A DNA stretch of 64,000 nt from NCBI GenBank assembly GCA_025352665.1, contig JANXSM010000041.1, positions 1 through 64,000 of the forward strand, read 5' to 3'. This DNA comes from Rhodospirillales bacterium (GTDB lineage: Bacteria; Pseudomonadota; Alphaproteobacteria; Acetobacterales; Acetobacteraceae). Within the stretch, counting starts at the first letter, position 1. Each line of letters opens with the position of its first letter. Below the pieces are notes generated by a model. That model worked only from the letters and a program-made list of their open reading frames with translations. It had not been told where the DNA came from and made no database searches. The position numbers were made by a program, and so were the translations under genes. Shown here in pieces: positions 1-64,000 of this stretch.

Positions 1-44
1 ATGAGCCCCTCCTCAGGCAGTGACCCGCTTCAATGAGAGGGGTT

Positions 45-85
45 CAGGGGCACCTGCCCCTGATAGGTCCAGGACGAAGTCCTGG
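45..85 (-). terminator. Two small hairpins downstream of the RepA-like gene
   Basis: Two short perfect stems lie just past the stop of the leftward RepA-like gene. CAGGGGCA (45-52) pairs with TGCCCCTG (55-62), and CCAGGAC (69-75) pairs with GTCCTGG (79-85). They could stop transcription of that gene. No T-run follows on the minus strand, so intrinsic termination is only a guess. Confidence 0.3.
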
Positions 86-149
86 TCGAGCCGAAGGCAA
101 TCCGGCGCGGCCGGATCCCCGCACATCGGGTCTCGACCCTAACCCTTTC

Positions 150-1508
150 TCACTCCCGCCAGCCGGGTGCGGGCACTTTCTTCACCTGGGCCAGAATTTC
201 GTCCTGATCATCGATCTCTTCGTACCAGAAAGCGTCAATCAGGTCGCGGTTGGCCATTGTCCAGGCCGACACACGCTCGAACTCGCGCTGGTGCAAGCCG
301 CCGACGATTTGCACCACCACCGGCTCCAATGCGAGCACGGTGACTGTCGCGGGATCATAGCGATTGCCCGGCGTGATTTCGACCAAGGGATCGTCGCGCC
401 CGTTGGCCCGCTGCAGCCAGATCACCTGCTGCAGGCCGGTGAGGTTGGAGCGCAGTGCGATGGTCTGCGCCGGACCGCGGCCACCACGACCGTACCCCTC
501 CTGTTGCCGCTCGTACACCGGCTCCGGCACCGGCTGCGGCATCGGTGCAACCGGACGGGGCGGCTCGACACGTGGGGGCTCAACACGGGGGGCCTCGGCA
601 CGAACAGGCTCGGCCCGGACCGGCTCAGGACGCGCCACCTCGCGCAAAGGCTCGATCCGCGGCAGCTCGGCGGCGATCGGGGCCGGCGCGGGCGGCGGCA
701 CCGGAGCGGACTTCGGCGCCCGCACCACCACCGGCCGCGGCGGTAACTTGCGCACGTCCACGCCACGGTCGGCCACAATCAGCGAGAACAACGGGCAAAG
801 GCCGCTGATGGTGCGCAGCGATTCCTCCACCTGCGGGCGGAAGGTCTCCAGATCCTGCCCGTTGGTGCCGAACCTGGTCAGCAGATCGTCCCACGTGGTC
901 GCAGCCGATTGTGCCGGCTCCAGATCTGCGGTTGCAAACGCCACCGCCATGTAAACATCGAGCGTCGCCGGCTGGCCGATCAACGCCGCTACAACAGCCG
1001 CTTCGAGCGGGATCGGCTTCTCGACGAGGCTTGCGAAGAACTTCGCGTTCAGCTTTACGCTGGCGCGCCAGCCATGCTCGTCCACATGCGTCCGGGCGCG
1101 GCCATCGAACAGGCTAAGCGCCGGTCCGCTATCGGTCGACACGGTGATCTTGGCGCTGACCAGGCGATCAAGCTGCTCGATCAGGTCGCGCAGCTTGGCA
1201 GGTGTCGCGTCCAGCCCGAAGCGGGCGGCAACGCTTGCCGCATCCGGCTCGAGATCGACCACTGGGGCGCCGCCGCGCACAGCACCATCCATGATCAGCA
1301 GCAACAGCGCGCGCAACAGCTTGCCGCCCGGCAAGGCTGCCTCGGTAGGCCCAGCTGTGATGGTGACGCAAGCGGTGCCGACGTCACGGGTCCATGGCCC
1401 CTTGCCCGCCCGCACCGGCAAGCCGAGCTGGCAGAACGCAGGATGGGAGAACAAAATCGTAGCGGGCGCATCCGCAGGTCCGGGGCGCGGATCAGGTGTC
1501 GTGTCCAT
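150..1508 (-). CDS. RepA_C-like replication initiator homologue (orphan, with C-terminal extension)
   Basis: The 452-residue protein has three parts. Residues about 55-250 resemble the plasmid RepA family (PF04796 type): a hydrophobic helix after PGGKLLRALLLLIMDGA (60-76), a LRDLIEQLDRLVSAKITV-like segment (106-123), then W147 and KFF (156-158) before a P-I-P-L segment (165-168), and LDVYMAV near 183. Residues about 255-335 are a Pro/Arg/Glu-rich linker with repeated RVEPP and PVRAE units. The last 105 residues are a separate small domain with AWTMANRDLIDAFW (415-428), which I do not recognise confidently. Known RepA proteins bind iterons to start plasmid replication. Here no parAB, iterons or mobilisation genes are visible, and the neighbours are ordinary chromosomal genes. 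The protein may be a domesticated DNA-binding protein or a trace of an integrated plasmid. Confidence 0.6.
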   Translation of the reverse strand: MDTTPDPRPGPADAPATILFSHPAFCQLGLPVRAGKGPWTRDVGTACVTITAGPTEAALPGGKLLRALLLLIMDGAVRGGAPVVDLEPDAASVAARFGLDATPAKLRDLIEQLDRLVSAKITVSTDSGPALSLFDGRARTHVDEHGWRASVKLNAKFFASLVEKPIPLEAAVVAALIGQPATLDVYMAVAFATADLEPAQSAATTWDDLLTRFGTNGQDLETFRPQVEESLRTISGLCPLFSLIVADRGVDVRKLPPRPVVVRAPKSAPVPPPAPAPIAAELPRIEPLREVARPEPVRAEPVRAEAPRVEPPRVEPPRPVAPMPQPVPEPVYERQQEGYGRGGRGPAQTIALRSNLTGLQQVIWLQRANGRDDPLVEITPGNRYDPATVTVLALEPVVVQIVGGLHQREFERVSAWTMANRDLIDAFWYEEIDDQDEILAQVKKVPAPGWRE

Positions 1509-1647
1509 ATCGTGTGTACGCCTAGCGTGCGGTGGAAAAGCAGATGGTCGGGTCGGGCAGGACCTTATTTCGGCGTATCATGTGCCGAGTCCGATCTCCG
1601 GGCCTCTTTTGTGCAGAGACTGCGAAAAACACAAGCGCCTGCTTGCG

Positions 1648-3543
1648 CTACAAGGCCGCCATGGCGCGCAAAGCTGCGACAACACGCCCCATCACGCCCG
1701 CCCAATCGCCCCGCGCGGTCTGACGGATCACCCGCAGCGTCGGGTACCACGGGCTGTCGCCGCCGTGTTCCAACCAGCGCCAGCAGCCGTCGTAACGGCT
1801 CAGCACCCACACCGGCCGCGCCAGCGCGCCTGCGAGATGGGCGACCGAGGTATCGACCGTGATTACCAGATCGAGCGCACCGACCAGGTCCGCGGTGTCG
1901 GTAAAATCCGCCAGCTCGTCAGTCCAGTCGAGCAGGGCGAAACCCGCCGGCGGGTCCAACGCCTGCTCCGCGGGCGATCCCTTCTGCAAGGAGACGTAGG
2001 TCACGCCTATAACCTCCGCCAACGGCGCCATCTGCGCAAGGCGCATCGAGCGTCGTTTGTCGACGCTGTGGGCCGCCGGCTGATCTGGCCTGGGATCGCC
2101 CGACCATACCAGCCCGACCTTGATGCCAGGATACGCTGCAAGTCGCAGACGCCAGGCGGCGATCCCCGCGGGGTCGCCCGGCAGATACGGCACCTCCGAC
2201 GGCACGGTCTGCAGCGTGGTCCCGAATGCCAGCGGACCGCTCATCAGCGGCATCCGGCGGTCGAAGACCGGCAGTTCGTCCCCCATCGCCACCACCACAT
2301 CGGCATCCGGCAGGCGCTGCATCAGCTTCAGCAACAGCGGCTGCACCTCCAGGATCACTCGCGCGCCGCGCGCCCTGACCAATTTCGCGTAACGACAGAA
2401 CTGCAACGTATCGCCCAGCCCCTGCTCGCCGTGCAGCAGCATCGTAAGCCCGTCGATCGGCGTCTCGCCGAGCCAGGGGTCGACACCTTGGCGCGGCTGA
2501 TCGCCATAGTCGCGCATCCCGCCACGCTGGTTCGCCCGCCAGCCCCATTCGTATTTGGCCCAACCGCGGGCGAAGTCGCCCGTCGTCAGCCGACACAGGC
2601 TCTCGTTCCAATGCGCCTCGATATAGTCGGCGCGCAACGATTGCGCCGCGGCGAAATGCTCCAGCGCCTCCGGGAATTTTCGCAACTCCATCGCCGTGGT
2701 CGCAAAATTATATTGCGCCACCGCCTCATCAGGCTTCAGCACCAGTGCCCGTCGCTGCATCTCCAACGCCTCGTCGAACCGCTCCAGGCGGTGCAGCGCC
2801 GCTCCGCTGTTGACGATCGCGGCCACATGGCCTGGCGCCAGCGCCAGCACCTGGCCGAAGGCATCCAGCGCCTCTTCGCTGCGATTCAGATCCGCCAGCG
2901 CGGCACCGCGGCCGTTGATCGCCTCCACCAGCCCAGGCTCGCGGGCGAACGCCTGATCGAAGCTCGCCAGCGCCCGGTCGAACTGCTTGAGCTGCATCAG
3001 CACATTGCCGCGATTGACCATCACGCCCACGAGATTGGGCAGCAACGCGATCGCCCGGTCGTAATCGGCCAGGGCCTCCTGCAGGCGAGCCTGGCTTTCG
3101 TTGGCATGGCCGCGATTGGCATAGGCGTTGCCGTAATCGGGGCTGATGGCGATGGCCCGGTCGTAGCACGCCATCGCCTCTTCGAGCCGGCCGAGCAGCT
3201 GCAGGCTGTTGCCGCGGTTCGACCATGCCTCAATGTGATCGGGGTCGACCGCAAGCGCCGCCGCGTAGCAGGACAGTGCAAGCTCCGCCTCGCCCCGCGA
3301 GGCCGCCGCCACGCCGCGGTTGTTGTGCTCGGCCGCGACCAGCGCCTGCGGCGTGGGCGAACCCTGTGGCACAGGCGTATGCACCGAGCGCAGCCGCGCC
3401 AGTAGCGCCATCGCCCCGGAATGCCCTGGCGCCAGCGCCAACGCCCGCTGCGTCAGGATTTGTGCAGCATCCGCCTCGCCCGACTCGTGCCACACGTGGG
3501 CGCGGCGCAGCAGATCTTCGACGGGCACGCTATCGCCGCTCAT
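1648..3543 (-). CDS. TPR protein with C-terminal glycosyltransferase-like domain
   Basis: 631 residues. About residues 1-330 are tandem 34-residue TPR units with the usual pattern (A-x-x-x-Y-x-x-A, NRG and N-x-G turns, e.g. AWSNRGNSLQLLGRLEEA). The C-terminal half (about 345-625) resembles the GT9/GT41-like domain often fused to TPRs in alphaproteobacteria. Marks of it are LLHGEQGLGDTLQFCRYA, VGLVWSGDPRPDQP, SLQKG and VITVDTSVAHLAGALARPVW, the last being the donor-site type segment. There is no signal peptide, so it is probably cytoplasmic and acts on a protein or surface glycan acceptor. Its ATG overlaps the stop of the upstream MFS gene (ATGA at 3540-3543), implying translational coupling. 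Acceptor and donor sugar cannot be told from sequence. Confidence 0.8.
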   Translation of the reverse strand: MSGDSVPVEDLLRRAHVWHESGEADAAQILTQRALALAPGHSGAMALLARLRSVHTPVPQGSPTPQALVAAEHNNRGVAAASRGEAELALSCYAAALAVDPDHIEAWSNRGNSLQLLGRLEEAMACYDRAIAISPDYGNAYANRGHANESQARLQEALADYDRAIALLPNLVGVMVNRGNVLMQLKQFDRALASFDQAFAREPGLVEAINGRGAALADLNRSEEALDAFGQVLALAPGHVAAIVNSGAALHRLERFDEALEMQRRALVLKPDEAVAQYNFATTAMELRKFPEALEHFAAAQSLRADYIEAHWNESLCRLTTGDFARGWAKYEWGWRANQRGGMRDYGDQPRQGVDPWLGETPIDGLTMLLHGEQGLGDTLQFCRYAKLVRARGARVILEVQPLLLKLMQRLPDADVVVAMGDELPVFDRRMPLMSGPLAFGTTLQTVPSEVPYLPGDPAGIAAWRLRLAAYPGIKVGLVWSGDPRPDQPAAHSVDKRRSMRLAQMAPLAEVIGVTYVSLQKGSPAEQALDPPAGFALLDWTDELADFTDTADLVGALDLVITVDTSVAHLAGALARPVWVLSRYDGCWRWLEHGGDSPWYPTLRVIRQTARGDWAGVMGRVVAALRAMAAL

Positions 3544-5069
3544 TCTCCCGGCGTGGGCGCTTCGGCCGCCTCATCGAGCCGCACTGGCGCCTGCGGACGG
3601 TTCTCGATCCGGCGCACCGGCAGGCTCCAGGCCAAACACGCCCCCATGGCGGAGAACACCGCGATGGCGGCGAACGCCGCCTGGAAGGCGTGGCTGATCT
3701 CCTCCTGCACCACCGCCACCCGCTCAGGCGGCAGGCCGGCCAAAGCCTGCGGTCCCGATTCCACGAGATCCCCGAACAGCGCGGCGGTCGCCGGGTCGAC
3801 CGCGGCGAGGGTTCCGAACAGCACCGCGCCAACCAACGCCGTGCCGAGGGCCGCACCGATCGAGCGCGAGAACTGCACGCTGGCCGAAGCAGCCCCCAGC
3901 TGACGGGGTCCTGCGAGCATCTGCACGGTGGTCTGCACCACTGGCATCGGGGTGCCGTTCAGCAGGGCGATGGCACAGAACATGAACGGAAGCTGCGACA
4001 GCGTAAGGATGGGTGAGAACACCGCAAGACAGGCCAGCACCACCGCAAGCATCGACAGCCCAATCGAAGGGATAATGGCGCTGCGGCCTGTGCGGGTAAT
4101 GATTTGGCCCGTCATCATCGAGCCGACCGCGATGAACATGGTCAGCGGCACCAGATACAACCCGGTTTCGGACGGCGTGGTGCCGCGCACGACCTGCAGA
4201 TAAATCGGAACGAAAGTGACCAGTGGGACCAGCGTGGCACCGGTGGTTGCCGCCATCAACTCGGTCCGCCAGATCGCGGTCTGGCGCAGCAGGCTGACCG
4301 GCAGCAACGGCAGGGCGGCCAGCATCTGCTGGCGCAGCAGGAAACGCAGCGAAACCACGGCCACCGCGAACAGCGCCAGGGCCGCCGGCACCGCGTCCCA
4401 GGCGAATTTGCGGGCTTGCTCCAGCGCCAGCAGCAAAGGTGCTATAAAGAAGCTGAACAGCGCCAGGCCCGTGAAATCGAACTGAAACCGGCCGCCCGGC
4501 TTCGACCGGATCGGCAGGCGCTGCACCAGGATCAGGGCGATGACGCCGAGCGGCAGGTTGATCCAGAATACACTCTGCCAACCGAGATGCTGCGTAAGCC
4601 AGCCGCCCGCCACCGGCCCGAAGGTCGACGACGTCATGAACACCGAGGCAGTATAACCCTGGTAACGCCCCCGCTCACGCGGCGGGATAATCTCGCCGAC
4701 CAGGGCCTGGCTGAGGGTCATCAATCCGCCGCCGCCCAGCCCCTGCACCACCCGCGCCAGGGTGAGCCACAGGATGGAAGGGGCCACGACACAGGCACCG
4801 GATGCTGCCACGAACAAGGCGAGCGCTCCGAACATCATCCGCCTGCGGCCAAGTGCGTCGCCCAACCGGCCATACACCGGTGCCGCGATTGTGGTGGCCA
4901 CGAGATAGGAGACCACGACCCAGCTCACCCGCTCGACCTCTCCCAGCGTGCCGGCGATGGCCGGCAGGGCGGTCGCCACGATGGTGCTGTCCACCGATGC
5001 CATGAACATCGGCAACGCGATCGACGGGAACACTTTGAAAAACAGCTGGCGTGGGGTCGGCTCTGACAT
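3540..5069 (-). CDS. DHA2-family MFS drug:H+ antiporter (EmrB/QacA-like)
   Basis: 509 residues with about 14 hydrophobic segments, the DHA2 layout. MFS motif A is seen as GRLGDALGRRRMM after TM2, and motif C as GPVAGGWL in TM5. Family members export lipophilic drugs or similar compounds with proton influx through the inner membrane. No membrane-fusion (EmrA-type) gene is adjacent, so it is either a single-component pump or works with a distant partner. It is followed by the TPR/glycosyltransferase gene with a 4-bp ATGA overlap, so both are likely on one message. Substrate unknown. Confidence 0.88.
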   Translation of the reverse strand: MSEPTPRQLFFKVFPSIALPMFMASVDSTIVATALPAIAGTLGEVERVSWVVVSYLVATTIAAPVYGRLGDALGRRRMMFGALALFVAASGACVVAPSILWLTLARVVQGLGGGGLMTLSQALVGEIIPPRERGRYQGYTASVFMTSSTFGPVAGGWLTQHLGWQSVFWINLPLGVIALILVQRLPIRSKPGGRFQFDFTGLALFSFFIAPLLLALEQARKFAWDAVPAALALFAVAVVSLRFLLRQQMLAALPLLPVSLLRQTAIWRTELMAATTGATLVPLVTFVPIYLQVVRGTTPSETGLYLVPLTMFIAVGSMMTGQIITRTGRSAIIPSIGLSMLAVVLACLAVFSPILTLSQLPFMFCAIALLNGTPMPVVQTTVQMLAGPRQLGAASASVQFSRSIGAALGTALVGAVLFGTLAAVDPATAALFGDLVESGPQALAGLPPERVAVVQEEISHAFQAAFAAIAVFSAMGACLAWSLPVRRIENRPQAPVRLDEAAEAPTPGE

Positions 5070-5134
5070 TGCCCCTATTGGTGAACCCTGGGGGCGCTGT
5101 CGGCAAGATCACGACGTTGACATCGGCGAAGAAT

Positions 5135-6169
5135 TCAGCTGTTCGGGCCGCGCTCCATGGAAACCGGCTGCCAACGATCTGCAGCACTGCCGGACAACAC
5201 CGCAGGATTGACGCAGCTCATCGGCCAGCGACCCGTCAGAGCCAAGGCGAGTTCCTGCCCCACACGACGCCTGCGTGCCGGATCGAACCGGGCGGAGGCC
5301 GACGCGACATGGGCGGTCAGCGTCACGTTGTTCATCTGCAGCAGCGGATTGTCCTGCCGCGGCGGCTCGGTTGCCAACACGTCTAGTGCGGCGCCTGCAA
5401 TCCAACCCTGCTGCAGGGCGGTGATCAACGCGGGCTCGTCCACCGTGCCGCCGCGGCCGGTGTTGATGAATAAGGCGCTGGATTTCATCATGCGAAAATG
5501 CTGCTCGGTCAGCATGCCCTGCGCCTCGGGCGTGGCCGGCGCATGCATGGAGACGAAGTCGGAGCGAGTCAGCACTTCCTCGAGCGTTGCTGGCTCCACG
5601 CCATATGGCGGCATCACGAGTTCCTCGACGTAAGGGTCGTAGGCCAGCATGTGCAGCCCGAACGCGCGGGCCCGCAACGCCACCGCGCGGGCGACATGGC
5701 CGAAGGCGATGAAACCCAGGGTCTGCCCCATCAGCCGCGGATAGGGGTAAAGCTGCGCCCTGCCCTCTCGCCACCGGCCGTCGCGCACCAGCCGGTCCTG
5801 CTCCACCAGGCGGCGGAAGCCTCCCAGCAGCAGCGTCATGGCGTGATCGGCGACCTCCTCGATAAATGTGTCCGGCACATTGGTGACCGGAATGCCGCGC
5901 GCGGTCGCGGCTGCGATATCGACGCTGTCGACCCCGACGCTGCCGAGTGCGATCACCTTGCAGCGGGTGAGCCCTTCGATGATCGTCCGGCTGATCCGGA
6001 TGCCCTTGCCATAGATCGCATCGGCATCGCGGGCGGCGGCGGCAAAGGCTGCCTCATCAGCCGGCACCTCGATAATCTCCGCGCCGATCCTGGCAAGCGC
6101 CTCCCTCTCATAGACATAGCCGCCGCCGCCAGACGGTGTCACGATCCTGAAGCTCATGTCATCTGCCAT
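5135..6169 (-). CDS. D-isomer-specific 2-hydroxyacid dehydrogenase (CtBP-like)
   Basis: 344 residues with the two-domain layout of NAD-dependent 2-hydroxyacid dehydrogenases. The catalytic Arg, Glu and His are in place: R239 in NTGRGGTVDEPAL, E268 in ALDVLATEPP and H287 in TAHVAS. Such enzymes reduce 2-keto acids or oxidise D-2-hydroxy acids in the cytoplasm. The nucleotide-binding glycine loop is unusual: LGFIAFGHVA (151-160) has Ala at the first and last positions of the usual GxGxxG. The gene sits 50 bp after the sugar-type ABC importer and is probably its last gene, so it may process the imported substrate. Substrate cannot be named. Confidence 0.85.
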   Translation of the reverse strand: MADDMSFRIVTPSGGGGYVYEREALARIGAEIIEVPADEAAFAAAARDADAIYGKGIRISRTIIEGLTRCKVIALGSVGVDSVDIAAATARGIPVTNVPDTFIEEVADHAMTLLLGGFRRLVEQDRLVRDGRWREGRAQLYPYPRLMGQTLGFIAFGHVARAVALRARAFGLHMLAYDPYVEELVMPPYGVEPATLEEVLTRSDFVSMHAPATPEAQGMLTEQHFRMMKSSALFINTGRGGTVDEPALITALQQGWIAGAALDVLATEPPRQDNPLLQMNNVTLTAHVASASARFDPARRRRVGQELALALTGRWPMSCVNPAVLSGSAADRWQPVSMERGPNS

Positions 6170-6219
6170 TCGTTGTGCGGCGCCGGGTCACGCGATCGCG
6201 CAACCCGGTTCCGTCGTGA

Positions 6220-7545
6220 TTATCGATAGAAACGCTTGGCCCGGCGTTCGGCTTCCTTGACCGCATCCTCGGCTGTGGCTTGCCCGCTGGCAACGGCTGC
6301 GAACATCTGCACCAACACGTAATCCGCCGTGGCCGCGCCCGAGGCCTGGCTGATCGGGCCTTTGAAGCCGTTCCAGTACTGCAGCCCGCAAGTGTCGCGG
6401 TAGGCCGCAATCTTGGGATCCGACGTCCACACCGCCGACTGCGCGTAGGCCTTCAGCGGCTGCGCCCAGTAGCCGAGGCAGCCGGCGAGCCAGGGCTCGT
6501 ACTGCTCCTGCTCCATCATGAAGCGGATGAACTCCTTCGCCGCGTTCGGATACTTGGTGTGCTTGAACACCATGGCGTTGAGGATCAGCGCCTGCTCCGC
6601 CCGCGTCTTGGACACGCCGAGCGGCATCGGCGCGTGGTCGGTGTCAGCGGCCTGGGCTGCGTATTTAGGATCGTTCTTGAATGCGAAGTAAATCGACACG
6701 CCATTCTGCGTCAACCCGATTTCCTCAGCAAAGAACGCCTTGTTGTTGCTGGCATCGTTCCATGAGATCGTCCCCGGAATGAAGGTCGGATACAGCTCCT
6801 TGGCGTATTTCAGCGCTTCAATGGTCTCTTTACTGTTGATGGCAACCTTGTTGTCCTCGTCGACGAGAAAACCACCATGCGACCACAGCAGGTTCTGCGC
6901 GAAGGCATTGGCGTCGCCGACCGCATTGCCCAGCGCGAAGCCGGCAGGGTGGCCGTTCTTCTTGAGGTTCTGGCACAGCTTGAGGAAGTCCGCCGGATCG
7001 GTCGGGAACGTGTCGAAGCCGGCTTCCTGCACCCATTTCTTGCGATACACGGCAGGCCCGCCCGAGCCGCCCATGGGAATGGCGATCCAGTTGTTGGTGC
7101 CCCATTTCTTGCCGTATTTCTCGGCGAGGTAATACCAGCCGCCGTATTTCTGGCCGAGGTATTCGGCGATGTCGGACAGTTCGACCAGCTTGTCGGAGAA
7201 CAGATGCGGGTCGTCCGGCCATGCCACCACGATATCTGGGCCGGCACCGGTGTTGGCGGCAACACCCACCTGCGGCCGCAGGTCTTCCCAGCCGACGAAG
7301 TCGACACGCACAGGAACTTTAAACTGCTCGGTGAACTTTGCGATATTGGCGCGAAAGATCACCTCGTCGGGGTCGAGGAACTTGGTCGGCCGCAGCACCC
7401 GCAGTGTGGCGCCGCTTTCGATCGGCAGTTTAGGCGGTGTGGCGTTGCCTATTGGAATGGCCGAAAGTGCAAACTTCGGCAGCGCTGCCGCGCCGATCGC
7501 AGCAGCGCCCGTGAGCAGTGCGGAGCGGCGGGTAATGATGTTCAT
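6220..7545 (-). CDS. ABC importer substrate-binding protein (family 1, sugar type)
   Basis: 441 residues. I place the start at the ATG at 7545, since MNIITRRSALLTGAAA begins a Tat-type signal (twin Arg plus hydrophobic stretch) and is preceded by GGGAGG seven bases upstream. The longer reading frame upstream is only an open extension into the intergenic region and the permease. The mature part resembles cluster B extracellular binding proteins for oligosaccharides or polyols, e.g. PDIVVAWPDDPHLFSDKLVEL and a C-terminal FIRFMMEQEQYEPWLAGCLGY segment. It works in the periplasm, delivering substrate to the two permeases encoded just upstream. The specific sugar is not deducible. Confidence 0.87.
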   Translation of the reverse strand: MNIITRRSALLTGAAAIGAAALPKFALSAIPIGNATPPKLPIESGATLRVLRPTKFLDPDEVIFRANIAKFTEQFKVPVRVDFVGWEDLRPQVGVAANTGAGPDIVVAWPDDPHLFSDKLVELSDIAEYLGQKYGGWYYLAEKYGKKWGTNNWIAIPMGGSGGPAVYRKKWVQEAGFDTFPTDPADFLKLCQNLKKNGHPAGFALGNAVGDANAFAQNLLWSHGGFLVDEDNKVAINSKETIEALKYAKELYPTFIPGTISWNDASNNKAFFAEEIGLTQNGVSIYFAFKNDPKYAAQAADTDHAPMPLGVSKTRAEQALILNAMVFKHTKYPNAAKEFIRFMMEQEQYEPWLAGCLGYWAQPLKAYAQSAVWTSDPKIAAYRDTCGLQYWNGFKGPISQASGAATADYVLVQMFAAVASGQATAEDAVKEAERRAKRFYR

Positions 7546-7589
7546 GCAAAACCTCCCTTGTCGTGTCACGGCCTTGCTGGCCGCCCGTG

Positions 7590-8486
7590 TTATTCCTTGA
7601 CCGCGCCGGTCAGGGACGAGACGTAGTATTCGACGAAGAACGAATAGAAGATCGCAACCGGCAGCGAGCCCAGCAGGGCGCCGGCCATCAACGCGCCCCA
7701 TTGGTAGACATCGCCCTGCACCAGCTCCGTCAGGATGGCGACGGGGACGGTCTTGTTTTCGGACGAGGAGATGAACGCGAGCGCGTAGATGAACTCGTTC
7801 CACGACAGGGTGAAGGCAAAGATTCCTGCCGAAATCAATCCCGGAACCGCCAGCGGCAGGGTGATCCGGCGCAGAATCTGCAGGCGCGAGGCGCCGTCGA
7901 TCAGTGCGCATTCCTCCAACTCGTAAGGAATGGACTTGAAGTAGCCGATCAGAAGCCAGGTGCAGAATGGGATCAAAAAGGTCGGATAGGTCAGCACCAG
8001 CGCCCACGGGCTATCGAACAGGCCGAAACTGTAGACGACCTCGGCGAGCGGGATGAACAGGATCGACGGCGGCACGAGATAGGCGAGATAGATGGCCAGC
8101 CCCACATATTTGGAGCCTCGGAACCGCAACCGCTGGATGGCGTAGGCCGCCAGCACGGAGGCCACAAGCGAGATCGCCGTCGCGCCGAAAGCGACTCCCA
8201 TGGTGGTGGTCAACCAGCGCGGATATTCCGTCTCGAACAGCAGCTTGCGGATGTTGTCCAGCGTCGGCGAATTGATCCAGAACGGGTTGGTGTGTGTGTA
8301 GTCAAGCAACTCCCCGTTCGGCTTGAAGGTGGTGATCGTCATCCAATAGAACGGAAACAGCAGGATGAGGAGGAAACAGGCGAGCGGCACGTAGATCGTC
8401 ACCGCACGGCGCGCGCGACTGTCCCACGCCATCACCTGCGGCACGTCCTTGGTGGAAATCGGGGCCGGCGATGCGAGCTCAGACAT
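7590..8486 (-). CDS. Carbohydrate ABC importer permease (MalG type)
   Basis: 298 residues with six predicted membrane segments after a cytoplasmic N-terminus. The EAA loop that contacts the ATPase is seen as EECALIDGASRLQILRRITLPLAVPGLI, split around a conserved GAS. It forms the translocation pore together with the MalF-type protein, whose reading frame it overlaps by 8 bp (8479-8486). The binding-protein gene follows 44 bp downstream. Function as a CUT1-type sugar/polyol permease is a family inference; no substrate is implied. Confidence 0.9.
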   Translation of the reverse strand: MSELASPAPISTKDVPQVMAWDSRARRAVTIYVPLACFLLILLFPFYWMTITTFKPNGELLDYTHTNPFWINSPTLDNIRKLLFETEYPRWLTTTMGVAFGATAISLVASVLAAYAIQRLRFRGSKYVGLAIYLAYLVPPSILFIPLAEVVYSFGLFDSPWALVLTYPTFLIPFCTWLLIGYFKSIPYELEECALIDGASRLQILRRITLPLAVPGLISAGIFAFTLSWNEFIYALAFISSSENKTVPVAILTELVQGDVYQWGALMAGALLGSLPVAIFYSFFVEYYVSSLTGAVKE

Positions 8487-9438
8487 CGTCGTCGCTCCCC
8501 TGCTGCCATTTACGATTGCCCACGGCGAAGTAGCTGAACAAGGTTGCGATCACCAGGAACGGGATCATCGACACCGCAATCGCCGCTCCCTCGCCCAAAG
8601 CCGCCCCGGGAATGCCGCGCTGGAAGGCCAAGGTCGCCATCAGATGGGTGGAGTTGATCGGCCCCCCGCGTGTGATGGCGTACACAAGCTGAAAGTCGGC
8701 GAAGGTGAACAGCACCGAGAAGGTGAGCACAACTGCCAGGATCGGCATCAGCAACGGTACCGTCACGCGGCGAAACCGCTGCCAGCCGCTGGCGCCATCC
8801 AGCATCGCGGCTTCGTACAACGAGGGCGAAATTGTCTGCAGCCCGGCCAGTAGGCTGATCGCCACAAACGGAATGCCGCGCCAGGTATTGGCCACGACCA
8901 ACGACCAGCGGGCGTGCCAAGGCGTGCCCAGAAAGTCAAAATTGGTGCTGATCAGCCCTAAATGTTTGAACACATACGAAATTATGGAGAACTGCGGATC
9001 ATAGATCCACCCAAAGGCGATCGCCGACAATACCGTCGGCGTGATCCACGGCAGCAGAATAATGGCGCGCAGCAGCGACTTCAGCGGCACATTCTCATTC
9101 AGCAACAAGGCCAGCCAGAGCCCTAGCGCGAATTTCGCAGCCGTTGCCGCCGCAGTGTAAAAGATCGTGTTCCAGACGGTGTTGAGGAACACGCGGTCGG
9201 TCAGCAGATATTGGAAATTCTCCAACCCCACCCACACGCCTGGCTTGCCCAACTGGGTGTCGGTGAAGGACAGATAGATGCCCAGGCCCAGCGGATAGGT
9301 GAGAAACACAAGAAGCAGCCCCAAGGCAGGAGCCAGGCAGATGAAGATCAGGAACGTCTTGTTGTCGAACAACTTCGCAAGGGCGGATGGCTTGCTGCGC
9401 GAGCGCACCCACAGCGTCGGATCGGCATGGGCACTCAT
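8479..9438 (-). CDS. Carbohydrate ABC importer permease (MalF type)
   Basis: About 319 residues. The start is taken at the ATG at 9438 because it overlaps the stop of the ATPase gene as ATGA (9435-9438), a coupling seen repeatedly in this window; a longer frame upstream would run into the ATPase gene. The protein has an N-terminal cytoplasmic tail, about six membrane segments and the EAA loop YEAAMLDGASGWQRFRRVTV. It pairs with the MalG-type protein encoded downstream. Confidence 0.9.
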   Translation of the reverse strand: MSAHADPTLWVRSRSKPSALAKLFDNKTFLIFICLAPALGLLLVFLTYPLGLGIYLSFTDTQLGKPGVWVGLENFQYLLTDRVFLNTVWNTIFYTAAATAAKFALGLWLALLLNENVPLKSLLRAIILLPWITPTVLSAIAFGWIYDPQFSIISYVFKHLGLISTNFDFLGTPWHARWSLVVANTWRGIPFVAISLLAGLQTISPSLYEAAMLDGASGWQRFRRVTVPLLMPILAVVLTFSVLFTFADFQLVYAITRGGPINSTHLMATLAFQRGIPGAALGEGAAIAVSMIPFLVIATLFSYFAVGNRKWQQGSDDDV

Positions 9439-10487
9439 GCCAGCCGCATCCCCGTCGCGTCGTCGAACAGATGAACGCACGCAGGATCAGGCGTGATGCA
9501 CAGGATCTCACCAGGCCGCGCCGTCACCCGCTCGCGGAACGCACAGACCACGCGGTGGCCGGCGAACTCCGCCACCACCTGGGTTTCGGAGCCGGTTGGC
9601 TCCACCAGCCGTACGGTGGCGGGGATGCCGCCATCGTCCAGCCGCCAATGCTCGGGGCGAATCCCGTACACGACCGGCATGCCCTCGGCCACGCCACGGG
9701 TGGAGCCAAGCGGAAGCAGCATGTCGCCGACACGGAAGGCGCCACCCTGGATGCGGCCTTTGAGGAAGTTCATCGCCGGCGAGCCGATGAAACCGGCGAC
9801 AAACAGATTGGCGGGGCGATCGTAGAGATCGAGCGGCGCGCCGATCTGCTCCACATTCCCGCCCTGCATGACTACGATCTTATCGGCCATGGTCATGGCC
9901 TCAATCTGGTCGTGCGTCACATAGACGGTGGTGGTGCGCAGCCGCTGGTGCAGGTCCTTGATCTCGCCGCGCATCTGCACCCGCAGCTTGGCATCGAGGT
10001 TGGACAGCGGTTCGTCGAACAGGAACACCTGCGGATCGCGTACGATGGCGCGACCCATCGCGACCCGCTGGCGCTGGCCGCCGGAAAGCTGGCGCGGGTA
10101 GCGGTCGAGCAGTTGCGTAAGGCCAAGGATATCGGCGGCACGGCCGACCTTTTGCTCCAGCACCGCCTTCGGCGCCTTCGCGAGTATCAGCGAGAACGCC
10201 ATGTTCTCCCGCACCGTCATATGCGGGTAGAGCGCGTAGTTCTGGAACACCATCGCGATGTCCCGTTCTTTTGGAGCAACGTTGTTCACCACGCGGCCAC
10301 CGATGGAAATATCGCCGCTCGAGATATTTTCGAGGCCTGCAATCATCCGCAACAACGTCGACTTCCCGCAGCCGGAGGGGCCTACAAGAATGACAAACTC
10401 ACCATCCGCCACCTCAACGTTCACGCCGTGCAGGATCTGGGTAGCGCCGAACGCTTTGCGCACGTCTCGTATCGATACTTCAGCCAT
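9435..10487 (-). CDS. Sugar ABC importer ATP-binding protein (UgpC/MsmK/MalK type)
   Basis: 350 residues. Walker A is GPSGCGKST, the Q-loop is MVFQNYALYPHMTV, the ABC signature is [14 protein letters not shown] and Walker B is VFLFDEPLSNLDA; the switch His is in YVTHDQ. A C-terminal OB/TOBE regulatory region follows (about 235-350), including VYGIRPEHW, as in MalK and UgpC. It powers the importer encoded downstream and appears to be the first gene of that operon. The order ATPase-F-G-binding protein-dehydrogenase is unusual in having the binding protein near the end. Confidence 0.92.
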   Translation of the reverse strand: MAEVSIRDVRKAFGATQILHGVNVEVADGEFVILVGPSGCGKSTLLRMIAGLENISSGDISIGGRVVNNVAPKERDIAMVFQNYALYPHMTVRENMAFSLILAKAPKAVLEQKVGRAADILGLTQLLDRYPRQLSGGQRQRVAMGRAIVRDPQVFLFDEPLSNLDAKLRVQMRGEIKDLHQRLRTTTVYVTHDQIEAMTMADKIVVMQGGNVEQIGAPLDLYDRPANLFVAGFIGSPAMNFLKGRIQGGAFRVGDMLLPLGSTRGVAEGMPVVYGIRPEHWRLDDGGIPATVRLVEPTGSETQVVAEFAGHRVVCAFRERVTARPGEILCITPDPACVHLFDDATGMRLA

Positions 10488-10578
10488 GGACGTTTGGTCG
10501 CCTTATAGAGTTCTTTGGTCTCCCGTGCCGGAGCTTAGCGATCGCGGCCTCGTCGCGCTACCGTCGATTGGTAGCGCC

Positions 10579-10671
10579 AGAGCATGATCACTTCTGGTAG
10601 GCAAAGCGATCAGGCTCTAACCTTTTGTTTTAACGATCAATTTTATCGCGCGGTTGGTTCAACCTCGGGCG
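10579..10671 (+). repeat. Palindromic intergenic repeat, copy A (hairpin plus flank)
   Basis: 10579-10618 is a 40-bp hairpin with 16-bp arms and the 8-nt loop TGGTAGGC; the arms pair with about three mismatches. It is followed by a conserved flank, 10619-10671, containing TTTTAACGATCAATTTTATC and CGCGCGGTTGGTTCAACCTC. The element fills much of the gap between the sugar ABC operon start and the AhpD-like gene. The same unit recurs at 18321 and, inverted, at 35311. Confidence 0.85.
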
Positions 10672-10687
10672 ATAGTGGGCTGACGCT

Positions 10688-11260
10688 TCACCGCGCCAGC
10701 GTGTGGTATTCCGCGTTGGGCACCATATCGGTGGTGATCGCCATCCGGTTCGACAGGTTGAACAGCCCGATCACCTGCGCCAGGTCAAAGATCGCCTCGT
10801 TATCGAAACCAACGCCGCGCAGCACAGCGCGATCGGCCTCGACCACTTCGGCCGGCGTCGCAGTAAGCTTCCACGCGAAATCCAGCATCGCCCGCTGCCG
10901 GGCGTCCAGCGGCGCCACGCGATAGTTCAACGCCAACATCTCGCCCAGTTGAGGGTCGCCGGACAGCTTGCGCACCGCCGCCCCATGCGAGACCAGGCAG
11001 TAGTAGCAGCGGTTCACGGAGGAGACGACAACTGCCACCATCTCGCGCTCCAACTTGGAAAGTGCTGATTCCGACAACATGATTTCGTTGAACATCTGCA
11101 TGAAGTCGCGCAGTCGCTGTGGCTTCAGGCTCAGCGTGGCATACACGTTCGGCACGAAGCCGAGTTTCTCCACGCATTTCGCCCAGATGAGCTTCAGATC
11201 GTCCGGCAGGCTCTCGGCATCGGGCACACCGAGGGCGGAGATATGGTCGGGCTGCGGCAT
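10688..11260 (-). CDS. AhpD-like / carboxymuconolactone decarboxylase-family peroxidase-related protein
   Basis: 190 residues. The AhpD active-site pattern is clear: E73 and then C85-Y-Y-C88 followed by H92 in SVNRCYYCLVSHGAAVR. Family members reduce peroxides with a CxxC disulfide and a proton relay through Glu and His; this branch is the uncharacterised peroxidase-related group. It lies 10 bp after the CocE-type hydrolase and is probably the last gene of the peptide-importer operon. Its physiological reductant and substrate are unknown. Confidence 0.82.
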   Translation of the reverse strand: MPQPDHISALGVPDAESLPDDLKLIWAKCVEKLGFVPNVYATLSLKPQRLRDFMQMFNEIMLSESALSKLEREMVAVVVSSVNRCYYCLVSHGAAVRKLSGDPQLGEMLALNYRVAPLDARQRAMLDFAWKLTATPAEVVEADRAVLRGVGFDNEAIFDLAQVIGLFNLSNRMAITTDMVPNAEYHTLAR

Positions 11261-11270
11261 GGCTGGTTTC

Positions 11271-13064
11271 CTACGGGATCGGCAACTTCACGTTGCTCGG
11301 GCGGGCAGGGTCCATGAAGATCGTGTTTACCGCAACCTGCCGCCGCCGCGCCTGGCCTTCCGGCTCACCGGTGTTGGGATTGACGTCGAATTTCGGAAAG
11401 TTGCTCGACGAGATGTCGAGCCGGATGCGGTGGCCACGCTGGAACAGATTGGCGGTCGGAAACAGCGTGATCCGGATACGCACAACTTCGCCGGGCACAC
11501 GCATGCGGGGATTGGCAGGATCTTCCGCATAACGCAGCCGGCAGATCCCGTCAGTCAGGATCATCGCGTAACCGCGCGGATAATCCTCGCTCGGCGGATA
11601 CACATCGACCAGCTTGGCGGTGAAATCCGTATCCGGTGCGTCAGTCGATACCCACAGCTCTGCCTCAATCGGCCCGACTACCTCCGTGGCCTCGGCCAAG
11701 GGTGCGGTTTCAAAGACCACCACATCGGCGCGCGAGGCCAGCGGCAGGAAAGGCGCGCGACAGCCAAAGAATTCCGCAGCCTCAATCTGGTCAAAGGCGC
11801 CGCCGCGGGCGACCGGCTCCAGGCTCGTGAGATTGCCGCCGATCGTGGGCACCGGATGCGCGGGGTCGTAGTCATATGAAATCGCTCCCGGCGCGGGCAG
11901 CGCCGGATCAAGCCTGCCGTCCGCATGCAGATGGAAGGCCACGTTGCGCGCCAGGGGCGCCGGCCAGTCATCGAGCGAGATCCAGCGTCCGCCGTGATCG
12001 AGATGGCCCGCCTTGGTGCGCCCTCCGGTGCCGCCGCCCATGACGAACACCCGCACCGCCGGCTCTGGGTTCACCGTACCCCGGCTAACATGGTTGAAAT
12101 GGCGCAGCCGGTACAGCCGCCAGTCGCCGGCCCAGCTGTCGATCGCAGCGTCCGGTCCGAAATCTACGTCGCCGAACACCTGCGCAGAGCGGTTGCCATG
12201 CGTCCATGGCCCCAAAATAAGCCGCTGCGGCCCACGCCCCGCCCGTTTCAGCCCCATGTAGTTGGTCGTCGCGGTCAACGAATAGGGATCGTACCAACTC
12301 GACATGTGCACGCAATCGGCGCGGCTGTAGCGCAGGTGAAATCCCTCGGCCCAGATGCCCAGCTTCTGCCAGAACGGACCCCATTCGCCATGCGTCCACT
12401 GGTCGAAAAGATAGGCCTCATAATCAGGGTGATGACGCAGTGGCGAATGGCCTGGCCGCCAGGGCATGCGGGTGAACCAGTCGCAGATGTCCTCGGCTTC
12501 CAGCGCCGCACGCATCACCGGATCGGCCACCGCTTCCGGCGACAGGATCGCCTGCTTATGCGCCCAGGTCGCCTGCTTGAGCTCGAAGGCGCCGAACTGG
12601 CGAATTCCGCCTTTCCACGCGTTGGCAAAACCGCCGCTGTCCATCACCTGTGCCACCAGCCCCGGCGGGTCGAGACACCCCAGCGCCGCCTGGGTATGGG
12701 CCGCATAGGAAAGCCCCATCGTGCAGATCCGCCCGTCGCACCAAGGCTGGGCCATGATCCAGGTGCAACAGTCGAACCCGTCCTCGCCATCGGAGAGGTA
12801 TTTTTCGAAGACCCCTTCGCTGCCGTAGCGTCCCCGATTGTCCTGAAAAACCACTGCATAGCCATGGGCGGTGAAATATCCCGCCAGCTCGCTGCGCTTG
12901 ATCGGCGTGGGTGCAGCCACGGTCACCTCGCTACGGCTGATCTCGTTGCGCCCGTACGGGGTCCGTTCCAGCACCACCGGGAACGGCCCAGCGCCATCAG
13001 GCAGATGCACATCGGTCGCCAACCTGATGCCATCGCGCATCGGCACCATCAAAACATTCGTCAT
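11271..13064 (-). CDS. CocE/NonD-family serine hydrolase (X-Pro dipeptidyl-peptidase type)
   Basis: 597 residues, the usual length for the family. An alpha/beta hydrolase core is seen with VLERTPYGRNE and DNRGRYGSEG, the nucleophile elbow MGLSYAA (Ser about 119), an Asp in SWYDPYS and a His in LGPWTHG. The C-terminal beta-sandwich (about 375-590) ends with FPKFDVNPNTGE and DPARPSNVKLPI, typical of CocE and PepX C domains. No signal peptide is seen, so it is probably cytoplasmic. It overlaps the upstream ATPase gene by ATGA (13061-13064), placing it in the peptide-importer operon. It may therefore cleave an imported peptide, ester or N-acyl compound. Confidence 0.88.
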   Translation of the reverse strand: MTNVLMVPMRDGIRLATDVHLPDGAGPFPVVLERTPYGRNEISRSEVTVAAPTPIKRSELAGYFTAHGYAVVFQDNRGRYGSEGVFEKYLSDGEDGFDCCTWIMAQPWCDGRICTMGLSYAAHTQAALGCLDPPGLVAQVMDSGGFANAWKGGIRQFGAFELKQATWAHKQAILSPEAVADPVMRAALEAEDICDWFTRMPWRPGHSPLRHHPDYEAYLFDQWTHGEWGPFWQKLGIWAEGFHLRYSRADCVHMSSWYDPYSLTATTNYMGLKRAGRGPQRLILGPWTHGNRSAQVFGDVDFGPDAAIDSWAGDWRLYRLRHFNHVSRGTVNPEPAVRVFVMGGGTGGRTKAGHLDHGGRWISLDDWPAPLARNVAFHLHADGRLDPALPAPGAISYDYDPAHPVPTIGGNLTSLEPVARGGAFDQIEAAEFFGCRAPFLPLASRADVVVFETAPLAEATEVVGPIEAELWVSTDAPDTDFTAKLVDVYPPSEDYPRGYAMILTDGICRLRYAEDPANPRMRVPGEVVRIRITLFPTANLFQRGHRIRLDISSSNFPKFDVNPNTGEPEGQARRRQVAVNTIFMDPARPSNVKLPIP

Positions 13065-13798
13065 GCTTCTTCAAGCTCCGTGCTCAGCCTGCGCAGATCG
13101 GCGGTGTGCGGGTGCCTCGTGCGGCCGGCCCGCAGATCCTCGGCGGAAATCATCTCCACCATCTCGCCGCCCTGCATCACGCCGACCATCGGACACAGAT
13201 GTGCGACCACGGCAAGGTTGTGGCTCACCATCACATAGGTCAGCTTGCGGCGGTCCTGCAGGTCGGCCAGCAGGTTCAGAACCTCCGCCTGCACGGACAC
13301 GTCGAGTGCGGAGGTCGGCTCGTCGAGCAGCAGCACCTCAGGTTCCGACATCAACGCCCGCGCGATCGCGACTCGCTGGCGCTGCCCGCCAGACAGCTGG
13401 TGCGGGTAGCGAAACCGCGCCGCGGCCGGCAGCGCCACTTCGGACAGCGCCTGACGAATGCGCCGGTCGATATCGCCGATCCCATGCACCAGCAACGGCT
13501 CCGACAAGGCGCGATCCACCGTCTGGCGCGGATGCAGCGACCCATACGGGTCCTGGAACACCATCTGCACCCGGCGAAAGAAGTCACGCGACCGCTTGGG
13601 CGTCAGAGCCGTGCCTGCGATGGTCATCCGCCCCGACCAGTCCGGGTTGAGCCCCGACAAAGCACGCAGCACGGTCGACTTGCCGGAGCCGCTCTCGCCG
13701 ACGATGCCGAAGCTGGAGCCTTCGCCGACCGCGAACGTCACCCCGCGCACCGCCTCCACCGGGCCAAACCGCACCCGCAGGTCCTGCACGGAAATCAT
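13061..13798 (-). CDS. Peptide ABC importer ATP-binding protein (DppF type, short)
   Basis: 245 residues. Walker [10 protein letters not shown], signature [14 protein letters not shown] and Walker [14 protein letters not shown] are intact. It is shorter than most DppF/OppF proteins (about 320 residues): after the H-loop (VMVSHN) it ends soon after RHPHTADLR and lacks most of the oligopeptide-specific C-terminal extension. It forms an ATPase heterodimer with the DppD-type protein encoded 10 bp upstream. Confidence 0.9.
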
Positions 13799-13808
13799 GC
13801 CCGAGCCC

Positions 13809-14636
13809 TCACGCCAGCCAAGCCGGGTCGCGCGCCATCACCGGCAGGCGCAGCTTCGGATGCGACAACGTCGGCAGGCATTCCAGCAACCCCCGGGTAT
13901 ATGGATGTTTGGCGTGCAACAACTCACCGGCGCCAAGCTCCTCGACGACGCGGCCGGCATACATCACCGCCACCCGATCGCAGAAATGGCTGACCAGCGG
14001 CAGGTCGTGGCTGATCAGCATGAGGCCCATGCCGCGCCGGCTCACCAAATCCTCCATCAGCCTTAGGATCTCCGCCTGCACGGTGGCGTCGAGCGCCGAG
14101 GTGGGCTCGTCCGCGATCAAAAGCTCCGGGTCGGGCGCCAGCATCATGGCGATCATGACCCGCTGCCCCATGCCACCCGACAGCTCATGCGGATAGGCCG
14201 CCGCCACCCGCCTGACATCACGGATCTGCACCTGAGACAGCAGGTCGAGTGCCGCCTCCGCCGCCTCCCGCCTGCTGCCCTTCTTCTGGTTGCGCCAAGC
14301 CTCGGCGATCTGGCTGCCAGCGGTCATGATCGGGTTCAGTGAGTATTTCGGGTCCTGCAGAATGAGCCCGGCACGCCTGCCGCGGATGGCGCGCATCTGG
14401 CGTTCGGAGGCGGTCTTGATGTCGATACCGTCGAAGCGCAGCACATCCGCGGTCACCACGGCCTGCGGCGGCAACAGCCGCAGGATGGCGCGGGCCGAAA
14501 TCGACTTACCGGAGCCGCTTTCACCAACGATGCCGAGCTTCTCCTGCCCCAACGTCATCGACACGCCGCGCACCGCCTGGCTCATGCCCTGCGGCGTGGG
14601 AAAGGCGATGGTGAGGTTCTGCATCTCGACGAGCAT
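13809..14636 (-). CDS. Peptide ABC importer ATP-binding protein (DppD type)
   Basis: 275 residues with Walker A GESGSGKS, signature LSGGMGQRVMIAMM, Walker [14 protein letters not shown] and the H-loop LISHDLPL. The C-terminal AKHPYTRGLLECLP segment is typical of Dpp/Opp ATPases. It partners the DppF-type protein. Start is the ATG at 14636, directly after the permease gene, whose stop is at 14646. Confidence 0.92.
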   Translation of the reverse strand: MLVEMQNLTIAFPTPQGMSQAVRGVSMTLGQEKLGIVGESGSGKSISARAILRLLPPQAVVTADVLRFDGIDIKTASERQMRAIRGRRAGLILQDPKYSLNPIMTAGSQIAEAWRNQKKGSRREAAEAALDLLSQVQIRDVRRVAAAYPHELSGGMGQRVMIAMMLAPDPELLIADEPTSALDATVQAEILRLMEDLVSRRGMGLMLISHDLPLVSHFCDRVAVMYAGRVVEELGAGELLHAKHPYTRGLLECLPTLSHPKLRLPVMARDPAWLA

Positions 14637-14645
14637 TAATCGAGC

Positions 14646-15548
14646 CTATCGCTGTTTCGGATCAAGCACGTCGCGCAACCCGTCGCCCAGCAGGTTGAAG
14701 GCGAGCGAGGCGACGAAGATGGCGATGCCGGGGATCAGCGGCACCCACCACTGGTCGAGAAAGAACCGCCGGGCGGTGGCTATCATGCTGCCCCATTCCG
14801 GCGAAGGCGGCTGCGCGCCCATGCCGAGGAAGCCGAGCGAGGCCGCGGTGAGGATGATCGAGCTCATATCCAACGTCACCCGTACGATCAACGAGCCCAG
14901 GCACAGCGGCGCCACGTGGCGCAGGATGATCCGCACCGAGGACGCACCGGTGAGCCTCACGGCTGCGATGAAATCGGTGTTGCGGATCGAGAGCGTCTCC
15001 GCCCGCGCCAGCCGCGCATAGGGGGGCCATGCGGTGAGTGCGATGGCGATCACCGCCGAGGTCACGCCCGGATGGATGGCCGCGACGAAAGCCAGCGCCA
15101 GGATCAGCCGCGGGAAGGCCAGGAACACATCGGTCACCCGCATCAGCAGCGTGTCCGCCCAGCCGCCGAAGTAGCCCGCGACACAGCCGACCGCGAGGCC
15201 AAGCGGTGCCACCAGCACAACGACGGAGATCACCATGCCCAAGGTGACGCGTCCACCGAACAGTAGGCGGGAATACACATCGCGCCCGAGTTCGTCGGTG
15301 CCCAGCCAATGCGCCGCGGAAGGTGTCGCAAGACGGTTCGCGAGTTCCTGGGCGCTGGGGTCGTAGGTGGCCAGCAGCGGTGCGAACAACGCCGCCAGAA
15401 CCAGCACAACGGCGATGACAAGTCCGCCCATCGCCAACGGATTGGCGCGAAAGTCGCACCACAGCCGATACCGCCGGCCCCAGGCCGCCTGTGCCCGCGA
15501 GGCAGGTGCCTCGCTCAGCAGCCAGGTGCGGTCGATTGACGCGCTCAT
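14646..15548 (-). CDS. Peptide ABC importer permease (DppC type)
   Basis: About 300 residues. The start at 15548 (MSASIDRTWLLSEAPAS) is chosen because it overlaps the DppB stop as ATGA; the longer frame upstream is only DppB DNA read in another frame. The protein has a cytoplasmic N-terminal tail, then ATYDPSAQELANRLATP and HWLGTDELGRDVYSRLLFG, a hallmark of DppC/OppC. The EAA loop TDFIAAVRLTGASSVRIILRHV follows. It ends GDGLRDVLDPKQR. It forms the pore with DppB in the inner membrane. Confidence 0.92.
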   Translation of the reverse strand: MSASIDRTWLLSEAPASRAQAAWGRRYRLWCDFRANPLAMGGLVIAVVLVLAALFAPLLATYDPSAQELANRLATPSAAHWLGTDELGRDVYSRLLFGGRVTLGMVISVVVLVAPLGLAVGCVAGYFGGWADTLLMRVTDVFLAFPRLILALAFVAAIHPGVTSAVIAIALTAWPPYARLARAETLSIRNTDFIAAVRLTGASSVRIILRHVAPLCLGSLIVRVTLDMSSIILTAASLGFLGMGAQPPSPEWGSMIATARRFFLDQWWVPLIPGIAIFVASLAFNLLGDGLRDVLDPKQR

Positions 15549-16504
15549 GAAACGCGAGGGTCCAGCAGCTTGTAGGCTGCATCGGCCAACAGGTTCAGTG
15601 CCATGTAGATCAGTCCAACAACCAAAGTGGCGCCCAGCACGGCGTTCATGTCGGCGTTCAGCAGCGAGACGGTCAGGTACTGGCCCAGGCCTGGCCAACT
15701 GAACACCGTCTCGGTGACCACCGCCCCTTCCAGCAGCCCAGCATAGGTGAGCGCCAGAACCGTTACCAGCCGCACAGCGATGTTGCCGAAGGCGTGGCGC
15801 CAGATGACCCGCAGCTGCGACAAGCCCTTGGCGCGCGCGGTGATGACGTATTCGCCAGCCAGCGCATCAAGCATGAAAGCACGCGTCATGCGGGCGATAT
15901 ACGCCATCGAGAAATACGCGAGCACACCTGCCGGCTGGGCGAGATGCGCCAACGCGTCGTAAAAACTATCCCAGTCCCACGCAATCAGGCTGTCGATGGT
16001 CAGAAACCCGGTCACAACAGGCACCAACCCCTCGAACGCCACATCCGCCCGCCCCGGCCCGGGCGCCCAGCCAAGATTGGCGTAGAACACCAGCAGACTG
16101 ATCAGGGCGAGTAGAAAGATCGGGATCGAATGGCCGGCCAGACACAGGATACGGATGCCGACATCGGTCTTGCTCCCGGCACGCACCGCGGCCAGCACGC
16201 CAAGCGGCACACCCACCAGGGTGGCCACAATGATCGCCACTGTCGCCAGTTCGATCGTCGCCGGGAAATACCGCTGGATGTCCTCCACCACTGTGTTGGA
16301 GGTCATCACCGAGCGGCCGAGATCGCCGTGCAGCAGCTGCCACACATAGATCCCGAACTGCACATACAGCGGCCGGTCGAGCCCGAGCTCGACCCTGACG
16401 CGCTGCACCACATCCTCCGGTGCGTGATCCCCGATGATGGCGATCACCGGATCGATCGGCATGACCCGACCGATCAGGAACGTCACCAACACCAGACCGA
16501 ACAA
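15545..16504 (-). CDS. Peptide ABC importer permease (DppB type); start uncertain
   Basis: About 319 residues from a TTG at 16504. The family N-terminus clearly continues upstream in frame (DPLSRRVRFGRLAGTASSLL), but between the binding-protein stop (16569) and 16504 no ATG or GTG occurs in frame. The real start may be a CTG at 16564 after an AGAAGG-like sequence, or the TTG. The core shows FLIGRVMPIDPVIAIIGDHA, periplasmic segments and the EAA loop YVITARAKGLSQLRVIWRHAF, as in DppB. It pairs with DppC, with which it overlaps by ATGA. Confidence 0.85.
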   Translation of the reverse strand: MFGLVLVTFLIGRVMPIDPVIAIIGDHAPEDVVQRVRVELGLDRPLYVQFGIYVWQLLHGDLGRSVMTSNTVVEDIQRYFPATIELATVAIIVATLVGVPLGVLAAVRAGSKTDVGIRILCLAGHSIPIFLLALISLLVFYANLGWAPGPGRADVAFEGLVPVVTGFLTIDSLIAWDWDSFYDALAHLAQPAGVLAYFSMAYIARMTRAFMLDALAGEYVITARAKGLSQLRVIWRHAFGNIAVRLVTVLALTYAGLLEGAVVTETVFSWPGLGQYLTVSLLNADMNAVLGATLVVGLIYMALNLLADAAYKLLDPRVS

Positions 16505-16568
16505 CGTGATCAGCAGGCTGGAGGCGGTGCCCGCCAGCCGGCCGAACCTGACCCGCCTGGACAGTGGA

Positions 16569-18164
16569 TCAGGCCTTCTTGATACTGGTGTAATTGGTAA
16601 AATCGGGCAGCGGACCGATCACCAGGCCCGACACGCCTTTGCCGAGGCCGGCCGAGGCGATCTTCTGCAACAGGATGGCGAAGGGCGCGCGCTGGGCGAA
16701 CTTCACCTGCATGTCTTTGTACATCGCGATGCGTTTGGCGCCGTCGAGCTCTTTGGACGCCGCCAGCGACATGTCGCTCAATTCCTTGTCGACGTAGTGG
16801 CTGCGCCAGGCAAGAATCTTCAGCTTGCTGTCGTTGCCGTCGTCCGGGTTCTCGCAGAACGCCTGGCTGTTGGAATTCGGATCGAAGTAATCCGTCCCCC
16901 ATGACAGTAGCGCCAGCTGATGGGTGCGCGCACGGGTCTTAGTGATCACCTGCTTCTGCTCGCCCGGCATCAGATTGACCTTGATCCCGATGGAGGCGAG
17001 ATCAGCCTGCAGCGCCTGGGCGATGTCAGCACTCGGCGCACTCGAATAGAAATCCATCGAAATGCTGAAGCCGTTCGGATATCCGGCCTCTGCCAGCAAC
17101 GCCTTCGCTTTGGCGACGTCCTTCTTGAAGGGCTTGTCGGTCATCGCACCGGGCAGGCCGACCGGCAGGAACCCCTGGCCCACGACCCATTGGTTGGGCG
17201 TGATGTTCTTGGCGATCGCCTCATAGTCGATCGCCCATTTGATCGCCTGGTGCACCTGCGGCTTCTGCAATTCGGGCACGTTCTGGTTCATGGCGAGATA
17301 CATCGAGTTGCCCTGACCCGACTCGACCACGGTGTAGCCCTTGTCGGCCTTCACCTTGGTCAGCAGATCGGGCGTCAGGTCGCGCGCAATGTCCGCATCG
17401 CCCTTCTGCAACGACAGCATCTGCGTCGAGGGGTCGGCGACATGGCGGATCGAGATGCGCTTCACCCCGACCGGAATGCCCGAGTTAGGGTTGGCGTCGA
17501 TTGTAATGTGATCGCTCGCCACCCATTCGGTGAGCTGATAGGCGCCAGCACCTGCCGAATGGGTCTTCATCCATGCATTGCCAAGATCGCCGCCGACGTC
17601 ATGCGCCATGACGGTCGCCTTCTCCACAATCGAGCCGACCGCAGCCGACAGGCAGAACAGCACGAAGGTAGGGGCAGCCGCCGACGGCAGCGTCATTTCC
17701 AACGTGGTGGCGTCCTTCGCCACGATCAGCTTCTCGACATTGTCTTTGGTGAAGCCGAACTGGCTGATGATGAAACCAGGCGTCTTGTTGAGCTTCACAA
17801 CACGCTGCAGCGAGAACGCCGCATCATCGGCGGTGAGCACCTTGCCCGTGGGGAATTTCGCATTGGTCTTGAGCTTGAAGGTGAACACTAGCCCATCCGG
17901 GCTGATCGTCCAGGACTGGGCCAAATCGCCAGTGACCTTTGAATGGTCCTTCGCGTCCGGCACCACCAGCCGGCGATAGACGTTGCCGTTCACCTCGTTG
18001 TTGGTGAACTCATACGCCTCGGCCGGATCGAAGCTGACAACGTCGTCGATCTGTTTGACCATGACGACCACACCCTTGGGCGTCGCGGCGACGGCCTCGG
18101 AGGCAGCCAGCCCGGCCAGTGGCGTCGCAGCGGTTGCAGCCAGCAAAACGCGACGTGTCAGCAT
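16569..18164 (-). CDS. Peptide ABC importer substrate-binding protein (SBP family 5)
   Basis: 531 residues. An N-terminal signal MLTRRVLLAATAATPLAG, with a twin-Arg pair and a likely cleavage after AVA, points to periplasmic export, possibly through Tat. The mature protein follows family 5: FDPAEAYEFTNNEVNGNVYRRL near the start, LAQSWTISPDGLVFTFKL, FPTGKVLTADDAAFSLQRV, and VHQAIKWAIDYEAIAK in the middle. Such proteins capture di/oligopeptides, opines or glycosides and deliver them to DppBC. It is the first gene of the operon that ends in the CocE hydrolase and AhpD-like genes. Confidence 0.92.
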   Translation of the reverse strand: MLTRRVLLAATAATPLAGLAASEAVAATPKGVVVMVKQIDDVVSFDPAEAYEFTNNEVNGNVYRRLVVPDAKDHSKVTGDLAQSWTISPDGLVFTFKLKTNAKFPTGKVLTADDAAFSLQRVVKLNKTPGFIISQFGFTKDNVEKLIVAKDATTLEMTLPSAAAPTFVLFCLSAAVGSIVEKATVMAHDVGGDLGNAWMKTHSAGAGAYQLTEWVASDHITIDANPNSGIPVGVKRISIRHVADPSTQMLSLQKGDADIARDLTPDLLTKVKADKGYTVVESGQGNSMYLAMNQNVPELQKPQVHQAIKWAIDYEAIAKNITPNQWVVGQGFLPVGLPGAMTDKPFKKDVAKAKALLAEAGYPNGFSISMDFYSSAPSADIAQALQADLASIGIKVNLMPGEQKQVITKTRARTHQLALLSWGTDYFDPNSNSQAFCENPDDGNDSKLKILAWRSHYVDKELSDMSLAASKELDGAKRIAMYKDMQVKFAQRAPFAILLQKIASAGLGKGVSGLVIGPLPDFTNYTSIKKA

Positions 18165-18320
18165 TGCAGGTCTCCTATGTTCGTGACGCGAGCATAGGCG
18201 CGAACGGGTCGTTTCGTGAAGAGACCTACGCGGCGCTGTGACATTATCGTGGCTATTCGGAGAAAAAACGTCTCGCCGCGTCAGGTCGGGATGATTTCGC
18301 CGATGAGAAATTATCCCGAT

Positions 18321-18415
18321 CTAGAGCCTGATCGCTTCTGATAGACGAAGCAATCAGGCTCTAGCAATTTGTTTTAACGAGCAATTTTATCGCGCAGTTC
18401 AATCAACCTCGGGCG
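18321..18415 (+). repeat. Palindromic intergenic repeat, copy B (hairpin plus flank)
   Basis: 18323-18362 is the 40-bp hairpin with loop TGATAGAC; the palindrome extends outward to CTAG at both ends (18321-18364). The flank at 18365-18415 carries GTTTTAACGAGCAATTTTAT and AATCAACCTCGGGCG, closely matching copy A in the same orientation. It sits in the roughly 304-bp gap (18165-18468) between the peptide-importer promoter side and the 3' end of the YncE-like gene. Apart from the repeat I see only presumed promoter DNA there. Confidence 0.87.
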
Positions 18416-18468
18416 TTATTACTCTAGATACGTAACGATTTGGCCCCGCACCCAACCGCCCTCAGCCG

Positions 18469-19560
18469 TTACTTCGAGAAGGTAATCACCCGAAATGTAT
18501 TCGGGAACACCGTGTTCGGATTGACATACGAAACCGCAGTATTCACCTTCTTCGCATAATCGGCCGAACCCTCGGCCACCATGCCGTATAGCTTCTGATT
18601 CTGGTGATCCATCGTGACCACCTTGAGGTTGTTGTAGGTCGCCAGGCTCTCGACCAACTTGAAGCTGTCTGCCGAGGTCACTTCGGCCACGGTGAGCGTC
18701 GCGTGGATGCCGTCGGCGCTGAACAGGCGCTTGGTGGCCTTGTCATAGACCAGGGAGTCCGTGCCGTCGCCGATCTCGGCCGACCACACCGTGGCGCCGT
18801 TTTCGGTGTTGAGTACGACCAGCGCCGCCTTCTTGTCACCCAACGAGCGGCAGGTGACAAACAGGCGCTTAAGGTCGGTGTCCACCTCGATCATCGTGGG
18901 CTTGCCGCACGCCGGCGAAGAATAGGTGTCGACCAGCTTCATGCCGGCGGTGTCGATCACGAAGATCTTGCTCTCGAGTTGGCCAGCCAAATACAGCTTG
19001 CCGTGGCCATCGGCGACCGCGCCCTCCGCCTTCTGGGTCGGCACGACGAGGGTGCCCACCACTTTGAAGGTCGTCGTGTCGACCGCCATCACAGGCGAGC
19101 CTTCCTTGGTCGGCTCGGTGTTGAAGAACACCCGCTTGGTCGTCGGATCGTAATGGCCGGCGTCGATGCCGGGGGCGATTTTCACTGCTTCGCTGAGCGA
19201 GGCAAGGGTCGACAGCTTGAACGGAATGAACGTGCCATCCTCATTCTCGCTCAGACCGAGGTCGAGGTCAGGCGCCAGCACCACGCCGTTCGAGCTATGT
19301 GCGGGCGTGGTCTCGATCGTCTTGATCAGCGTGTGGGTGGCCGGGTCGAACACCTGCAGCCCCTCGCCGCGGTGCCCAAGGAACACGTGCTTGTTGGCCG
19401 CGTCATACGTGATGTAGTCGTAGCCAGCGGCCTTGCCGGGAATGGTCGTGATGTTCTCGGTATGCCAGCCGTCGAACGCGAAGGCCGCGGATGCGAAGGC
19501 CGGCGCGGTCGCCAGCAGTGTTGCCGCCAGCAGGGCCAACCGCTTGGAAATCTTGGACAT
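18469..19560 (-). CDS. Secreted YncE-like beta-propeller protein
   Basis: 363 residues. A Sec signal is evident (KRLALLAATLLATAPAFASA, likely cleaved after AFA). The mature part is built of repeated beta-blade units such as YDAANKHVFLGHRGEGLQVFD, DPTTKRVFFNTEPTKEGSPV and DGHGKLYLAGQLESKIFVID, the YVTN/YncE-type propeller fold. Function of such periplasmic propellers is mostly unknown. It starts 47 bp after the ATPase of the fused-permease ABC system, with AAGGAAA as ribosome site, and is probably co-transcribed with it. It may be an accessory or binding factor for that system. Confidence 0.8.
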   Translation of the reverse strand: MSKISKRLALLAATLLATAPAFASAAFAFDGWHTENITTIPGKAAGYDYITYDAANKHVFLGHRGEGLQVFDPATHTLIKTIETTPAHSSNGVVLAPDLDLGLSENEDGTFIPFKLSTLASLSEAVKIAPGIDAGHYDPTTKRVFFNTEPTKEGSPVMAVDTTTFKVVGTLVVPTQKAEGAVADGHGKLYLAGQLESKIFVIDTAGMKLVDTYSSPACGKPTMIEVDTDLKRLFVTCRSLGDKKAALVVLNTENGATVWSAEIGDGTDSLVYDKATKRLFSADGIHATLTVAEVTSADSFKLVESLATYNNLKVVTMDHQNQKLYGMVAEGSADYAKKVNTAVSYVNPNTVFPNTFRVITFSK

Positions 19561-19607
19561 AAATCGTTTCCTTTTTGTTAATTTTTTTCCACCTATACCT
19601 TAGCGGA

Positions 19608-20966
19608 TCATCCGGCTGTGTCGATATCCTCCAGGCTGAATTGTGCCGCCTCCTCGTCGTAGCTGTAGAGCTCGGCATAACGACCCCAGGAAATCGCCGT
19701 GCGCAGCGTGTCCTCCGCGTAGTCGGGCGACATGTGGTCCTCCAGCTCGTCGCGGAACCGCACGGCGGAGGCGCGGTGATTCCAGCGCTCGTCCAAGGTG
19801 CGCCGGATCGCGGCCACCAGCGGCACATGGGCACGCAGGGCGGTGGCAAAGATCGCCTTGCGCTCATCGGTATCGGCGAGCGCGAACTGCTTGCCGGCGT
19901 CGGTGAGCACCAGATCGCCGTCGGCGAGATCGGCAAGGTGCAACAGCTGCAGCGCCTCACCCATCGGAAGCAGTTCGTCCGCCTCCAGCTGTAGCGACCC
20001 GGCCAACGCGGGCAGATCGGCGCGGCCTTCATAGGGCGGCTGGGCCAGCGCTTCCAGCAGACCGGCCAACAAGTTGGTCGACACCGGTGCCATCGGCGTG
20101 GCGAACCCCGCCTCCACCGCAGGCGTTGGCACGGCCGGCGACGACTTGGCTGGCCTGCGCGTCATCAGCGCGTAAATATCATCCACCATTTGGCGGAAAT
20201 CCGGCGCCAACCGGTTGCGCGGATGCGGGAACGGCACCGCAAGCTCGCTCGCAACGCGCCCGGGATTGGACGAGAACACCAAGATACGGTCGCACATCAG
20301 CACCGCCTCTTCGATGTTGTGCGTCACCATCAGGATGGACTTGACCGGTAGCTTCGACTCCATCCACAGGTCGATGAGATCGGTACGCAGCGTCTCGGCG
20401 GTCAGCACGTCAAGCGCTGAGAACGGCTCGTCCATCAGCAACAGGTCGGGATGCACCACCAGCGCCCGGGCAAGCCCCACGCGCTGACGCATGCCGCCCG
20501 ACAGCTCCTTGGGATAGGCGCTCTCGTAACCGCCAAGACCGATCAGGTCGATCGCCGCCTCCGCCCGGTCCTCCCGCTCCACCCGGCCGACGCCCTGCGC
20601 CTCCAGCCCGAGTTCCACGTTCTGCTGCACGGTCAGCCAGGGAAACAGGGCGAAGCTCTGAAACACCATGGCAACTCCCGGCGCCGGCCCCTTCAAAGGG
20701 GCGCCGCGCCACAGAACCTCACCCGCGGTCGGCGCCAGCAGTCCCGACACGATCCGCAGCAACGTCGATTTGCCCGACCCTGAGCGCCCCAAAAGCCCGA
20801 TGATCTCGCCACTGGCGATCTTGAGATTGACATCGTCGAGCACGAGCACATCCGACGTGCTGTCCTTGTGGTACGACTGCCGGCAGCCACACACTTCAAC
20901 AAGGGGGGAAGCTGCGAGGTGACCGTCCATGGCTGGGTATCCTTTCAGAGCGTCAGGCGGGGTCAT
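19608..20966 (-). CDS. ABC ATPase of nitrate/sulfonate type with C-terminal AAA-associated domain
   Basis: About 452 residues. The start at 20966 overlaps the permease stop as ATGA (20963-20966); a later Met (MDGHLAAS) is an alternative. Residues about 15-270 are a SsuB/TauB/NrtD-type ATPase: Walker A GRSGSGKST, signature [14 protein letters not shown], Walker B LLLMDEPFSALDV. About 150 further residues, from LLAGLLEALAQPPYEGRADL on, resemble the AAA-associated C-terminal domain (PF09821 type), thought to be regulatory. It pairs with the fused permease encoded upstream. No dedicated solute-binding protein lies next to the set. Confidence 0.85.
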   Translation of the reverse strand: MTPPDALKGYPAMDGHLAASPLVEVCGCRQSYHKDSTSDVLVLDDVNLKIASGEIIGLLGRSGSGKSTLLRIVSGLLAPTAGEVLWRGAPLKGPAPGVAMVFQSFALFPWLTVQQNVELGLEAQGVGRVEREDRAEAAIDLIGLGGYESAYPKELSGGMRQRVGLARALVVHPDLLLMDEPFSALDVLTAETLRTDLIDLWMESKLPVKSILMVTHNIEEAVLMCDRILVFSSNPGRVASELAVPFPHPRNRLAPDFRQMVDDIYALMTRRPAKSSPAVPTPAVEAGFATPMAPVSTNLLAGLLEALAQPPYEGRADLPALAGSLQLEADELLPMGEALQLLHLADLADGDLVLTDAGKQFALADTDERKAIFATALRAHVPLVAAIRRTLDERWNHRASAVRFRDELEDHMSPDYAEDTLRTAISWGRYAELYSYDEEAAQFSLEDIDTAG

Positions 20967-22699
20967 AGCGTCAGCCGGCGGGTGGCGAAGGCATACATCG
21001 GCCGCCACAGCACGCGGTTGAATGCCAGCACGAAGATCGACATGACGACCACGCCGAGCACAACATGGGCGAAATTCCCCTCGTCGGTCGCCTGCGCGAT
21101 ATAGGCTCCAAGGCCGTGGGCGCGCAGCTTGGTGTCACCCCAACTGGCCACCTCGGCGACGATCGCCGCATTCCACGACCCGCCCGAGGCGGTGATGGCG
21201 CCAGTGACGAAATATGGGAAGATCCCCGGCAGGATCACGCGTCGCCACCACAGCCAGCCGCCGATGCGGAAATTGCGCGACGCTTCCAAAAGGTCGCCCG
21301 GGAAGGCCGAGGCGCCGGCGATGACGTTGAACAGGATGTACCACTGTGTGCCCAGGATCATCAGCGGCGTCAGCCAGATGTCCGGGCTACCGCGGAAACG
21401 CACGATCAGAATGACAAAAACAGGAAAAAATAGATTGGCCGGGAACGCCGCCACGAACTGCGCCACCACGCCGATGCTGCGCGCCAGGCTGGGTCGTAGG
21501 CCAATCCACACGCCGATCGGCACCCAGATCAGGCTGGCAAGTGCGATCAGTACGACCACGCGGACCATCGTAATGAAACCAAGGCCCACGACCTCGGCGA
21601 GATCAGCAAGTCCCACGTCGTGCACCAGAACGTACCGCACGATCTGCCAGGCGGCAAAGCCTGCCACAACCGCGACGCTGATAAAGAACAGGCCGTCGCC
21701 CAGCCGTGTCGGCGTCGCGGGCTTGGAAGGCTTGGAGGCTGATGAGAAATCCAGCCGCATACGCCCGATGAAACCAAACACCACCGCAACCGACCCGCCG
21801 ACGAACCGCAGGGCGCGCGTGCGCCGCAGCAGCTTCAGCACCCATGGGTCCTCGGCCGTCGCACCCGCCGTCAGCTCCACCCGGAACTTGGCGGACCAGG
21901 CCACCAGCGGGCGGAACAGCAGCTGGTCGTAGGCGAGAATGACCAGGAACATGGTGCCGATCGCATACCAAATCGCCGTCATGTTCTTGTCGTCCAGCGC
22001 CTGGGCCACATAGCTGCCGATGCCCGGCAGCTTCCAGCTCTGGTCGCCCAGCGTGATCGCCTCGGACGCCACGACGAAAAACCAGCCGCCCGACATCGAC
22101 AGCATCATGTTCCACACCAACCCGGGCATGCCGAAAGGCACCTCCAACCGCCAGAATCGCTGCCAAGGCGATAGCCGGAAGGCGCGGGTGGCCTCGACCA
22201 GGTCTTCCGGAAGCGTGGTCAGCGACTGGTAGAAGCTGAACGCCATGTTCCACGCCTGGCTGGTGAACACGGCGAAGATGGCAGCCAGCTCCAGTCCGAT
22301 CACCCGGCCGGGAAACAGCGACATGAAAAACGCCGTGGTGAAGGTAAGAAACCCCAGGATCGGCACAGACTGCAGAATGTCCAGGATCGGCACCATGACG
22401 ATGCCGGCACGCCGGCTTTTCGCGGCCAGTGGCGCGAAGGTGAAGGTGAACACCAGAGAGGCAAACAAGGCCGCAAACATGCGCAAGGTGGTCCGCAGCG
22501 CGTATTCCGGCAGATGCGACGGATCGAGGCTGACCACGGTTGCGTTCGGCGCGTCGATCGGCTGGAAGGTCGCAGGCGTCACCTGCACCACCGCGAGGAT
22601 GGCTGCGAACACGCAGAGCACCGCCACCAGGTCCCATATGTTGGGCAGGCGGCGACCGGCGGTCAGGGCGGAGGGGAGCGGCAGGGGCATGGGCGACAT
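20963..22699 (-). CDS. Fused double ABC permease (nitrate/sulfonate/bicarbonate type)
   Basis: 578 residues containing two binding-protein-dependent transport domains in one chain. The first has its EAA-like loop in EDLVEATRAFRLSPWQRFWRLEVPFGMPGLVWN, the second in DLLEASRNFRIGGWLWWRRVILPGIFPYFVTGA. Each domain has about five to six membrane segments, with an Arg/Ser-rich linker near residues 290-330. One chain can thus replace a permease dimer. With the downstream ATPase it makes a complete membrane unit. Substrate unknown: nitrate, sulfonate and bicarbonate are only family precedents. Confidence 0.88.
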   Translation of the reverse strand: MSPMPLPLPSALTAGRRLPNIWDLVAVLCVFAAILAVVQVTPATFQPIDAPNATVVSLDPSHLPEYALRTTLRMFAALFASLVFTFTFAPLAAKSRRAGIVMVPILDILQSVPILGFLTFTTAFFMSLFPGRVIGLELAAIFAVFTSQAWNMAFSFYQSLTTLPEDLVEATRAFRLSPWQRFWRLEVPFGMPGLVWNMMLSMSGGWFFVVASEAITLGDQSWKLPGIGSYVAQALDDKNMTAIWYAIGTMFLVILAYDQLLFRPLVAWSAKFRVELTAGATAEDPWVLKLLRRTRALRFVGGSVAVVFGFIGRMRLDFSSASKPSKPATPTRLGDGLFFISVAVVAGFAAWQIVRYVLVHDVGLADLAEVVGLGFITMVRVVVLIALASLIWVPIGVWIGLRPSLARSIGVVAQFVAAFPANLFFPVFVILIVRFRGSPDIWLTPLMILGTQWYILFNVIAGASAFPGDLLEASRNFRIGGWLWWRRVILPGIFPYFVTGAITASGGSWNAAIVAEVASWGDTKLRAHGLGAYIAQATDEGNFAHVVLGVVVMSIFVLAFNRVLWRPMYAFATRRLTL

Positions 22700-22740
22700 C
22701 CGGTAAAAAGGCGAAACGGTCCGGGCGGTGCCCCGTTCAA

Positions 22741-22770
22741 GTCTTGCGAGGGCAGCAGCCCGCGCAAGAC
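22741..22770 (-). terminator. Strong hairpin between dut and the fused-permease ABC operon
   Basis: GTCTTGCGAGGGC (22741-22753) pairs with GCCCGCGCAAGAC (22758-22770), 12 of 13 positions, around a 4-nt AGCA loop. It is about 50 bp beyond the dut stop in the direction of transcription and about 40 bp before the ABC permease start. It may end the ubiE-coaBC-dut message; no T-run follows on the minus strand. Confidence 0.45.
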
Positions 22771-22818
22771 GTAAGCGTGCCTCCTACGCCACCACCTTGT
22801 TAATGAGGAGTGGCGTTT

Positions 22819-23274
22819 TCATGACGCCTGTCGATTTTGCCCAAAGCCCGTACTGCCGAAGCCGCCGCTGCCGCGGGCGGTCTCGTCCAGCGTGTCGACC
22901 TCCTCCCATTCCGCACGCAGCACCGGCGCCAGAACGGCCTGGGCGATGCGCATGCCCGGCTCCACCACGAAGGCGGTGGTGGAGGTGTTCAGCAGGATTA
23001 CGCCGATTTCCCCCCGATAGTCGGAATCGATCGTGCCGGGCGTGTTGGCGAGCGTGATCCCATGCTTGAGCGCCAGCCCGGAGCGGGGACGCACCTGCAA
23101 CTCATGGCCCTCCGGCACTGCAACCCGCAGACCGGTCGGGATCAGCGTGCGCCCCGCAGGTGCCACCGTGACTGCTGCGGGAATGGCGGCCAACAGATCC
23201 ATGCCTGCCGCACCAAGGGTCGCGTATTCGGGCAGGGCCATGGCATGTGGCAGTCGCTGAATGCGCAGTTTCAT
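22819..23274 (-). CDS. dut: dUTP diphosphatase
   Basis: 151 residues, normal for a trimeric dUTPase. It hydrolyses dUTP to dUMP and PPi, which keeps uracil out of DNA and supplies dUMP for dTMP synthesis. Conserved motifs are visible: [10 protein letters not shown] (motif 1), [13 protein letters not shown] (motif 2), [14 protein letters not shown] (motif 3), the E-E-V-D-x-L region and the C-terminal GSGGFGSTG (motif 5). Its ATG overlaps the coaBC stop as ATGA (23271-23274), so it is the last gene of a ubiE-coaBC-dut unit. Confidence 0.97.
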
Positions 23275-24470
23275 GACGCGAACACCGCAGCCATCCGCGC
23301 GGCAAGCCGGGTGGCGACTGCATCCTTGGGCAGCCGAGGCCAGCTTTCCACGCCCTGCTCGGTTACCAGATGCACTTCGTTCTCCAGTCCGCCCATGATG
23401 TCGGCGCCGGCGCCAACGTCGTTGGCGACGATCCAGTCGCAGCCCTTGCGGCGCCGCTTTTCGGTTGCGTGCGCGATCACGTCCTGCGTTTCCGCAGCAA
23501 ATCCCACCACCAGCTGCGGCCGCGGCTGCCCCTGCGAGATAGTGGCCAAAATATCCGGGTTCTGCACGAACGAGAGGCTGAGCGTATCCATGCCCGGCAT
23601 CTTCTTCAGCTTCTGTGCCGCAGCCTCGGTGCGCCAGTCGGCGACGGCTGCCGCGAACACCGCGATATCGGCCGGCAACGCTGCGGTGCAGACGGCCAGC
23701 ATCTCGGCGGCGGTCTCGACATGGATGGTGCGAACACCGGCGGGATCGGGCAGGCTGACGGGGCCGCTGACCAGCGTGACCGAAGCCCCCAACGCCTGCA
23801 GCGCCACGGCGATCGCGTGCCCCTGCCGGCCGGAGGAGCGGTTGGCGATGTACCGAACCGGGTCGATCGGCTCATGCGTCGGCCCGGAGGTGACCAGCGC
23901 GTGCCGGCCCGCCAGCGGGCGTGGCCCGATCAGCAGCGCCGCGATGGCGGCCAAAATCGCCGGCGGCTCGGCAAGCCGGCCGAACCCGTATTCGTTACAT
24001 GCCATCGTACCTTCGTCCGGCCCCACCACGGTCACGCCGCGAGAGGCCAAGGTCGCCATGTTCGCGACGGTGGCAGGATGCTGCCACATGCGCACGTTCA
24101 TCGCCGGCGCCACCAGCACAGCCTTGTCGGTCGCCAACAGCAGCGTGGTCGCGAGATCAGATGCCAGCCCCACCGCCATCTTGGCCAGAATATCGGCCGA
24201 GGCCGGCGCCACCACCACCAGGTCGGCAGCCCGCGACAGCTGGATATGGCCCATCTCGCTCTCGTCGGTCAGCGAAAATATTTCGGTATAGACGCGATCT
24301 TCCGACAGCGCCTGCAGCGACAGAGGCGTCACGAAATGCGCGCCCCCCTCGGTCAGAACGCAGGTCACACCGCAGCCCGACTTGCGCAGCAGCCGCACCA
24401 GTTCGAGGGCTTTATAAGCAGCGATGCCGCCCGAGACGATCAGCAGGACGCGTTTGCTAGCGAGGGTCAT
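23271..24470 (-). CDS. coaBC: Bifunctional phosphopantothenoylcysteine decarboxylase / phosphopantothenate-cysteine ligase
   Basis: About 399 residues from the ATG at 24470, which overlaps the ubiE stop as ATGA. The upstream in-frame extension is ubiE DNA and is rejected. The N-terminal flavoprotein domain (CoaC) shows [16 protein letters not shown], the FMN/substrate motif PAMNVRMW and the catalytic Cys in [10 protein letters not shown]. The C-terminal CoaB domain begins about [17 protein letters not shown] with [12 protein letters not shown], and later has KKMPG. The enzyme carries out two steps of coenzyme A synthesis in the cytoplasm. Confidence 0.96.
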
Positions 24471-25228
24471 AGTCGCCAGCCGGTGTGAATTGCGGCAATC
24501 CCGCCGCTGAGGTTGCGCACGCTCACCCTTGAAAGCCCCGCCGTGCACATCATGCCCGAGAGCATCTCCTGGTCTGGAAACATCCGAATGCTCTCGGCGA
24601 GATACTGATAACTGTCGGCATCACCAGCGATCATCCGGCCCAGCCGCGGCAGCACCCTGAACGACCACGCGTCATACACCGGTGCGAGGGCCGCCACCTG
24701 CACGTGGGAGAACTCCAGGCAGCAGAACCGTCCGCCGGGCTTGAGCACGCGTCGCGCCTCGGCCAGCACAGCGTCCTTGTCGGTGCAGTTGCGCAGCCCG
24801 AAAGCCATCGAAACCGTGTCGACGCTCCGATCCAACAGCGGCAGCCGCTCGGCATCGGCGGTGAGAAACGTGAGGCCGGCAACCAAGCCGCGCGTGATCG
24901 CCCGGTCACGCCCCACGCCCAGCATGGCGGCGTTGATGTCCGACAGAATGGTCGGCCCCCCGCCAGCGGCAAGCCAGGCAAAGCTGATGTCACCGGTGCC
25001 ACCGGCGAGGTCGAGCAGCGACTTCTTGGGCGACGGTGCCAGCGCTGTGTTGAAGATCCGCTTCCACACCCGGTGGATGCCGAGCGACATCAGGTCGTTC
25101 ATCAGATCGTATTTCGGCGCCACGCTGTCGAACACGGCGCGCACCAGGGGCTTCTTGTCCGCGAGCGGCACCTCGCGGAAGCCGAAGTCGATCACGGGTT
25201 CAGCCGGGGAGGTGGTGTTGTCGCTCAT
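24467..25228 (-). CDS. ubiE: Demethylmenaquinone / 2-methoxy-6-polyprenyl-benzoquinol C-methyltransferase
   Basis: 253 residues from the ATG at 25228 (MSDNTTSPAEPVIDFGF). The longer upstream frame is antisense to mutM. SAM-binding motif I is LDLAGGTGDISF. UbiE hallmarks are seen: YDLMNDLMSLGIHRVWKR near the N-terminus, MAFGLRNCTDKD in the middle and PGGRFCCLEFSH. It methylates the quinone ring in ubiquinone synthesis at the membrane surface. It heads the ubiE-coaBC-dut unit and diverges from mutM, with only 28 bp between the starts. Confidence 0.96.
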   Translation of the reverse strand: MSDNTTSPAEPVIDFGFREVPLADKKPLVRAVFDSVAPKYDLMNDLMSLGIHRVWKRIFNTALAPSPKKSLLDLAGGTGDISFAWLAAGGGPTILSDINAAMLGVGRDRAITRGLVAGLTFLTADAERLPLLDRSVDTVSMAFGLRNCTDKDAVLAEARRVLKPGGRFCCLEFSHVQVAALAPVYDAWSFRVLPRLGRMIAGDADSYQYLAESIRMFPDQEMLSGMMCTAGLSRVSVRNLSGGIAAIHTGWRL

Positions 25229-25256
25229 GAGAGAGAGTGTATAGCCTGCTTCCCCA

Positions 25257-26096
25257 ATGCCGGAACTCCCCGAAGTCGAAACCGTGATGCGAGGCCTGAG
25301 CGCACGGATGCTCGGCCGGGTCATCACATCCGCCACCACCAATCGCCCGGACATGCGCTGGCCGTTCCCCCCAGGCCTGGCGACACGCATGACCGGCGCC
25401 ACCGTGGAAAGCTTCCGGCGCCGCGCCAAATACATCCTCATGCGCCTGTCCGGCGGCGACAGCGTGTTGATCCATCTCGGCATGTCCGGCCGCATGGTGA
25501 TCACGCCAGCCGGGCAAAACGACCTACCGCCGCATGAGCACCTGACCCTGGAGACTGACGACGGCTGGCGCATCGGCTTCGTCGACCCGCGCCGCTTCGG
25601 CTCGGTCGACCTGATGCCCACCCAGGACGAGGACAGCCACCGCCTGCTTGCAGACCTCGGCCCCGAGCCGCTCGACGATGCGTTCACTGCAGCCGTGTTG
25701 TCCAAGGCACTGGCTGGCCGGGCGACCCCAATCAAGGCAGCCCTGCTCGACCAGACCAACGTCGCGGGGCTCGGTAATATATATGTGTGCGAAGCCCTGT
25801 TCCGGGCAGGGATCAGCCCCCGCCGCCTGGCTGGTGCGGTCGCCGGCGCCCGCGCCGCGCGGCTGGTCCCGGCCATCAAGGCAACGCTGGCCGAGGCGAT
25901 CGCCGCGGGCGGATCAAGCCTGCGCGACTATGTGCAGCCGGACGGCGAACTCGGCTATTTCCAGCACGCCTGGAAGGTCTACGGCCGCACCGGCCAGCCC
26001 TGCGAGCGCTGCCCGGGCCTTCCCGCCTGCCCGGGCGTGTCGCGCATCGTTCAATCGGCGCGCAGCACATTTTATTGTCAGCGCACCCAGCGCTGA
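25257..26096 (+). CDS. mutM: Formamidopyrimidine-DNA glycosylase (Fpg/MutM)
   Basis: 279 residues. Base-excision glycosylase/AP lyase acting on 8-oxoguanine and formamidopyrimidines. The N-terminal catalytic P1-E2 is present ([10 protein letters not shown]), as are K58 in RRRAKYI, the LIHLGMSGR segment and the helix-two-turn-helix with [18 protein letters not shown]. The C-terminal zinc finger is odd. C249-x2-C252 and C274 are present, but the expected fourth Cys three residues later is Thr277 (YCQRTQR). An extra Cys258 might substitute, or zinc binding may be altered. The 3' end is partly duplicated just downstream. Confidence 0.95.
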
Positions 26097-26124
26097 TGGC
26101 TATTGTTCGCGCATCCAGCGCTGA
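26073..26124 (+). repeat. 28-bp-period direct repeat at the mutM 3' end
   Basis: TATTGT plus an 18-bp segment ending CCAGCGCTGA at 26073-26096 recurs at 26101-26124 with three differences in 24 bases. The first copy encodes the last residues and stop of MutM. The second copy lies between mutM and the enoyl-CoA hydratase start. It looks like a small tandem duplication. Confidence 0.75.
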
Positions 26125-26134
26125 GAGGCTCCTT

Positions 26135-26911
26135 ATGTCCGAACCGGAAATGATCCAGACCGAAACGCAAGGGCGGGTGGCGTTGATCCGCCTCAACCGC
26201 CCACAGGCGCTCAACGCCCTGTGCGACCAGCTAATGGCCGAACTCGGCGCAGCCCTACTGGGCTTCGACGCAGCCCCAGGTATCGGCGCCATCGTGCTCA
26301 CTGGCTCCGAGCGCGCGTTCGCCGCCGGGGCCGACATCAAGGAAATGAAGGACCGCAGCTACCCGGCAACCGTCCTGCACGACTTCATTGCCCCGTGGGA
26401 GATCATTCTGCGGGTGCGCAAGCCCATCATTGCAGCCGTAGCAGGTTTCGCCCTTGGTGGCGGATGCGAGCTCGCAATGATGTGCGATATGATCTTTGCG
26501 GCCGACACCGCGAAATTCGGCCAACCCGAGATCAATCTTGGCGTCATTCCCGGCGCCGGCGGCAGCCAGCGGCTGACCCGCGCGGTCGGCAAATCCAAGG
26601 CGATGGACATGGTGCTGACCGGGCGGATGATGGACGCGGCGGAGGCGGAACGGTCCAACCTGGTGTCGCGCGTGTTTCCGGCCGCCGACTTGGTGAGCGA
26701 GACGTTGAAGGTGGCCACCAGGCTCGCCGAGCTGTCGGCCACCGCCACGGTGATCGCCAAACAAGCCGTCAACCGGGCGTTCGAGACCACGCTGAGCGAG
26801 GGCCTGCGCGCCGAGCGCAGCCTGTTCCTGCCACTGTTCGGCACGGCGGACCAGCGCGAAGGCATGTCGGCTTTCGCCGACAAACGGAAGCCAGCCTTCA
26901 CGCACGGCTGA
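26135..26911 (+). CDS. Enoyl-CoA hydratase (crotonase family)
   Basis: 258 residues from the ATG at 26135 ([15 protein letters not shown]). Crotonase features: oxyanion-hole segments GADIKEMK (66-72) and AGFALGGG (103-110), and the two catalytic glutamates E112 (CELAMMCD) and E132 ([13 protein letters not shown]). It hydrates 2-enoyl-CoA thioesters, usually in beta-oxidation or amino-acid breakdown. The position between mutM and rpsT is a conserved alphaproteobacterial arrangement. Chain-length preference cannot be read from the sequence. Confidence 0.93.
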
Positions 26912-27074
26912 GCGAGTGCAAAATTCCGCACGCGCGATTTCCGTTGTGGCACGGACGCTTAGAACCCGTTGTGCAGATCCAAGTTGCAGTATGACAGGTA
27001 AGAGGCCGGCAAGTATTCATCAGGTTGCAATCTATTGCCTCGTCAAACACACCGCCGCCGGCTGCACGAATAGT

Positions 27075-27103
27075 TTGACTCTGCCTGCCCGCCTGCCTAT
27101 GAG
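27075..27103 (+). promoter_or_regulatory. Candidate sigma70-type promoter for rpsT
   Basis: TTGACT (27075-27080) and TATGAG (27098-27103) are separated by exactly 17 bp, in the 364-bp gap between the enoyl-CoA hydratase stop (26911) and rpsT (27276). This would give an rpsT leader of roughly 165 nt. The rest of the gap shows no convincing gene. Confidence 0.5.
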
Positions 27104-27275
27104 ACCCCCCCTGGCTAGACGGGGCAAAACCGCGTACGGCCACCCGATATGACTGTCACCCACACCAGGGCGCTGTTCAAGCGAGCCAGGAAGTGGCAGG
27201 ATGTTGGAATCATGAATGCAACCCAGCAGGCAGGAGCGGTTCGCTCGGGCCTGCCTCGTCGGATCAAAGAGACCT

Positions 27276-27545
27276 ATGGCCAATACCGCCTCCGCCCGCA
27301 AGCGCATCCGCCAGATCGCCGTTCGCACCGATCGTAACGCGGCCCGCAGATCCCGCATGCGCACCTTCATCAAGAAGGTAGAAACCGCGATTGCCGCGGG
27401 TGACAAGGCCGCCGCGGTCGAAGCGCTACGTCTGGCGCAGCCCGAAGCGCAGCGTGCCGTGACCAAGGGCATTGCCCATCTGAACACCGTTGCACGCAAG
27501 ATTTCGCGCCTGTCCGCGCGCATCAAGGCGATCGCGGCCGTCTGA
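27276..27545 (+). CDS. rpsT: 30S ribosomal protein S20
   Basis: 89 residues from the ATG at 27276 ([13 protein letters not shown]); the longer upstream frame is non-coding leader. The N-terminus, the Arg/Lys-rich helices ([36 protein letters not shown]) and the short length are all typical of bS20, which binds 16S rRNA in the body of the small subunit. It lies directly before dnaA, the usual alphaproteobacterial order. The long leader could allow autoregulation by S20, as in enterics, but nothing specific is visible. Confidence 0.97.
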
Positions 27546-27552
27546 TACAACA

Positions 27553-27622
27553 CGCTCCGTCCGCCCTGGTTCTTACGGAACCATACAGGCGGGCGGCGGA
27601 CGGGCGCCACGCCCATTATTTT
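27553..27622 (+). terminator. Probable rpsT terminator
   Basis: A large GC-rich stem (CCGTCCGCC against GGGCGGCGGACGG, with an inner GGTTC/GAACC pair) is followed by the small hairpin GGGCG-CCA-CGCCC (27602-27614) and then ATTATTTTA. Together these form a plausible intrinsic terminator just after the rpsT stop. Confidence 0.55.
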
Positions 27623-27865
27623 ACACGACCAGGCCCAGTTGGGCCCGCCCTTAAGACGCGCCCGAATTAGTCAATATCAGTATTCACCTAGAGCATTTCT
27701 TTATTTTGTTTCTTCAGTTTGCATTTGCCCAGCGGACGTTTTCCACCTAATCATTACTTCGTCGCTTGACCGCTCTGGACCGAGCCGATAGCCCTTCGAA
27801 AGGCTTCGGTTCCGCTCGAGTTGGATTATGCGCGCGGATGCGGCTGTGTGATTGGGGGGATTGCG
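27623..27865 (+). other. AT-rich region upstream of dnaA; possible origin or dnaA promoter region
   Basis: About 27660-27760 is clearly AT-rich for this genome (TTTCTTTATTTTGTTTC and CAATATCAGTATTCACC lie here). Two sequences distantly resemble DnaA boxes: GTATTCACC and TTTTCCACC, each with two mismatches to TTATNCACA. No cluster of good boxes is seen. In many alphaproteobacteria oriC is not next to dnaA, so this may only be the dnaA promoter region. Confidence 0.25.
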
Positions 27866-29353
27866 ATGTCCAACGGCGAGGGGCAGTTGGCGGTGCAGTG
27901 GGCCCGGGTAAGGGGACGGCTGCAGAGCGAGGTCGGTGACGTCGAGTACCGAACCTGGCTGCGCCAAATGACTCTGGCCGGCCTCGATGGCGACGAAGTC
28001 ACCGTCCGTCTGCCCACGCGCTTCCTGCGCGACTGGGTGCGCAGCCACTATGGCGACCGTCTCAAATCGCTCTGGCAAGCAGAGAACGACAGCGTGCGTC
28101 GGGTCGAAATCCGCGTCGGAAACGGCGTGCAGCAGCAGGTGCTCACCGAGACCGTCAGCATCGCGCCTCACGAGTCCCCCGCGGCGGGCCCGGTGCCCGC
28201 CAACGATGTTGCACCCGCGGCCACCACCGCCCGCTTCAACGGCAGCAAACCCGACGAACGCGCCCGGCCCGAGGAACGTGCCAAGCCAGAGGAACGCACT
28301 GACGCTCCGCTGGATCCGCGCTTCACCTTCGACAGCTTCATCGTCGGCAAGCCCAACGAGTTCGCCTATGCCTGCGCCCGGCGCGTGGCCGAGAAGCCAG
28401 CCAGCCAGGGCTTCAATCCGCTGTTTCTCTACGGCGGGGTCGGACTCGGCAAAACCCATCTGATGCACGCCATCGCATGGCAACTCACCCATCCCGTCGA
28501 CGCCGAAGGCGCCCCCGATCTGCAGGCACGCCCTGTCTCGGTCGCCTATATGTCGGCCGAGAAGTTCATGTATCGCTTCATAGCCGCCATCCGCAGCCAG
28601 TCCACCATGGAGTTCAAGGAACAGCTCCGCAGCGTGGACGTGCTGATGATCGACGATCTGCAGTTTTTAATCGGCAAGGACGCCACCCAGGAAGAGTTCT
28701 TCCATACGTTCAACGCCCTGGTCGACGCCGGCAAGCAAATCGTCGTCTCGGCTGACAAATCGCCGTCGGACCTGTCCGGCCTCGAGGACCGCGTGCGCAC
28801 TCGCCTGGGCTGCGGTATGGTGGCTGATCTGCACGCCACCACGTTTGAACTGCGTATGTCGATCCTGGAATCCAAAGCCGCGCGCGCGGGCGTGCCGGTG
28901 CCGCCCAAGGTGATGGAATTCCTCAGCCATAAGATCACGACAAACGTGCGCGAACTCGAAGGCGCACTCAACCGCCTCATAGCGCACGCCAATCTGTTCG
29001 GCCGCAACGTCACTCTCGAAGCCACCCAGGAAGTCCTGCACGACATCCTCAAGGCGCACGATCGCCGCGTCACGATCGAGGAAATCCAAAAGCGTGTCGC
29101 CGAGCACTGGAACATCCGCTTGTCGGACATGTCTTCCGCCCGCCGCGCCCGCGCGGTTGCACGTCCCCGCCAGGTGGCGATGTATCTGGCCAAGCAGCTC
29201 ACCAGCCGCTCGCTGCCCGAGATCGGCCGCAAGTTCGGCAATCGCGACCACACCACAGTGATGCACGCCGTCAGCCGCGTCTCCGAGCTAATGGAACGTG
29301 ACGCAGCCTTTGCCGAAGACGTAGAGTTGCTCCGCAGAATGCTGGAATCCTGA
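27866..29353 (+). CDS. dnaA: Chromosomal replication initiator DnaA
   Basis: 495 residues from the ATG at 27866, preceded by GGGGGGA; a longer upstream frame has no family similarity. Domain I (about 1-90) has VEYRTWLRQM. A poorly conserved linker (about 95-148) has charged PEERAKPEER repeats. The AAA+ domain III has Walker A GGVGLGKTH (190-198), Walker B VLMIDDLQF and the sensor DRVRTRLGCG. DNA-binding domain IV has RQVAMYLAKQLTSRSLPEIG and the signature GNRDHTTVMHA. It binds DnaA boxes and opens oriC. It is followed by dnaN, recF and gyrB. Confidence 0.98.
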   Translation: MSNGEGQLAVQWARVRGRLQSEVGDVEYRTWLRQMTLAGLDGDEVTVRLPTRFLRDWVRSHYGDRLKSLWQAENDSVRRVEIRVGNGVQQQVLTETVSIAPHESPAAGPVPANDVAPAATTARFNGSKPDERARPEERAKPEERTDAPLDPRFTFDSFIVGKPNEFAYACARRVAEKPASQGFNPLFLYGGVGLGKTHLMHAIAWQLTHPVDAEGAPDLQARPVSVAYMSAEKFMYRFIAAIRSQSTMEFKEQLRSVDVLMIDDLQFLIGKDATQEEFFHTFNALVDAGKQIVVSADKSPSDLSGLEDRVRTRLGCGMVADLHATTFELRMSILESKAARAGVPVPPKVMEFLSHKITTNVRELEGALNRLIAHANLFGRNVTLEATQEVLHDILKAHDRRVTIEEIQKRVAEHWNIRLSDMSSARRARAVARPRQVAMYLAKQLTSRSLPEIGRKFGNRDHTTVMHAVSRVSELMERDAAFAEDVELLRRMLES

Positions 29354-29492
29354 CGGTCCTCAACCGCTCGCAGCGGGTGCCCCGTCGATTGCGCTCGGCG
29401 CCGCAATCGATTGCGCTCCGCGCCTATGGCCTTAGCCTGCGAACTTGCTATGCTTCGGCCCCGATTCGTGGCCTAGGCCCAGAGGATCCGTT

Positions 29493-30617
29493 ATGAAGTT
29501 CAAGGCCGACCGCGCGGTGCTGCTCAAGGCTCTGGCCCATGTCCAGAGTGTGGTGGAGAAGCGCAACACCATCCCGATCCTCGCAAATGTCATGATCGCC
29601 GTTCGGGATGTGAAACTCACGCTGACCGCAACGGATATGGAAATCGCGGTCGTTGAGGATGTCGCGGCCACCTCCGTGCGCAACGGTGCCTGCACCGCAC
29701 CTGCGGCGACGCTATACGAAATCGTGCGCCGCCTGCCCGAGGGTGCAGAGGTCGAGTTCGACCACCCGGGCGGCGATGCGCAGCTCGCGGTCCGGGCCGG
29801 CCGCTACGCCACCAGCCTGGTGGTGCTGCCGATCGAAGACTTCCCCTCCATGACCGCGGGCACTCTGCCCAACCGGTTCATGGTCGAGGCCCGCGCCCTG
29901 TGCGGACTTATCGACCGCACGCGCTTCGCCATCTCAACCGAGGAAACGCGCTACTACCTCAACGGCATCTACCTGCACGCGACCGAAAGCGATGGGGTGA
30001 AGGTGCTGCGCGCGGTCGCCACCGACGGCCACCGCCTGGCACGCGTCGAGATCGAACTGCCGGCCGGCGCTTCCGGCATTCCCGGCGTGATCATTCCCCG
30101 CAAGACCATCGCCGAGCTGCGCAAGCTGCTCGAAGAGGCCTCGGGCGAGGTCGAGCTCGCGATGTCGGACACCCGCATCCAGTTCAAGGTCGACGGCATC
30201 ACCCTGACCAGCAAGCTAATCGACGGCACCTTCCCGGAATACGAGCGGGTCATTCCGCGCGACAACGAAAAGATCCTGCGCGTCGGCTGCAAGGATTTCG
30301 AGGCGGCCGTGGCCCGCGTGTCAGCGATCTCCTCAGAACGGTCGCGCCCGGTGAAGCTGTCGCTGGCGAAGGACCTGCTGGTCATCTCAGCCGCCAGCCC
30401 CGAGCAGGGCACCGCTACCGAGGAGCTCGACGGCGAGCGAGTCAGCTACGCCGCGGGTCCGCTCGAAATCGGCTTTCAGGCGCGCTACCTCAACGACATC
30501 ACGGCCCAGATCAAGGACCGCGTGGAGTTCCGCTTCTCCGACGGCTCGGCCCCCACCGTGGTGCAGGACAGCGCCGATCCCAGCGCGCTGTATGTTCTGA
30601 TGCCGATGCGTGTTTGA
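29493..30617 (+). CDS. dnaN: DNA polymerase III sliding clamp (beta subunit)
   Basis: 374 residues from the ATG at 29493 (MKFKADRAVLLKALAHVQ), with AGAGGATC upstream; the extra upstream frame is dismissed as leader. Three clamp domains are recognisable: NTIPILANVMI in domain 1, FAISTEETRYYLNGIYLH and ATDGHRLARVEI in domain 2, and the C-terminal SADPSALYVLMPMRV, typical of beta clamps. It forms the dimeric ring that tethers Pol III to DNA. It lies 139 bp after dnaA and 24 bp before recF. Confidence 0.98.
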   Translation: MKFKADRAVLLKALAHVQSVVEKRNTIPILANVMIAVRDVKLTLTATDMEIAVVEDVAATSVRNGACTAPAATLYEIVRRLPEGAEVEFDHPGGDAQLAVRAGRYATSLVVLPIEDFPSMTAGTLPNRFMVEARALCGLIDRTRFAISTEETRYYLNGIYLHATESDGVKVLRAVATDGHRLARVEIELPAGASGIPGVIIPRKTIAELRKLLEEASGEVELAMSDTRIQFKVDGITLTSKLIDGTFPEYERVIPRDNEKILRVGCKDFEAAVARVSAISSERSRPVKLSLAKDLLVISAASPEQGTATEELDGERVSYAAGPLEIGFQARYLNDITAQIKDRVEFRFSDGSAPTVVQDSADPSALYVLMPMRV

Positions 30618-30641
30618 GAGACGCGCTCCGCAGCGTCGGAA

Positions 30642-31778
30642 TTGTCTGAACCGGGTCTGAAACTGCTCCGGCTAACGCTGGGGCGGTTTCGCAACTACGC
30701 ATCGTTGCGCTGGCAGCCGGAAGGCCGATTGCTGGTGATCAGCGGCCCCAACGGCAGCGGCAAGACCAATCTGCTGGAGGCGATCTCCTATCTCGCCCCC
30801 GGCCGCGGCATGCGCGGCGCGCGCGTGGCGGACGTGGCGCAAGGCGGCACCGGCGCCTGGGCCGTGAACGGTCGGCTCGCAACCCAGGAGGGGCCCACCG
30901 AAATCGGCACCGGCACCACCGACGAGAACGTCGATCGCCGAGTCTTCCGTCTCGATGGCGCCGCGCCCCGCAACCAGGCCGAGCTCGCGCAACGCGTCGC
31001 CTCGGTCTGGCTCACGCCGCAGATGGACCGGCTGTTCCTGGAAGGTGCTTCCGGGCGCAGACGCTTCCTCGATCGCCTGGTCTATGCCCTGGAGCCCGGC
31101 AACGCCCGCACCGTGGCAGCCCACGACACCGCTATGGCCGAGCGCCGCCGCCTGCTCGCGGAACCGCGCTGGGAGGCGTCTTGGCTGGCCGGGCTGGAGG
31201 ACGAGATGGCCCGCCACGCGGTCGCCGTCACCGCCGCCCGCGCCGACCTGATCGCCCAACTCGATGCGGCACTCGCAGGCGGCATCGCCGGTGACTTCCC
31301 GGCAGCCCGCCTTGACCTGCTCTGCCCGATCGCGGCCCGACTGACCGAGGCGCCGGCCTTGGCGGTCGAAGACTGGCTACGCGCCGAATTCGAAGCCGCC
31401 CGCCCCCGCGACGCTGCGACCGGCAGTGCTGCAATGGGCGCCCACCGCGCCGATCTCGCCATGGCGGACCTGGCCACCGGCCTGCCCGCGGCACAGGCCA
31501 GCACCGGTCAGCAGAAGGCGCTGCTGATCGGCGTGGTGCTCGGCCATGCCGCCCTGCTCGCCCAGGCCCGCGGTGGCGCACCTCTGCTGCTGCTCGACGA
31601 GCCCGCGGTGCATCTGGACCTGAAGCGCCGCACAGCCCTGTTCGCGGCGTTGGCAGCCCTGCCGGCACAGGTATTTCTTACCGGCACCGACGCCGAAGTG
31701 TTCGCACCTCTGGCAGGTCAGGCGACATTCTGGCGCACCGGCGGTGAAGGACTGTATGCGGATCCAGAATACAAGTGA
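30642..31778 (+). CDS. recF: DNA replication/repair protein RecF
   Basis: 378 residues from a TTG start at 30642; no ATG or GTG occurs in frame between the dnaN stop and this codon, and the family N-terminus (LRLTLGRFRNYASLRW) follows directly. Walker A is GPNGSGKTNLLEAI, the signature region is ASTGQQKALLIGVVLGHA and Walker B is LLLLDEPAVHLD. RecF is an SMC-like ATPase that loads RecA at gaps with RecO and RecR. It is in the standard dnaA-dnaN-recF-gyrB string. Confidence 0.96.
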   Translation: MSEPGLKLLRLTLGRFRNYASLRWQPEGRLLVISGPNGSGKTNLLEAISYLAPGRGMRGARVADVAQGGTGAWAVNGRLATQEGPTEIGTGTTDENVDRRVFRLDGAAPRNQAELAQRVASVWLTPQMDRLFLEGASGRRRFLDRLVYALEPGNARTVAAHDTAMAERRRLLAEPRWEASWLAGLEDEMARHAVAVTAARADLIAQLDAALAGGIAGDFPAARLDLLCPIAARLTEAPALAVEDWLRAEFEAARPRDAATGSAAMGAHRADLAMADLATGLPAAQASTGQQKALLIGVVLGHAALLAQARGGAPLLLLDEPAVHLDLKRRTALFAALAALPAQVFLTGTDAEVFAPLAGQATFWRTGGEGLYADPEYK

Positions 31779-31862
31779 TTTGCGGCCAACGCGCAGCCGA
31801 CCCCGGCGCATCAGGCATCCCGCAGGAAGGTGGCTAAATCCGCGCCACCACAGTATTATTAG

Positions 31863-34349
<2,487 letters not shown>

Positions 34350-34468
34350 CCGAGTTGCTATCGATCGATGTTCCTGATTTTCCCCGAACGAGAGTGGACG
34401 AAAGAGGCTTGCGTCATCGGCCTGAAACCCATAGAACCCGCGTCCCAGATGGTGTTCCGGCTTCGGTC

Positions 34469-34543
34469 GGGCGCGTAGCTCAGCGGTAGAGCATCGCCTT
34501 CACACGGCGGGGGTCACAGGTTCAATCCCTGTCGCGCCCACCA
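34469..34543 (+). tRNA. tRNA-Val (CAC)
   Basis: A 75-nt cloverleaf can be folded by eye. Acceptor GGGCGCG (34469-34475) pairs with CGCGCCC (34533-34539), with the discriminator A and an encoded CCA at 34541-34543. The anticodon stem TCGCC/GGCGG holds loop TTCACAC with anticodon CAC (34501-34503), so it reads GUG for valine. The T arm ACAGG-TTCAATC-CCTGT is intact. It is about 120 bp after gyrB. Confidence 0.96.
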
Positions 34544-34594
34544 TCCGACACTCGGTTTCATGTAAGAACGTCTTTTCATTGAGGGAGACGCATT

Positions 34595-35179
34595 GTGTCC
34601 GAGTCCATCGAACAGGCCCAGGAAGGCATCGAGCGCGCCCACCACGAGGCCGAGCACGCAGGCGCACACGATCATGGCCCGCGCAATGTGGCGATTATGA
34701 TCGCCTGTCTCGCCGCGGCCTTAGCGCTGACCGAAATGGGCGAGAAGGCCTCGCAGAATCAGTATCTGACCCATCACATCACGCTGACCGACACCTGGGC
34801 GCAGTACCAGGCCAAGACGATCCGTGCCGCGACCTACACCAGCTCCGCCGATGTGATCGAGAGCCTGCCGAGCCCCGGGCCGGAGGCGGCCAAGCGTGTC
34901 GAACGGCTGCGTGGCGAGGCGGTACGCATGAACGACGACCCCAAGAACGGCGACGGCCGCAAGCAGCTCGCTGAGAAGGCAGACCACCAGACGCATGACC
35001 GCGACCATGCGTTTCACGTCTATCACCAGTTCGAGCTCGCCACCGGCGCCCTGCAGATTGCCATCGTGCTGGCATCGGTTTCCATCGTCACCAGGTTCAA
35101 GGCGCTGACCATCGCCGCCGGCCTGATCGGCGGGGCGGCGGCGATTTTCGGAGTGCTGGTCGCGACCGATATCGTGTGA
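34595..35179 (+). CDS. DUF4337-type membrane protein
   Basis: 194 residues from a GTG start with GAGGGAG upstream. Layout: an acidic, His-rich N-terminus (HHEAEHAGAHDHG), a membrane helix (VAIMIACLAAALALTEM), a cytoplasmic or periplasmic helical middle containing TDTWAQYQAKTIR, and two C-terminal membrane helices (ALQIAIVLASVSIVTR and LTIAAGLIGGAAAIFGVLVA). This matches the DUF4337 family; its function is unknown. It directly follows tRNA-Val. Confidence 0.75.
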   Translation: MSESIEQAQEGIERAHHEAEHAGAHDHGPRNVAIMIACLAAALALTEMGEKASQNQYLTHHITLTDTWAQYQAKTIRAATYTSSADVIESLPSPGPEAAKRVERLRGEAVRMNDDPKNGDGRKQLAEKADHQTHDRDHAFHVYHQFELATGALQIAIVLASVSIVTRFKALTIAAGLIGGAAAIFGVLVATDIV

Positions 35180-35190
35180 GCCGGCCTGCT

Positions 35191-35319
35191 TGAACCCTGG
35201 GCTGGTCATCTTCGGCACCAGCAACATTTTGTCGGATCTGTTCGAGTTGCGGCAGTGGTTCGAGCTCGGCTTCACCGTTTTGCCGCATCCGAGCGCCACG
35301 GTGTCGTCGCAGGCCTGAG
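35191..35319 (+). pseudogene. Short gene remnant (unrecognised, LVIFGTSNI-type start)
   Basis: An open stretch reading NPGLVIFGTSNILSDLFELR and ending in TGA at about 35319 has coding-like composition but no start codon and only about 40 residues. It may be the N-terminal piece of a sugar-nucleotide or acyltransferase-like gene; I do not recognise it with confidence. It runs straight into the flank of repeat copy C, which suggests the rest was lost by rearrangement. Confidence 0.3.
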
Positions 35320-35404
35320 ATGGGACCAACCGCGCGATAAAATTGCTCGTTAAAGCAAAATGCTAGAGCCTGATCGTTTTGCCTACCAGAAGCGATCAGG
35401 CTCC
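35311..35404 (-). repeat. Palindromic intergenic repeat, copy C (inverted orientation)
   Basis: The hairpin is 35365-35404 with loop GCCTACCA, the complement of the copy A loop. Its flank lies to the left (35311-35362) and on the minus strand reads GCTTTAACGAGCAATTTTAT then CGCGCGGTTGG, matching copies A and B. The orientation of loop and flank therefore switch together, showing that the unit is directional. Confidence 0.85.
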
Positions 35405-35456
35405 AGGCTACCGCGCAGATCGGCCTGATGCGACGAGAGACGAAGCGCGTCCGCCG

Positions 35457-36284
35457 CTAAAACCAATGCCGGCGGAAGACGGGCGACACTCCAGACCAGT
35501 AGCCACACACGTGAGGAATCCTCCGCCAGCAGCGCTGATCAGTGCCACCGTATCCGCATCGTTCGCAATTTCGGCGCGGCTGCGCGCAGGCCGGGCTGGG
35601 GCCAGGTGAACCCGGAAAGGATGCAGATGGCCCCAGGCCAGTGGCAGTGTCGGCGTCTAAGGGTAGGTCGACCGGCGCCATCGGGGCGAAAGCATGCACG
35701 CACAGGCCAACCTCCCGCAGGATGCGCGCGTGATGCAAGGCAATGGGCGTCGGCGTGTGGCTCGGCTGACCCAGGAAGCTCGCCACCACCGCCACCCTAT
35801 GTTCGGGCCCGGCGGATCGATGCGGTGGAAGCGGCCGGATGTTACGCGCGAGATGTTCGTCGGCCAGCTGCAGGATTTCCGACGGCCAGGCTTGACGAAG
35901 CTGCGCCAGAAGCGTGTCGCGCGCACCCTCCCGGGCCAGCGCGCGCCCCCACTGGAACCTGGCGAAGGCCATCAGCTGGTCCGGATCGGTCGGCCAAAAT
36001 CCCAGCTCCGCCACCCCGGCGCCGGCCAGATGGGCGGACCCACCGGTGACGGCGAGCAGAAAGGTTTGACGCAGGAAGCCGGCCAACCCGCCTGTGGGCA
36101 CGCGGGGGCGCAGCCGGCTGGCGGTGGGATTGGCGGCCACCCGGTCCAAGGCATCGCAAAGCCACCGGATCTGATTGGCTTCATCGCCTGTGGGGTCGCT
36201 GGCCGGCCGGGCAAGACTGACCGACGCCCGCGGCTCGGTGCTCGACGACCCGCTGGTGTTAGAATTGGTGCGCCACACCAACAT
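35457..36284 (-). pseudogene. Glycosyltransferase-like gene remnant
   Basis: The open stretch (275 codons) has a central part with coding character: FQWGRALAREGARDTLLAQL, then HRVAVVASFLGQPSHTPTPI and ALHHARILREVGLCVHAF. The latter resembles the N-terminal acceptor domain of GT4-type glycosyltransferases (a hydrophobic strand, an HTPT turn, then a helix with HARxL). No donor-binding domain follows; after about PMAPVDLPLD the sequence becomes Pro/Cys-rich and non-protein-like. I read it as a truncated gene, but a small intact protein is not excluded. Confidence 0.4.
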
Positions 36285-36360
36285 TGTCGGACACCTCGCC
36301 GGGATCGCCGAGCCGATGCGCTCCGGTCACGGCCCGCTAGCAACGATGGACGTGATCCCG
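36200..36360 (+). pseudogene. Fragment of NAD-dependent sugar-nucleotide epimerase
   Basis: In this frame the sequence reads ARGSVLDDPLVLELVRHT followed by NIVGHLAGIAEPM and MDVIPL. This resembles the first half of short-chain epimerase/dehydratases, where a D-x-x-D segment is followed by VVHLAA, a partner strand and MDVN. Neither the NAD-binding GxxGxxG start nor the YxxxK catalytic part is present. The fragment ends at repeat copy D and is joined in frame to an aminotransferase fragment. Confidence 0.45.
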
Positions 36361-36364
36361 CTCC

Positions 36365-36404
36365 AGAGCCTGACTGCTTCGCCTACCAGGAGCGATCAGG
36401 CTCT
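36365..36404 (-). repeat. Palindromic repeat, copy D (hairpin only)
   Basis: 40 bp with arms AGAGCCTGACTGCTTC and GGAGCGATCAGGCTCT around loop GCCTACCA. The roughly 50-bp flank seen in copies A-C is absent. It lies exactly between the epimerase fragment and the aminotransferase fragment. Confidence 0.83.
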
Positions 36405-37058
36405 AATCCATGATGCCGCATACGCAACGGAGGCGCGCGTCGGTGGTCGCAGTCTGGACCAGGTGAACGACACTGCCTGTTTCAGCTTCTACGCCACCAA
36501 GAACCTGCCGATCGGCGAAGGCGGCATTCGCACCACGCGCCATGCCGGTATCGCCCACCTCGCCCGGAGGCTGCGCTCCCACGGGATGACCGCGGATGCC
36601 TTCGAGCGGCGCGACGCGAACTCCATGCTCTGGCAGCACTTGGACATGAAGATTCCCCGCTGTAACTACAAGATGACCGAACTCGCGGGCCTGCTCGGCA
36701 GCAGCCAACTCGCCTATCTTGATGCCTGGCGCATCCATCGCGCGGGGCTGGCCGCTGCGCGCGCAGGCCCGACACCACCCATGCCCACCATCTGTTCGTC
36801 ACCCGGCTCGACCGCTGCGACGTCGAGCGCGACATCCTGGTGCCGCGCCTTCGCGCGTGTGGCATCGAAGTCGCGGTGAACTGCCGTGCCGTCCACGAAC
36901 TGACCTGGTGCCGCGAGACCTTCGGCTAAATGGCGGGGGATTTTGCCGTGGCGCTGCATGACGGCCGCCGCTGCATCACCCTGCCGCTGCATCCGGAAAC
37001 GACCGAGAATGACGTCGACACCGTCGTGGGGACGCTGCAATCGGTGCTGCCGGAGTGG
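36405..37058 (+). pseudogene. Broken DegT/DnrJ/EryC1/StrS-type aminotransferase gene
   Basis: Three successive pieces match one family in order. First, IHDAAYATEARVGG, then ACFSFYATKNLPIGEGG (with the PLP lysine in TKN) and RCNYKMTELAGLLGSSQL. Second, after a frame change near 36755-36770 and a loss of roughly 20-30 codons, AHHLFVTRLDRCDVERDIL and IEVAVNCRAVHEL. Third, after an in-frame TAA (36927-36929, where the family usually has Tyr), GDFAVALHDGRRCITLPLHP to about 37058. The N-terminal third is missing. Such enzymes make amino-sugars for O-antigen or antibiotics; this copy cannot be functional. Confidence 0.8.
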
Positions 37059-39131
37059 TTACCCGAGCCTGTTGAGGCTCGCGAAATCGCGGTTGCTCGC
37101 AACCAGCTCCTCCAGCAGCGGGGCAGGCTGCCACCCTGCCCCGCTTTCGGCGAACATGCTGCGCACAACGTTGAGGATCGCGCCGAGACCGTGCGCGTCC
37201 GCCGTGTGCATCGGCCCCCCGCGCCAGGAGGGAAAGCCGTAGCCGTGCACCAGCACGACATCGATGTCGGACGGGCGGGCGGCGATGCCCTCCGCCAGGA
37301 TCTTGGCCCCCTCGTTCACCATGGCGGCGAGCACGCGGGTTTGGATATGCACAGCCGAGATCGGCTTGCGGCGAAGGCCGCGCTCGGCTGAGGCGCGCTC
37401 CACCAGCGCGGTCACCTCCGGATCGACCACGCGCTTACTATCCTGGTGCAAGTAATAGCCGCGGCCAGTCTTCTGGCCGAAATGTCCCTCCTCGCAGATC
37501 CAGTCGGCAATCGGAACATAGCGCTCTAGGGCGTCGCGGGTGGCTGCCAAGCGTTTGCGCTGAGCCCAGCCGATGTCGAGACCGGCGAGATCGCCGACTG
37601 CGTACGGGCCCATGGCCATGCCGAATTGTTCGAGTGCGGCATCGACCTCATGCGGCAGCGCGCCATCCTCCAGCGCGTAGTCGCATTGCTTACGCCACAC
37701 CGAGAAGATCCGGTTGCCGATGAACCCGTCGCAGATGCCGGCCACCACCGGCTGCTTGCGGATGCGTTTGGCCAAGGCGAGTGCGGTCGCCAGCACCTGC
37801 GGCGCGGTGCGCCCGGCGCGCACGATCTCCAAAAGCCGCATCACATGAGCGGGGCTGAAGAAATGGAGGCCGAGCACGCGCTCCGGGTTGTCGACCACGT
37901 CAGCCAGCAGGTCGATATTGAGATAGGAGGTGTTGCTGGCCAGGATAGTGTCGCGCCGTACCACGGTGGACAGTCGGCGGAACACATCCTGCTTGGCGTC
38001 GATGTTCTCGATGATCGCCTCGATCACCAGATCGGTATCGCGGAGGGCTGCAACATCGGTTGCGAACGACAGGTGCGCGAGGCGAGCGGCGTGGGCGGCC
38101 GCACTCAGCCGGCCGGATTTGGCCTGGCGGTCGTAGACGGTACGGATGCGCGCCTCCGCCGCCTGCATGGCGGCATCGCCAACCTCCACCAATGTCACCT
38201 CAAGGCCTGCATCGGCCATGGCGATGGCGATGCCAGAGCCCATGGTGCCGCCGCCGACGATACCGACATGGCGGACCGGCCACGGCTGGGCGTCGCGGCC
38301 TTTCGCCGCGGCCCGGTCGGCTGCGAACATGTGACGCAACGCCTTAGACTGGGCGCCGGTGCGCAGCACCTGGAAAGCGGCGTGCTCCTGCTGCAGCGCC
38401 TCGTCAAAGTCGGTGTCGAGCGCCATCGCCACGCAGCGCGCGGCCTCCGCCGGCGCCACGGCCCCGCGCGCCTTGTGAGTGATCGCGCCCAGGGCGGCAT
38501 CGAACGCCGCGCGATTCACCGGCGGCAGCGGCAGGTCGCGAATGCGCGGCAAGCGTGCGGCGTCGGCGAGCGCGCGCGCGCGGATCATCGCTGCATCCCG
38601 CACGTCTGTGGCGACCTCGTCGACGATCCCCGTGGCCAGCGCCTCGGCCGCAGGCACATGGCGGCCGGAAGTGATCATCTCGAGCGCCACCAGCGCACCG
38701 GTCACCCTTGGCAGCCGCTGGGTGCCACCGGCGCCGGGCAACAGGCCGATGCGCACCTCCGGGAAACCCACCACGCCCTCAGGCGCGATCACTCGGGCGT
38801 GGCAGGCCAGCGCCACTTCCAGGCCGCCGCCGAGCGCGGTGCCGAACATCGCGGCCACGATCGGCTTGGGGCTGTGATCCAATGCCTCACACACATCATG
38901 GGTGGTGGTTCCGCCGGGCGGCGCGTCGAACTCGCGGATATCCGCGCCGGCGATGAAGGTGCGCCCGTCGCAGGCGAGTACCCCCGCGCGCAGTCCCGGC
39001 GCCTGGGCCAGCGCCCGCACCGCCGCCACCAGCCTCTCGCGCACCGCCACCGACAGCGCGTTGACCGGGGGATGATCGATGATGATCACGCCGATGTCGC
39101 CCACATGTTCCAGCCGCACCAACTCCGCCAT
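37059..39131 (-). CDS. 3-hydroxyacyl-CoA dehydrogenase / enoyl-CoA hydratase (FadB/FadJ-like)
   Basis: 690 residues from the ATG at 39131 (MAELVRLEHVGDIGV); the upstream in-frame extension has no family similarity. The N-terminal crotonase domain has GADIREFD, GTALGGGLE (E105) and FPEVRIGLLPGAGG (E125). The dehydrogenase domain follows with VGIVGGGTMGSGIA (289-302), GLHFFSP (with the catalytic-type His) and CDGFIGNRIF. A second C-terminal dehydrogenase-like repeat has VHGYGFPSWRGGPMH. It carries out two consecutive beta-oxidation steps. Its 3' end abuts the broken aminotransferase gene on the opposite strand. Confidence 0.93.
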   Translation of the reverse strand: MAELVRLEHVGDIGVIIIDHPPVNALSVAVRERLVAAVRALAQAPGLRAGVLACDGRTFIAGADIREFDAPPGGTTTHDVCEALDHSPKPIVAAMFGTALGGGLEVALACHARVIAPEGVVGFPEVRIGLLPGAGGTQRLPRVTGALVALEMITSGRHVPAAEALATGIVDEVATDVRDAAMIRARALADAARLPRIRDLPLPPVNRAAFDAALGAITHKARGAVAPAEAARCVAMALDTDFDEALQQEHAAFQVLRTGAQSKALRHMFAADRAAAKGRDAQPWPVRHVGIVGGGTMGSGIAIAMADAGLEVTLVEVGDAAMQAAEARIRTVYDRQAKSGRLSAAAHAARLAHLSFATDVAALRDTDLVIEAIIENIDAKQDVFRRLSTVVRRDTILASNTSYLNIDLLADVVDNPERVLGLHFFSPAHVMRLLEIVRAGRTAPQVLATALALAKRIRKQPVVAGICDGFIGNRIFSVWRKQCDYALEDGALPHEVDAALEQFGMAMGPYAVGDLAGLDIGWAQRKRLAATRDALERYVPIADWICEEGHFGQKTGRGYYLHQDSKRVVDPEVTALVERASAERGLRRKPISAVHIQTRVLAAMVNEGAKILAEGIAARPSDIDVVLVHGYGFPSWRGGPMHTADAHGLGAILNVVRSMFAESGAGWQPAPLLEELVASNRDFASLNRLG

Positions 39132-39209
39132 CGCTTTGCTCCACCGCTCGCTCTTCTGTAGGATAATCTGCCCCGCAACCCAGCCGCGCGCCAGGGCCGC
39201 CGGAATTTC

Positions 39210-39238
39210 TTGACTTTGCTGCACTGCACACGTATTTG
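39210..39238 (+). promoter_or_regulatory. Candidate promoter for the RNA helicase gene
   Basis: TTGACT (39210-39215) and TATTTG (39233-39238) are spaced 17 bp apart in the 305-bp divergent gap between the FadB/J-like gene (start 39131) and the helicase (start 39437). It would leave a leader of about 190 nt, common for cold-inducible helicases. No other gene or repeat is seen in the gap. Confidence 0.4.
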
Positions 39239-39436
39239 GTCTAAGCGCCCCTTGATGTGGTTTTGTGCGCTGCCAGCCTGGAAAGACCAGATCCCGCAAA
39301 ACGGGATTGTTCCGGGCGCCAACGCTCCAGGTAGCCCTTTTCACTCAGCAATTTGCGCCGGTTTGCGGTCCTGAAGACCGCTCTCGACGTGTGTCCGCGG
39401 CTTGTGGACGTGCGTCGCCACGCGAGAGTATTTCCT

Positions 39437-40597
39437 ATGACATTCGAAGAACTCGGGCTCGTCCCGCCGTTGCTCAAGGCGCTTGCCGCCGAGGGCTACA
39501 CCACCCCCACCCCCATCCAGCTGCAGGCGATCCCGTTCGCCCTCGCCGGCCGCGACGTGCAGGGCATTGCCCAGACCGGCACCGGCAAGACCGCAGCCTT
39601 CGCCCTGCCGATCCTGCAGCGTCTGGCAGCCAACCCCAAGCGCGTCGGCCCCGGCGGCTGCCGCGTGCTGGTGTTGGCACCAACCCGCGAGCTCGCCAAC
39701 CAGATCTCTGAGAGCTTCCGCATCTACGGCAAGTTCATGAACCTCAAGGTCACCGTCATGTTCGGTGGCGTGCCGAAAGGTCGCCAGTCCCGCGCCATGG
39801 CGATGGGTGTCGACGTGCTGGTGGCGACCCCGGGTCGCCTCATGGACCATATGTCCGACCGCACCGTGCGGCTCGACCAGGTGGAAATGCTGGTGCTCGA
39901 CGAGGCCGACCACATGCTTGACCTCGGCTTTATCGTGCCAATTCGCAAGATCGTGAGCCAGATCCCAGCGCAGCGGCAGACACTGTTCTTTTCGGCGACT
40001 ATGCCGAACGAGATCGGCGGCCTTGCTGGAGCGATGCTGAAGAATCCAGCGCAGGTGGCGGTCGCACCTGTGGCCACCACTGCGGAGCGTGTCGAGCAGC
40101 ATGTCATCATGCTGGAAACCTCGCGCAAGCGTGCCGTCCTGTTCGACCTGCTGATGGGCCCAGCCGCCGGCCGCACCCTGGTGTTCACGCGCACCAAGCA
40201 CGGCGCCGACCGCGTGGTGCGTTACCTCGAGGAAAGCGGCCTGCCCGCCACGGCCATCCACGGCAACAAAAGCCAAGGCCAGCGTGAGCGCGCGCTGTCC
40301 GATTTCCGCGGCGGCAAGTGCCGCGTGCTGATCGCGACCGACATCGCCGCGCGCGGCATCGATGTCGACGGCGTCACTCATGTTATCAACTATGACCTTC
40401 CGAATGTCCCAGAGAGCTACGTCCACCGCATCGGCCGCACCGCGCGCGCCGGGGCAACCGGCACTGCCATCAGCCTGTGCGACGGCGAGGAGCGGGCCTT
40501 CCTGCGGAGTATCGAAAAGTTGATCCGCTCCAAGGTCCCGGTGATGGTACCGCCGGGTCAAGCGGCTGCCCAGGCACCTCGCGCCCGTGCCGCCTAA
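39437..40597 (+). CDS. DEAD-box RNA helicase (RhlE type)
   Basis: 386 residues from the ATG at 39437 (MTFEELGLVPPLLKALAAEGY), which begins with the Q-motif (TPTPIQLQAIP). Helicase motifs in order: I AQTGTGKT, Ia PTRELANQI, Ib TPGRLMDHM, II LDEADHMLD, III FSATMP, IV TLVFTRTKHGAD, V ATDIAARGID, VI HRIGRTARAG. It remodels RNA in the cytoplasm, in ribosome assembly or mRNA decay. The C-terminal tail is short, unlike longer RhlE proteins with basic tails. Confidence 0.94.
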   Translation: MTFEELGLVPPLLKALAAEGYTTPTPIQLQAIPFALAGRDVQGIAQTGTGKTAAFALPILQRLAANPKRVGPGGCRVLVLAPTRELANQISESFRIYGKFMNLKVTVMFGGVPKGRQSRAMAMGVDVLVATPGRLMDHMSDRTVRLDQVEMLVLDEADHMLDLGFIVPIRKIVSQIPAQRQTLFFSATMPNEIGGLAGAMLKNPAQVAVAPVATTAERVEQHVIMLETSRKRAVLFDLLMGPAAGRTLVFTRTKHGADRVVRYLEESGLPATAIHGNKSQGQRERALSDFRGGKCRVLIATDIAARGIDVDGVTHVINYDLPNVPESYVHRIGRTARAGATGTAISLCDGEERAFLRSIEKLIRSKVPVMVPPGQAAAQAPRARAA

Positions 40598-40634
40598 ACG
40601 AATGATTTCTCGACTAATTTGAAACTATAAAACA

Positions 40635-40662
40635 CGGCGAGTCACGTTGACGTGGCTCGCCG
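40635..40662 (+). terminator. Hairpin between the helicase and xylanase genes
   Basis: CGGCGAGTCACG (40635-40646) pairs with CGTGGCTCGCCG (40651-40662), with one T-G position and a TTGA loop. It may terminate the helicase message or sit in the leader of the xylanase gene. The T-rich tail lies on the minus-strand side only (TGTTTTATAG). Confidence 0.45.
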
Positions 40663-40704
40663 AACGCCTCAAGCAACTACAGCAGATTTCATCCGGAGCG
40701 CTGC

Positions 40705-41793
40705 ATGCCGCGCCTTGGCCGTCGATCACTTCTCGCAGGATCAGCGCTCGCCCTGATGGCAGCCGATACGGTGCCCGCCCTGAATGCGCGCGCAAAACGG
40801 CGCGGGCTGTTCTTTGGCTCCGCCCTCAGCGACGACACGCTGGCCAACGACCCAATGGCGACCGCCCGAGTGGACGCCGAATGCGGCATGGTGGTCGGCG
40901 AGGCCTCTTACAAATGGGCCGATATCCACCCTGCTCCGCAAACCTATGATTTCAGCCGCGCCGACGCGCTACTCAGCTTTGCCAATAGCCACGCCATCCG
41001 CACCCGCGGCCACACGCTGGTCTGGCACGAAGGCAATCCGGACTGGCTGGAGCCGACGCTGAATGCGGGCAACGCCGAGAATATTCTGACCGACCACGTT
41101 CGCACCGTCGTCGGCCACTTTAAGGGCAAGCTCGTTCACTGGGACGTGGCGAATGAGGTGATCGACCCCGATGACAAGCAGCCTCTGAAGCTGCGTCGCA
41201 CGCTGTGGCAGCGCGCTCTGGGCCCGGCCTATCTCGACATCGCCTTCCACACGACCGCAGAAACCGACCCGGGCGCGTTGCGCGTGCTGAACGATTTCGG
41301 GACCGACTACACGCTGGCGTGGCAGGAGCGCAAACGCGTGGCCCTGCTCGAACTGCTGGCCGACATGTTGCGTCGCGGCGTGCCGGTGCAGGCGGTCGGG
41401 CTGCAGGGCCATCTCGACGCCGGTGAAATCACGCTCGACCAGAACGTTATGGCGAAGTTTGTGGCCGATATCGCCTCTATGGGGCTGAAAGTGATCGTCA
41501 CCGAGCTCGACGTGCGCGACCAGCGGCTGCCCGCCGATATTTCGGTGCGCGACGATGCGGTCGCAGCTCACGCCCGCGCCTGGCTGGACGCGGTGCTGGC
41601 GAGCCCCGCAGTGCTGGGTGTGCTGACCTGGGGCATGTCGGACCGGCACAGTTGGCTGAATGACAAGTTCCCTCGCCCGGACCGGCTGACCCAGCGGCCG
41701 CTGCCGCTCGATGTTGGGCTCAACCGTAAGAAGCTGTGGTCGGCGATCGCAGCCTCGATCGACAGCGCGCCGATCCGCACCGCGATGCGGTAG
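40705..41793 (+). CDS. GH10 endo-1,4-beta-xylanase-like glycoside hydrolase
   Basis: 362 residues. The N-terminus has a Tat-type signal (LGRRSLLAGSALALMAADTV). The GH10 barrel shows RGHTLVWH, then HWDVANEVID with the acid/base E151, and VIVTELDV with the nucleophile E267; LQGHLD lies between. It should cleave xylan or related beta-glycans outside the cytoplasm by a retaining mechanism. It is a single-domain enzyme without a carbohydrate-binding module. The segment after LVWH is EGNPDW rather than the common SQxPxW, so specificity may differ. Confidence 0.9.
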   Translation: MPRLGRRSLLAGSALALMAADTVPALNARAKRRGLFFGSALSDDTLANDPMATARVDAECGMVVGEASYKWADIHPAPQTYDFSRADALLSFANSHAIRTRGHTLVWHEGNPDWLEPTLNAGNAENILTDHVRTVVGHFKGKLVHWDVANEVIDPDDKQPLKLRRTLWQRALGPAYLDIAFHTTAETDPGALRVLNDFGTDYTLAWQERKRVALLELLADMLRRGVPVQAVGLQGHLDAGEITLDQNVMAKFVADIASMGLKVIVTELDVRDQRLPADISVRDDAVAAHARAWLDAVLASPAVLGVLTWGMSDRHSWLNDKFPRPDRLTQRPLPLDVGLNRKKLWSAIAASIDSAPIRTAMR

Positions 41794-41967
41794 TGCGGAC
41801 AAAAGCGACAGAGCTGACGTAAAGCCGCGCAAAGATGACAGGATCTGATCCGGGCCCTGGTGAAGACTATCGGTGCGGGTGCCAGATCAGTAACGGTGCA
41901 GCGCACCGAAGCGCCGAAGTCTGACAAGGCCAAAGGTGGAGTTCCCTTCGACGAGCGGCAACCCTGG

Positions 41968-43068
41968 TCAGCGGCCTGCGGCCGCGGGCTGCCGGGCTTC
42001 GATCTGCTCGATCAGGAGATGGGCAAAATCCACCCAGCCCGTGTCGGAATGGGGCGCAGCCGTGCCGAGTGGGTCGGTGAGCAACCCCAGGATTGCTTGT
42101 GCCACACCATCGGCGGTGGGCGGGCACAACCGGGCGAGTGGCTCGTGCGCCAGTTGTTCGGCGAGGCCGCCGACTTCGGTCGCCACCACCCAGCGGCGGG
42201 CTGCGATCGCTGCGGCGGCGACGCCGCTCTGGCTGGCTTCGCGATGCGACAGCACCAACGCGTCGGCCCAGGCGAGGATGTTGCCGATCTCACCCTCGGG
42301 GATCCAGCGGCGATCGACCGTGACATTGGGCATGGCGCGCAGCTGCGCAAGCGTTGTTGACTCGGCTCCGAGGCCTGCGATCCGCACCTCGATATCCGCG
42401 CGCGGACCGAGCCGGCCGAGGGCGTCGGCAAACAGGTCGAGACCTTTGTAGGGCAACAGGCGGCCGAAGAAGAGCAGGCGAAGCGGTCCGCCGTGGCTGG
42501 CCGGCGGCGGGGGTGGCGGGCCAAAATTGAAGGGGGGGTGGGAGGCCACGATCAACGGCCGCCCCGCCAAAGCGTTCTGCTCGCGTAGGCGCGCCGCCAC
42601 GTGAGCTGAAAGTGCCACCAGCCCGCAGGCGCCGTCGGCGAGCCTTCGCTGCAGCTTCATCTGGAACGGAAACCCGTCGCCGGGATGGCTGTCGGCGTCA
42701 TGGATCACCACCCAATAAGGCACGCCGAGCCGGCGCAGGGCTGCTGACATCAGCAGGTCGAGCGGTGCCGGCATGGCACAGATCGCGATGTCTGGCCTCA
42801 GCGCCTGGAGTCGCTTTATCAGGCCTGGCAGCAACAACGGCATGGTCAGGATGCGGGTCATAAACCCCTGCAGTCCCGTATAGGTCGCGTAGGCAAGTTC
42901 CACCTGTGGCGGTGCTACCTGCTCCATCAACTCCGACTGCCGCGACAGCGAAAGCATGCTGACGACATTCTCAACGTGGCGCAGGCCGCCGGCGAGTTCG
43001 AGGGCAAAGCGCGGGCCAGCGCCGCGGCGGCCCCATTGCCAGACGAGAACCCTTAGAGTTCCGCGCAT
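41968..43068 (-). CDS. GT4-type glycosyltransferase
   Basis: About 366 residues. The start at 43068 (MRGTLRVLVWQWGRRGAGPRF) is 2 bp from the stop of the previous glycosyltransferase gene; a longer frame would lie entirely inside that gene. A two-domain GT-B fold is suggested: N-terminal LVWQWGRRGAGPRFALEL, then LLFFGRLLPYKGLDLFADAL starting the donor domain, and LVLSHREASQSGVAAAAIAA with VVATEVGGLAEQ at the end. Donor and acceptor are unknown. It is the last gene of a run that begins with a peptide-type ABC importer. Confidence 0.85.
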   Translation of the reverse strand: MRGTLRVLVWQWGRRGAGPRFALELAGGLRHVENVVSMLSLSRQSELMEQVAPPQVELAYATYTGLQGFMTRILTMPLLLPGLIKRLQALRPDIAICAMPAPLDLLMSAALRRLGVPYWVVIHDADSHPGDGFPFQMKLQRRLADGACGLVALSAHVAARLREQNALAGRPLIVASHPPFNFGPPPPPPASHGGPLRLLFFGRLLPYKGLDLFADALGRLGPRADIEVRIAGLGAESTTLAQLRAMPNVTVDRRWIPEGEIGNILAWADALVLSHREASQSGVAAAAIAARRWVVATEVGGLAEQLAHEPLARLCPPTADGVAQAILGLLTDPLGTAAPHSDTGWVDFAHLLIEQIEARQPAAAGR

Positions 43069-43069
43069 G

Positions 43070-44293
43070 TTACAAAAGACCCAGTGCCGCGACCGCATCG
43101 CGCAACGGCGTGTCGCCCAGGCGCTCCTGCGCCATGCGCCGGCCGGCGGCCCCGAGATGCGCTCGCAACGCCGCACTGCCGGCGAGTTCGAGCAGATGCG
43201 TCGCAGCGTCATCCACATCCGCCTCCGCCCATTCGGCTCCCGGTGCTTCGAACACGCCGCGCGGATCGGTCGCCGAGACCAGACGGTAACGCACCAGCCG
43301 GGCGGAGGATGCGTCCATGAATTCGGTGTTGGCCGACCATCCGGTGGCGATCACGGGAATGCCGAGCAGCATCGCCTCGGCGGGGACCAGGCCGAAGCCT
43401 TCGCTGCGGTGAAGCGAGAGCACAATGTCAGCGCAGGCGGTCAGCGCGTGGCGATCGGCATCGTCCCACATCCGCGTTTCGAAGCGCACATTGCCAAGGC
43501 CTGCGGCGGCGTCGCGCAAGGCGGCGAAATCAGACTCGTGCTGGGCGGTGTGGGTCACTTTGAGGAGCAATATCCGGTCCGGCCGGTCGCCGAAAGCCCG
43601 GCTATGGGCAGCGATGGCGGCGAGCGGGTTTTTGCGCGCGAAGCTGGAGGCGAGGCTGAACGAGACGAGGGTGATCAGCGCATCCGGCGGCAAGTCAAAA
43701 TCGGCGCGGGTGCGGCCCGAGGGGCGTGGCGGCGCCAGGCCGATCGCCGGGGGCACCACGCGCAGGGCGATGGGTGATCCCGGCGGCAGCAAGGTTGCAA
43801 TCGCGTCGGCGCTGAACCGAGACAGGGTCCAGATCTCGTGGACGAACGGCAGGCCGGCCCGCCAGACGGCCGGCATGGTCGGCAGCTCCCATGCCCAATA
43901 GCCGATCACCCGTCTTCCCCGCGCCAGGGCGCGCGGCAGGCGCAGCAGGGTCAGCGGCATCATCGGGCTGTTGGCATGCAGCACCAGCGGCATGCCGCGC
44001 GGCGGGATGGTGGCGATCCGAGCCGGAGCGGTGACGCTGTCGCCGGTGTCGATCGGGATGGTCGCGGCTCCCATTGCCTGCAGCGCCGCCAGCATCAGGC
44101 GCGCATTTTCACCGAGGCCGGAGGGGCGGTTGATTTCGCCGGCGAGCACCAAGCCGCCCCCCGCTGGCGGCGGCTTTCGGTCCGGCCTCGGCGCCAAGGC
44201 GCCGGTAATCGCCGCAAGCGCGCTTCGCCTGGGTCCGGCCGGCAGCAATCGCCAGGCGCGATGCTTCCAGCCGAGCGTCTCAGGCGACATCAT
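43070..44293 (-). CDS. GT4-type glycosyltransferase
   Basis: About 407 residues. ATG codons at 44293 and 44290 both overlap the stop of the ABC ATPase gene; I take the first. Features: GEINRPSGLGENARLMLAAL near the N-terminus, VIGYWAWELPTMPAVW in the acceptor domain, and HRSEGFGLVPAEAMLLGIP in the donor domain, the E-x7-E motif of GT4 enzymes. There is no signal or membrane segment. The overlap with the importer ATPase implies shared translation although the roles seem unrelated. Confidence 0.87.
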   Translation of the reverse strand: MMSPETLGWKHRAWRLLPAGPRRSALAAITGALAPRPDRKPPPAGGGLVLAGEINRPSGLGENARLMLAALQAMGAATIPIDTGDSVTAPARIATIPPRGMPLVLHANSPMMPLTLLRLPRALARGRRVIGYWAWELPTMPAVWRAGLPFVHEIWTLSRFSADAIATLLPPGSPIALRVVPPAIGLAPPRPSGRTRADFDLPPDALITLVSFSLASSFARKNPLAAIAAHSRAFGDRPDRILLLKVTHTAQHESDFAALRDAAAGLGNVRFETRMWDDADRHALTACADIVLSLHRSEGFGLVPAEAMLLGIPVIATGWSANTEFMDASSARLVRYRLVSATDPRGVFEAPGAEWAEADVDDAATHLLELAGSAALRAHLGAAGRRMAQERLGDTPLRDAVAALGLL

Positions 44294-45266
44294 TGAGGTG
44301 ACAGGCGCTTTTCTGTCCGGGCGCGATTTCGCGCAGTTTGGGGATTTCCACCTTGCAGCGCGGCATGGCGTGGGGGCAGCGCGGGTGGAAATGGCAGCCC
44401 GGAGGTGGGTGCAACGGGCTGGGCAGTTCGCCCTGGATGGCGCCGAAGTGGCTGCGGCGGTTCTCCAGTCGCGGCACCTCGGCGAGCAGCGCCTGGGTGT
44501 AGGGATGGTTGGGGTGGGAGAACACGACCTCCGCCGGCGCCTCCTCCACAATGCGGCCGAGATACATGATGGCGACGCGGTCGCTGACATGTTCGACCAC
44601 GCCGAGGTCGTGGCTGATGAACAGGCAGGTGAGGTTCAGCTCGGTGCGCAGGTCGAGAAACAGGTTGATAATCTGCGCCTGGATCGAAACGTCGAGTGCT
44701 GCGACCGACTCGTCGCAGACCAGCATGTCCGGCTGCACCGCAAGCGCCCGGGCGATGCCGATACGCTGGCGCTGGCCGCCGCTGAACTGGTGCGGGTAGC
44801 GGCGCTTCAGTGTCGGGTCGAGGCCGGCGCGGCGCATCTGGGCATCGACATAGGCGTCGAACCCTTCCGGGCCGATCAGCCCATGCACGCGCGGCGCCTC
44901 GCCAATGATTTCGGCCACGCGCAGCCGCGGGTTGAGGCTGGACTGCGGGTCCTGAAAGATCATCTGCACGCCAAGCCGGGCGGATTTCAGGGCGGCGGCC
45001 TGGAAATCCGCCCTGTCACGGCCGCGCCAGAACACTTGGCCGTCGGAGGGCTTGAGGATGCCGGCCGCGAGACGGCCGAGGGTGGATTTGCCGCAGCCTG
45101 ATTCGCCGACCAGGCCGACCACTTCGCCCGGCCGGATGCTGAGGCTGACATGGTCGACGGCGTGGACGATCGGCGCGGGTCTCTGGCCGAGCAGGCGGGA
45201 GAGGGCGCCGTTGGGTGTGCCAAAGCGGCGCGATACCTCGCGCAGCTCGATCAGGGCCTCGCTCAT
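44280..45266 (-). CDS. Peptide ABC importer ATP-binding protein (OppF/DppF type)
   Basis: 328 residues, full length for the family. Walker [10 protein letters not shown], signature [14 protein letters not shown], Walker [14 protein letters not shown] (Ser in place of the usual Pro after DE), H-loop LFISHDLGV. The C-terminal oligopeptide domain has [15 protein letters not shown] and [19 protein letters not shown], with cysteines resembling the Fe-S-type cluster region of DppF/OppF. Overlaps the DppD-type gene as ATGA. Confidence 0.93.
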
Positions 45267-46222
45267 ATGCGCACCGGATGGAAGCAGCGCAGGGTGCGGT
45301 CCGGTTCGGGCATCGTCAGCGGCGGCTCCTGGGCGCAGGTTTCGGTGGCGGCGGAGCAGCGGGTGCGAAAGGCACAGCCGGCGGGGCGGTCGAGCGGCGA
45401 TGGGGTCATGCCGGGGATCTGCAACAGCTTGGCGCCGCGTTTGTTGCGGCTGGGCACGCTGCCGATCAGCCCCGCGGTGTAATGGTGCATCGGGCGGTCG
45501 AGAACCGCGTCGACCGAGCCCGATTCAACGATACGGCCGGCATACATCACCGCCACCCGGTCCGCGAGGCCTGCGACGACACTGAGATCATGCGTGATCC
45601 ACAGCAGCGAGGTGCCGCGCTCGGCCGCCAGTTTCTGCACCACGGCAAGGATCTGCGCCTGGATGGTCACGTCCAGCGCCGTGGTCGGCTCGTCCGCGAT
45701 GATCAATGCCGGGTTGTGCAGCAGGGCGATGGCGATCGCCACGCGCTGGCGCATGCCGCCGCTGAACTGGTGGGGATAGGAGGACAGGCGTTCGTCGGGG
45801 CTGGGGATGCCGACCTGTCCCAACGCGTCGCGCGCGCGGGTGCGGGCGACGACGTGGGAGACGTTGTCGTGCGCCCGCACGGTCTCGATCCTCTGCGTGT
45901 CGATGCGCAGGACCGGGTTCAGCGTCATCATCGGGTCCTGGAAGATCATGGCAATCCTGTTGCCGCGCAGCTTGCGCAGTTCGGGCTCGGGCAGGCCGGT
46001 GATGTCGCGGCCTTGGAACAGCACCTGGCCGGACACTATGCGGCCGGGTGGGTCGACCAGACCGATGATAGAGAAGCCGGTGACGGATTTGCCGGAGCCC
46101 GATTCGCCGACGAGGCCCAGCACCTCGCCGCGGCGGACCGACAGGCTGACGCCGTCGACGGCCCGCAGGGCGCCGACGCGCGTGTCGAAATGCGTGTGCA
46201 GGTCGCGCAGTTCGAGCGTCAT
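45263..46222 (-). CDS. Peptide ABC importer ATP-binding protein (DppD/OppD type)
   Basis: About 319 residues from the ATG at 46222 ([22 protein letters not shown]), 5 bp after the permease stop; the longer frame lies over the permease gene. Walker A is GESGSGKSV, signature [14 protein letters not shown], Walker [14 protein letters not shown]. The C-terminal part has [12 protein letters not shown] and the Cys-rich [19 protein letters not shown]. It forms the ATPase dimer with the OppF-type protein. Confidence 0.93.
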
Positions 46223-46227
46223 CTCAC

Positions 46228-47148
46228 TCACCGCTGCAACCGGGGATTCAGCACATCGCGCAGCTGGTCGCCGACGAGATTGATGGCCATGATCGTTACC
46301 AGAAGCGCGATCCCCGGGTAGAAGCTGATCCAGTATTTGCCGCTGAGCATGTACTGGTAGCCGTTGGCGATGAGCAGGCCGAGCGACGGCTCGGTAATGG
46401 GCACGCCCAAACCAAGAAAGCTCAGCGTCGCCTCCAGGGCGATGGCGCGGGCGACCTGAATGGTGCCGATGACGATAAGCGGCGGCAGGCAATTGGGCAG
46501 CAGGTGACGGAACACCACGCGCCATTTCGGCAGTGCCAGGCACTCTGCCGCCTCGATATATTCGCGGGCGCGTTCGGCCAGCGCGGCACCGCGCGCGGTG
46601 CGGGCGTAGCTGGCCCATTCCACGATGACGAGGGCCAGCATGACGTTGACCACGCCTTTGCCGAGCGCGGCCAGGATCATCAGCGCCACCAAAATCGCCG
46701 GAAACGATAGCTGTAGATCAACAAGCCGCATGATCGCCGCTTCCACCCGCCCGCCGGCGTAGGCGGCGGTGAGCCCGAGCGAGGTTCCAACCAGCCCCGC
46801 CACGAGCGCCGAGCCGGCGCCGACGATAAGCGAGATGCGCAGGCCGTAGAGGATGCCAGACAGCATGTCGCGGCCCTGGTCGTCGGTGCCGAGCCAGAAT
46901 GTGAGACCGTCGGCCGAGCTGGATCCGGGTGGCAGGCGGCCGTCCATGATGTCGAGCTGGGCAAGGTCGTACGGGTTCTGCGGCGCGATCAGGGACGCGG
47001 TAACAGCGAGCAGGATGATGACGACGATCACCACCAGGCCGGCTATGGCGACGGGGCTTTGGGCGAAGTCGCCGGCGATGCGCGCGAATGGCGACTGCTC
47101 GCGTGGCCTCGCCCGAGGTGCTGCCACGGGCTTTTCAAGAACCGCCAT
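46228..47148 (-). CDS. Peptide ABC importer permease (DppC type)
   Basis: 306 residues. Typical DppC features: a single N-terminal helix (VAIAGLVVIVVIILLAVTAS), then LTFWLGTDDQGRDMLSGILYG, the EAA loop REYIEAAECLALPKWRVVFRHLL and a final GDQLRDVLNPRLQR. Stop and start of the two permease genes share bases as TGATG at 47146-47150. Confidence 0.93.
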   Translation of the reverse strand: MAVLEKPVAAPRARPREQSPFARIAGDFAQSPVAIAGLVVIVVIILLAVTASLIAPQNPYDLAQLDIMDGRLPPGSSSADGLTFWLGTDDQGRDMLSGILYGLRISLIVGAGSALVAGLVGTSLGLTAAYAGGRVEAAIMRLVDLQLSFPAILVALMILAALGKGVVNVMLALVIVEWASYARTARGAALAERAREYIEAAECLALPKWRVVFRHLLPNCLPPLIVIGTIQVARAIALEATLSFLGLGVPITEPSLGLLIANGYQYMLSGKYWISFYPGIALLVTIMAINLVGDQLRDVLNPRLQR

Positions 47149-48122
47149 CAGGCACGTCCTCCCAGCCGGACGCGCGGGTCGAGTGCCGTGTAGAGAAGGT
47201 CGACCACCAGGTTGATGGTGACGAACATCACCACCACGATCATCAGGTAGGCGACGATGACAGGGCGATCGAGCACGTTGATGCTGTCGATGATCAGCTT
47301 GCCCATACCCGGCCAGGCGAACACGCTTTCCGTCACCACCGAGAAGGCGATGGTGCTGCCGAGCTCGAGCCCGACCACGGTCACCACGGGAATGAGGATG
47401 TTGCGCAGCACGTGCACAAATACCACCCGCGTCGGCGACAGGCCCTTGGCACGGGCGAAACGGATGTAGTCGAGCGGCATGGTCTCGCGCACACCCGCGC
47501 GGGCGAGGCGGAGCACGAGGGAGATGTTGAACAGCGACAGGTTGAGCGCCGGCAGGACCAGATGCGCCAGCCCATCACGCGTCAGGAACGACCATTGCAC
47601 GCCGAACAGTGCCGCCGTGGTGCCGCGGCCGGAGCTGGGCAGCCAGCCGAGGCTGACCGCGAACACCATGATGAGCATGAGCCCGACCCAGAACCCCGGC
47701 AGCGAAAAGCCCAGGATGCTGCCGGCCATGACGGCGCGGCCGGCGAAGCTGTTGGGATACAGCCCCGCGAACAGGCCCAGCGGCAAACCCACCAGCACCG
47801 ACAGCAGCACGGCGGTGACGGCCAGCTCCAGCGTCGCGGGCATGCGCTGCAGGATCAGTTGCAGCGCCGGCTCGTTGAACACGAAGCTGCGGCCGAGGTC
47901 GCCGTGCAGGGCGCCTTGCAGGAAGTAGGCGTATTGCTGCCAAAGGGGTTTGTCGAAACCGAGTTGGGTGATGATGCGCGCTCGCTCCGCCTGGTCGGCC
48001 TCGGGCGAGATCAGAATGTCGACGGGATTGCCGATGGCGTGCAGGCCGATGAACACGATCAGCGACATCGCCAACATGACGAACATGGCCTGGAGCAGCC
48101 GGCGCAGAAACCAAAGGAGCAT
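47148..48122 (-). CDS. Peptide ABC importer permease (DppB type)
   Basis: 324 residues. DppB hallmarks: MLLWFLRRLLQAMFVML start, LHAIGNPVDILISPEA, then LGRSFVFNEPALQLILQRMP, and the EAA loop DYIRFARAKGLSPTRVVFVHVL. Six membrane segments are predicted. The start shares bases with the binding-protein stop (TGATG), implying coupling. Confidence 0.93.
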   Translation of the reverse strand: MLLWFLRRLLQAMFVMLAMSLIVFIGLHAIGNPVDILISPEADQAERARIITQLGFDKPLWQQYAYFLQGALHGDLGRSFVFNEPALQLILQRMPATLELAVTAVLLSVLVGLPLGLFAGLYPNSFAGRAVMAGSILGFSLPGFWVGLMLIMVFAVSLGWLPSSGRGTTAALFGVQWSFLTRDGLAHLVLPALNLSLFNISLVLRLARAGVRETMPLDYIRFARAKGLSPTRVVFVHVLRNILIPVVTVVGLELGSTIAFSVVTESVFAWPGMGKLIIDSINVLDRPVIVAYLMIVVVMFVTINLVVDLLYTALDPRVRLGGRA

Positions 48123-49699
48123 CAGTTTGCGGGACGCAGGTCGTAGGCGCGGGTTTCTTCGTCGGCGCGCGGCACGTAGGTGAAGCCGGCGCGGGTGGCC
48201 CAGGTGTTCTTCTGGTTGTGCAGTGGGATGATCGCGACGTCGTCCATAGCCATTCGCGTGGCCTGGATCAGCAGCGCCTCGCGCGCGCCGTCATCGGCGG
48301 TTGAGACCGCCTTGTCGATCAGGCTGTCCAGTGCGGGGTTGGAATAGCGGCCGCGATTGACGGTGCCGCGACCCTTCGCGGCATCGAAGGTCGCGACCAG
48401 GGCGCGCAAAGGATTGGACGCCTCACCCGAGCTGATCGACCAGCCCTGCAGGAACACAGAGTATTCGAGCTTGGTGGCATGGCCGGCATAGCTCGACCAG
48501 GGCTGTGTCTCAACCGCGGTCTGCACGCCGATGCGCGTCCACATCTGGCCGATCGCCTGGACGATCTTGGCATCGTTCAGGTAACGGTCGTTGGAGCCGT
48601 GCAGGGTGATTTTGAGCCCGTTCGGAAACCCGGCAGCGGCCAGCAAGGCCTTGGCCTTGGCGATGTCGGTGGGCGGCGGCACCAGGCCGGGCACATAGGA
48701 GAAGCTGCCGGGGGGCAGGAACTGGGCGGAGGGGATCGCAGCGCCTTCCATCACCCGCTGGACGATGGCCGGTCGGTTGATGGCGATCGACAGCGCCTGG
48801 CGGACACGCAAATCCTTCAGCGGGTTCTTTGCCAGGATCTCACCGTTCGGGCCGGTGACAAAAGGCGTTGGGCCATCACGGCCCTGGTCGAGCGCGAGAT
48901 AGATGATGCGCAGCGATACCGTTTCCCACAGCGAAACGCCCTTGTCGGCGCGCAGGCGGGCGATGTCGGCGGTTGGCACCTGGTCGATCATGGCAACGTC
49001 GCCGGACAGCATGGCGGCGGTGCGGGCGGCGTCGTTGGTGATCATGCGGTAGGTGATGTGCTGCCAGGCCGGCTTGGTGCCCCAGTAGCCGTCGTTGCGC
49101 TCGAGCTCGATGCGGTCGCCCGGTTTGTAGGAGACGAAGCGGTAGGGCCCGGTGCCGATGGCGTTCTTGCCGGAGTTGAAATCCTCCGTGGTCGGGTTGG
49201 CGCCCAGCTTGTGCGGAATGATGAACAGCTGGGCGAGATCGGTGGGCAGCAGCGGATAGACGTTCGCGGTACTGAGGCGGATTGTGTGCGCATCGACGAT
49301 CTCCACGCCGGTGATCGGCCTGGTGTAGATCGCGAAGCTGCCAGGGCTGTTCACCACGGTCGGCACGCGGGCGATGGTGTATGCGACATCCTCGGCTGTG
49401 AACGGCGTGCCGTCGTGGAAGCTGGCATCGCGCAGCTTGAGCTCCCAAGTGCGGTCGTCGACGAGCTTCCAGCTGGTCGCCAGGCCCGGCATTGGGCGCG
49501 CCTGGGCGTCGGTTTCGACCAGCCGCTCGAACACATTCGCGTCAAGCGAGGTGTTGGGGGTCAGCGTGTAGTAATGCGGGTCGATGCTGCCGACGGCGGC
49601 ACCGACCGCGACCGTGACGTTTTGCGCAAGAGCGTTGCTGGCAGCGACTGGTACAGCCGCCATCAGCAGCGAGCCGATGGCCACACCCTTGAACCGCAT
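48122..49699 (-). CDS. Peptide ABC importer substrate-binding protein (SBP family 5)
   Basis: 525 residues. A Sec signal is visible (VAIGSLLMAAVPVAASNALA, cleavage likely after ALA). Family 5 features: GSIDPHYYTLTPNTSLDANV, LATSWKLVDDRTWELKLRD, FHDGTPFTAEDVAYTIAR and RVRQALSIAINRPAIVQR. It is the first gene of the operon, with GGGAGG about eight bases before the ATG. Given the divergent deacylase/peptidase operon, the ligand may be a peptide or acylated amino acid, which is inference only. Confidence 0.92.
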   Translation of the reverse strand: MRFKGVAIGSLLMAAVPVAASNALAQNVTVAVGAAVGSIDPHYYTLTPNTSLDANVFERLVETDAQARPMPGLATSWKLVDDRTWELKLRDASFHDGTPFTAEDVAYTIARVPTVVNSPGSFAIYTRPITGVEIVDAHTIRLSTANVYPLLPTDLAQLFIIPHKLGANPTTEDFNSGKNAIGTGPYRFVSYKPGDRIELERNDGYWGTKPAWQHITYRMITNDAARTAAMLSGDVAMIDQVPTADIARLRADKGVSLWETVSLRIIYLALDQGRDGPTPFVTGPNGEILAKNPLKDLRVRQALSIAINRPAIVQRVMEGAAIPSAQFLPPGSFSYVPGLVPPPTDIAKAKALLAAAGFPNGLKITLHGSNDRYLNDAKIVQAIGQMWTRIGVQTAVETQPWSSYAGHATKLEYSVFLQGWSISSGEASNPLRALVATFDAAKGRGTVNRGRYSNPALDSLIDKAVSTADDGAREALLIQATRMAMDDVAIIPLHNQKNTWATRAGFTYVPRADEETRAYDLRPAN

Positions 49700-49728
49700 C
49701 CCGCATCCTCCCGTCAGATTCCCGTGAT

Positions 49729-49837
49729 CCTAAGCAGAGTTGCGCTGACACGCCAACGGACTGCATTTCAAAGAGCGTGTCAGCGCAGCCCTGCTTAGGT
49801 TTTGTGAAGACCGCAAACTGCGAAAGTTTGCTCACAA
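49729..49837. promoter_or_regulatory. Two dyads in the divergent promoter region
   Basis: Between the binding-protein start (49699, minus) and the ArgE-like start (49894, plus) lie two inverted repeats. The first has 25-bp arms with two mismatches: 49729-49753 (starting CCTAAGCAGAG) and 49775-49799 (ending CTGCTTAGG). The second is nested: TTGTGA (49802-49807) and TCACAA (49832-49837) enclose GCAAACT (49813-49819) and AGTTTGC (49825-49831). They could be regulator sites or leader RNA structures controlling both operons. Confidence 0.5.
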
Positions 49838-49893
49838 GGCTCACTGATGCGGCCTACAGTTGCAGGGTGGCGTGTTCTGGATAAAGTGTCGCA

Positions 49894-51084
49894 ATGAGCA
49901 TTGTCGCACCACCGCAGCCGCCCCTGTCACCCCACCTGACCACCGTCGAGATGCTGGGCCGGCTCATCGCGTTCGACACCACGTCGCGCAACTCCAACCT
50001 GCCGCTGATCGATTTCGTCCAGGGCTGGCTGGAGCAGAACGGCGTGGCGTTCCGGGTGAGCCGTAACGCGGCCGGCCAGAAGGGCAATCTGCACGCAGTA
50101 ATCGGGCCGCAGGTCGCCGGCGGGATCGCGCTGTCTGGCCATGTCGACACCGTGCCGGTGGACGGCCAGGCCTGGAGCCGCGATCCGTTTGTGCTGTTCG
50201 CCGATCAGGGCCGACTCTACGGCCGCGGCGCCAGCGACATGAAGGGGTTCGTTGCAAGCTGCCTGGCCGCTGTGCCCGACCTGGTGGCGCGCAGGCTTGC
50301 CCGCCCCATGCATCTGTTCATCACCTTCGACGAAGAAACGACCATGGAAGGGGCCAGGTTGCTCATGGCCGACGTGGCTGAAAGCGGGCTGAAACCGAGC
50401 CTGTGCGTGGTCGGAGAACCGAGCCTGATGCAGCCTATCCTGGCGCATAAGGGCCGCGTTGCGTTGAAGGTGACGGTCAAGGGCAAACCAGGCCATTCCA
50501 GCGAGCCGTTCCGCGGTGTGAACGCCATCCAGGCGGCAGCTGCGGCGATCGGGTGGGTCAACGGCGAGGCAAAGCGATTTGCAGCCGTTGGCCCGTTTGC
50601 AGCAGGGTTCGAACCGCCGCACACCACCATTCATGTCGGCACCATCGCCGGCGGCAACATTCTCAACATCATTCCCGAGCACTGCGAATTCGTCATGGAA
50701 TGGCGTGTCATTCCCGGCAGCGACCGGCATGCCGAAGTCGCTCGCTTGCGCGCCTTCGTCGCCGAGACAATCGAGCCCGCTATGCACGAGGTGGACCTCG
50801 GCAGCGGCTTCAGCTTCGAGGTCGTCGGCGACATTCCCGGCATGGGGCTGGCCGAGGGGCATGAGCTGACGACGCTGATCAAGCAGGTCACCGGCTCGAA
50901 CAGCGTCGGCAAGGTCAGCTACGGCACCGAGGGAGGGATCTACGAGCAAGCTGGCATTCCCAGCATCGTCTGCGGCCCTGGCTCGATCCAACAAGCGCAC
51001 CAGCCGGACGAATGGATCGCACAAGCGCAGCTCGATGCATGCGACGCGTTCATCCGCAAGCTCGCAAACCGGTTGGTTACATGA
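49894..51084 (+). CDS. ArgE/DapE-family deacylase (acetylornithine deacetylase-like)
   Basis: 396 residues. M20 metallohydrolase features: GHVDTVPVDGQAW (metal His and Asp), GRGASDMKGF (bridging Asp), TFDEETTMEGARLL (catalytic Glu pair), KPGHSSEPFRGVNAI in the lid domain, and the C-terminal YGTEGGIYEQAGIP with a late metal ligand. It hydrolyses N-acyl amino acids to free amino acids. It may serve arginine synthesis, but its place at the head of a catabolic run, overlapping an aspartoacylase-like gene by ATGA, suggests a scavenging role. Confidence 0.88.
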   Translation: MSIVAPPQPPLSPHLTTVEMLGRLIAFDTTSRNSNLPLIDFVQGWLEQNGVAFRVSRNAAGQKGNLHAVIGPQVAGGIALSGHVDTVPVDGQAWSRDPFVLFADQGRLYGRGASDMKGFVASCLAAVPDLVARRLARPMHLFITFDEETTMEGARLLMADVAESGLKPSLCVVGEPSLMQPILAHKGRVALKVTVKGKPGHSSEPFRGVNAIQAAAAAIGWVNGEAKRFAAVGPFAAGFEPPHTTIHVGTIAGGNILNIIPEHCEFVMEWRVIPGSDRHAEVARLRAFVAETIEPAMHEVDLGSGFSFEVVGDIPGMGLAEGHELTTLIKQVTGSNSVGKVSYGTEGGIYEQAGIPSIVCGPGSIQQAHQPDEWIAQAQLDACDAFIRKLANRLVT

Positions 51085-52055
51085 CCGAGCGCCTGGATAT
51101 CCTGGTGCCGGGCCGCTCGCCGTTGCCCGATTTCGATGTCCAGATCATCCCGCCCAACCTGGCCCCGTGGCTCGCCGGCAATATCGGCGTGCCCGCCTTT
51201 GCCAGTTTCAAGGGCCCCGAGCCCGGCCCGCATGTGGCCATCGTGGCATTGACCCATGGCAACGAAATCGCCGGTGCCGTCGTGCTGGACCGCCTGCTGC
51301 GCGAACAGGTGCGCCCCGCGCGCGGCACGCTGACCCTGGGCTTCAACAACATCGACGCCTTTGCTCGGTTCGACCCGGCGCAGCCGACCGCCAGCCGCTA
51401 CGTCGACGAGGATCTTAACCGAGTGTGGGATGCAGCCACCCTCGATGGTCCACACCGCAGTTTGGAGTTGGACCGGGCGCGCCAGATCCGCCCGCTGATC
51501 GACCGCGTCGATATCTTGCTCGACCTGCATTCGATGCTGTGGCCTTCAGACCCGCTGATCCTGTGCGGCACGACCGAAAAGGGCCGTCAGTTCGCCGAAG
51601 GGCTCGCAGCGCCGGACCTTGTGGTCGCCGATGCCGGCCATGCCAGCGGCCGGCGGATGGTGGACTACGCGCATTTTTCCAATCCCGATCATCCCGCCGT
51701 CGCCAATCTGGTCGAGGCCGGGCAGCACTGGTTGCATGAGACGGTCGCGATGACGGAGGCGACGGTGAATTCGCTGCTGCACCACACCGGCCTGGTGCCG
51801 CAGGTCCGCGCCAAGCGGCCCGGCAAGCGGCGGCGCAGCGCCACCGTCACGCATGTGATCTCGGCCAACTCGGCGCAGTTCGATTTCGTGCAGTTCTTTC
51901 ACGGAGGCGAGGTGATCCCGCGCCGCAACACGTTGATTGCCATGGACGGGATCTCCGAGATCCGTACGCCCTACGACGACTGCCTGCTGATCATGCCGAG
52001 CCTGCATCCCACGCGCGGGCACACGGCAGTACGTCTTGCCCGTTTCCTGGTTTGA
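51081..52055 (+). CDS. Succinylglutamate desuccinylase / aspartoacylase-family hydrolase
   Basis: 324 residues from the ATG at 51081, coupled to the ArgE-like gene. Zinc ligands of the AstE/AspA group are visible: His and Glu in LTHGNEIAGA, and a later His in LLDLHSMLWP; DLNRVWD holds the substrate-binding Asn-Arg pair. Such enzymes remove an acyl group from N-acyl-aspartate or N-succinyl-glutamate. Two deacylases side by side point to use of N-acylated amino acids. Confidence 0.87.
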   Translation: MTERLDILVPGRSPLPDFDVQIIPPNLAPWLAGNIGVPAFASFKGPEPGPHVAIVALTHGNEIAGAVVLDRLLREQVRPARGTLTLGFNNIDAFARFDPAQPTASRYVDEDLNRVWDAATLDGPHRSLELDRARQIRPLIDRVDILLDLHSMLWPSDPLILCGTTEKGRQFAEGLAAPDLVVADAGHASGRRMVDYAHFSNPDHPAVANLVEAGQHWLHETVAMTEATVNSLLHHTGLVPQVRAKRPGKRRRSATVTHVISANSAQFDFVQFFHGGEVIPRRNTLIAMDGISEIRTPYDDCLLIMPSLHPTRGHTAVRLARFLV

Positions 52056-52099
52056 GTTCAGCGTGAGCCTGTGCGTGCATCCGTACCACATCCGGGTCC

Positions 52100-52609
52100 A
52101 ACACACCGCAAGCGAGCATTGTCTTTGCCGTCGACAAGATGGGGCGATCGCTGGATGCGGGGACCAGTAAGCTGATCATTGGCACCGTTGTTGCGTCCGG
52201 CTCAGCATCGCTGGTGCTGCTGGGAACCCACTCGTATTTTGGTGCAACTTCGGGTTGCGTCCATGCCCCGATGGCTTGGCTCACAGTGCCGATGCGCGGC
52301 ACCACCTGTCACAGCACCGTCTCTGGCATCGGTGACGCCCAGGCGCTCGGCTTTGGCGTTAACAAACTGCTCGCCACCTTTTTCGGCGCGGTCGCCGGAG
52401 CACTTGGCAGTCTCTTTTTGCCCTCCCTCTCGCTGGGCGCCGAGTTGGGGCCGAGCCGGCACCTTCTGCCGCCGCAGTTGCCGCTGGCACAGGTGGTGGC
52501 GCCGTTGATGCGGGCCGTGTTCATCGGCATTCCTTGCTCGCGCCTGGTTCACCTCGAGGGGATCTATCATGCGCTATCGCACCGCTTCGTGGCGCAGGCA
52601 CGACGATGA
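52100..52609 (+). pseudogene. Remnant of a ClC chloride channel/antiporter gene
   Basis: From 52100 the frame reads NTPQASIVFAVDKMGRSLDA, which matches the ClC segment NTPLAGIVFAIEE. Then come SKLIIGTVVASGSASLVLLG with SYFGATSG, and later NKLLATFFGAVAGALGSLF and LPSLSLGAELG, the family pattern for the second selectivity region and following helix. The N-terminal half with the first GSGxP filter is absent, the linking part (CVHAP to GDAQALGF) is too short, and no CBS domains follow. It overlaps benE by ATGA. I read it as a decayed gene inserted in the operon, not a working channel. Confidence 0.6.
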
Positions 52610-53784
52610 GCGGCACGGTCTCGCGCGGCTGGACGGCGGCACCGATCGTGGCCGGGCTGGTCGCGATCCTTGCCGGTTATTCCAGCAGCGTGGTGATTAT
52701 ATTTCAGGCGGCCGCAGCGGCGCATCTGTCGCCTGCCCTCACCTCCTCCTGGATTTGGGCGATCTCGCTCGGCTGCGGCCTGTCCGGCATCGCGCTGACG
52801 CTGATCCATCGCGCGCCGATCTCGGTCGCGTGGTCGACCCCGGGAGCCGCCCTGCTGGTGGTCTCGCTGGGCTCGGTGCCGTACCCGGAGGCGATCGGCG
52901 CCTTCCTGGTCTCGGCTGCGGCGATCCTGGCGCTGGCGCTGTCCGGCCTGTTCGACCGGGTGATGCGCCTGGTGCCCGGCGGGGTCGCTTCCGGTATGCT
53001 CGCGGGCATCCTGTTCCGGTTCGGCGCCGATGTGTTCCTCTCGGGCGCACACGATCCGCTGCTGGTCGGCGCGATGCTGGTCGTCTGGCTCGCGGCACGC
53101 CGGCTGCTGCCGCGGTTCGCGGTGACCTTGGCTCTGGCGGTGGGGGTGGCGCTGGCGATGGCGCGGGGTCAGACCGATTTCTCCGGTGTGCAGTTGGCGT
53201 TCGCCGTGCCGGTGCTGACCGTGCCGCAGTTCTCGTTATTCGCCGTCATCAACCTGGCGCTGCCGCTCACGCTGGTCGCCATCACCGGCCAGTATTTGCC
53301 GGGCTTCGCCGTACTGCGGGCGGCCGGCTACCACTTGGCCCCGCGCAGCCTGGTGACGGTGATCGGGGGTGCTTCGTTGCTGCTGGCTCCGTTCGGCTGC
53401 CACGGCGTGACCACGGCAGCCATCACGGCTGCAATCATCGCGGGACCTGAAGCGCATCCCGATCCGCGCCAGCGTTGGCGCGCCGGGCTGGTGATGGGGA
53501 TCGGCTATCTCGTGATTGCCGTGTTCGGCGCCACGCTGGCCGCCGTGTTCACTGCCCTGCCCCACGAACTCATCGCAGCCATCGCAGGGCTGGCCCTGTT
53601 CGGCGCCATCCTGGGCGGGCTCACCACAGCACTCGCCACGCCGCATGAGCGCGATGCAGCCCTGGTCACATTCCTGTGCACTGCGTCTGGCATGAGCCTG
53701 TTCGGCCTGGGTGCGGCCTTCTGGGGCCTCGCACTCGGACTGCTCACCCAATTCGCCCTCTCGTTTCGAAAGATGCCCATATGA
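52606..53784 (+). CDS. benE: BenE-family benzoate/H+ symporter
   Basis: 392 residues from the ATG at 52606 (MSGTVSRGWTAAPIVAGLVA). About 12 hydrophobic segments. BenE features: ISVAWSTPGAALLV, the central LPLTLVAITGQYLPGFAVLRAAGY, and APFGCHGVTTAAITAAI. The family imports benzoate or related aromatic acids with protons. No benzoate-degradation genes are nearby, so the true substrate may be another carboxylate. It overlaps the following M20 gene by ATGA (53781-53784). Confidence 0.87.
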   Translation: MSGTVSRGWTAAPIVAGLVAILAGYSSSVVIIFQAAAAAHLSPALTSSWIWAISLGCGLSGIALTLIHRAPISVAWSTPGAALLVVSLGSVPYPEAIGAFLVSAAAILALALSGLFDRVMRLVPGGVASGMLAGILFRFGADVFLSGAHDPLLVGAMLVVWLAARRLLPRFAVTLALAVGVALAMARGQTDFSGVQLAFAVPVLTVPQFSLFAVINLALPLTLVAITGQYLPGFAVLRAAGYHLAPRSLVTVIGGASLLLAPFGCHGVTTAAITAAIIAGPEAHPDPRQRWRAGLVMGIGYLVIAVFGATLAAVFTALPHELIAAIAGLALFGAILGGLTTALATPHERDAALVTFLCTASGMSLFGLGAAFWGLALGLLTQFALSFRKMPI

Positions 53785-55157
53785 CCCGAGACGCCGCCAT
53801 CGCCCACGCCACCGAGGTATTCGACAGCGGGCGCTTCCGCGACCATCTGGCCGAGCTCGTCGCCATTCCCAGCACCTCGCAGGACCCGGCCTACGCCGCC
53901 GACGTGCAGCGTTACCTCGGCGATGCCATCCAGCCCTGGCTGGAGCGGATGGGCTTTTCCGTTGGCGTTCACCCCAATCCGGTGGCCGGCTTTGGCCCGA
54001 TCCTGACCGGGGTTCGGATCGAAGACCCGGCCCTTCCCACCATCATCACCTACGGCCATGGCGACACGGTACGCGGACTCGACGACCAGTGGGACGCCGG
54101 ATTGTCGCCTTGGGTCCTCACGGAAGTCGGCGATCTCTGGTACGGCCGCGGCACCGCTGACAACAAAGGCCAGCATGCGACGGTGCTGACAGCGCTGGAA
54201 TCTGTGCTCGCGGTGCGTGGCCGGCTCGGCTTCAACATCAAAATCGTGCTCGAAGTCAGCGAGGAGCGTGGCTCTCCGGGCCTCAAGGAATTCGTCGCCG
54301 CCCATACGGAGCTGCTGGCCGCCGACGTGCTGATCGCAAGCGACGGGCCGCGCATGACACCGGACACGCCCACCATCTTCTCCGGCACTCGCGGCTCCGT
54401 GCAGTTCGACCTGGCGCTGCGGCTGCGACCTGGCGGCGTGCACAGCGGCAACTGGGGGGGCATGACGATCGACCCCGCCATTGTGCTGGCGCATTCCATC
54501 GCCAGTATCGCCGATCGGAATGGACGGATCCTGGTGCGCGACTGGGTGCCGCAGAACGGTATTCCCAATTCGGTGCGCGCGGTGCTTGCCGGCTGCGAGA
54601 TGCAAAGCGAAGCCGCCGCCCAGGTGAACCCGGAATGGGGCGAACCCGGGCTGAGCTCTGCGGAGAAGGTCTATGCCTGGGCCAGTTTCATCGTGCTCGC
54701 CATGCTGTCTGGGCGGCCAGAAGCGCCGGTCAACGCGGTGGCGCCAGATGCCTGGGCACGCTGCCAGATCCGCTACACCGTCGACAGCGACCACGCGAAC
54801 TTCATCCCCGCTCTGCGCCGCCATCTTGATGACGCAGGCTTTGCCGAGGTGCTGATCGAGAATGTCGGCGGCGGCATGGCGGCCAGCCGCACAGACCCTG
54901 CCAACCCATGGGTGCAGCGCACGCGCGACAGCATGCAGAAAAGCCTCGGCCGGCACGTGCAGATCGTGCCCAGCGGCGGCGGAGGACTGCCAGGCGACGT
55001 GTTCGTCGATCATCTCGGTGTGCCGCTGGTGTGGATCCCGCTCAGCTACAACGGCTGCAAGCAGCATGGGCCGAACGAACATTTCCTGGTGCCGGCGGCT
55101 CGTGAGGGCATGATTGCCTATGCCGGGCTGTGGTGGGATCTCGGCCAAACGTCATAG
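53781..55157 (+). CDS. M20-family metallopeptidase
   Basis: 458 residues. Metal and catalytic residues: His and Asp in GHGDTVRGL, Asp in GRGTADNKGQH, the Glu pair in EVSEERGSPGL, and a C-terminal His in YNGCKQHGPNEHFL. The length and internal lid fit the dipeptidase/deacylase branch (PepV/CPG2-like). It is cytoplasmic (no signal) and probably cleaves dipeptides or N-acyl compounds brought in by transporters of the cluster. Confidence 0.88.
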   Translation: MTRDAAIAHATEVFDSGRFRDHLAELVAIPSTSQDPAYAADVQRYLGDAIQPWLERMGFSVGVHPNPVAGFGPILTGVRIEDPALPTIITYGHGDTVRGLDDQWDAGLSPWVLTEVGDLWYGRGTADNKGQHATVLTALESVLAVRGRLGFNIKIVLEVSEERGSPGLKEFVAAHTELLAADVLIASDGPRMTPDTPTIFSGTRGSVQFDLALRLRPGGVHSGNWGGMTIDPAIVLAHSIASIADRNGRILVRDWVPQNGIPNSVRAVLAGCEMQSEAAAQVNPEWGEPGLSSAEKVYAWASFIVLAMLSGRPEAPVNAVAPDAWARCQIRYTVDSDHANFIPALRRHLDDAGFAEVLIENVGGGMAASRTDPANPWVQRTRDSMQKSLGRHVQIVPSGGGGLPGDVFVDHLGVPLVWIPLSYNGCKQHGPNEHFLVPAAREGMIAYAGLWWDLGQTS

Positions 55158-55203
55158 CGTCGTGCTTGTGGCGCACCGCCCGACCGCGTAATCCGAAACG
55201 GTC

Positions 55204-56337
55204 ATGAACCAACATTACGACTGTCTGATTGTCGGCGCCGGGATCGTCGGCCTTGCCCATGCGTTGGCGGCCCAGAGGCACGGATTGCGCACTGCGGTCA
55301 TCGACCGCGATGCGCGGGCGGCCGGCGCGTCGATCCGCAATTTCGGCTTCATCACCGTCACCGGCCAAAAGGAAGGCATCACCTGGCGCCGCGCGCTGCG
55401 CTCGCGCGACGTGTGGTCGGAGATCGCGGGCCAGGCCGGTATCGCCATTCACCACCGCGGCCTGCTGATGTGCGCGCGGCGGCCGGAGGCGCTTTCGGTG
55501 CTGGAGGAATTCGCGGAGTCGCCAATGGGCGGCGGTTGCAAAATACTGCGCGACGATGCGCTGGCCAACGCGTCGCAGGGGTTGCGGGCCGATCTGCGAG
55601 GCGCGCTCTACAGCCCGCATGAGCTGCGAGTGGAAAGCCGTTACGCCGTGGGCCAGCTCACCGCCTGGCTGGCCGCCGCCGGCGTCACCTTCCTGGTGCG
55701 CACCGCGGCCCTGCATGTGGAAGCGGGGGCGGTGCAGACGCCGGGCGGGCGGATCACTGCCGACCACATCATCGTATGCCCTGGCTCGGATTTGGTTTCG
55801 CTGTTTCCCGACGTGATGGCGCGACGCCAGATCACGCTGTGCAAGCTGCACATGCTGCGGGTGGCCGATCCCGGTTTCACCCTCAATGCGGCCGTCATGA
55901 GCGACCTGGGACTGGTGCGCTACCTCGGCTACGCCGGCATGCCCTCGCTTGGGGAGCTGCGGGCACGGCTGGAGGCCGAGCAGGAGGAGTGGCTGACCGA
56001 CGGCATCCATTTGATCGCCGTTCAGGGTGCCGACGGCTCGCTGGTGGTCGGCGACAGCCACCACTACGCGGACACGCATGACCCGTTCCAGCCGCGCGCG
56101 GTCGACGACCGCATCCTGGCCGAACTCACCGCAACGCTTGCGATCGACGCGCCCGAGGTTGTGGAACGCTGGGTGGGTGTCTATCCCTCCGGCCCGGACA
56201 TGGCGTTCATGGAAACGCCACTGGCGGGGGTGCGGCTGGTTATGGTGACCTCTGACACCGGGGCGAGCACCAGTTTCGCACTGGCCGAGGAAACCTTGGC
56301 TGACCTGCTCGGCGAGGCCGCTCCCGAACACGTCTGA
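55204..56337 (+). CDS. FAD-dependent oxidoreductase (TIGR03364-like, DAO family)
   Basis: 377 residues. The FAD-binding GAGIVG motif is at residues 12-17 (DCLIVGAGIVGLAHALAA). ASIRNFGFITVTGQ and RRALRSRDVW match the TIGR03364 subgroup, usually linked to 2-aminoethylphosphonate use. DGIHLIAVQGADGSLVVGDSH is in the substrate domain. It probably oxidises an amine or amino acid. No phosphonate genes are seen here, so the substrate may be the amine or amino acid released by the upstream hydrolases. Confidence 0.83.
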   Translation: MNQHYDCLIVGAGIVGLAHALAAQRHGLRTAVIDRDARAAGASIRNFGFITVTGQKEGITWRRALRSRDVWSEIAGQAGIAIHHRGLLMCARRPEALSVLEEFAESPMGGGCKILRDDALANASQGLRADLRGALYSPHELRVESRYAVGQLTAWLAAAGVTFLVRTAALHVEAGAVQTPGGRITADHIIVCPGSDLVSLFPDVMARRQITLCKLHMLRVADPGFTLNAAVMSDLGLVRYLGYAGMPSLGELRARLEAEQEEWLTDGIHLIAVQGADGSLVVGDSHHYADTHDPFQPRAVDDRILAELTATLAIDAPEVVERWVGVYPSGPDMAFMETPLAGVRLVMVTSDTGASTSFALAEETLADLLGEAAPEHV

Positions 56338-56343
56338 TATATT

Positions 56344-56383
56344 AGAGCGTGATGACGTCGCCTATCAGACGTCATCACGCTCT
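56344..56383 (-). repeat. Palindromic repeat, copy E (perfect hairpin)
   Basis: Perfect 16-bp arms (AGAGCGTGATGACGTC and GACGTCATCACGCTCT) around loop GCCTATCA. The loop and outer AGAGC/GCTCT match the other copies, but the inner stem differs in sequence while keeping full pairing. It lies between converging genes, overlaps the TAG stop of the dctA-like gene and has no 50-bp flank. It could end transcription from both sides. Confidence 0.87.
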
Positions 56384-57689
56384 AGCGGCTGACGGCTTCC
56401 CCATCCAGTACCCGGCGCATTCGTGGCGCGTCCAGCGCGTTCTCCCATTTCGAGACCACGATGGTCGCCACCGCATTGCCGATCAGGTTGGTCGGTGTCA
56501 GCCCCTCCGACATCAGGCGGTGAATGCCGAGCACTAGGCCGACGCTCGCGACCGGAATGGTGCCGACCGAGGACAGTGTCGCCGCCAGCACCACAAAGGC
56601 GGCGCCGGCGACGCCCGCGGCGCCCTTGGAGGCCAGCAACAGCACTGCAAGCAGCCCGACCTGCTGTTCCCAGCCGAGTGGCGTATTGGTGGCCTGCGCC
56701 AGAAACACCGCGGCGAAGGCGAGATACAAGCAGGTGCCGTCGAGATTGAATGAATATCCGGTCGGCACCACCAGACCTACCACGCCCTCCTCGCAGCCCA
56801 GCGCCTCCATCTTGGCGATCAGCCGCGGCAGCACGGTTTCGGACGAGGTGGTGGCGAACACGATCAGCAGTTCCTCGCGGATATAGCGGATCAGCTTAAA
56901 CAGGCTGAAGCCGCACAGCCGCGCCACGGTGCCGAACACCACGGCCACGAACAGGATGCAGGTAAGATAGAACCAGCCCAGCAAGGCTGCCAGCGACCAC
57001 AGCGAGGCGGCGCCGTAGCGGCCCACGGTGAAGGCGATGGCGCCGAACGCGCCGATCGGCGCCGCCCACATCACGATGGCAACCGCGCGGAACAGCATCT
57101 GCGACACCGCCCCGACCAGGGTGACCACGGGACGGCCCGCAGCGCCCATCAAGGTCAGCGCGAAGCCTGCGATGACGGAGATCAGCAGCACCTGCAGCAC
57201 ATTGCCCTCGGCAAACGCGCCGGCGATGGTGTTGGGGATGATGTTCATGAGGAACGAGACGACGCCCACGTCATGCGTCTGGGCCGCGACCGACTTCACC
57301 GCGGCCGAGTTCAGCGTGCTGGCGTCCACGTTCATGCCAACGCCAGGATGGGTGAGGTTGACCGCCACCAGGCCGAACACCAGGGCGATGGTGGTGACAA
57401 CTTCGAAATACACCAGCGCCTTCACGGCGACCCGGCCGACCTTGGCCATGTCGCCCATACTGGCGATACCGTGCACGACGGTGCAAAAGATGATCGGTGC
57501 GATCAGCATACGGATCAGCCGGATGAAGCCGTCGCCGAACGGCTGCATGGCAGCCCCTGTCTCGGGAGCGAAATGGCCGACGAGCACGCCGAGCAGCATC
57601 GACAGCATCACCCAGGCCCAAAGCTGCTGCCACCATGGCCGGGTGCTGCGGGGCACGCCCACCGGTGCATGCGCGACGCTGCCGCTCAT
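56382..57689 (-). CDS. Dicarboxylate/amino acid:cation symporter (DctA-like)
   Basis: About 435 residues from the ATG at 57689, coupled to the upstream amidohydrolase stop by ATGA. DAACS-family marks: FIRLIRMLIAPIIFCTVVHG, IVFATTSSETVLPRLI (the serine-rich re-entrant loop), VVPTGYSFNLDGTCLYLA and the NxxGNxxAT-type NLIGNAVATIVVSKWE near the end. Eight membrane segments plus two re-entrant loops fit. It imports C4-dicarboxylates or similar acids with protons or sodium. Confidence 0.92.
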   Translation of the reverse strand: MSGSVAHAPVGVPRSTRPWWQQLWAWVMLSMLLGVLVGHFAPETGAAMQPFGDGFIRLIRMLIAPIIFCTVVHGIASMGDMAKVGRVAVKALVYFEVVTTIALVFGLVAVNLTHPGVGMNVDASTLNSAAVKSVAAQTHDVGVVSFLMNIIPNTIAGAFAEGNVLQVLLISVIAGFALTLMGAAGRPVVTLVGAVSQMLFRAVAIVMWAAPIGAFGAIAFTVGRYGAASLWSLAALLGWFYLTCILFVAVVFGTVARLCGFSLFKLIRYIREELLIVFATTSSETVLPRLIAKMEALGCEEGVVGLVVPTGYSFNLDGTCLYLAFAAVFLAQATNTPLGWEQQVGLLAVLLLASKGAAGVAGAAFVVLAATLSSVGTIPVASVGLVLGIHRLMSEGLTPTNLIGNAVATIVVSKWENALDAPRMRRVLDGEAVSR

Positions 57690-58564
57690 AACGCGAAACC
57701 GAACAGGGCTGTGGGATTGTCCACCAGCAGCTTCTGGCGAACGGCGGCGTCGGGCGCGTAACGCGGGATGAGGTCGACCAGATCGGCGTCGTTGGGCATT
57801 CGCTTGAGGTTGGGATGCGGCCAGTCGGTGCCCCACAGCACGCGGGCCGACGCGGTTTCTACCAGTTTCGCGGCCAGTGGGACGGCATCATCGAACGGTG
57901 CGCCGGTGGCGGACGAACGCTCGAGCCCAGTGACCTTCACCCAGCATTTCTCGTCAGCGCGCAAAAGGGCCAGCAGCGCCTGGAAGTTGGGATCGTCCAC
58001 GCTGTCGGTGGCTGCCGCGGTGCCCATGTGGTCGATGACGTAGCGCACCGGCAGCCGGGTCAGCATGGGGGTGAACTCGGCCACCGTGTGAGGGTCGAGG
58101 TAGAGGTCGACATGCCAGCCGAACGGCACGATCCGTTCGACGACGGAATGGAACGCCGCCATGTCCATTGCCTGGCCTAGCCGCTTGAGGAAGGTGAAGC
58201 GGCAGCCGTCGATCCCGGCCTCGTGCAGATCCTGCAGCGCGCGGTCGGAGATGTCGGGGCTGACATTGGCGATGCCGCGATAGCGGCCGTCGCTCTGGGC
58301 GATGGCGTCGGTGACCGGACGGTTGTCGTCGCCATGGCAGCTGGCGTTGACGATCACGGCACGGGTGATGCCGAGCCTGTTCTGCAGGTCCGTGAACATC
58401 TCAAGCGGCGCGTCCGGCGGTGTGTAGCTGCGGCCAGGCGCGTAGGGGTATCGCGATGCCGGACCAAAGATGTGGCAATGCGCGTCGCAGGCGCCTGCGG
58501 GCAGGACGAAGTGCGGCGTCCGCGTGTCCGGATCGGGCCCTGCGATCGTGGGGGCATCTGGCAT
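57686..58564 (-). CDS. Amidohydrolase-family protein (2-pyrone-4,6-dicarboxylate lactonase LigI-like)
   Basis: 292 residues. The TIM-barrel amidohydrolase start has CDAHCHIFGP (H29, H31) followed by YTPPDAPLEMF. Later come YVIDHMG, CWVKVTGLER and the catalytic Asp in VLWGTDWPHPN. This set is that of LigI-like lactonases of aromatic breakdown and related amidohydrolase 2 proteins. It is coupled to the carboxylate symporter gene, which may bring in its substrate. The ribosome site GGAGG lies partly inside a hairpin. Confidence 0.85.
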   Translation of the reverse strand: MPDAPTIAGPDPDTRTPHFVLPAGACDAHCHIFGPASRYPYAPGRSYTPPDAPLEMFTDLQNRLGITRAVIVNASCHGDDNRPVTDAIAQSDGRYRGIANVSPDISDRALQDLHEAGIDGCRFTFLKRLGQAMDMAAFHSVVERIVPFGWHVDLYLDPHTVAEFTPMLTRLPVRYVIDHMGTAAATDSVDDPNFQALLALLRADEKCWVKVTGLERSSATGAPFDDAVPLAAKLVETASARVLWGTDWPHPNLKRMPNDADLVDLIPRYAPDAAVRQKLLVDNPTALFGFAL

Positions 58565-58570
58565 CGTGTT

Positions 58571-58606
58571 CCTCCGGCTGGGCGTCTACTCGCGCCGCAG
58601 CCGGAG
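58571..58606 (-). promoter_or_regulatory. Leader hairpin overlapping the ribosome site of the LigI-like gene
   Basis: On the message, CTCCGGCTG (58606-58598) pairs perfectly with CAGCCGGAG (58580-58572), with further GGCG/CGCC pairing inside. The Shine-Dalgarno GGAGG (58575-58571) overlaps the 3' arm, and the ATG (58564-58562) follows. When folded, the site would be hidden. The remainder of the 130-bp gap to ilvD shows nothing else. Confidence 0.55.
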
Positions 58607-58694
58607 AATAGGCAGTGCCCACAGCGGCGTCACCGTCCAATCTAAGTCGGTTGTTATAACCTATCGTTATAGAGTGGCGTCGCTGGAAGCTTGA

Positions 58695-60416
58695 TTACAG
58701 GTCGGCGTAGCAATGCGTCTCGGCGGCAGCTCCTGGATGGGTGAGTGCCCCCAGATGGGCGGGGCCGACGTTTTGGGCGAAGCGCCAGATGGCGCCGCTG
58801 TTGTAGTCGGTTTTGCGCGGCTTCCAGGCCGCCCTGCGGGTGGCCCATTCGGCGTCGCTGAGCTCCGCATCGATCGTGCCGGCGGCCGCGTCGATGATGA
58901 TCCGGTCGCCGTTCTTTAGCAGCGCGATCGGCCCACCCACGGCGGCCTCGGGGCCAACATGGCCCACGCAAAAGCCGCGCGTGCCACCGGAGAAACGACC
59001 ATCGGTGATCAGCGCCACCGCCTCGCCCATGCCCTGGCCGTAGATGGCCGAGGTGGTGGACAGCATTTCGCGCATGCCCGGGCCGCCCTTCGGCCCTTCG
59101 TAGCGGATGACGATGATATCGCCGGCCTTGTAAGCCCGGGCAGTGACGGCGGCGAAGGCGTCTTCCTCGCAGTCGAAGCACAGCGCGGTGCCGTCGAAGC
59201 GCAGCGTCTTCATGCCCGCAATCTTCACCACGCCGCCGTCGGGTGCGAGGTTGCCCTTGAGGCCGACCACGCCGCCGGTCTGGGAAATGGCCCGGCTGAC
59301 CGGATAGATCACGTCCTGGTCGAGCGGGAACACCACGTCCTTATGGTTCTCGGCCAGCGTTTTACCGGTGACGGTCATGCAGTCGCCATGCAGCAGGCCG
59401 GCATCGAGCAGTGCCTTGATGATGACCGGAATGCCACCGACGTTGTGCACGTCGAGTGCAACATATTTTCCGCCCGGCTTGAGATCGGCGATGTAGGGCG
59501 TCGCGCGCATGATGGCGACCACGTCGTCCATCGTGAAGCGGATGCCGGCCTCATTGGCCATTGCCGGCAGATGCAGGGCCGCGTTGGTGGAGCCACCGGT
59601 GGCGCCCACCAGAACGGCTGCGTTCTGCAAGGCCTTGAGGGTGACGATGTCACGCGGGCGGATGTTCTTTTCGATCAGGTTCATCACCGCCTTGCCCGAT
59701 TCCACGGCCCAGCGGTCGCGGTCCTCGTACGGTGCCGGGGCACCCGCGGAGCCCGGCAGGGCGAGGCCGATGCCTTCGGAGACGGTTGCCATGGTATTGG
59801 CGGTGAACTGGCCGCCACAGGCGCCGGCCGAGGGACAGGCCACGCATTCCAGCGCGTGCAGATCCTCATCGGACATGTTGCCCGCACCGTGCTGGCCGAC
59901 CGCCTCGAACACGTCCACCACCGTGACGTCGCGGCCCTTGTAGCGGCCCGGCAGGATGGAGCCACCGTACATAAACACACTCGGCACATTGAGGCGTAGC
60001 ATCGCCATCATCATGCCGGGCAGCGACTTGTCGCAGCCGGCGAGGCCCACGAGTGCGTCATAGCCATGGCCACGCACGGTGAGCTCGACCGAGTCGGCGA
60101 TCACCTCGCGCGAGACCAGCGAGGACTTCATGCCCTGGTGGCCCATGGCGATGCCGTCCGTCACCGTGATGGTGGTGAATTCGCGCGGCGTGCCGGAGGC
60201 CTCGATGACGCCCTTCTTGACCGACTGGGCCTGGCGCGAGAGAGCGATGTTGCAGGGTGCCGCCTCGTTCCAGCAGGTGGCGACGCCGACGAAAGGCTGG
60301 TTGATCTCCTCTTCGGTGAGCCCCATCGCGTAATAGTAGGAGCGATGCGGCGCACGGTCGGGCCCGACGGTGACGTGGCGCGACGGCAGGCGGGATTTGT
60401 CCCAGATCTTTGTCAT
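58695..60416 (-). CDS. ilvD: Dihydroxy-acid dehydratase (IlvD/Edd family)
   Basis: 573 residues. The Fe-S ligands C48 ([13 protein letters not shown]), C128 ([11 protein letters not shown]) and C200 ([14 protein letters not shown]) are in place, with the C-terminal [21 protein letters not shown]. It makes 2-keto acids for valine, isoleucine and leucine synthesis. Sugar-acid dehydratases share the fold, but [19 protein letters not shown] favours true IlvD. Confidence 0.92.
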
Positions 60417-60455
60417 TGGCGTTTCCTTCGTCAGACGTTCAGCAGCCCAAAGCGT

Positions 60456-60695
60456 TCAGCGACGCGACGCGGCGGGCTTTTTCAGCTGCGGCAGATCCTC
60501 ATCGAGGATGGTGATGTGCAGCGCGTAGGAGATCTCGCCCTCGTCGGTGTCCTTGTGCAGCGTGCCGATCACCTCGTCGTTGGCATAGACTTCAACCGAC
60601 AGGCCAGCCTTGGCCGGCGGCTGGATCTTGATACGGTCGGAGCCGAGGATGCGACGCAGATAGACCTGGACGCGGTCGATTTCGGTGGGAGTCAT
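60456..60695 (-). CDS. DUF3126-family small protein
   Basis: 79 residues from the ATG at 60695 (MTPTEIDRVQVYLRRILG); the upstream frame is within valS and is rejected. EVYANDEVIGTLHKDTDEGE and SYALHITILDEDL match this conserved alphaproteobacterial family of unknown function. It lies between valS and ilvD on the same strand. Confidence 0.82.
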   Translation of the reverse strand: MTPTEIDRVQVYLRRILGSDRIKIQPPAKAGLSVEVYANDEVIGTLHKDTDEGEISYALHITILDEDLPQLKKPAASRR

Positions 60696-60756
60696 TTGTG
60701 TCTCGCAGTGAATTGGATCTGAGTTCTTTGCCCTTACCTGGGGCTCACGTCCAGCG

Positions 60757-63444
60757 TCAGGCGATGCGCGCCAGGGCTGCATCGATGCGGGCCATCTCGG
60801 TCTGGGCCGTGGTGAGGCGCTCGCGATTTTCCTCGACCACCTCCGGTTTGGCACGGGAGACGAAATCGGCGTTGCCCAGCTTGCGGGCGATGCCGTCGGC
60901 GTCCTTTTCCACCCGGGCGCGGTCCTTTGCCAGGCGGGCGCGTTCGGCATCCAGATCGATCAGGCCGGCCAGTGGAATGACGATGGTGGCCTCGTCCAGG
61001 CCGAGTTGTGCGGCGCCGCGGGGCACGTCGCCGACCAGGGCGCCGAATTCGGAGGCCCGCGCCATGCGGCCGATCGCCTCCAGCCAGCGGCCGCCGCGGG
61101 CCATGGTTTCAACCGAAGCGTCGCGCAGCAACACCGGCGCCTTGATGGAGGGGGCAACATTCATTTCGGCGCGGACGGCGCGGACCTCGCCGATCAGCCG
61201 CACCACCCAGTCAAGCTCGGCGCGGGCGGCCGCAGCACCGGGAACCACGACGGCTTCCGGCCAAGCGGTGGTGATTAGGCTGCTGGCGGGGCCGTAGCCG
61301 AATTCGTCCCACAGCTCTTCGGTCACGTAGGGGATGCAGGGGTGCAGCAGACGCAGGATCAGGCCGAACACATGGGCTGCGGTGCGCTTAACCTCCGCCG
61401 CTTCCGCCGTGTCGGGGGTGGCCAGGGTGGGTTTGGCGAATTCCAGGAACCAGTCGCAGTACTGGTTCCAGACGAAGCGGTAGCAGGCGGCGGCGTAGTC
61501 ATCGAGGCGGAAGGCCTCCAGTGCCGCGGTCGCCTCTACCACCGCGTCGGCAGCACTCGCCAGGATCCAGCGGGTCAGCGGCAGTGTGGCCTGGTCTGGC
61601 GTGAACGTGGGATCCGGCGCGATCGCGTTCATTTCGCAGAATCTGGCGGCGTTCCAAAGCTTGGTGATGAAACCACGGCCGGTTTCGACCGCACCCGGGC
61701 CGAGCTTCACATCGCGGCCGGGACCGCAGAGCCGGGTGATGGCGAAGCGCAGCGAATCAGCACCGAACTGGTCGATCAGCGCCAACGGGTCGATCACGTT
61801 GCCCTTGGACTTGCTCATCTTCTGGCCGCGCTCGTCGCGGACTAGGCCGTGGATGTAAACGGTGCGGAACGGCACATCGCCCATGAAGTGCAGGCCCATC
61901 ATCATCATCCGGGCGACCCAGAAGAAGATGATGTCAAAGCCGGTCACCAACACGTCGCCGGGGTAGTACTTGCTGAGCTCGGGTGTGCGGTGCGGCCAGC
62001 CGAGCGTCGAGAACGGCCAAAGGGCTGAGCTGAACCAGGTGTCCAGCACGTCCTCGTCGCGGGTGATCTCGGTGGGTGCTGCGTAATGCGTGTCGGCGGC
62101 CGCCTGCGCAGCGACTTCGGTGGTTTCCACGAACACCGTGCCATCCGGTCCGTACCAGGCCGGAATGCGATGGCCCCACCAGAGCTGGCGGCTGATGCAC
62201 CAGGGCTGGATGTCGCGCATCCAGGCGAAGAACGTGTTCTCCCACTGCTGGGGCACGAATTTGGTGCGGCCCTGCTCGACGGCCTCGATGGCGGGTTTGG
62301 CGAGTTCGCCGGCGTTGCAATACCACTGCACCGTCAGCAGCGGTTCGATCGCAACACCCGAGCGGTCGCCGTGCGGCACCTGGTTGGTGTGCGCCTCGAC
62401 GGCGACCAGCAGCTCCAGCCGCTCCAGCTCCGCCACGATCCGCTTGCGGCTTTCGAAGCGGTCGAGCCCCTCCAGCGTGCGTGTCCATTCCGGATCGGCC
62501 AGGCCCGGCACGGCTTCGAGGGTGATCTCGGCCAGCGTGGTGTGCGCTGCGCGGTCGAGCACCGAGGGCATCGCCAGATTGTGACGGCGGCCCACCTCGA
62601 AATCGTTGAAATCATGGGCGGGCGTGATCTTGACCGCCCCGGTGCCCTTTTCCGGATCGGAATAGGCGTCGGCGATGATGGGAATGTGCCGCCCGGTCAG
62701 CGGAAGCACTACCTCGTAGCCGATCACGTCGGCATAGCGAGGGTCTTCGGGGTTCACGGCCACCGCAGTGTCGCCCAGCATCGTCTCCGGCCGTGTCGTC
62801 GACACCGTGATCGAGCGGCCGCTGCCGTCGGCAAATGGGTATTTGATATGCCAGATGGAGCCGCGCATCTCGCGGCTTTCGACCTCGAGGTCGGAGATGG
62901 CCGACTGGAACTTGGGGTCCCAGTTCACTAGCCGCCGGTCGCGGTAGATCAGCCCCTCGCGGTGCAGGGCAACGAAAACCTCGCGCACCGCCTCGGAGAG
63001 GCCGTCGTCCATGGTAAACCGCTCGCGCGGCCAGTCGAGTGAGCTGCCGAGGCGGCGCAGCTGGGTGGTGATAGTGCCACCCGACTCACCCTTCCACTGC
63101 CACACGCGCTCAACGAACGCCTCACGCCCGAGCGCCTGGCGGGTGGTGCCTTCGGAGGCCAGCAGGCGTTCGACCACCATCTGGGTGGCGATGCCCGCGT
63201 GATCCGTGCCCGGCTGCCACAGCGTGTCCCGCCCGGTCATGCGGCGGTAGCGCACCAGCGTGTCCTGCACCGTGAACGTCAGCGCGTGGCCGACATGCAG
63301 CGTGCCGGTGACGTTGGGCGGCGGGATCATGATGGTGAAGGGCTGCGCGTTGCGCGCGGGGTCGGCTGCGAACGCGCCGGAATTTTCCCAGCCCGCGTAA
63401 AGCTCGGGCTCGGTCGCGGCGGGGTTATGGCTTTTGGACAGCAT
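60757..63444 (-). CDS. valS: Valyl-tRNA synthetase
   Basis: 895 residues from the ATG at 63444; an ATG six codons upstream is possible. Class I features: HIGH-type H50-V-G-H53 in PPPNVTGTLHVGHAL, KMSKS at 542-546, an editing (CP1) domain between with TTRPETMLGDTAVAVNPED, and a C-terminal coiled coil (ERARLAKDRARVEKDADGIA). It charges tRNA-Val; a tRNA-Val gene is also in this window at 34469. It follows the PopZ-like gene, a usual alphaproteobacterial arrangement. Confidence 0.97.
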   Translation of the reverse strand: MLSKSHNPAATEPELYAGWENSGAFAADPARNAQPFTIMIPPPNVTGTLHVGHALTFTVQDTLVRYRRMTGRDTLWQPGTDHAGIATQMVVERLLASEGTTRQALGREAFVERVWQWKGESGGTITTQLRRLGSSLDWPRERFTMDDGLSEAVREVFVALHREGLIYRDRRLVNWDPKFQSAISDLEVESREMRGSIWHIKYPFADGSGRSITVSTTRPETMLGDTAVAVNPEDPRYADVIGYEVVLPLTGRHIPIIADAYSDPEKGTGAVKITPAHDFNDFEVGRRHNLAMPSVLDRAAHTTLAEITLEAVPGLADPEWTRTLEGLDRFESRKRIVAELERLELLVAVEAHTNQVPHGDRSGVAIEPLLTVQWYCNAGELAKPAIEAVEQGRTKFVPQQWENTFFAWMRDIQPWCISRQLWWGHRIPAWYGPDGTVFVETTEVAAQAAADTHYAAPTEITRDEDVLDTWFSSALWPFSTLGWPHRTPELSKYYPGDVLVTGFDIIFFWVARMMMMGLHFMGDVPFRTVYIHGLVRDERGQKMSKSKGNVIDPLALIDQFGADSLRFAITRLCGPGRDVKLGPGAVETGRGFITKLWNAARFCEMNAIAPDPTFTPDQATLPLTRWILASAADAVVEATAALEAFRLDDYAAACYRFVWNQYCDWFLEFAKPTLATPDTAEAAEVKRTAAHVFGLILRLLHPCIPYVTEELWDEFGYGPASSLITTAWPEAVVVPGAAAARAELDWVVRLIGEVRAVRAEMNVAPSIKAPVLLRDASVETMARGGRWLEAIGRMARASEFGALVGDVPRGAAQLGLDEATIVIPLAGLIDLDAERARLAKDRARVEKDADGIARKLGNADFVSRAKPEVVEENRERLTTAQTEMARIDAALARIA

Positions 63445-63497
63445 GGGGAAACAGCCGATCAAACACGTGGGGTGCCGGACGATGCCGGTTTACGGGG

Positions 63498-64000
63498 TTA
63501 GGAGACGGCGCGGCTGACGACGCGCTCGATCTCTACCCGTACCAGGCGTTCGACCATGGGCGGCAGATGCGTGTCCAGCCACTGCTTGAGCAGGGGACGC
63601 ATCTCCTCGCGCACCAGATCCTCCAACGTCGGGCCGCCGCGGTAGACTGCGGTCTGTCGCTCGACAACCAGGGTGCGCATGAGATTGCCGACAGAGGCGG
63701 CGGCGGCGGCGGCTTCCGGCGCCACCAGGGCCGCGTCGTCGTCCATGGCGAGCGGACGCGGCGCCGGTTCGAAGGCGGGCGGCCCCGGCGGTGCTGACTG
63801 CAACCCTGGCTCGGGGGCCTTTGGCTGAACCGGCGTCGGGGCCTCAAACTGCAGGGCCGGCAACACCGGCACCGGTGCGGGCGGCGGCGCGCCGATCGTG
63901 TTCAAGCCTGCCAACGGCGGGTTGGCCGCCATCGCGGACGGTGCCTGCGGTTCACGCACCAGCATCGAGGCATCGAGTGCCAGCACATTGCGCGGAGCCG
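63498..64000 (-). CDS. PopZ-like (DUF2497) polar organising protein, partial
   Basis: The 3' part of a gene whose start lies beyond the window end. A Pro/Ala-rich disordered stretch is followed by a conserved C-terminal helical block: LEDLVREEMRPLLKQWLD, then LPPMVERLVRVEIERVV. This matches the oligomerisation helices of PopZ, which forms the polar scaffold that anchors chromosome origins in Caulobacter. Position before valS is conserved. Function here is inferred from the family. Confidence 0.82.
   Translation of the reverse strand, partial: APRNVLALDASMLVREPQAPSAMAANPPLAGLNTIGAPPPAPVPVLPALQFEAPTPVQPKAPEPGLQSAPPGPPAFEPAPRPLAMDDDAALVAPEAAAAAASVGNLMRTLVVERQTAVYRGGPTLEDLVREEMRPLLKQWLDTHLPPMVERLVRVEIERVVSRAVS

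Follow-up and report, generated by a model that had tools for sequence, protein, structure and literature searches.

A palindromic repeat between two sugar-gene remnants of an Acetobacteraceae genome: a deletion that probably ended inside a composite MITE

The RUP (repeat unit of pneumococcus), a MITE mobilised by IS630-Spn1, is an element of approximately 107 nt that is found in around 100 copies, has TA termini, and shares its genome with a partner insertion sequence of the IS630 family. The RUP forms strong hairpins, and its elements insert into one another (PMC2229807, PMC3049150, PMC10969869). The Correia/NEMIS elements of Neisseria, of approximately 107 and 155 nt, also have TA termini and inverted repeats, and reach a high copy number (PMC2229807). 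A further type of repeat, the REP elements, consists of short palindromes present in high copy number in the bacterial chromosome (PMC3733652).

The window analysed here is a stretch of 64,000 nt, which is part of a 70.6-kb contig (G000:C57) in a draft genome of 5.27 Mb and 177 contigs. A palindromic repeat at positions 36349-36405, which contains repeat copy D, bridges the remnants of an NAD-epimerase gene and a DegT-type aminotransferase gene in a single open frame (ORF 36175-36879, plus strand), with no stop across the repeat, as a preliminary description of this DNA had stated. The two fragments were then thought to be unrelated, albeit both assigned to the synthesis of surface sugars. The assignment holds, and the fragments prove to be neighbours. 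Among 398 genomes of the family, the only complete homologous locus was found in G170, from another genus, which has close relatives of both gene halves, although its reference proteins are only approximately 50-55% identical to the remnants. In G170, the epimerase (332 aa, L047:8002-9000) overlaps the aminotransferase (401 aa, L047:8997-10202) by 4 nt, and these are followed by a hexapeptide acetyltransferase (L047:10206-10901) and a convergent glycosyltransferase (L047:10867-12441). Remnants of all four genes are present in the window:

35202..35312, plus strand: hexapeptide acetyltransferase remnant, residues 9-23 joined to approximately 95-118 (tblastn with L047:10206-10901, E=2e-4 for each piece)
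35637..36155, minus strand: glycosyltransferase remnant without the C-terminal part (30% identity to residues 12-208 of L047:10867-12441, E=1e-18)
36196..36354, plus strand: NAD-dependent epimerase remnant, approximately residues 50-102 of 332 (tblastn with the G170 epimerase, L047:8002-9000, PF01370; 49% identity, E=4e-11)
36406..36756, plus strand: first part of the DegT/DnrJ/EryC1 aminotransferase remnant, from residue 154 of the G170 protein (PF01041, E=1e-21; 54% identity to L047:8997-10202)
36774..37058, plus strand: second part of the aminotransferase remnant, in another frame, with an internal TAA at approximately 36927 (tblastn, residues 291-382 of the G170 protein at 36774-37049)

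The order in the window is acetyltransferase remnant, repeat copy C, glycosyltransferase remnant (minus strand), epimerase remnant, copy D, and aminotransferase remnant, and the order and strands of the epimerase and the aminotransferase are the same as in G170. As far as their sequences tell, the four genes are a single surface-sugar gene cluster, which is decaying here. The 3' part of the epimerase and the 5' part of the aminotransferase, approximately 1.1 kb (1,145 nt in G170 coordinates), are missing at D, which bears out the earlier proposal that intervening DNA had been deleted.

It is very improbable that the draft assembly joined two separate places through a high-copy repeat, even with 177 contigs and more than 200 similar repeats, given that the genes on the two sides are neighbours within one cluster, correct in order and strand, that only around 57 nt of repeat lie between them, and that neither gene half has a further copy with a close match in this assembly. 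The aminotransferase remnant changes frame near 36757-36774, has its TAA at approximately 36927, and ends at approximately 37058, where it abuts the 3' end of a 3-hydroxyacyl-CoA dehydrogenase gene. With its frameshift and stop, this downstream remnant marks the locus as a pseudogene rather than a fusion gene. That the frame, open as it is across the repeat, encodes a working fusion protein is hardly conceivable, since the epimerase lacks its Rossmann start and the aminotransferase its first 150 or so residues, the frameshift and the TAA lie downstream, and a counterpart of the fusion, intact and conserved, was not found in the 398 family genomes.

No repeat copies were found flanking or inside the intact G170 locus, the kind of locus in which the preliminary description had suggested looking for them around the full-length genes, or in seven same-genus loci around the 3-hydroxyacyl-CoA dehydrogenase. 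The absence of the repeat from related loci had been named as grounds for abandoning the earlier reading, and such absence is indeed found, at one intact locus and the seven same-genus loci, although it shows only that the insertions are lineage-specific. At the cut-off used, no orthologous intact locus was found in the same genus. The Acetobacteraceae MAG with the closest named relative of the aminotransferase (L031) was considered as a second intact locus and dropped, as its contig stops at the start of this gene, which leaves the epimerase side unreadable.

The acetyltransferase remnant (35202-35312) has an internal in-frame deletion of approximately 70 residues, with a junction that is free of any repeat, so that a MITE is not required for decay in this cluster. 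On the other side of the locus, positions 37059-52606 are probably inverted, over approximately 15.5 kb, relative to four same-genus genomes. In these genomes, a BenE-type transporter and further genes come after the 3-hydroxyacyl-CoA dehydrogenase gene, directly or, in one genome, with one extra gene in between, and the counterparts of the transporter and these further genes start at 52606 in the window, in the opposite orientation. One breakpoint coincides exactly with the end of the aminotransferase remnant, and a remnant at the other (52140-52606) may be a fragment of a chloride-channel-type membrane protein.

The repeat belongs to a family with several subfamilies, of which the first, sub1, is a MITE of approximately 107 nt, with around 100 copies in the genome. 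Its consensus, obtained from the alignment of fetched copies, is TAGAGCCTGATCGCTTC-TGGTAGGC-GAAGCGATCAGGCTCTA, followed by a 65-nt tail that contains a second hairpin and ends in GCTCTA, and a full copy has a DNA fold with z=-9.6. The 16-nt sub1 arm has 108+106 matches per genome at up to three mismatches, in comparison with 8+5 for a reversed-pattern control, an excess that sets the repeat apart from chance. The arm of the second subfamily, sub2 (AGAGCGGGATGACGTC), has 173+179 matches at the same threshold (control, 30+32), and sub2 copies are probably more numerous than those of sub1. Outside D, the window contains:

10578..10674, plus strand: repeat copy A, a sub1 MITE with a diverged tail end
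18322..18429, plus strand: repeat copy B, a full-length sub1 MITE
35313..35405, minus strand: repeat copy C, a sub1 MITE without the last 13 or so nt of the tail, adjoining the acetyltransferase remnant (the tail matches 52 of 65 consensus positions)
56343..56384, no strand assigned: a solo sub2-type hairpin with TA at both ends

Sub2 and a third subfamily (with AGAGCATGATCCGCGC arms) have their ends and loop in common with sub1. Across the regions L053-L115 and L162-L221, the subfamilies retain these ends and the loop, and their stems differ yet match internally, which suggests selection on the hairpin rather than on its sequence. Hybrid hairpins with one sub1 arm and one sub2 arm, joined at the common loop, occur in L070, L081:868, L111, and L112, and are a sign of exchange between copies.

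The family consists of short, non-coding elements in many dispersed copies with the same ends, and has terminal inverted repeats (TAGAGC...GCTCTA), as is typical of MITEs. Most copies have a TA on either side. Of 73 copies, 58 have CT before the left arm, whereas the right end is a TA, after which comes G in 24 copies, A in 13 and T in 1 (G or A in 37 of the 38 scored). This pattern suggests that a TA is duplicated at the target, mostly within CTAG. In L054, the loop of a sub1 hairpin contains a nested sub2 MITE, and an 8-nt loop is restored when this MITE and one TA are taken out of the sequence. One TA is altered in other nested copies, such as L091 and L094. Such MITEs inside other MITEs (L054, L068, L091, and L094), several of which lie in a hairpin loop, can be used as internal empty-site controls. 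The same genome contains IS630-type elements with DDE_3 (PF13358), L118 (approximately 1,061 bp) and L119 (approximately 1,058 bp), which have the ends CTAGAGC...GCTCTAG, and the end that they have in common with the MITE, TAGAGC, is short (6-7 nt or so). Given the TA/CTAG termini, the nesting in L054, and the matching ends of the IS630-type elements, an IS630-type MITE is the best reading of the family. In seven genomes of the same genus, sub1 is either rare or not detected, but it is present in other genera (in G079 and G032, for example), which points to a recent expansion or a sideways arrival. A literature search with the repeat sequence returned a single, unrelated match, and the family seems to be undescribed in the literature searched.

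The repeat at D is larger than the hairpin first described, because it includes half an arm pair from the second subfamily. Its parts are:

36365..36404, minus strand: repeat copy D, a complete sub1 MITE hairpin without the tail, with its TA terminus at 36404-36405 (3 mismatches to the 40-nt consensus; DNA hairpin fold z=-3.6)
36349..36364, no strand assigned: half of a sub2 MITE hairpin, consisting of a complete 16-nt arm (GACGTGATCCCGCTCCAG, 1-2 mismatches to sub2 arms), with the loop and the other arm gone
36349..36354, plus strand: GACGTG, common to the epimerase (Asp-Val codons) and the sub2 arm, the microhomology at the junction (TMDV in the protein alignment with G170, and matched by the sub2 arm as DNA)

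On the right, in the plus orientation, GCTCTA is followed directly by ATCCATGATGCC, with an exact MITE terminus at the TA, and ATCCATGATGCC reproduces the ALIHDAA of the aminotransferase as in G170. This reads as a normal insertion border in the aminotransferase gene. The left border is not a terminus. Here, the tail of D is replaced by GACGTGATCCCGCTCCAG, which breaks off at the edge of the loop and meets the epimerase at GACGTG. The half arm (36349-36364) ends where the loop should start, no partner arm was found for it, and the only other match to GACGTGATCCCGCTCCAG in the 64-kb window, at up to three mismatches, is the true family member at 56343-56384. We rejected a reading of the bases left of D as epimerase, since they match the sub2 arm and lack the Asn-Leu-Leu-Gly found after Met-Asp-Val in G170.

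The preliminary description had offered, as a simple reading, recombination between two repeat copies that once flanked different genes, which at this locus would be homologous recombination between a copy in the epimerase and another in the aminotransferase, with the loss of the intervening DNA and the retention of a single copy. One copy does remain exactly at the junction, in a genome that is rich in copies, and copies do exchange, as the hybrid hairpins of L070, L081, L111, and L112 attest. The product of such recombination should, however, keep both outer termini, whereas D has one intact terminus (TA 36404-36405), and the hairpin on its epimerase side, from another subfamily, is cut at the loop. 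The arms of D itself belong to one subfamily and pair together, and a second deletion would be needed to account for the left border, so that an origin of this kind is unlikely.

Insertion sequences are known to cause deletions of adjacent DNA, and the perfect terminus on one side of D would be in keeping with a transposition-linked event, in which insertion and the loss of the neighbouring DNA occur in one act. Such a deletion would start at the terminus of the element, whereas the deleted side ends here inside a hairpin of a different subfamily, which makes this course quite unlikely.

A deletion that ended inside a composite MITE probably fits D better than recombination between two flanking copies. 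What remains is a pair of gene stubs, adjacent in a relative, with an intact TA terminus on one side of the repeat and a cut hairpin on the other, and the events may have occurred in the following order. An IS630-type sub1 MITE would have entered the aminotransferase gene at a TA, and a sub2 MITE hairpin would have become nested in it, in the arrangement seen in the intact analogue L065, where a first hairpin, a sub2-type hairpin, and a sub1 tail follow one another (hairpin1-hairpin2-tail1). A later deletion, of approximately 1.1 kb plus MITE sequence, would have fused the epimerase, at GACGTG, with the identical bases at the edge of the loop in the nested hairpin, leaving one complete hairpin and one half hairpin between two gene stubs. 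The deletion may have been caused by hairpin extrusion, or by replication past the hairpin, with 5-6 nt of microhomology. No strain with the MITEs and without the deletion was found, and we thus infer the intermediate. The epimerase stub is short, which counts against the model, and the GACGTG microhomology, of 5-6 nt, includes a base that is presumed for the undeleted gene (G170 has GATGTC).

As such, D is an ordinary kind of genome decay, and the bias toward hairpin loops is only a mildly new point. A census of arms in some 123 fetched regions and the window recovered 316 arm matches, 23 of them without a partner. Once nested insertions and weak matches are removed, the clear unpartnered cases break in or at the loop, either into flanking DNA (D, L095, L104, and L170) or into another part of a MITE, as internal joins (L098, L184, L188, and L200), and no break in the middle of a partner arm was found among the clear cases of these regions and the window. 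The break in L104 cuts short a gene for an HpcH/HpaI aldolase (L104:71-727), which covers positions 10-184 of the 221 in the profile. This is a second gene truncated at a hairpin loop, and half a MITE hairpin with a tail takes the place of its 3' end. Copy C has one broken end, in the tail rather than the loop. The loop bias is only a lead, because the sample is small and was selected by way of well-preserved arms, in a test that had not been planned beforehand. It is a tentative and rather doubtful proposition that the hairpin loops of the MITEs are preferred deletion end-points in this lineage, with their recent expansion driving gene loss through breakage or slippage at single extruded hairpins rather than through recombination between copies. 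In E. coli, SbcCD cleaves the hairpin at a chromosomal palindrome, one that is much longer (PMC3315005). By analogy, SbcCD may play a role at these MITE hairpins.

The junction at D provides a sequence-level view of the scar left by a high-copy MITE in a decaying operon. Two routes of repeat-linked deletion can be told apart in this way, given that recombination between copies leaves two termini, and breakage at a single hairpin leaves half a hairpin. Should a larger sample uphold the loop bias, the fragile sites of bacterial genomes would include small MITE hairpins.

The palindrome of REP elements has GTAG or CGTC as the tag at its foot, whereas the family described here has CTAG or TTAG, with the TA as the end of the element, and its full elements, unlike REP, have a tail and IS630-like termini. 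The Correia/NEMIS elements resemble the family in size, TA termini, inverted repeats, and copy number, and belong to a different host. The closest in build is the RUP, which the family matches in size, copy number, TA termini, IS630 partner, strong hairpins, and nesting, although the sequence and the host are unrelated, and, unlike the RUP, the family combines a GC-rich hairpin with 16-bp arms and a tail hairpin, and its several subfamilies differ in their stems but share the loop.
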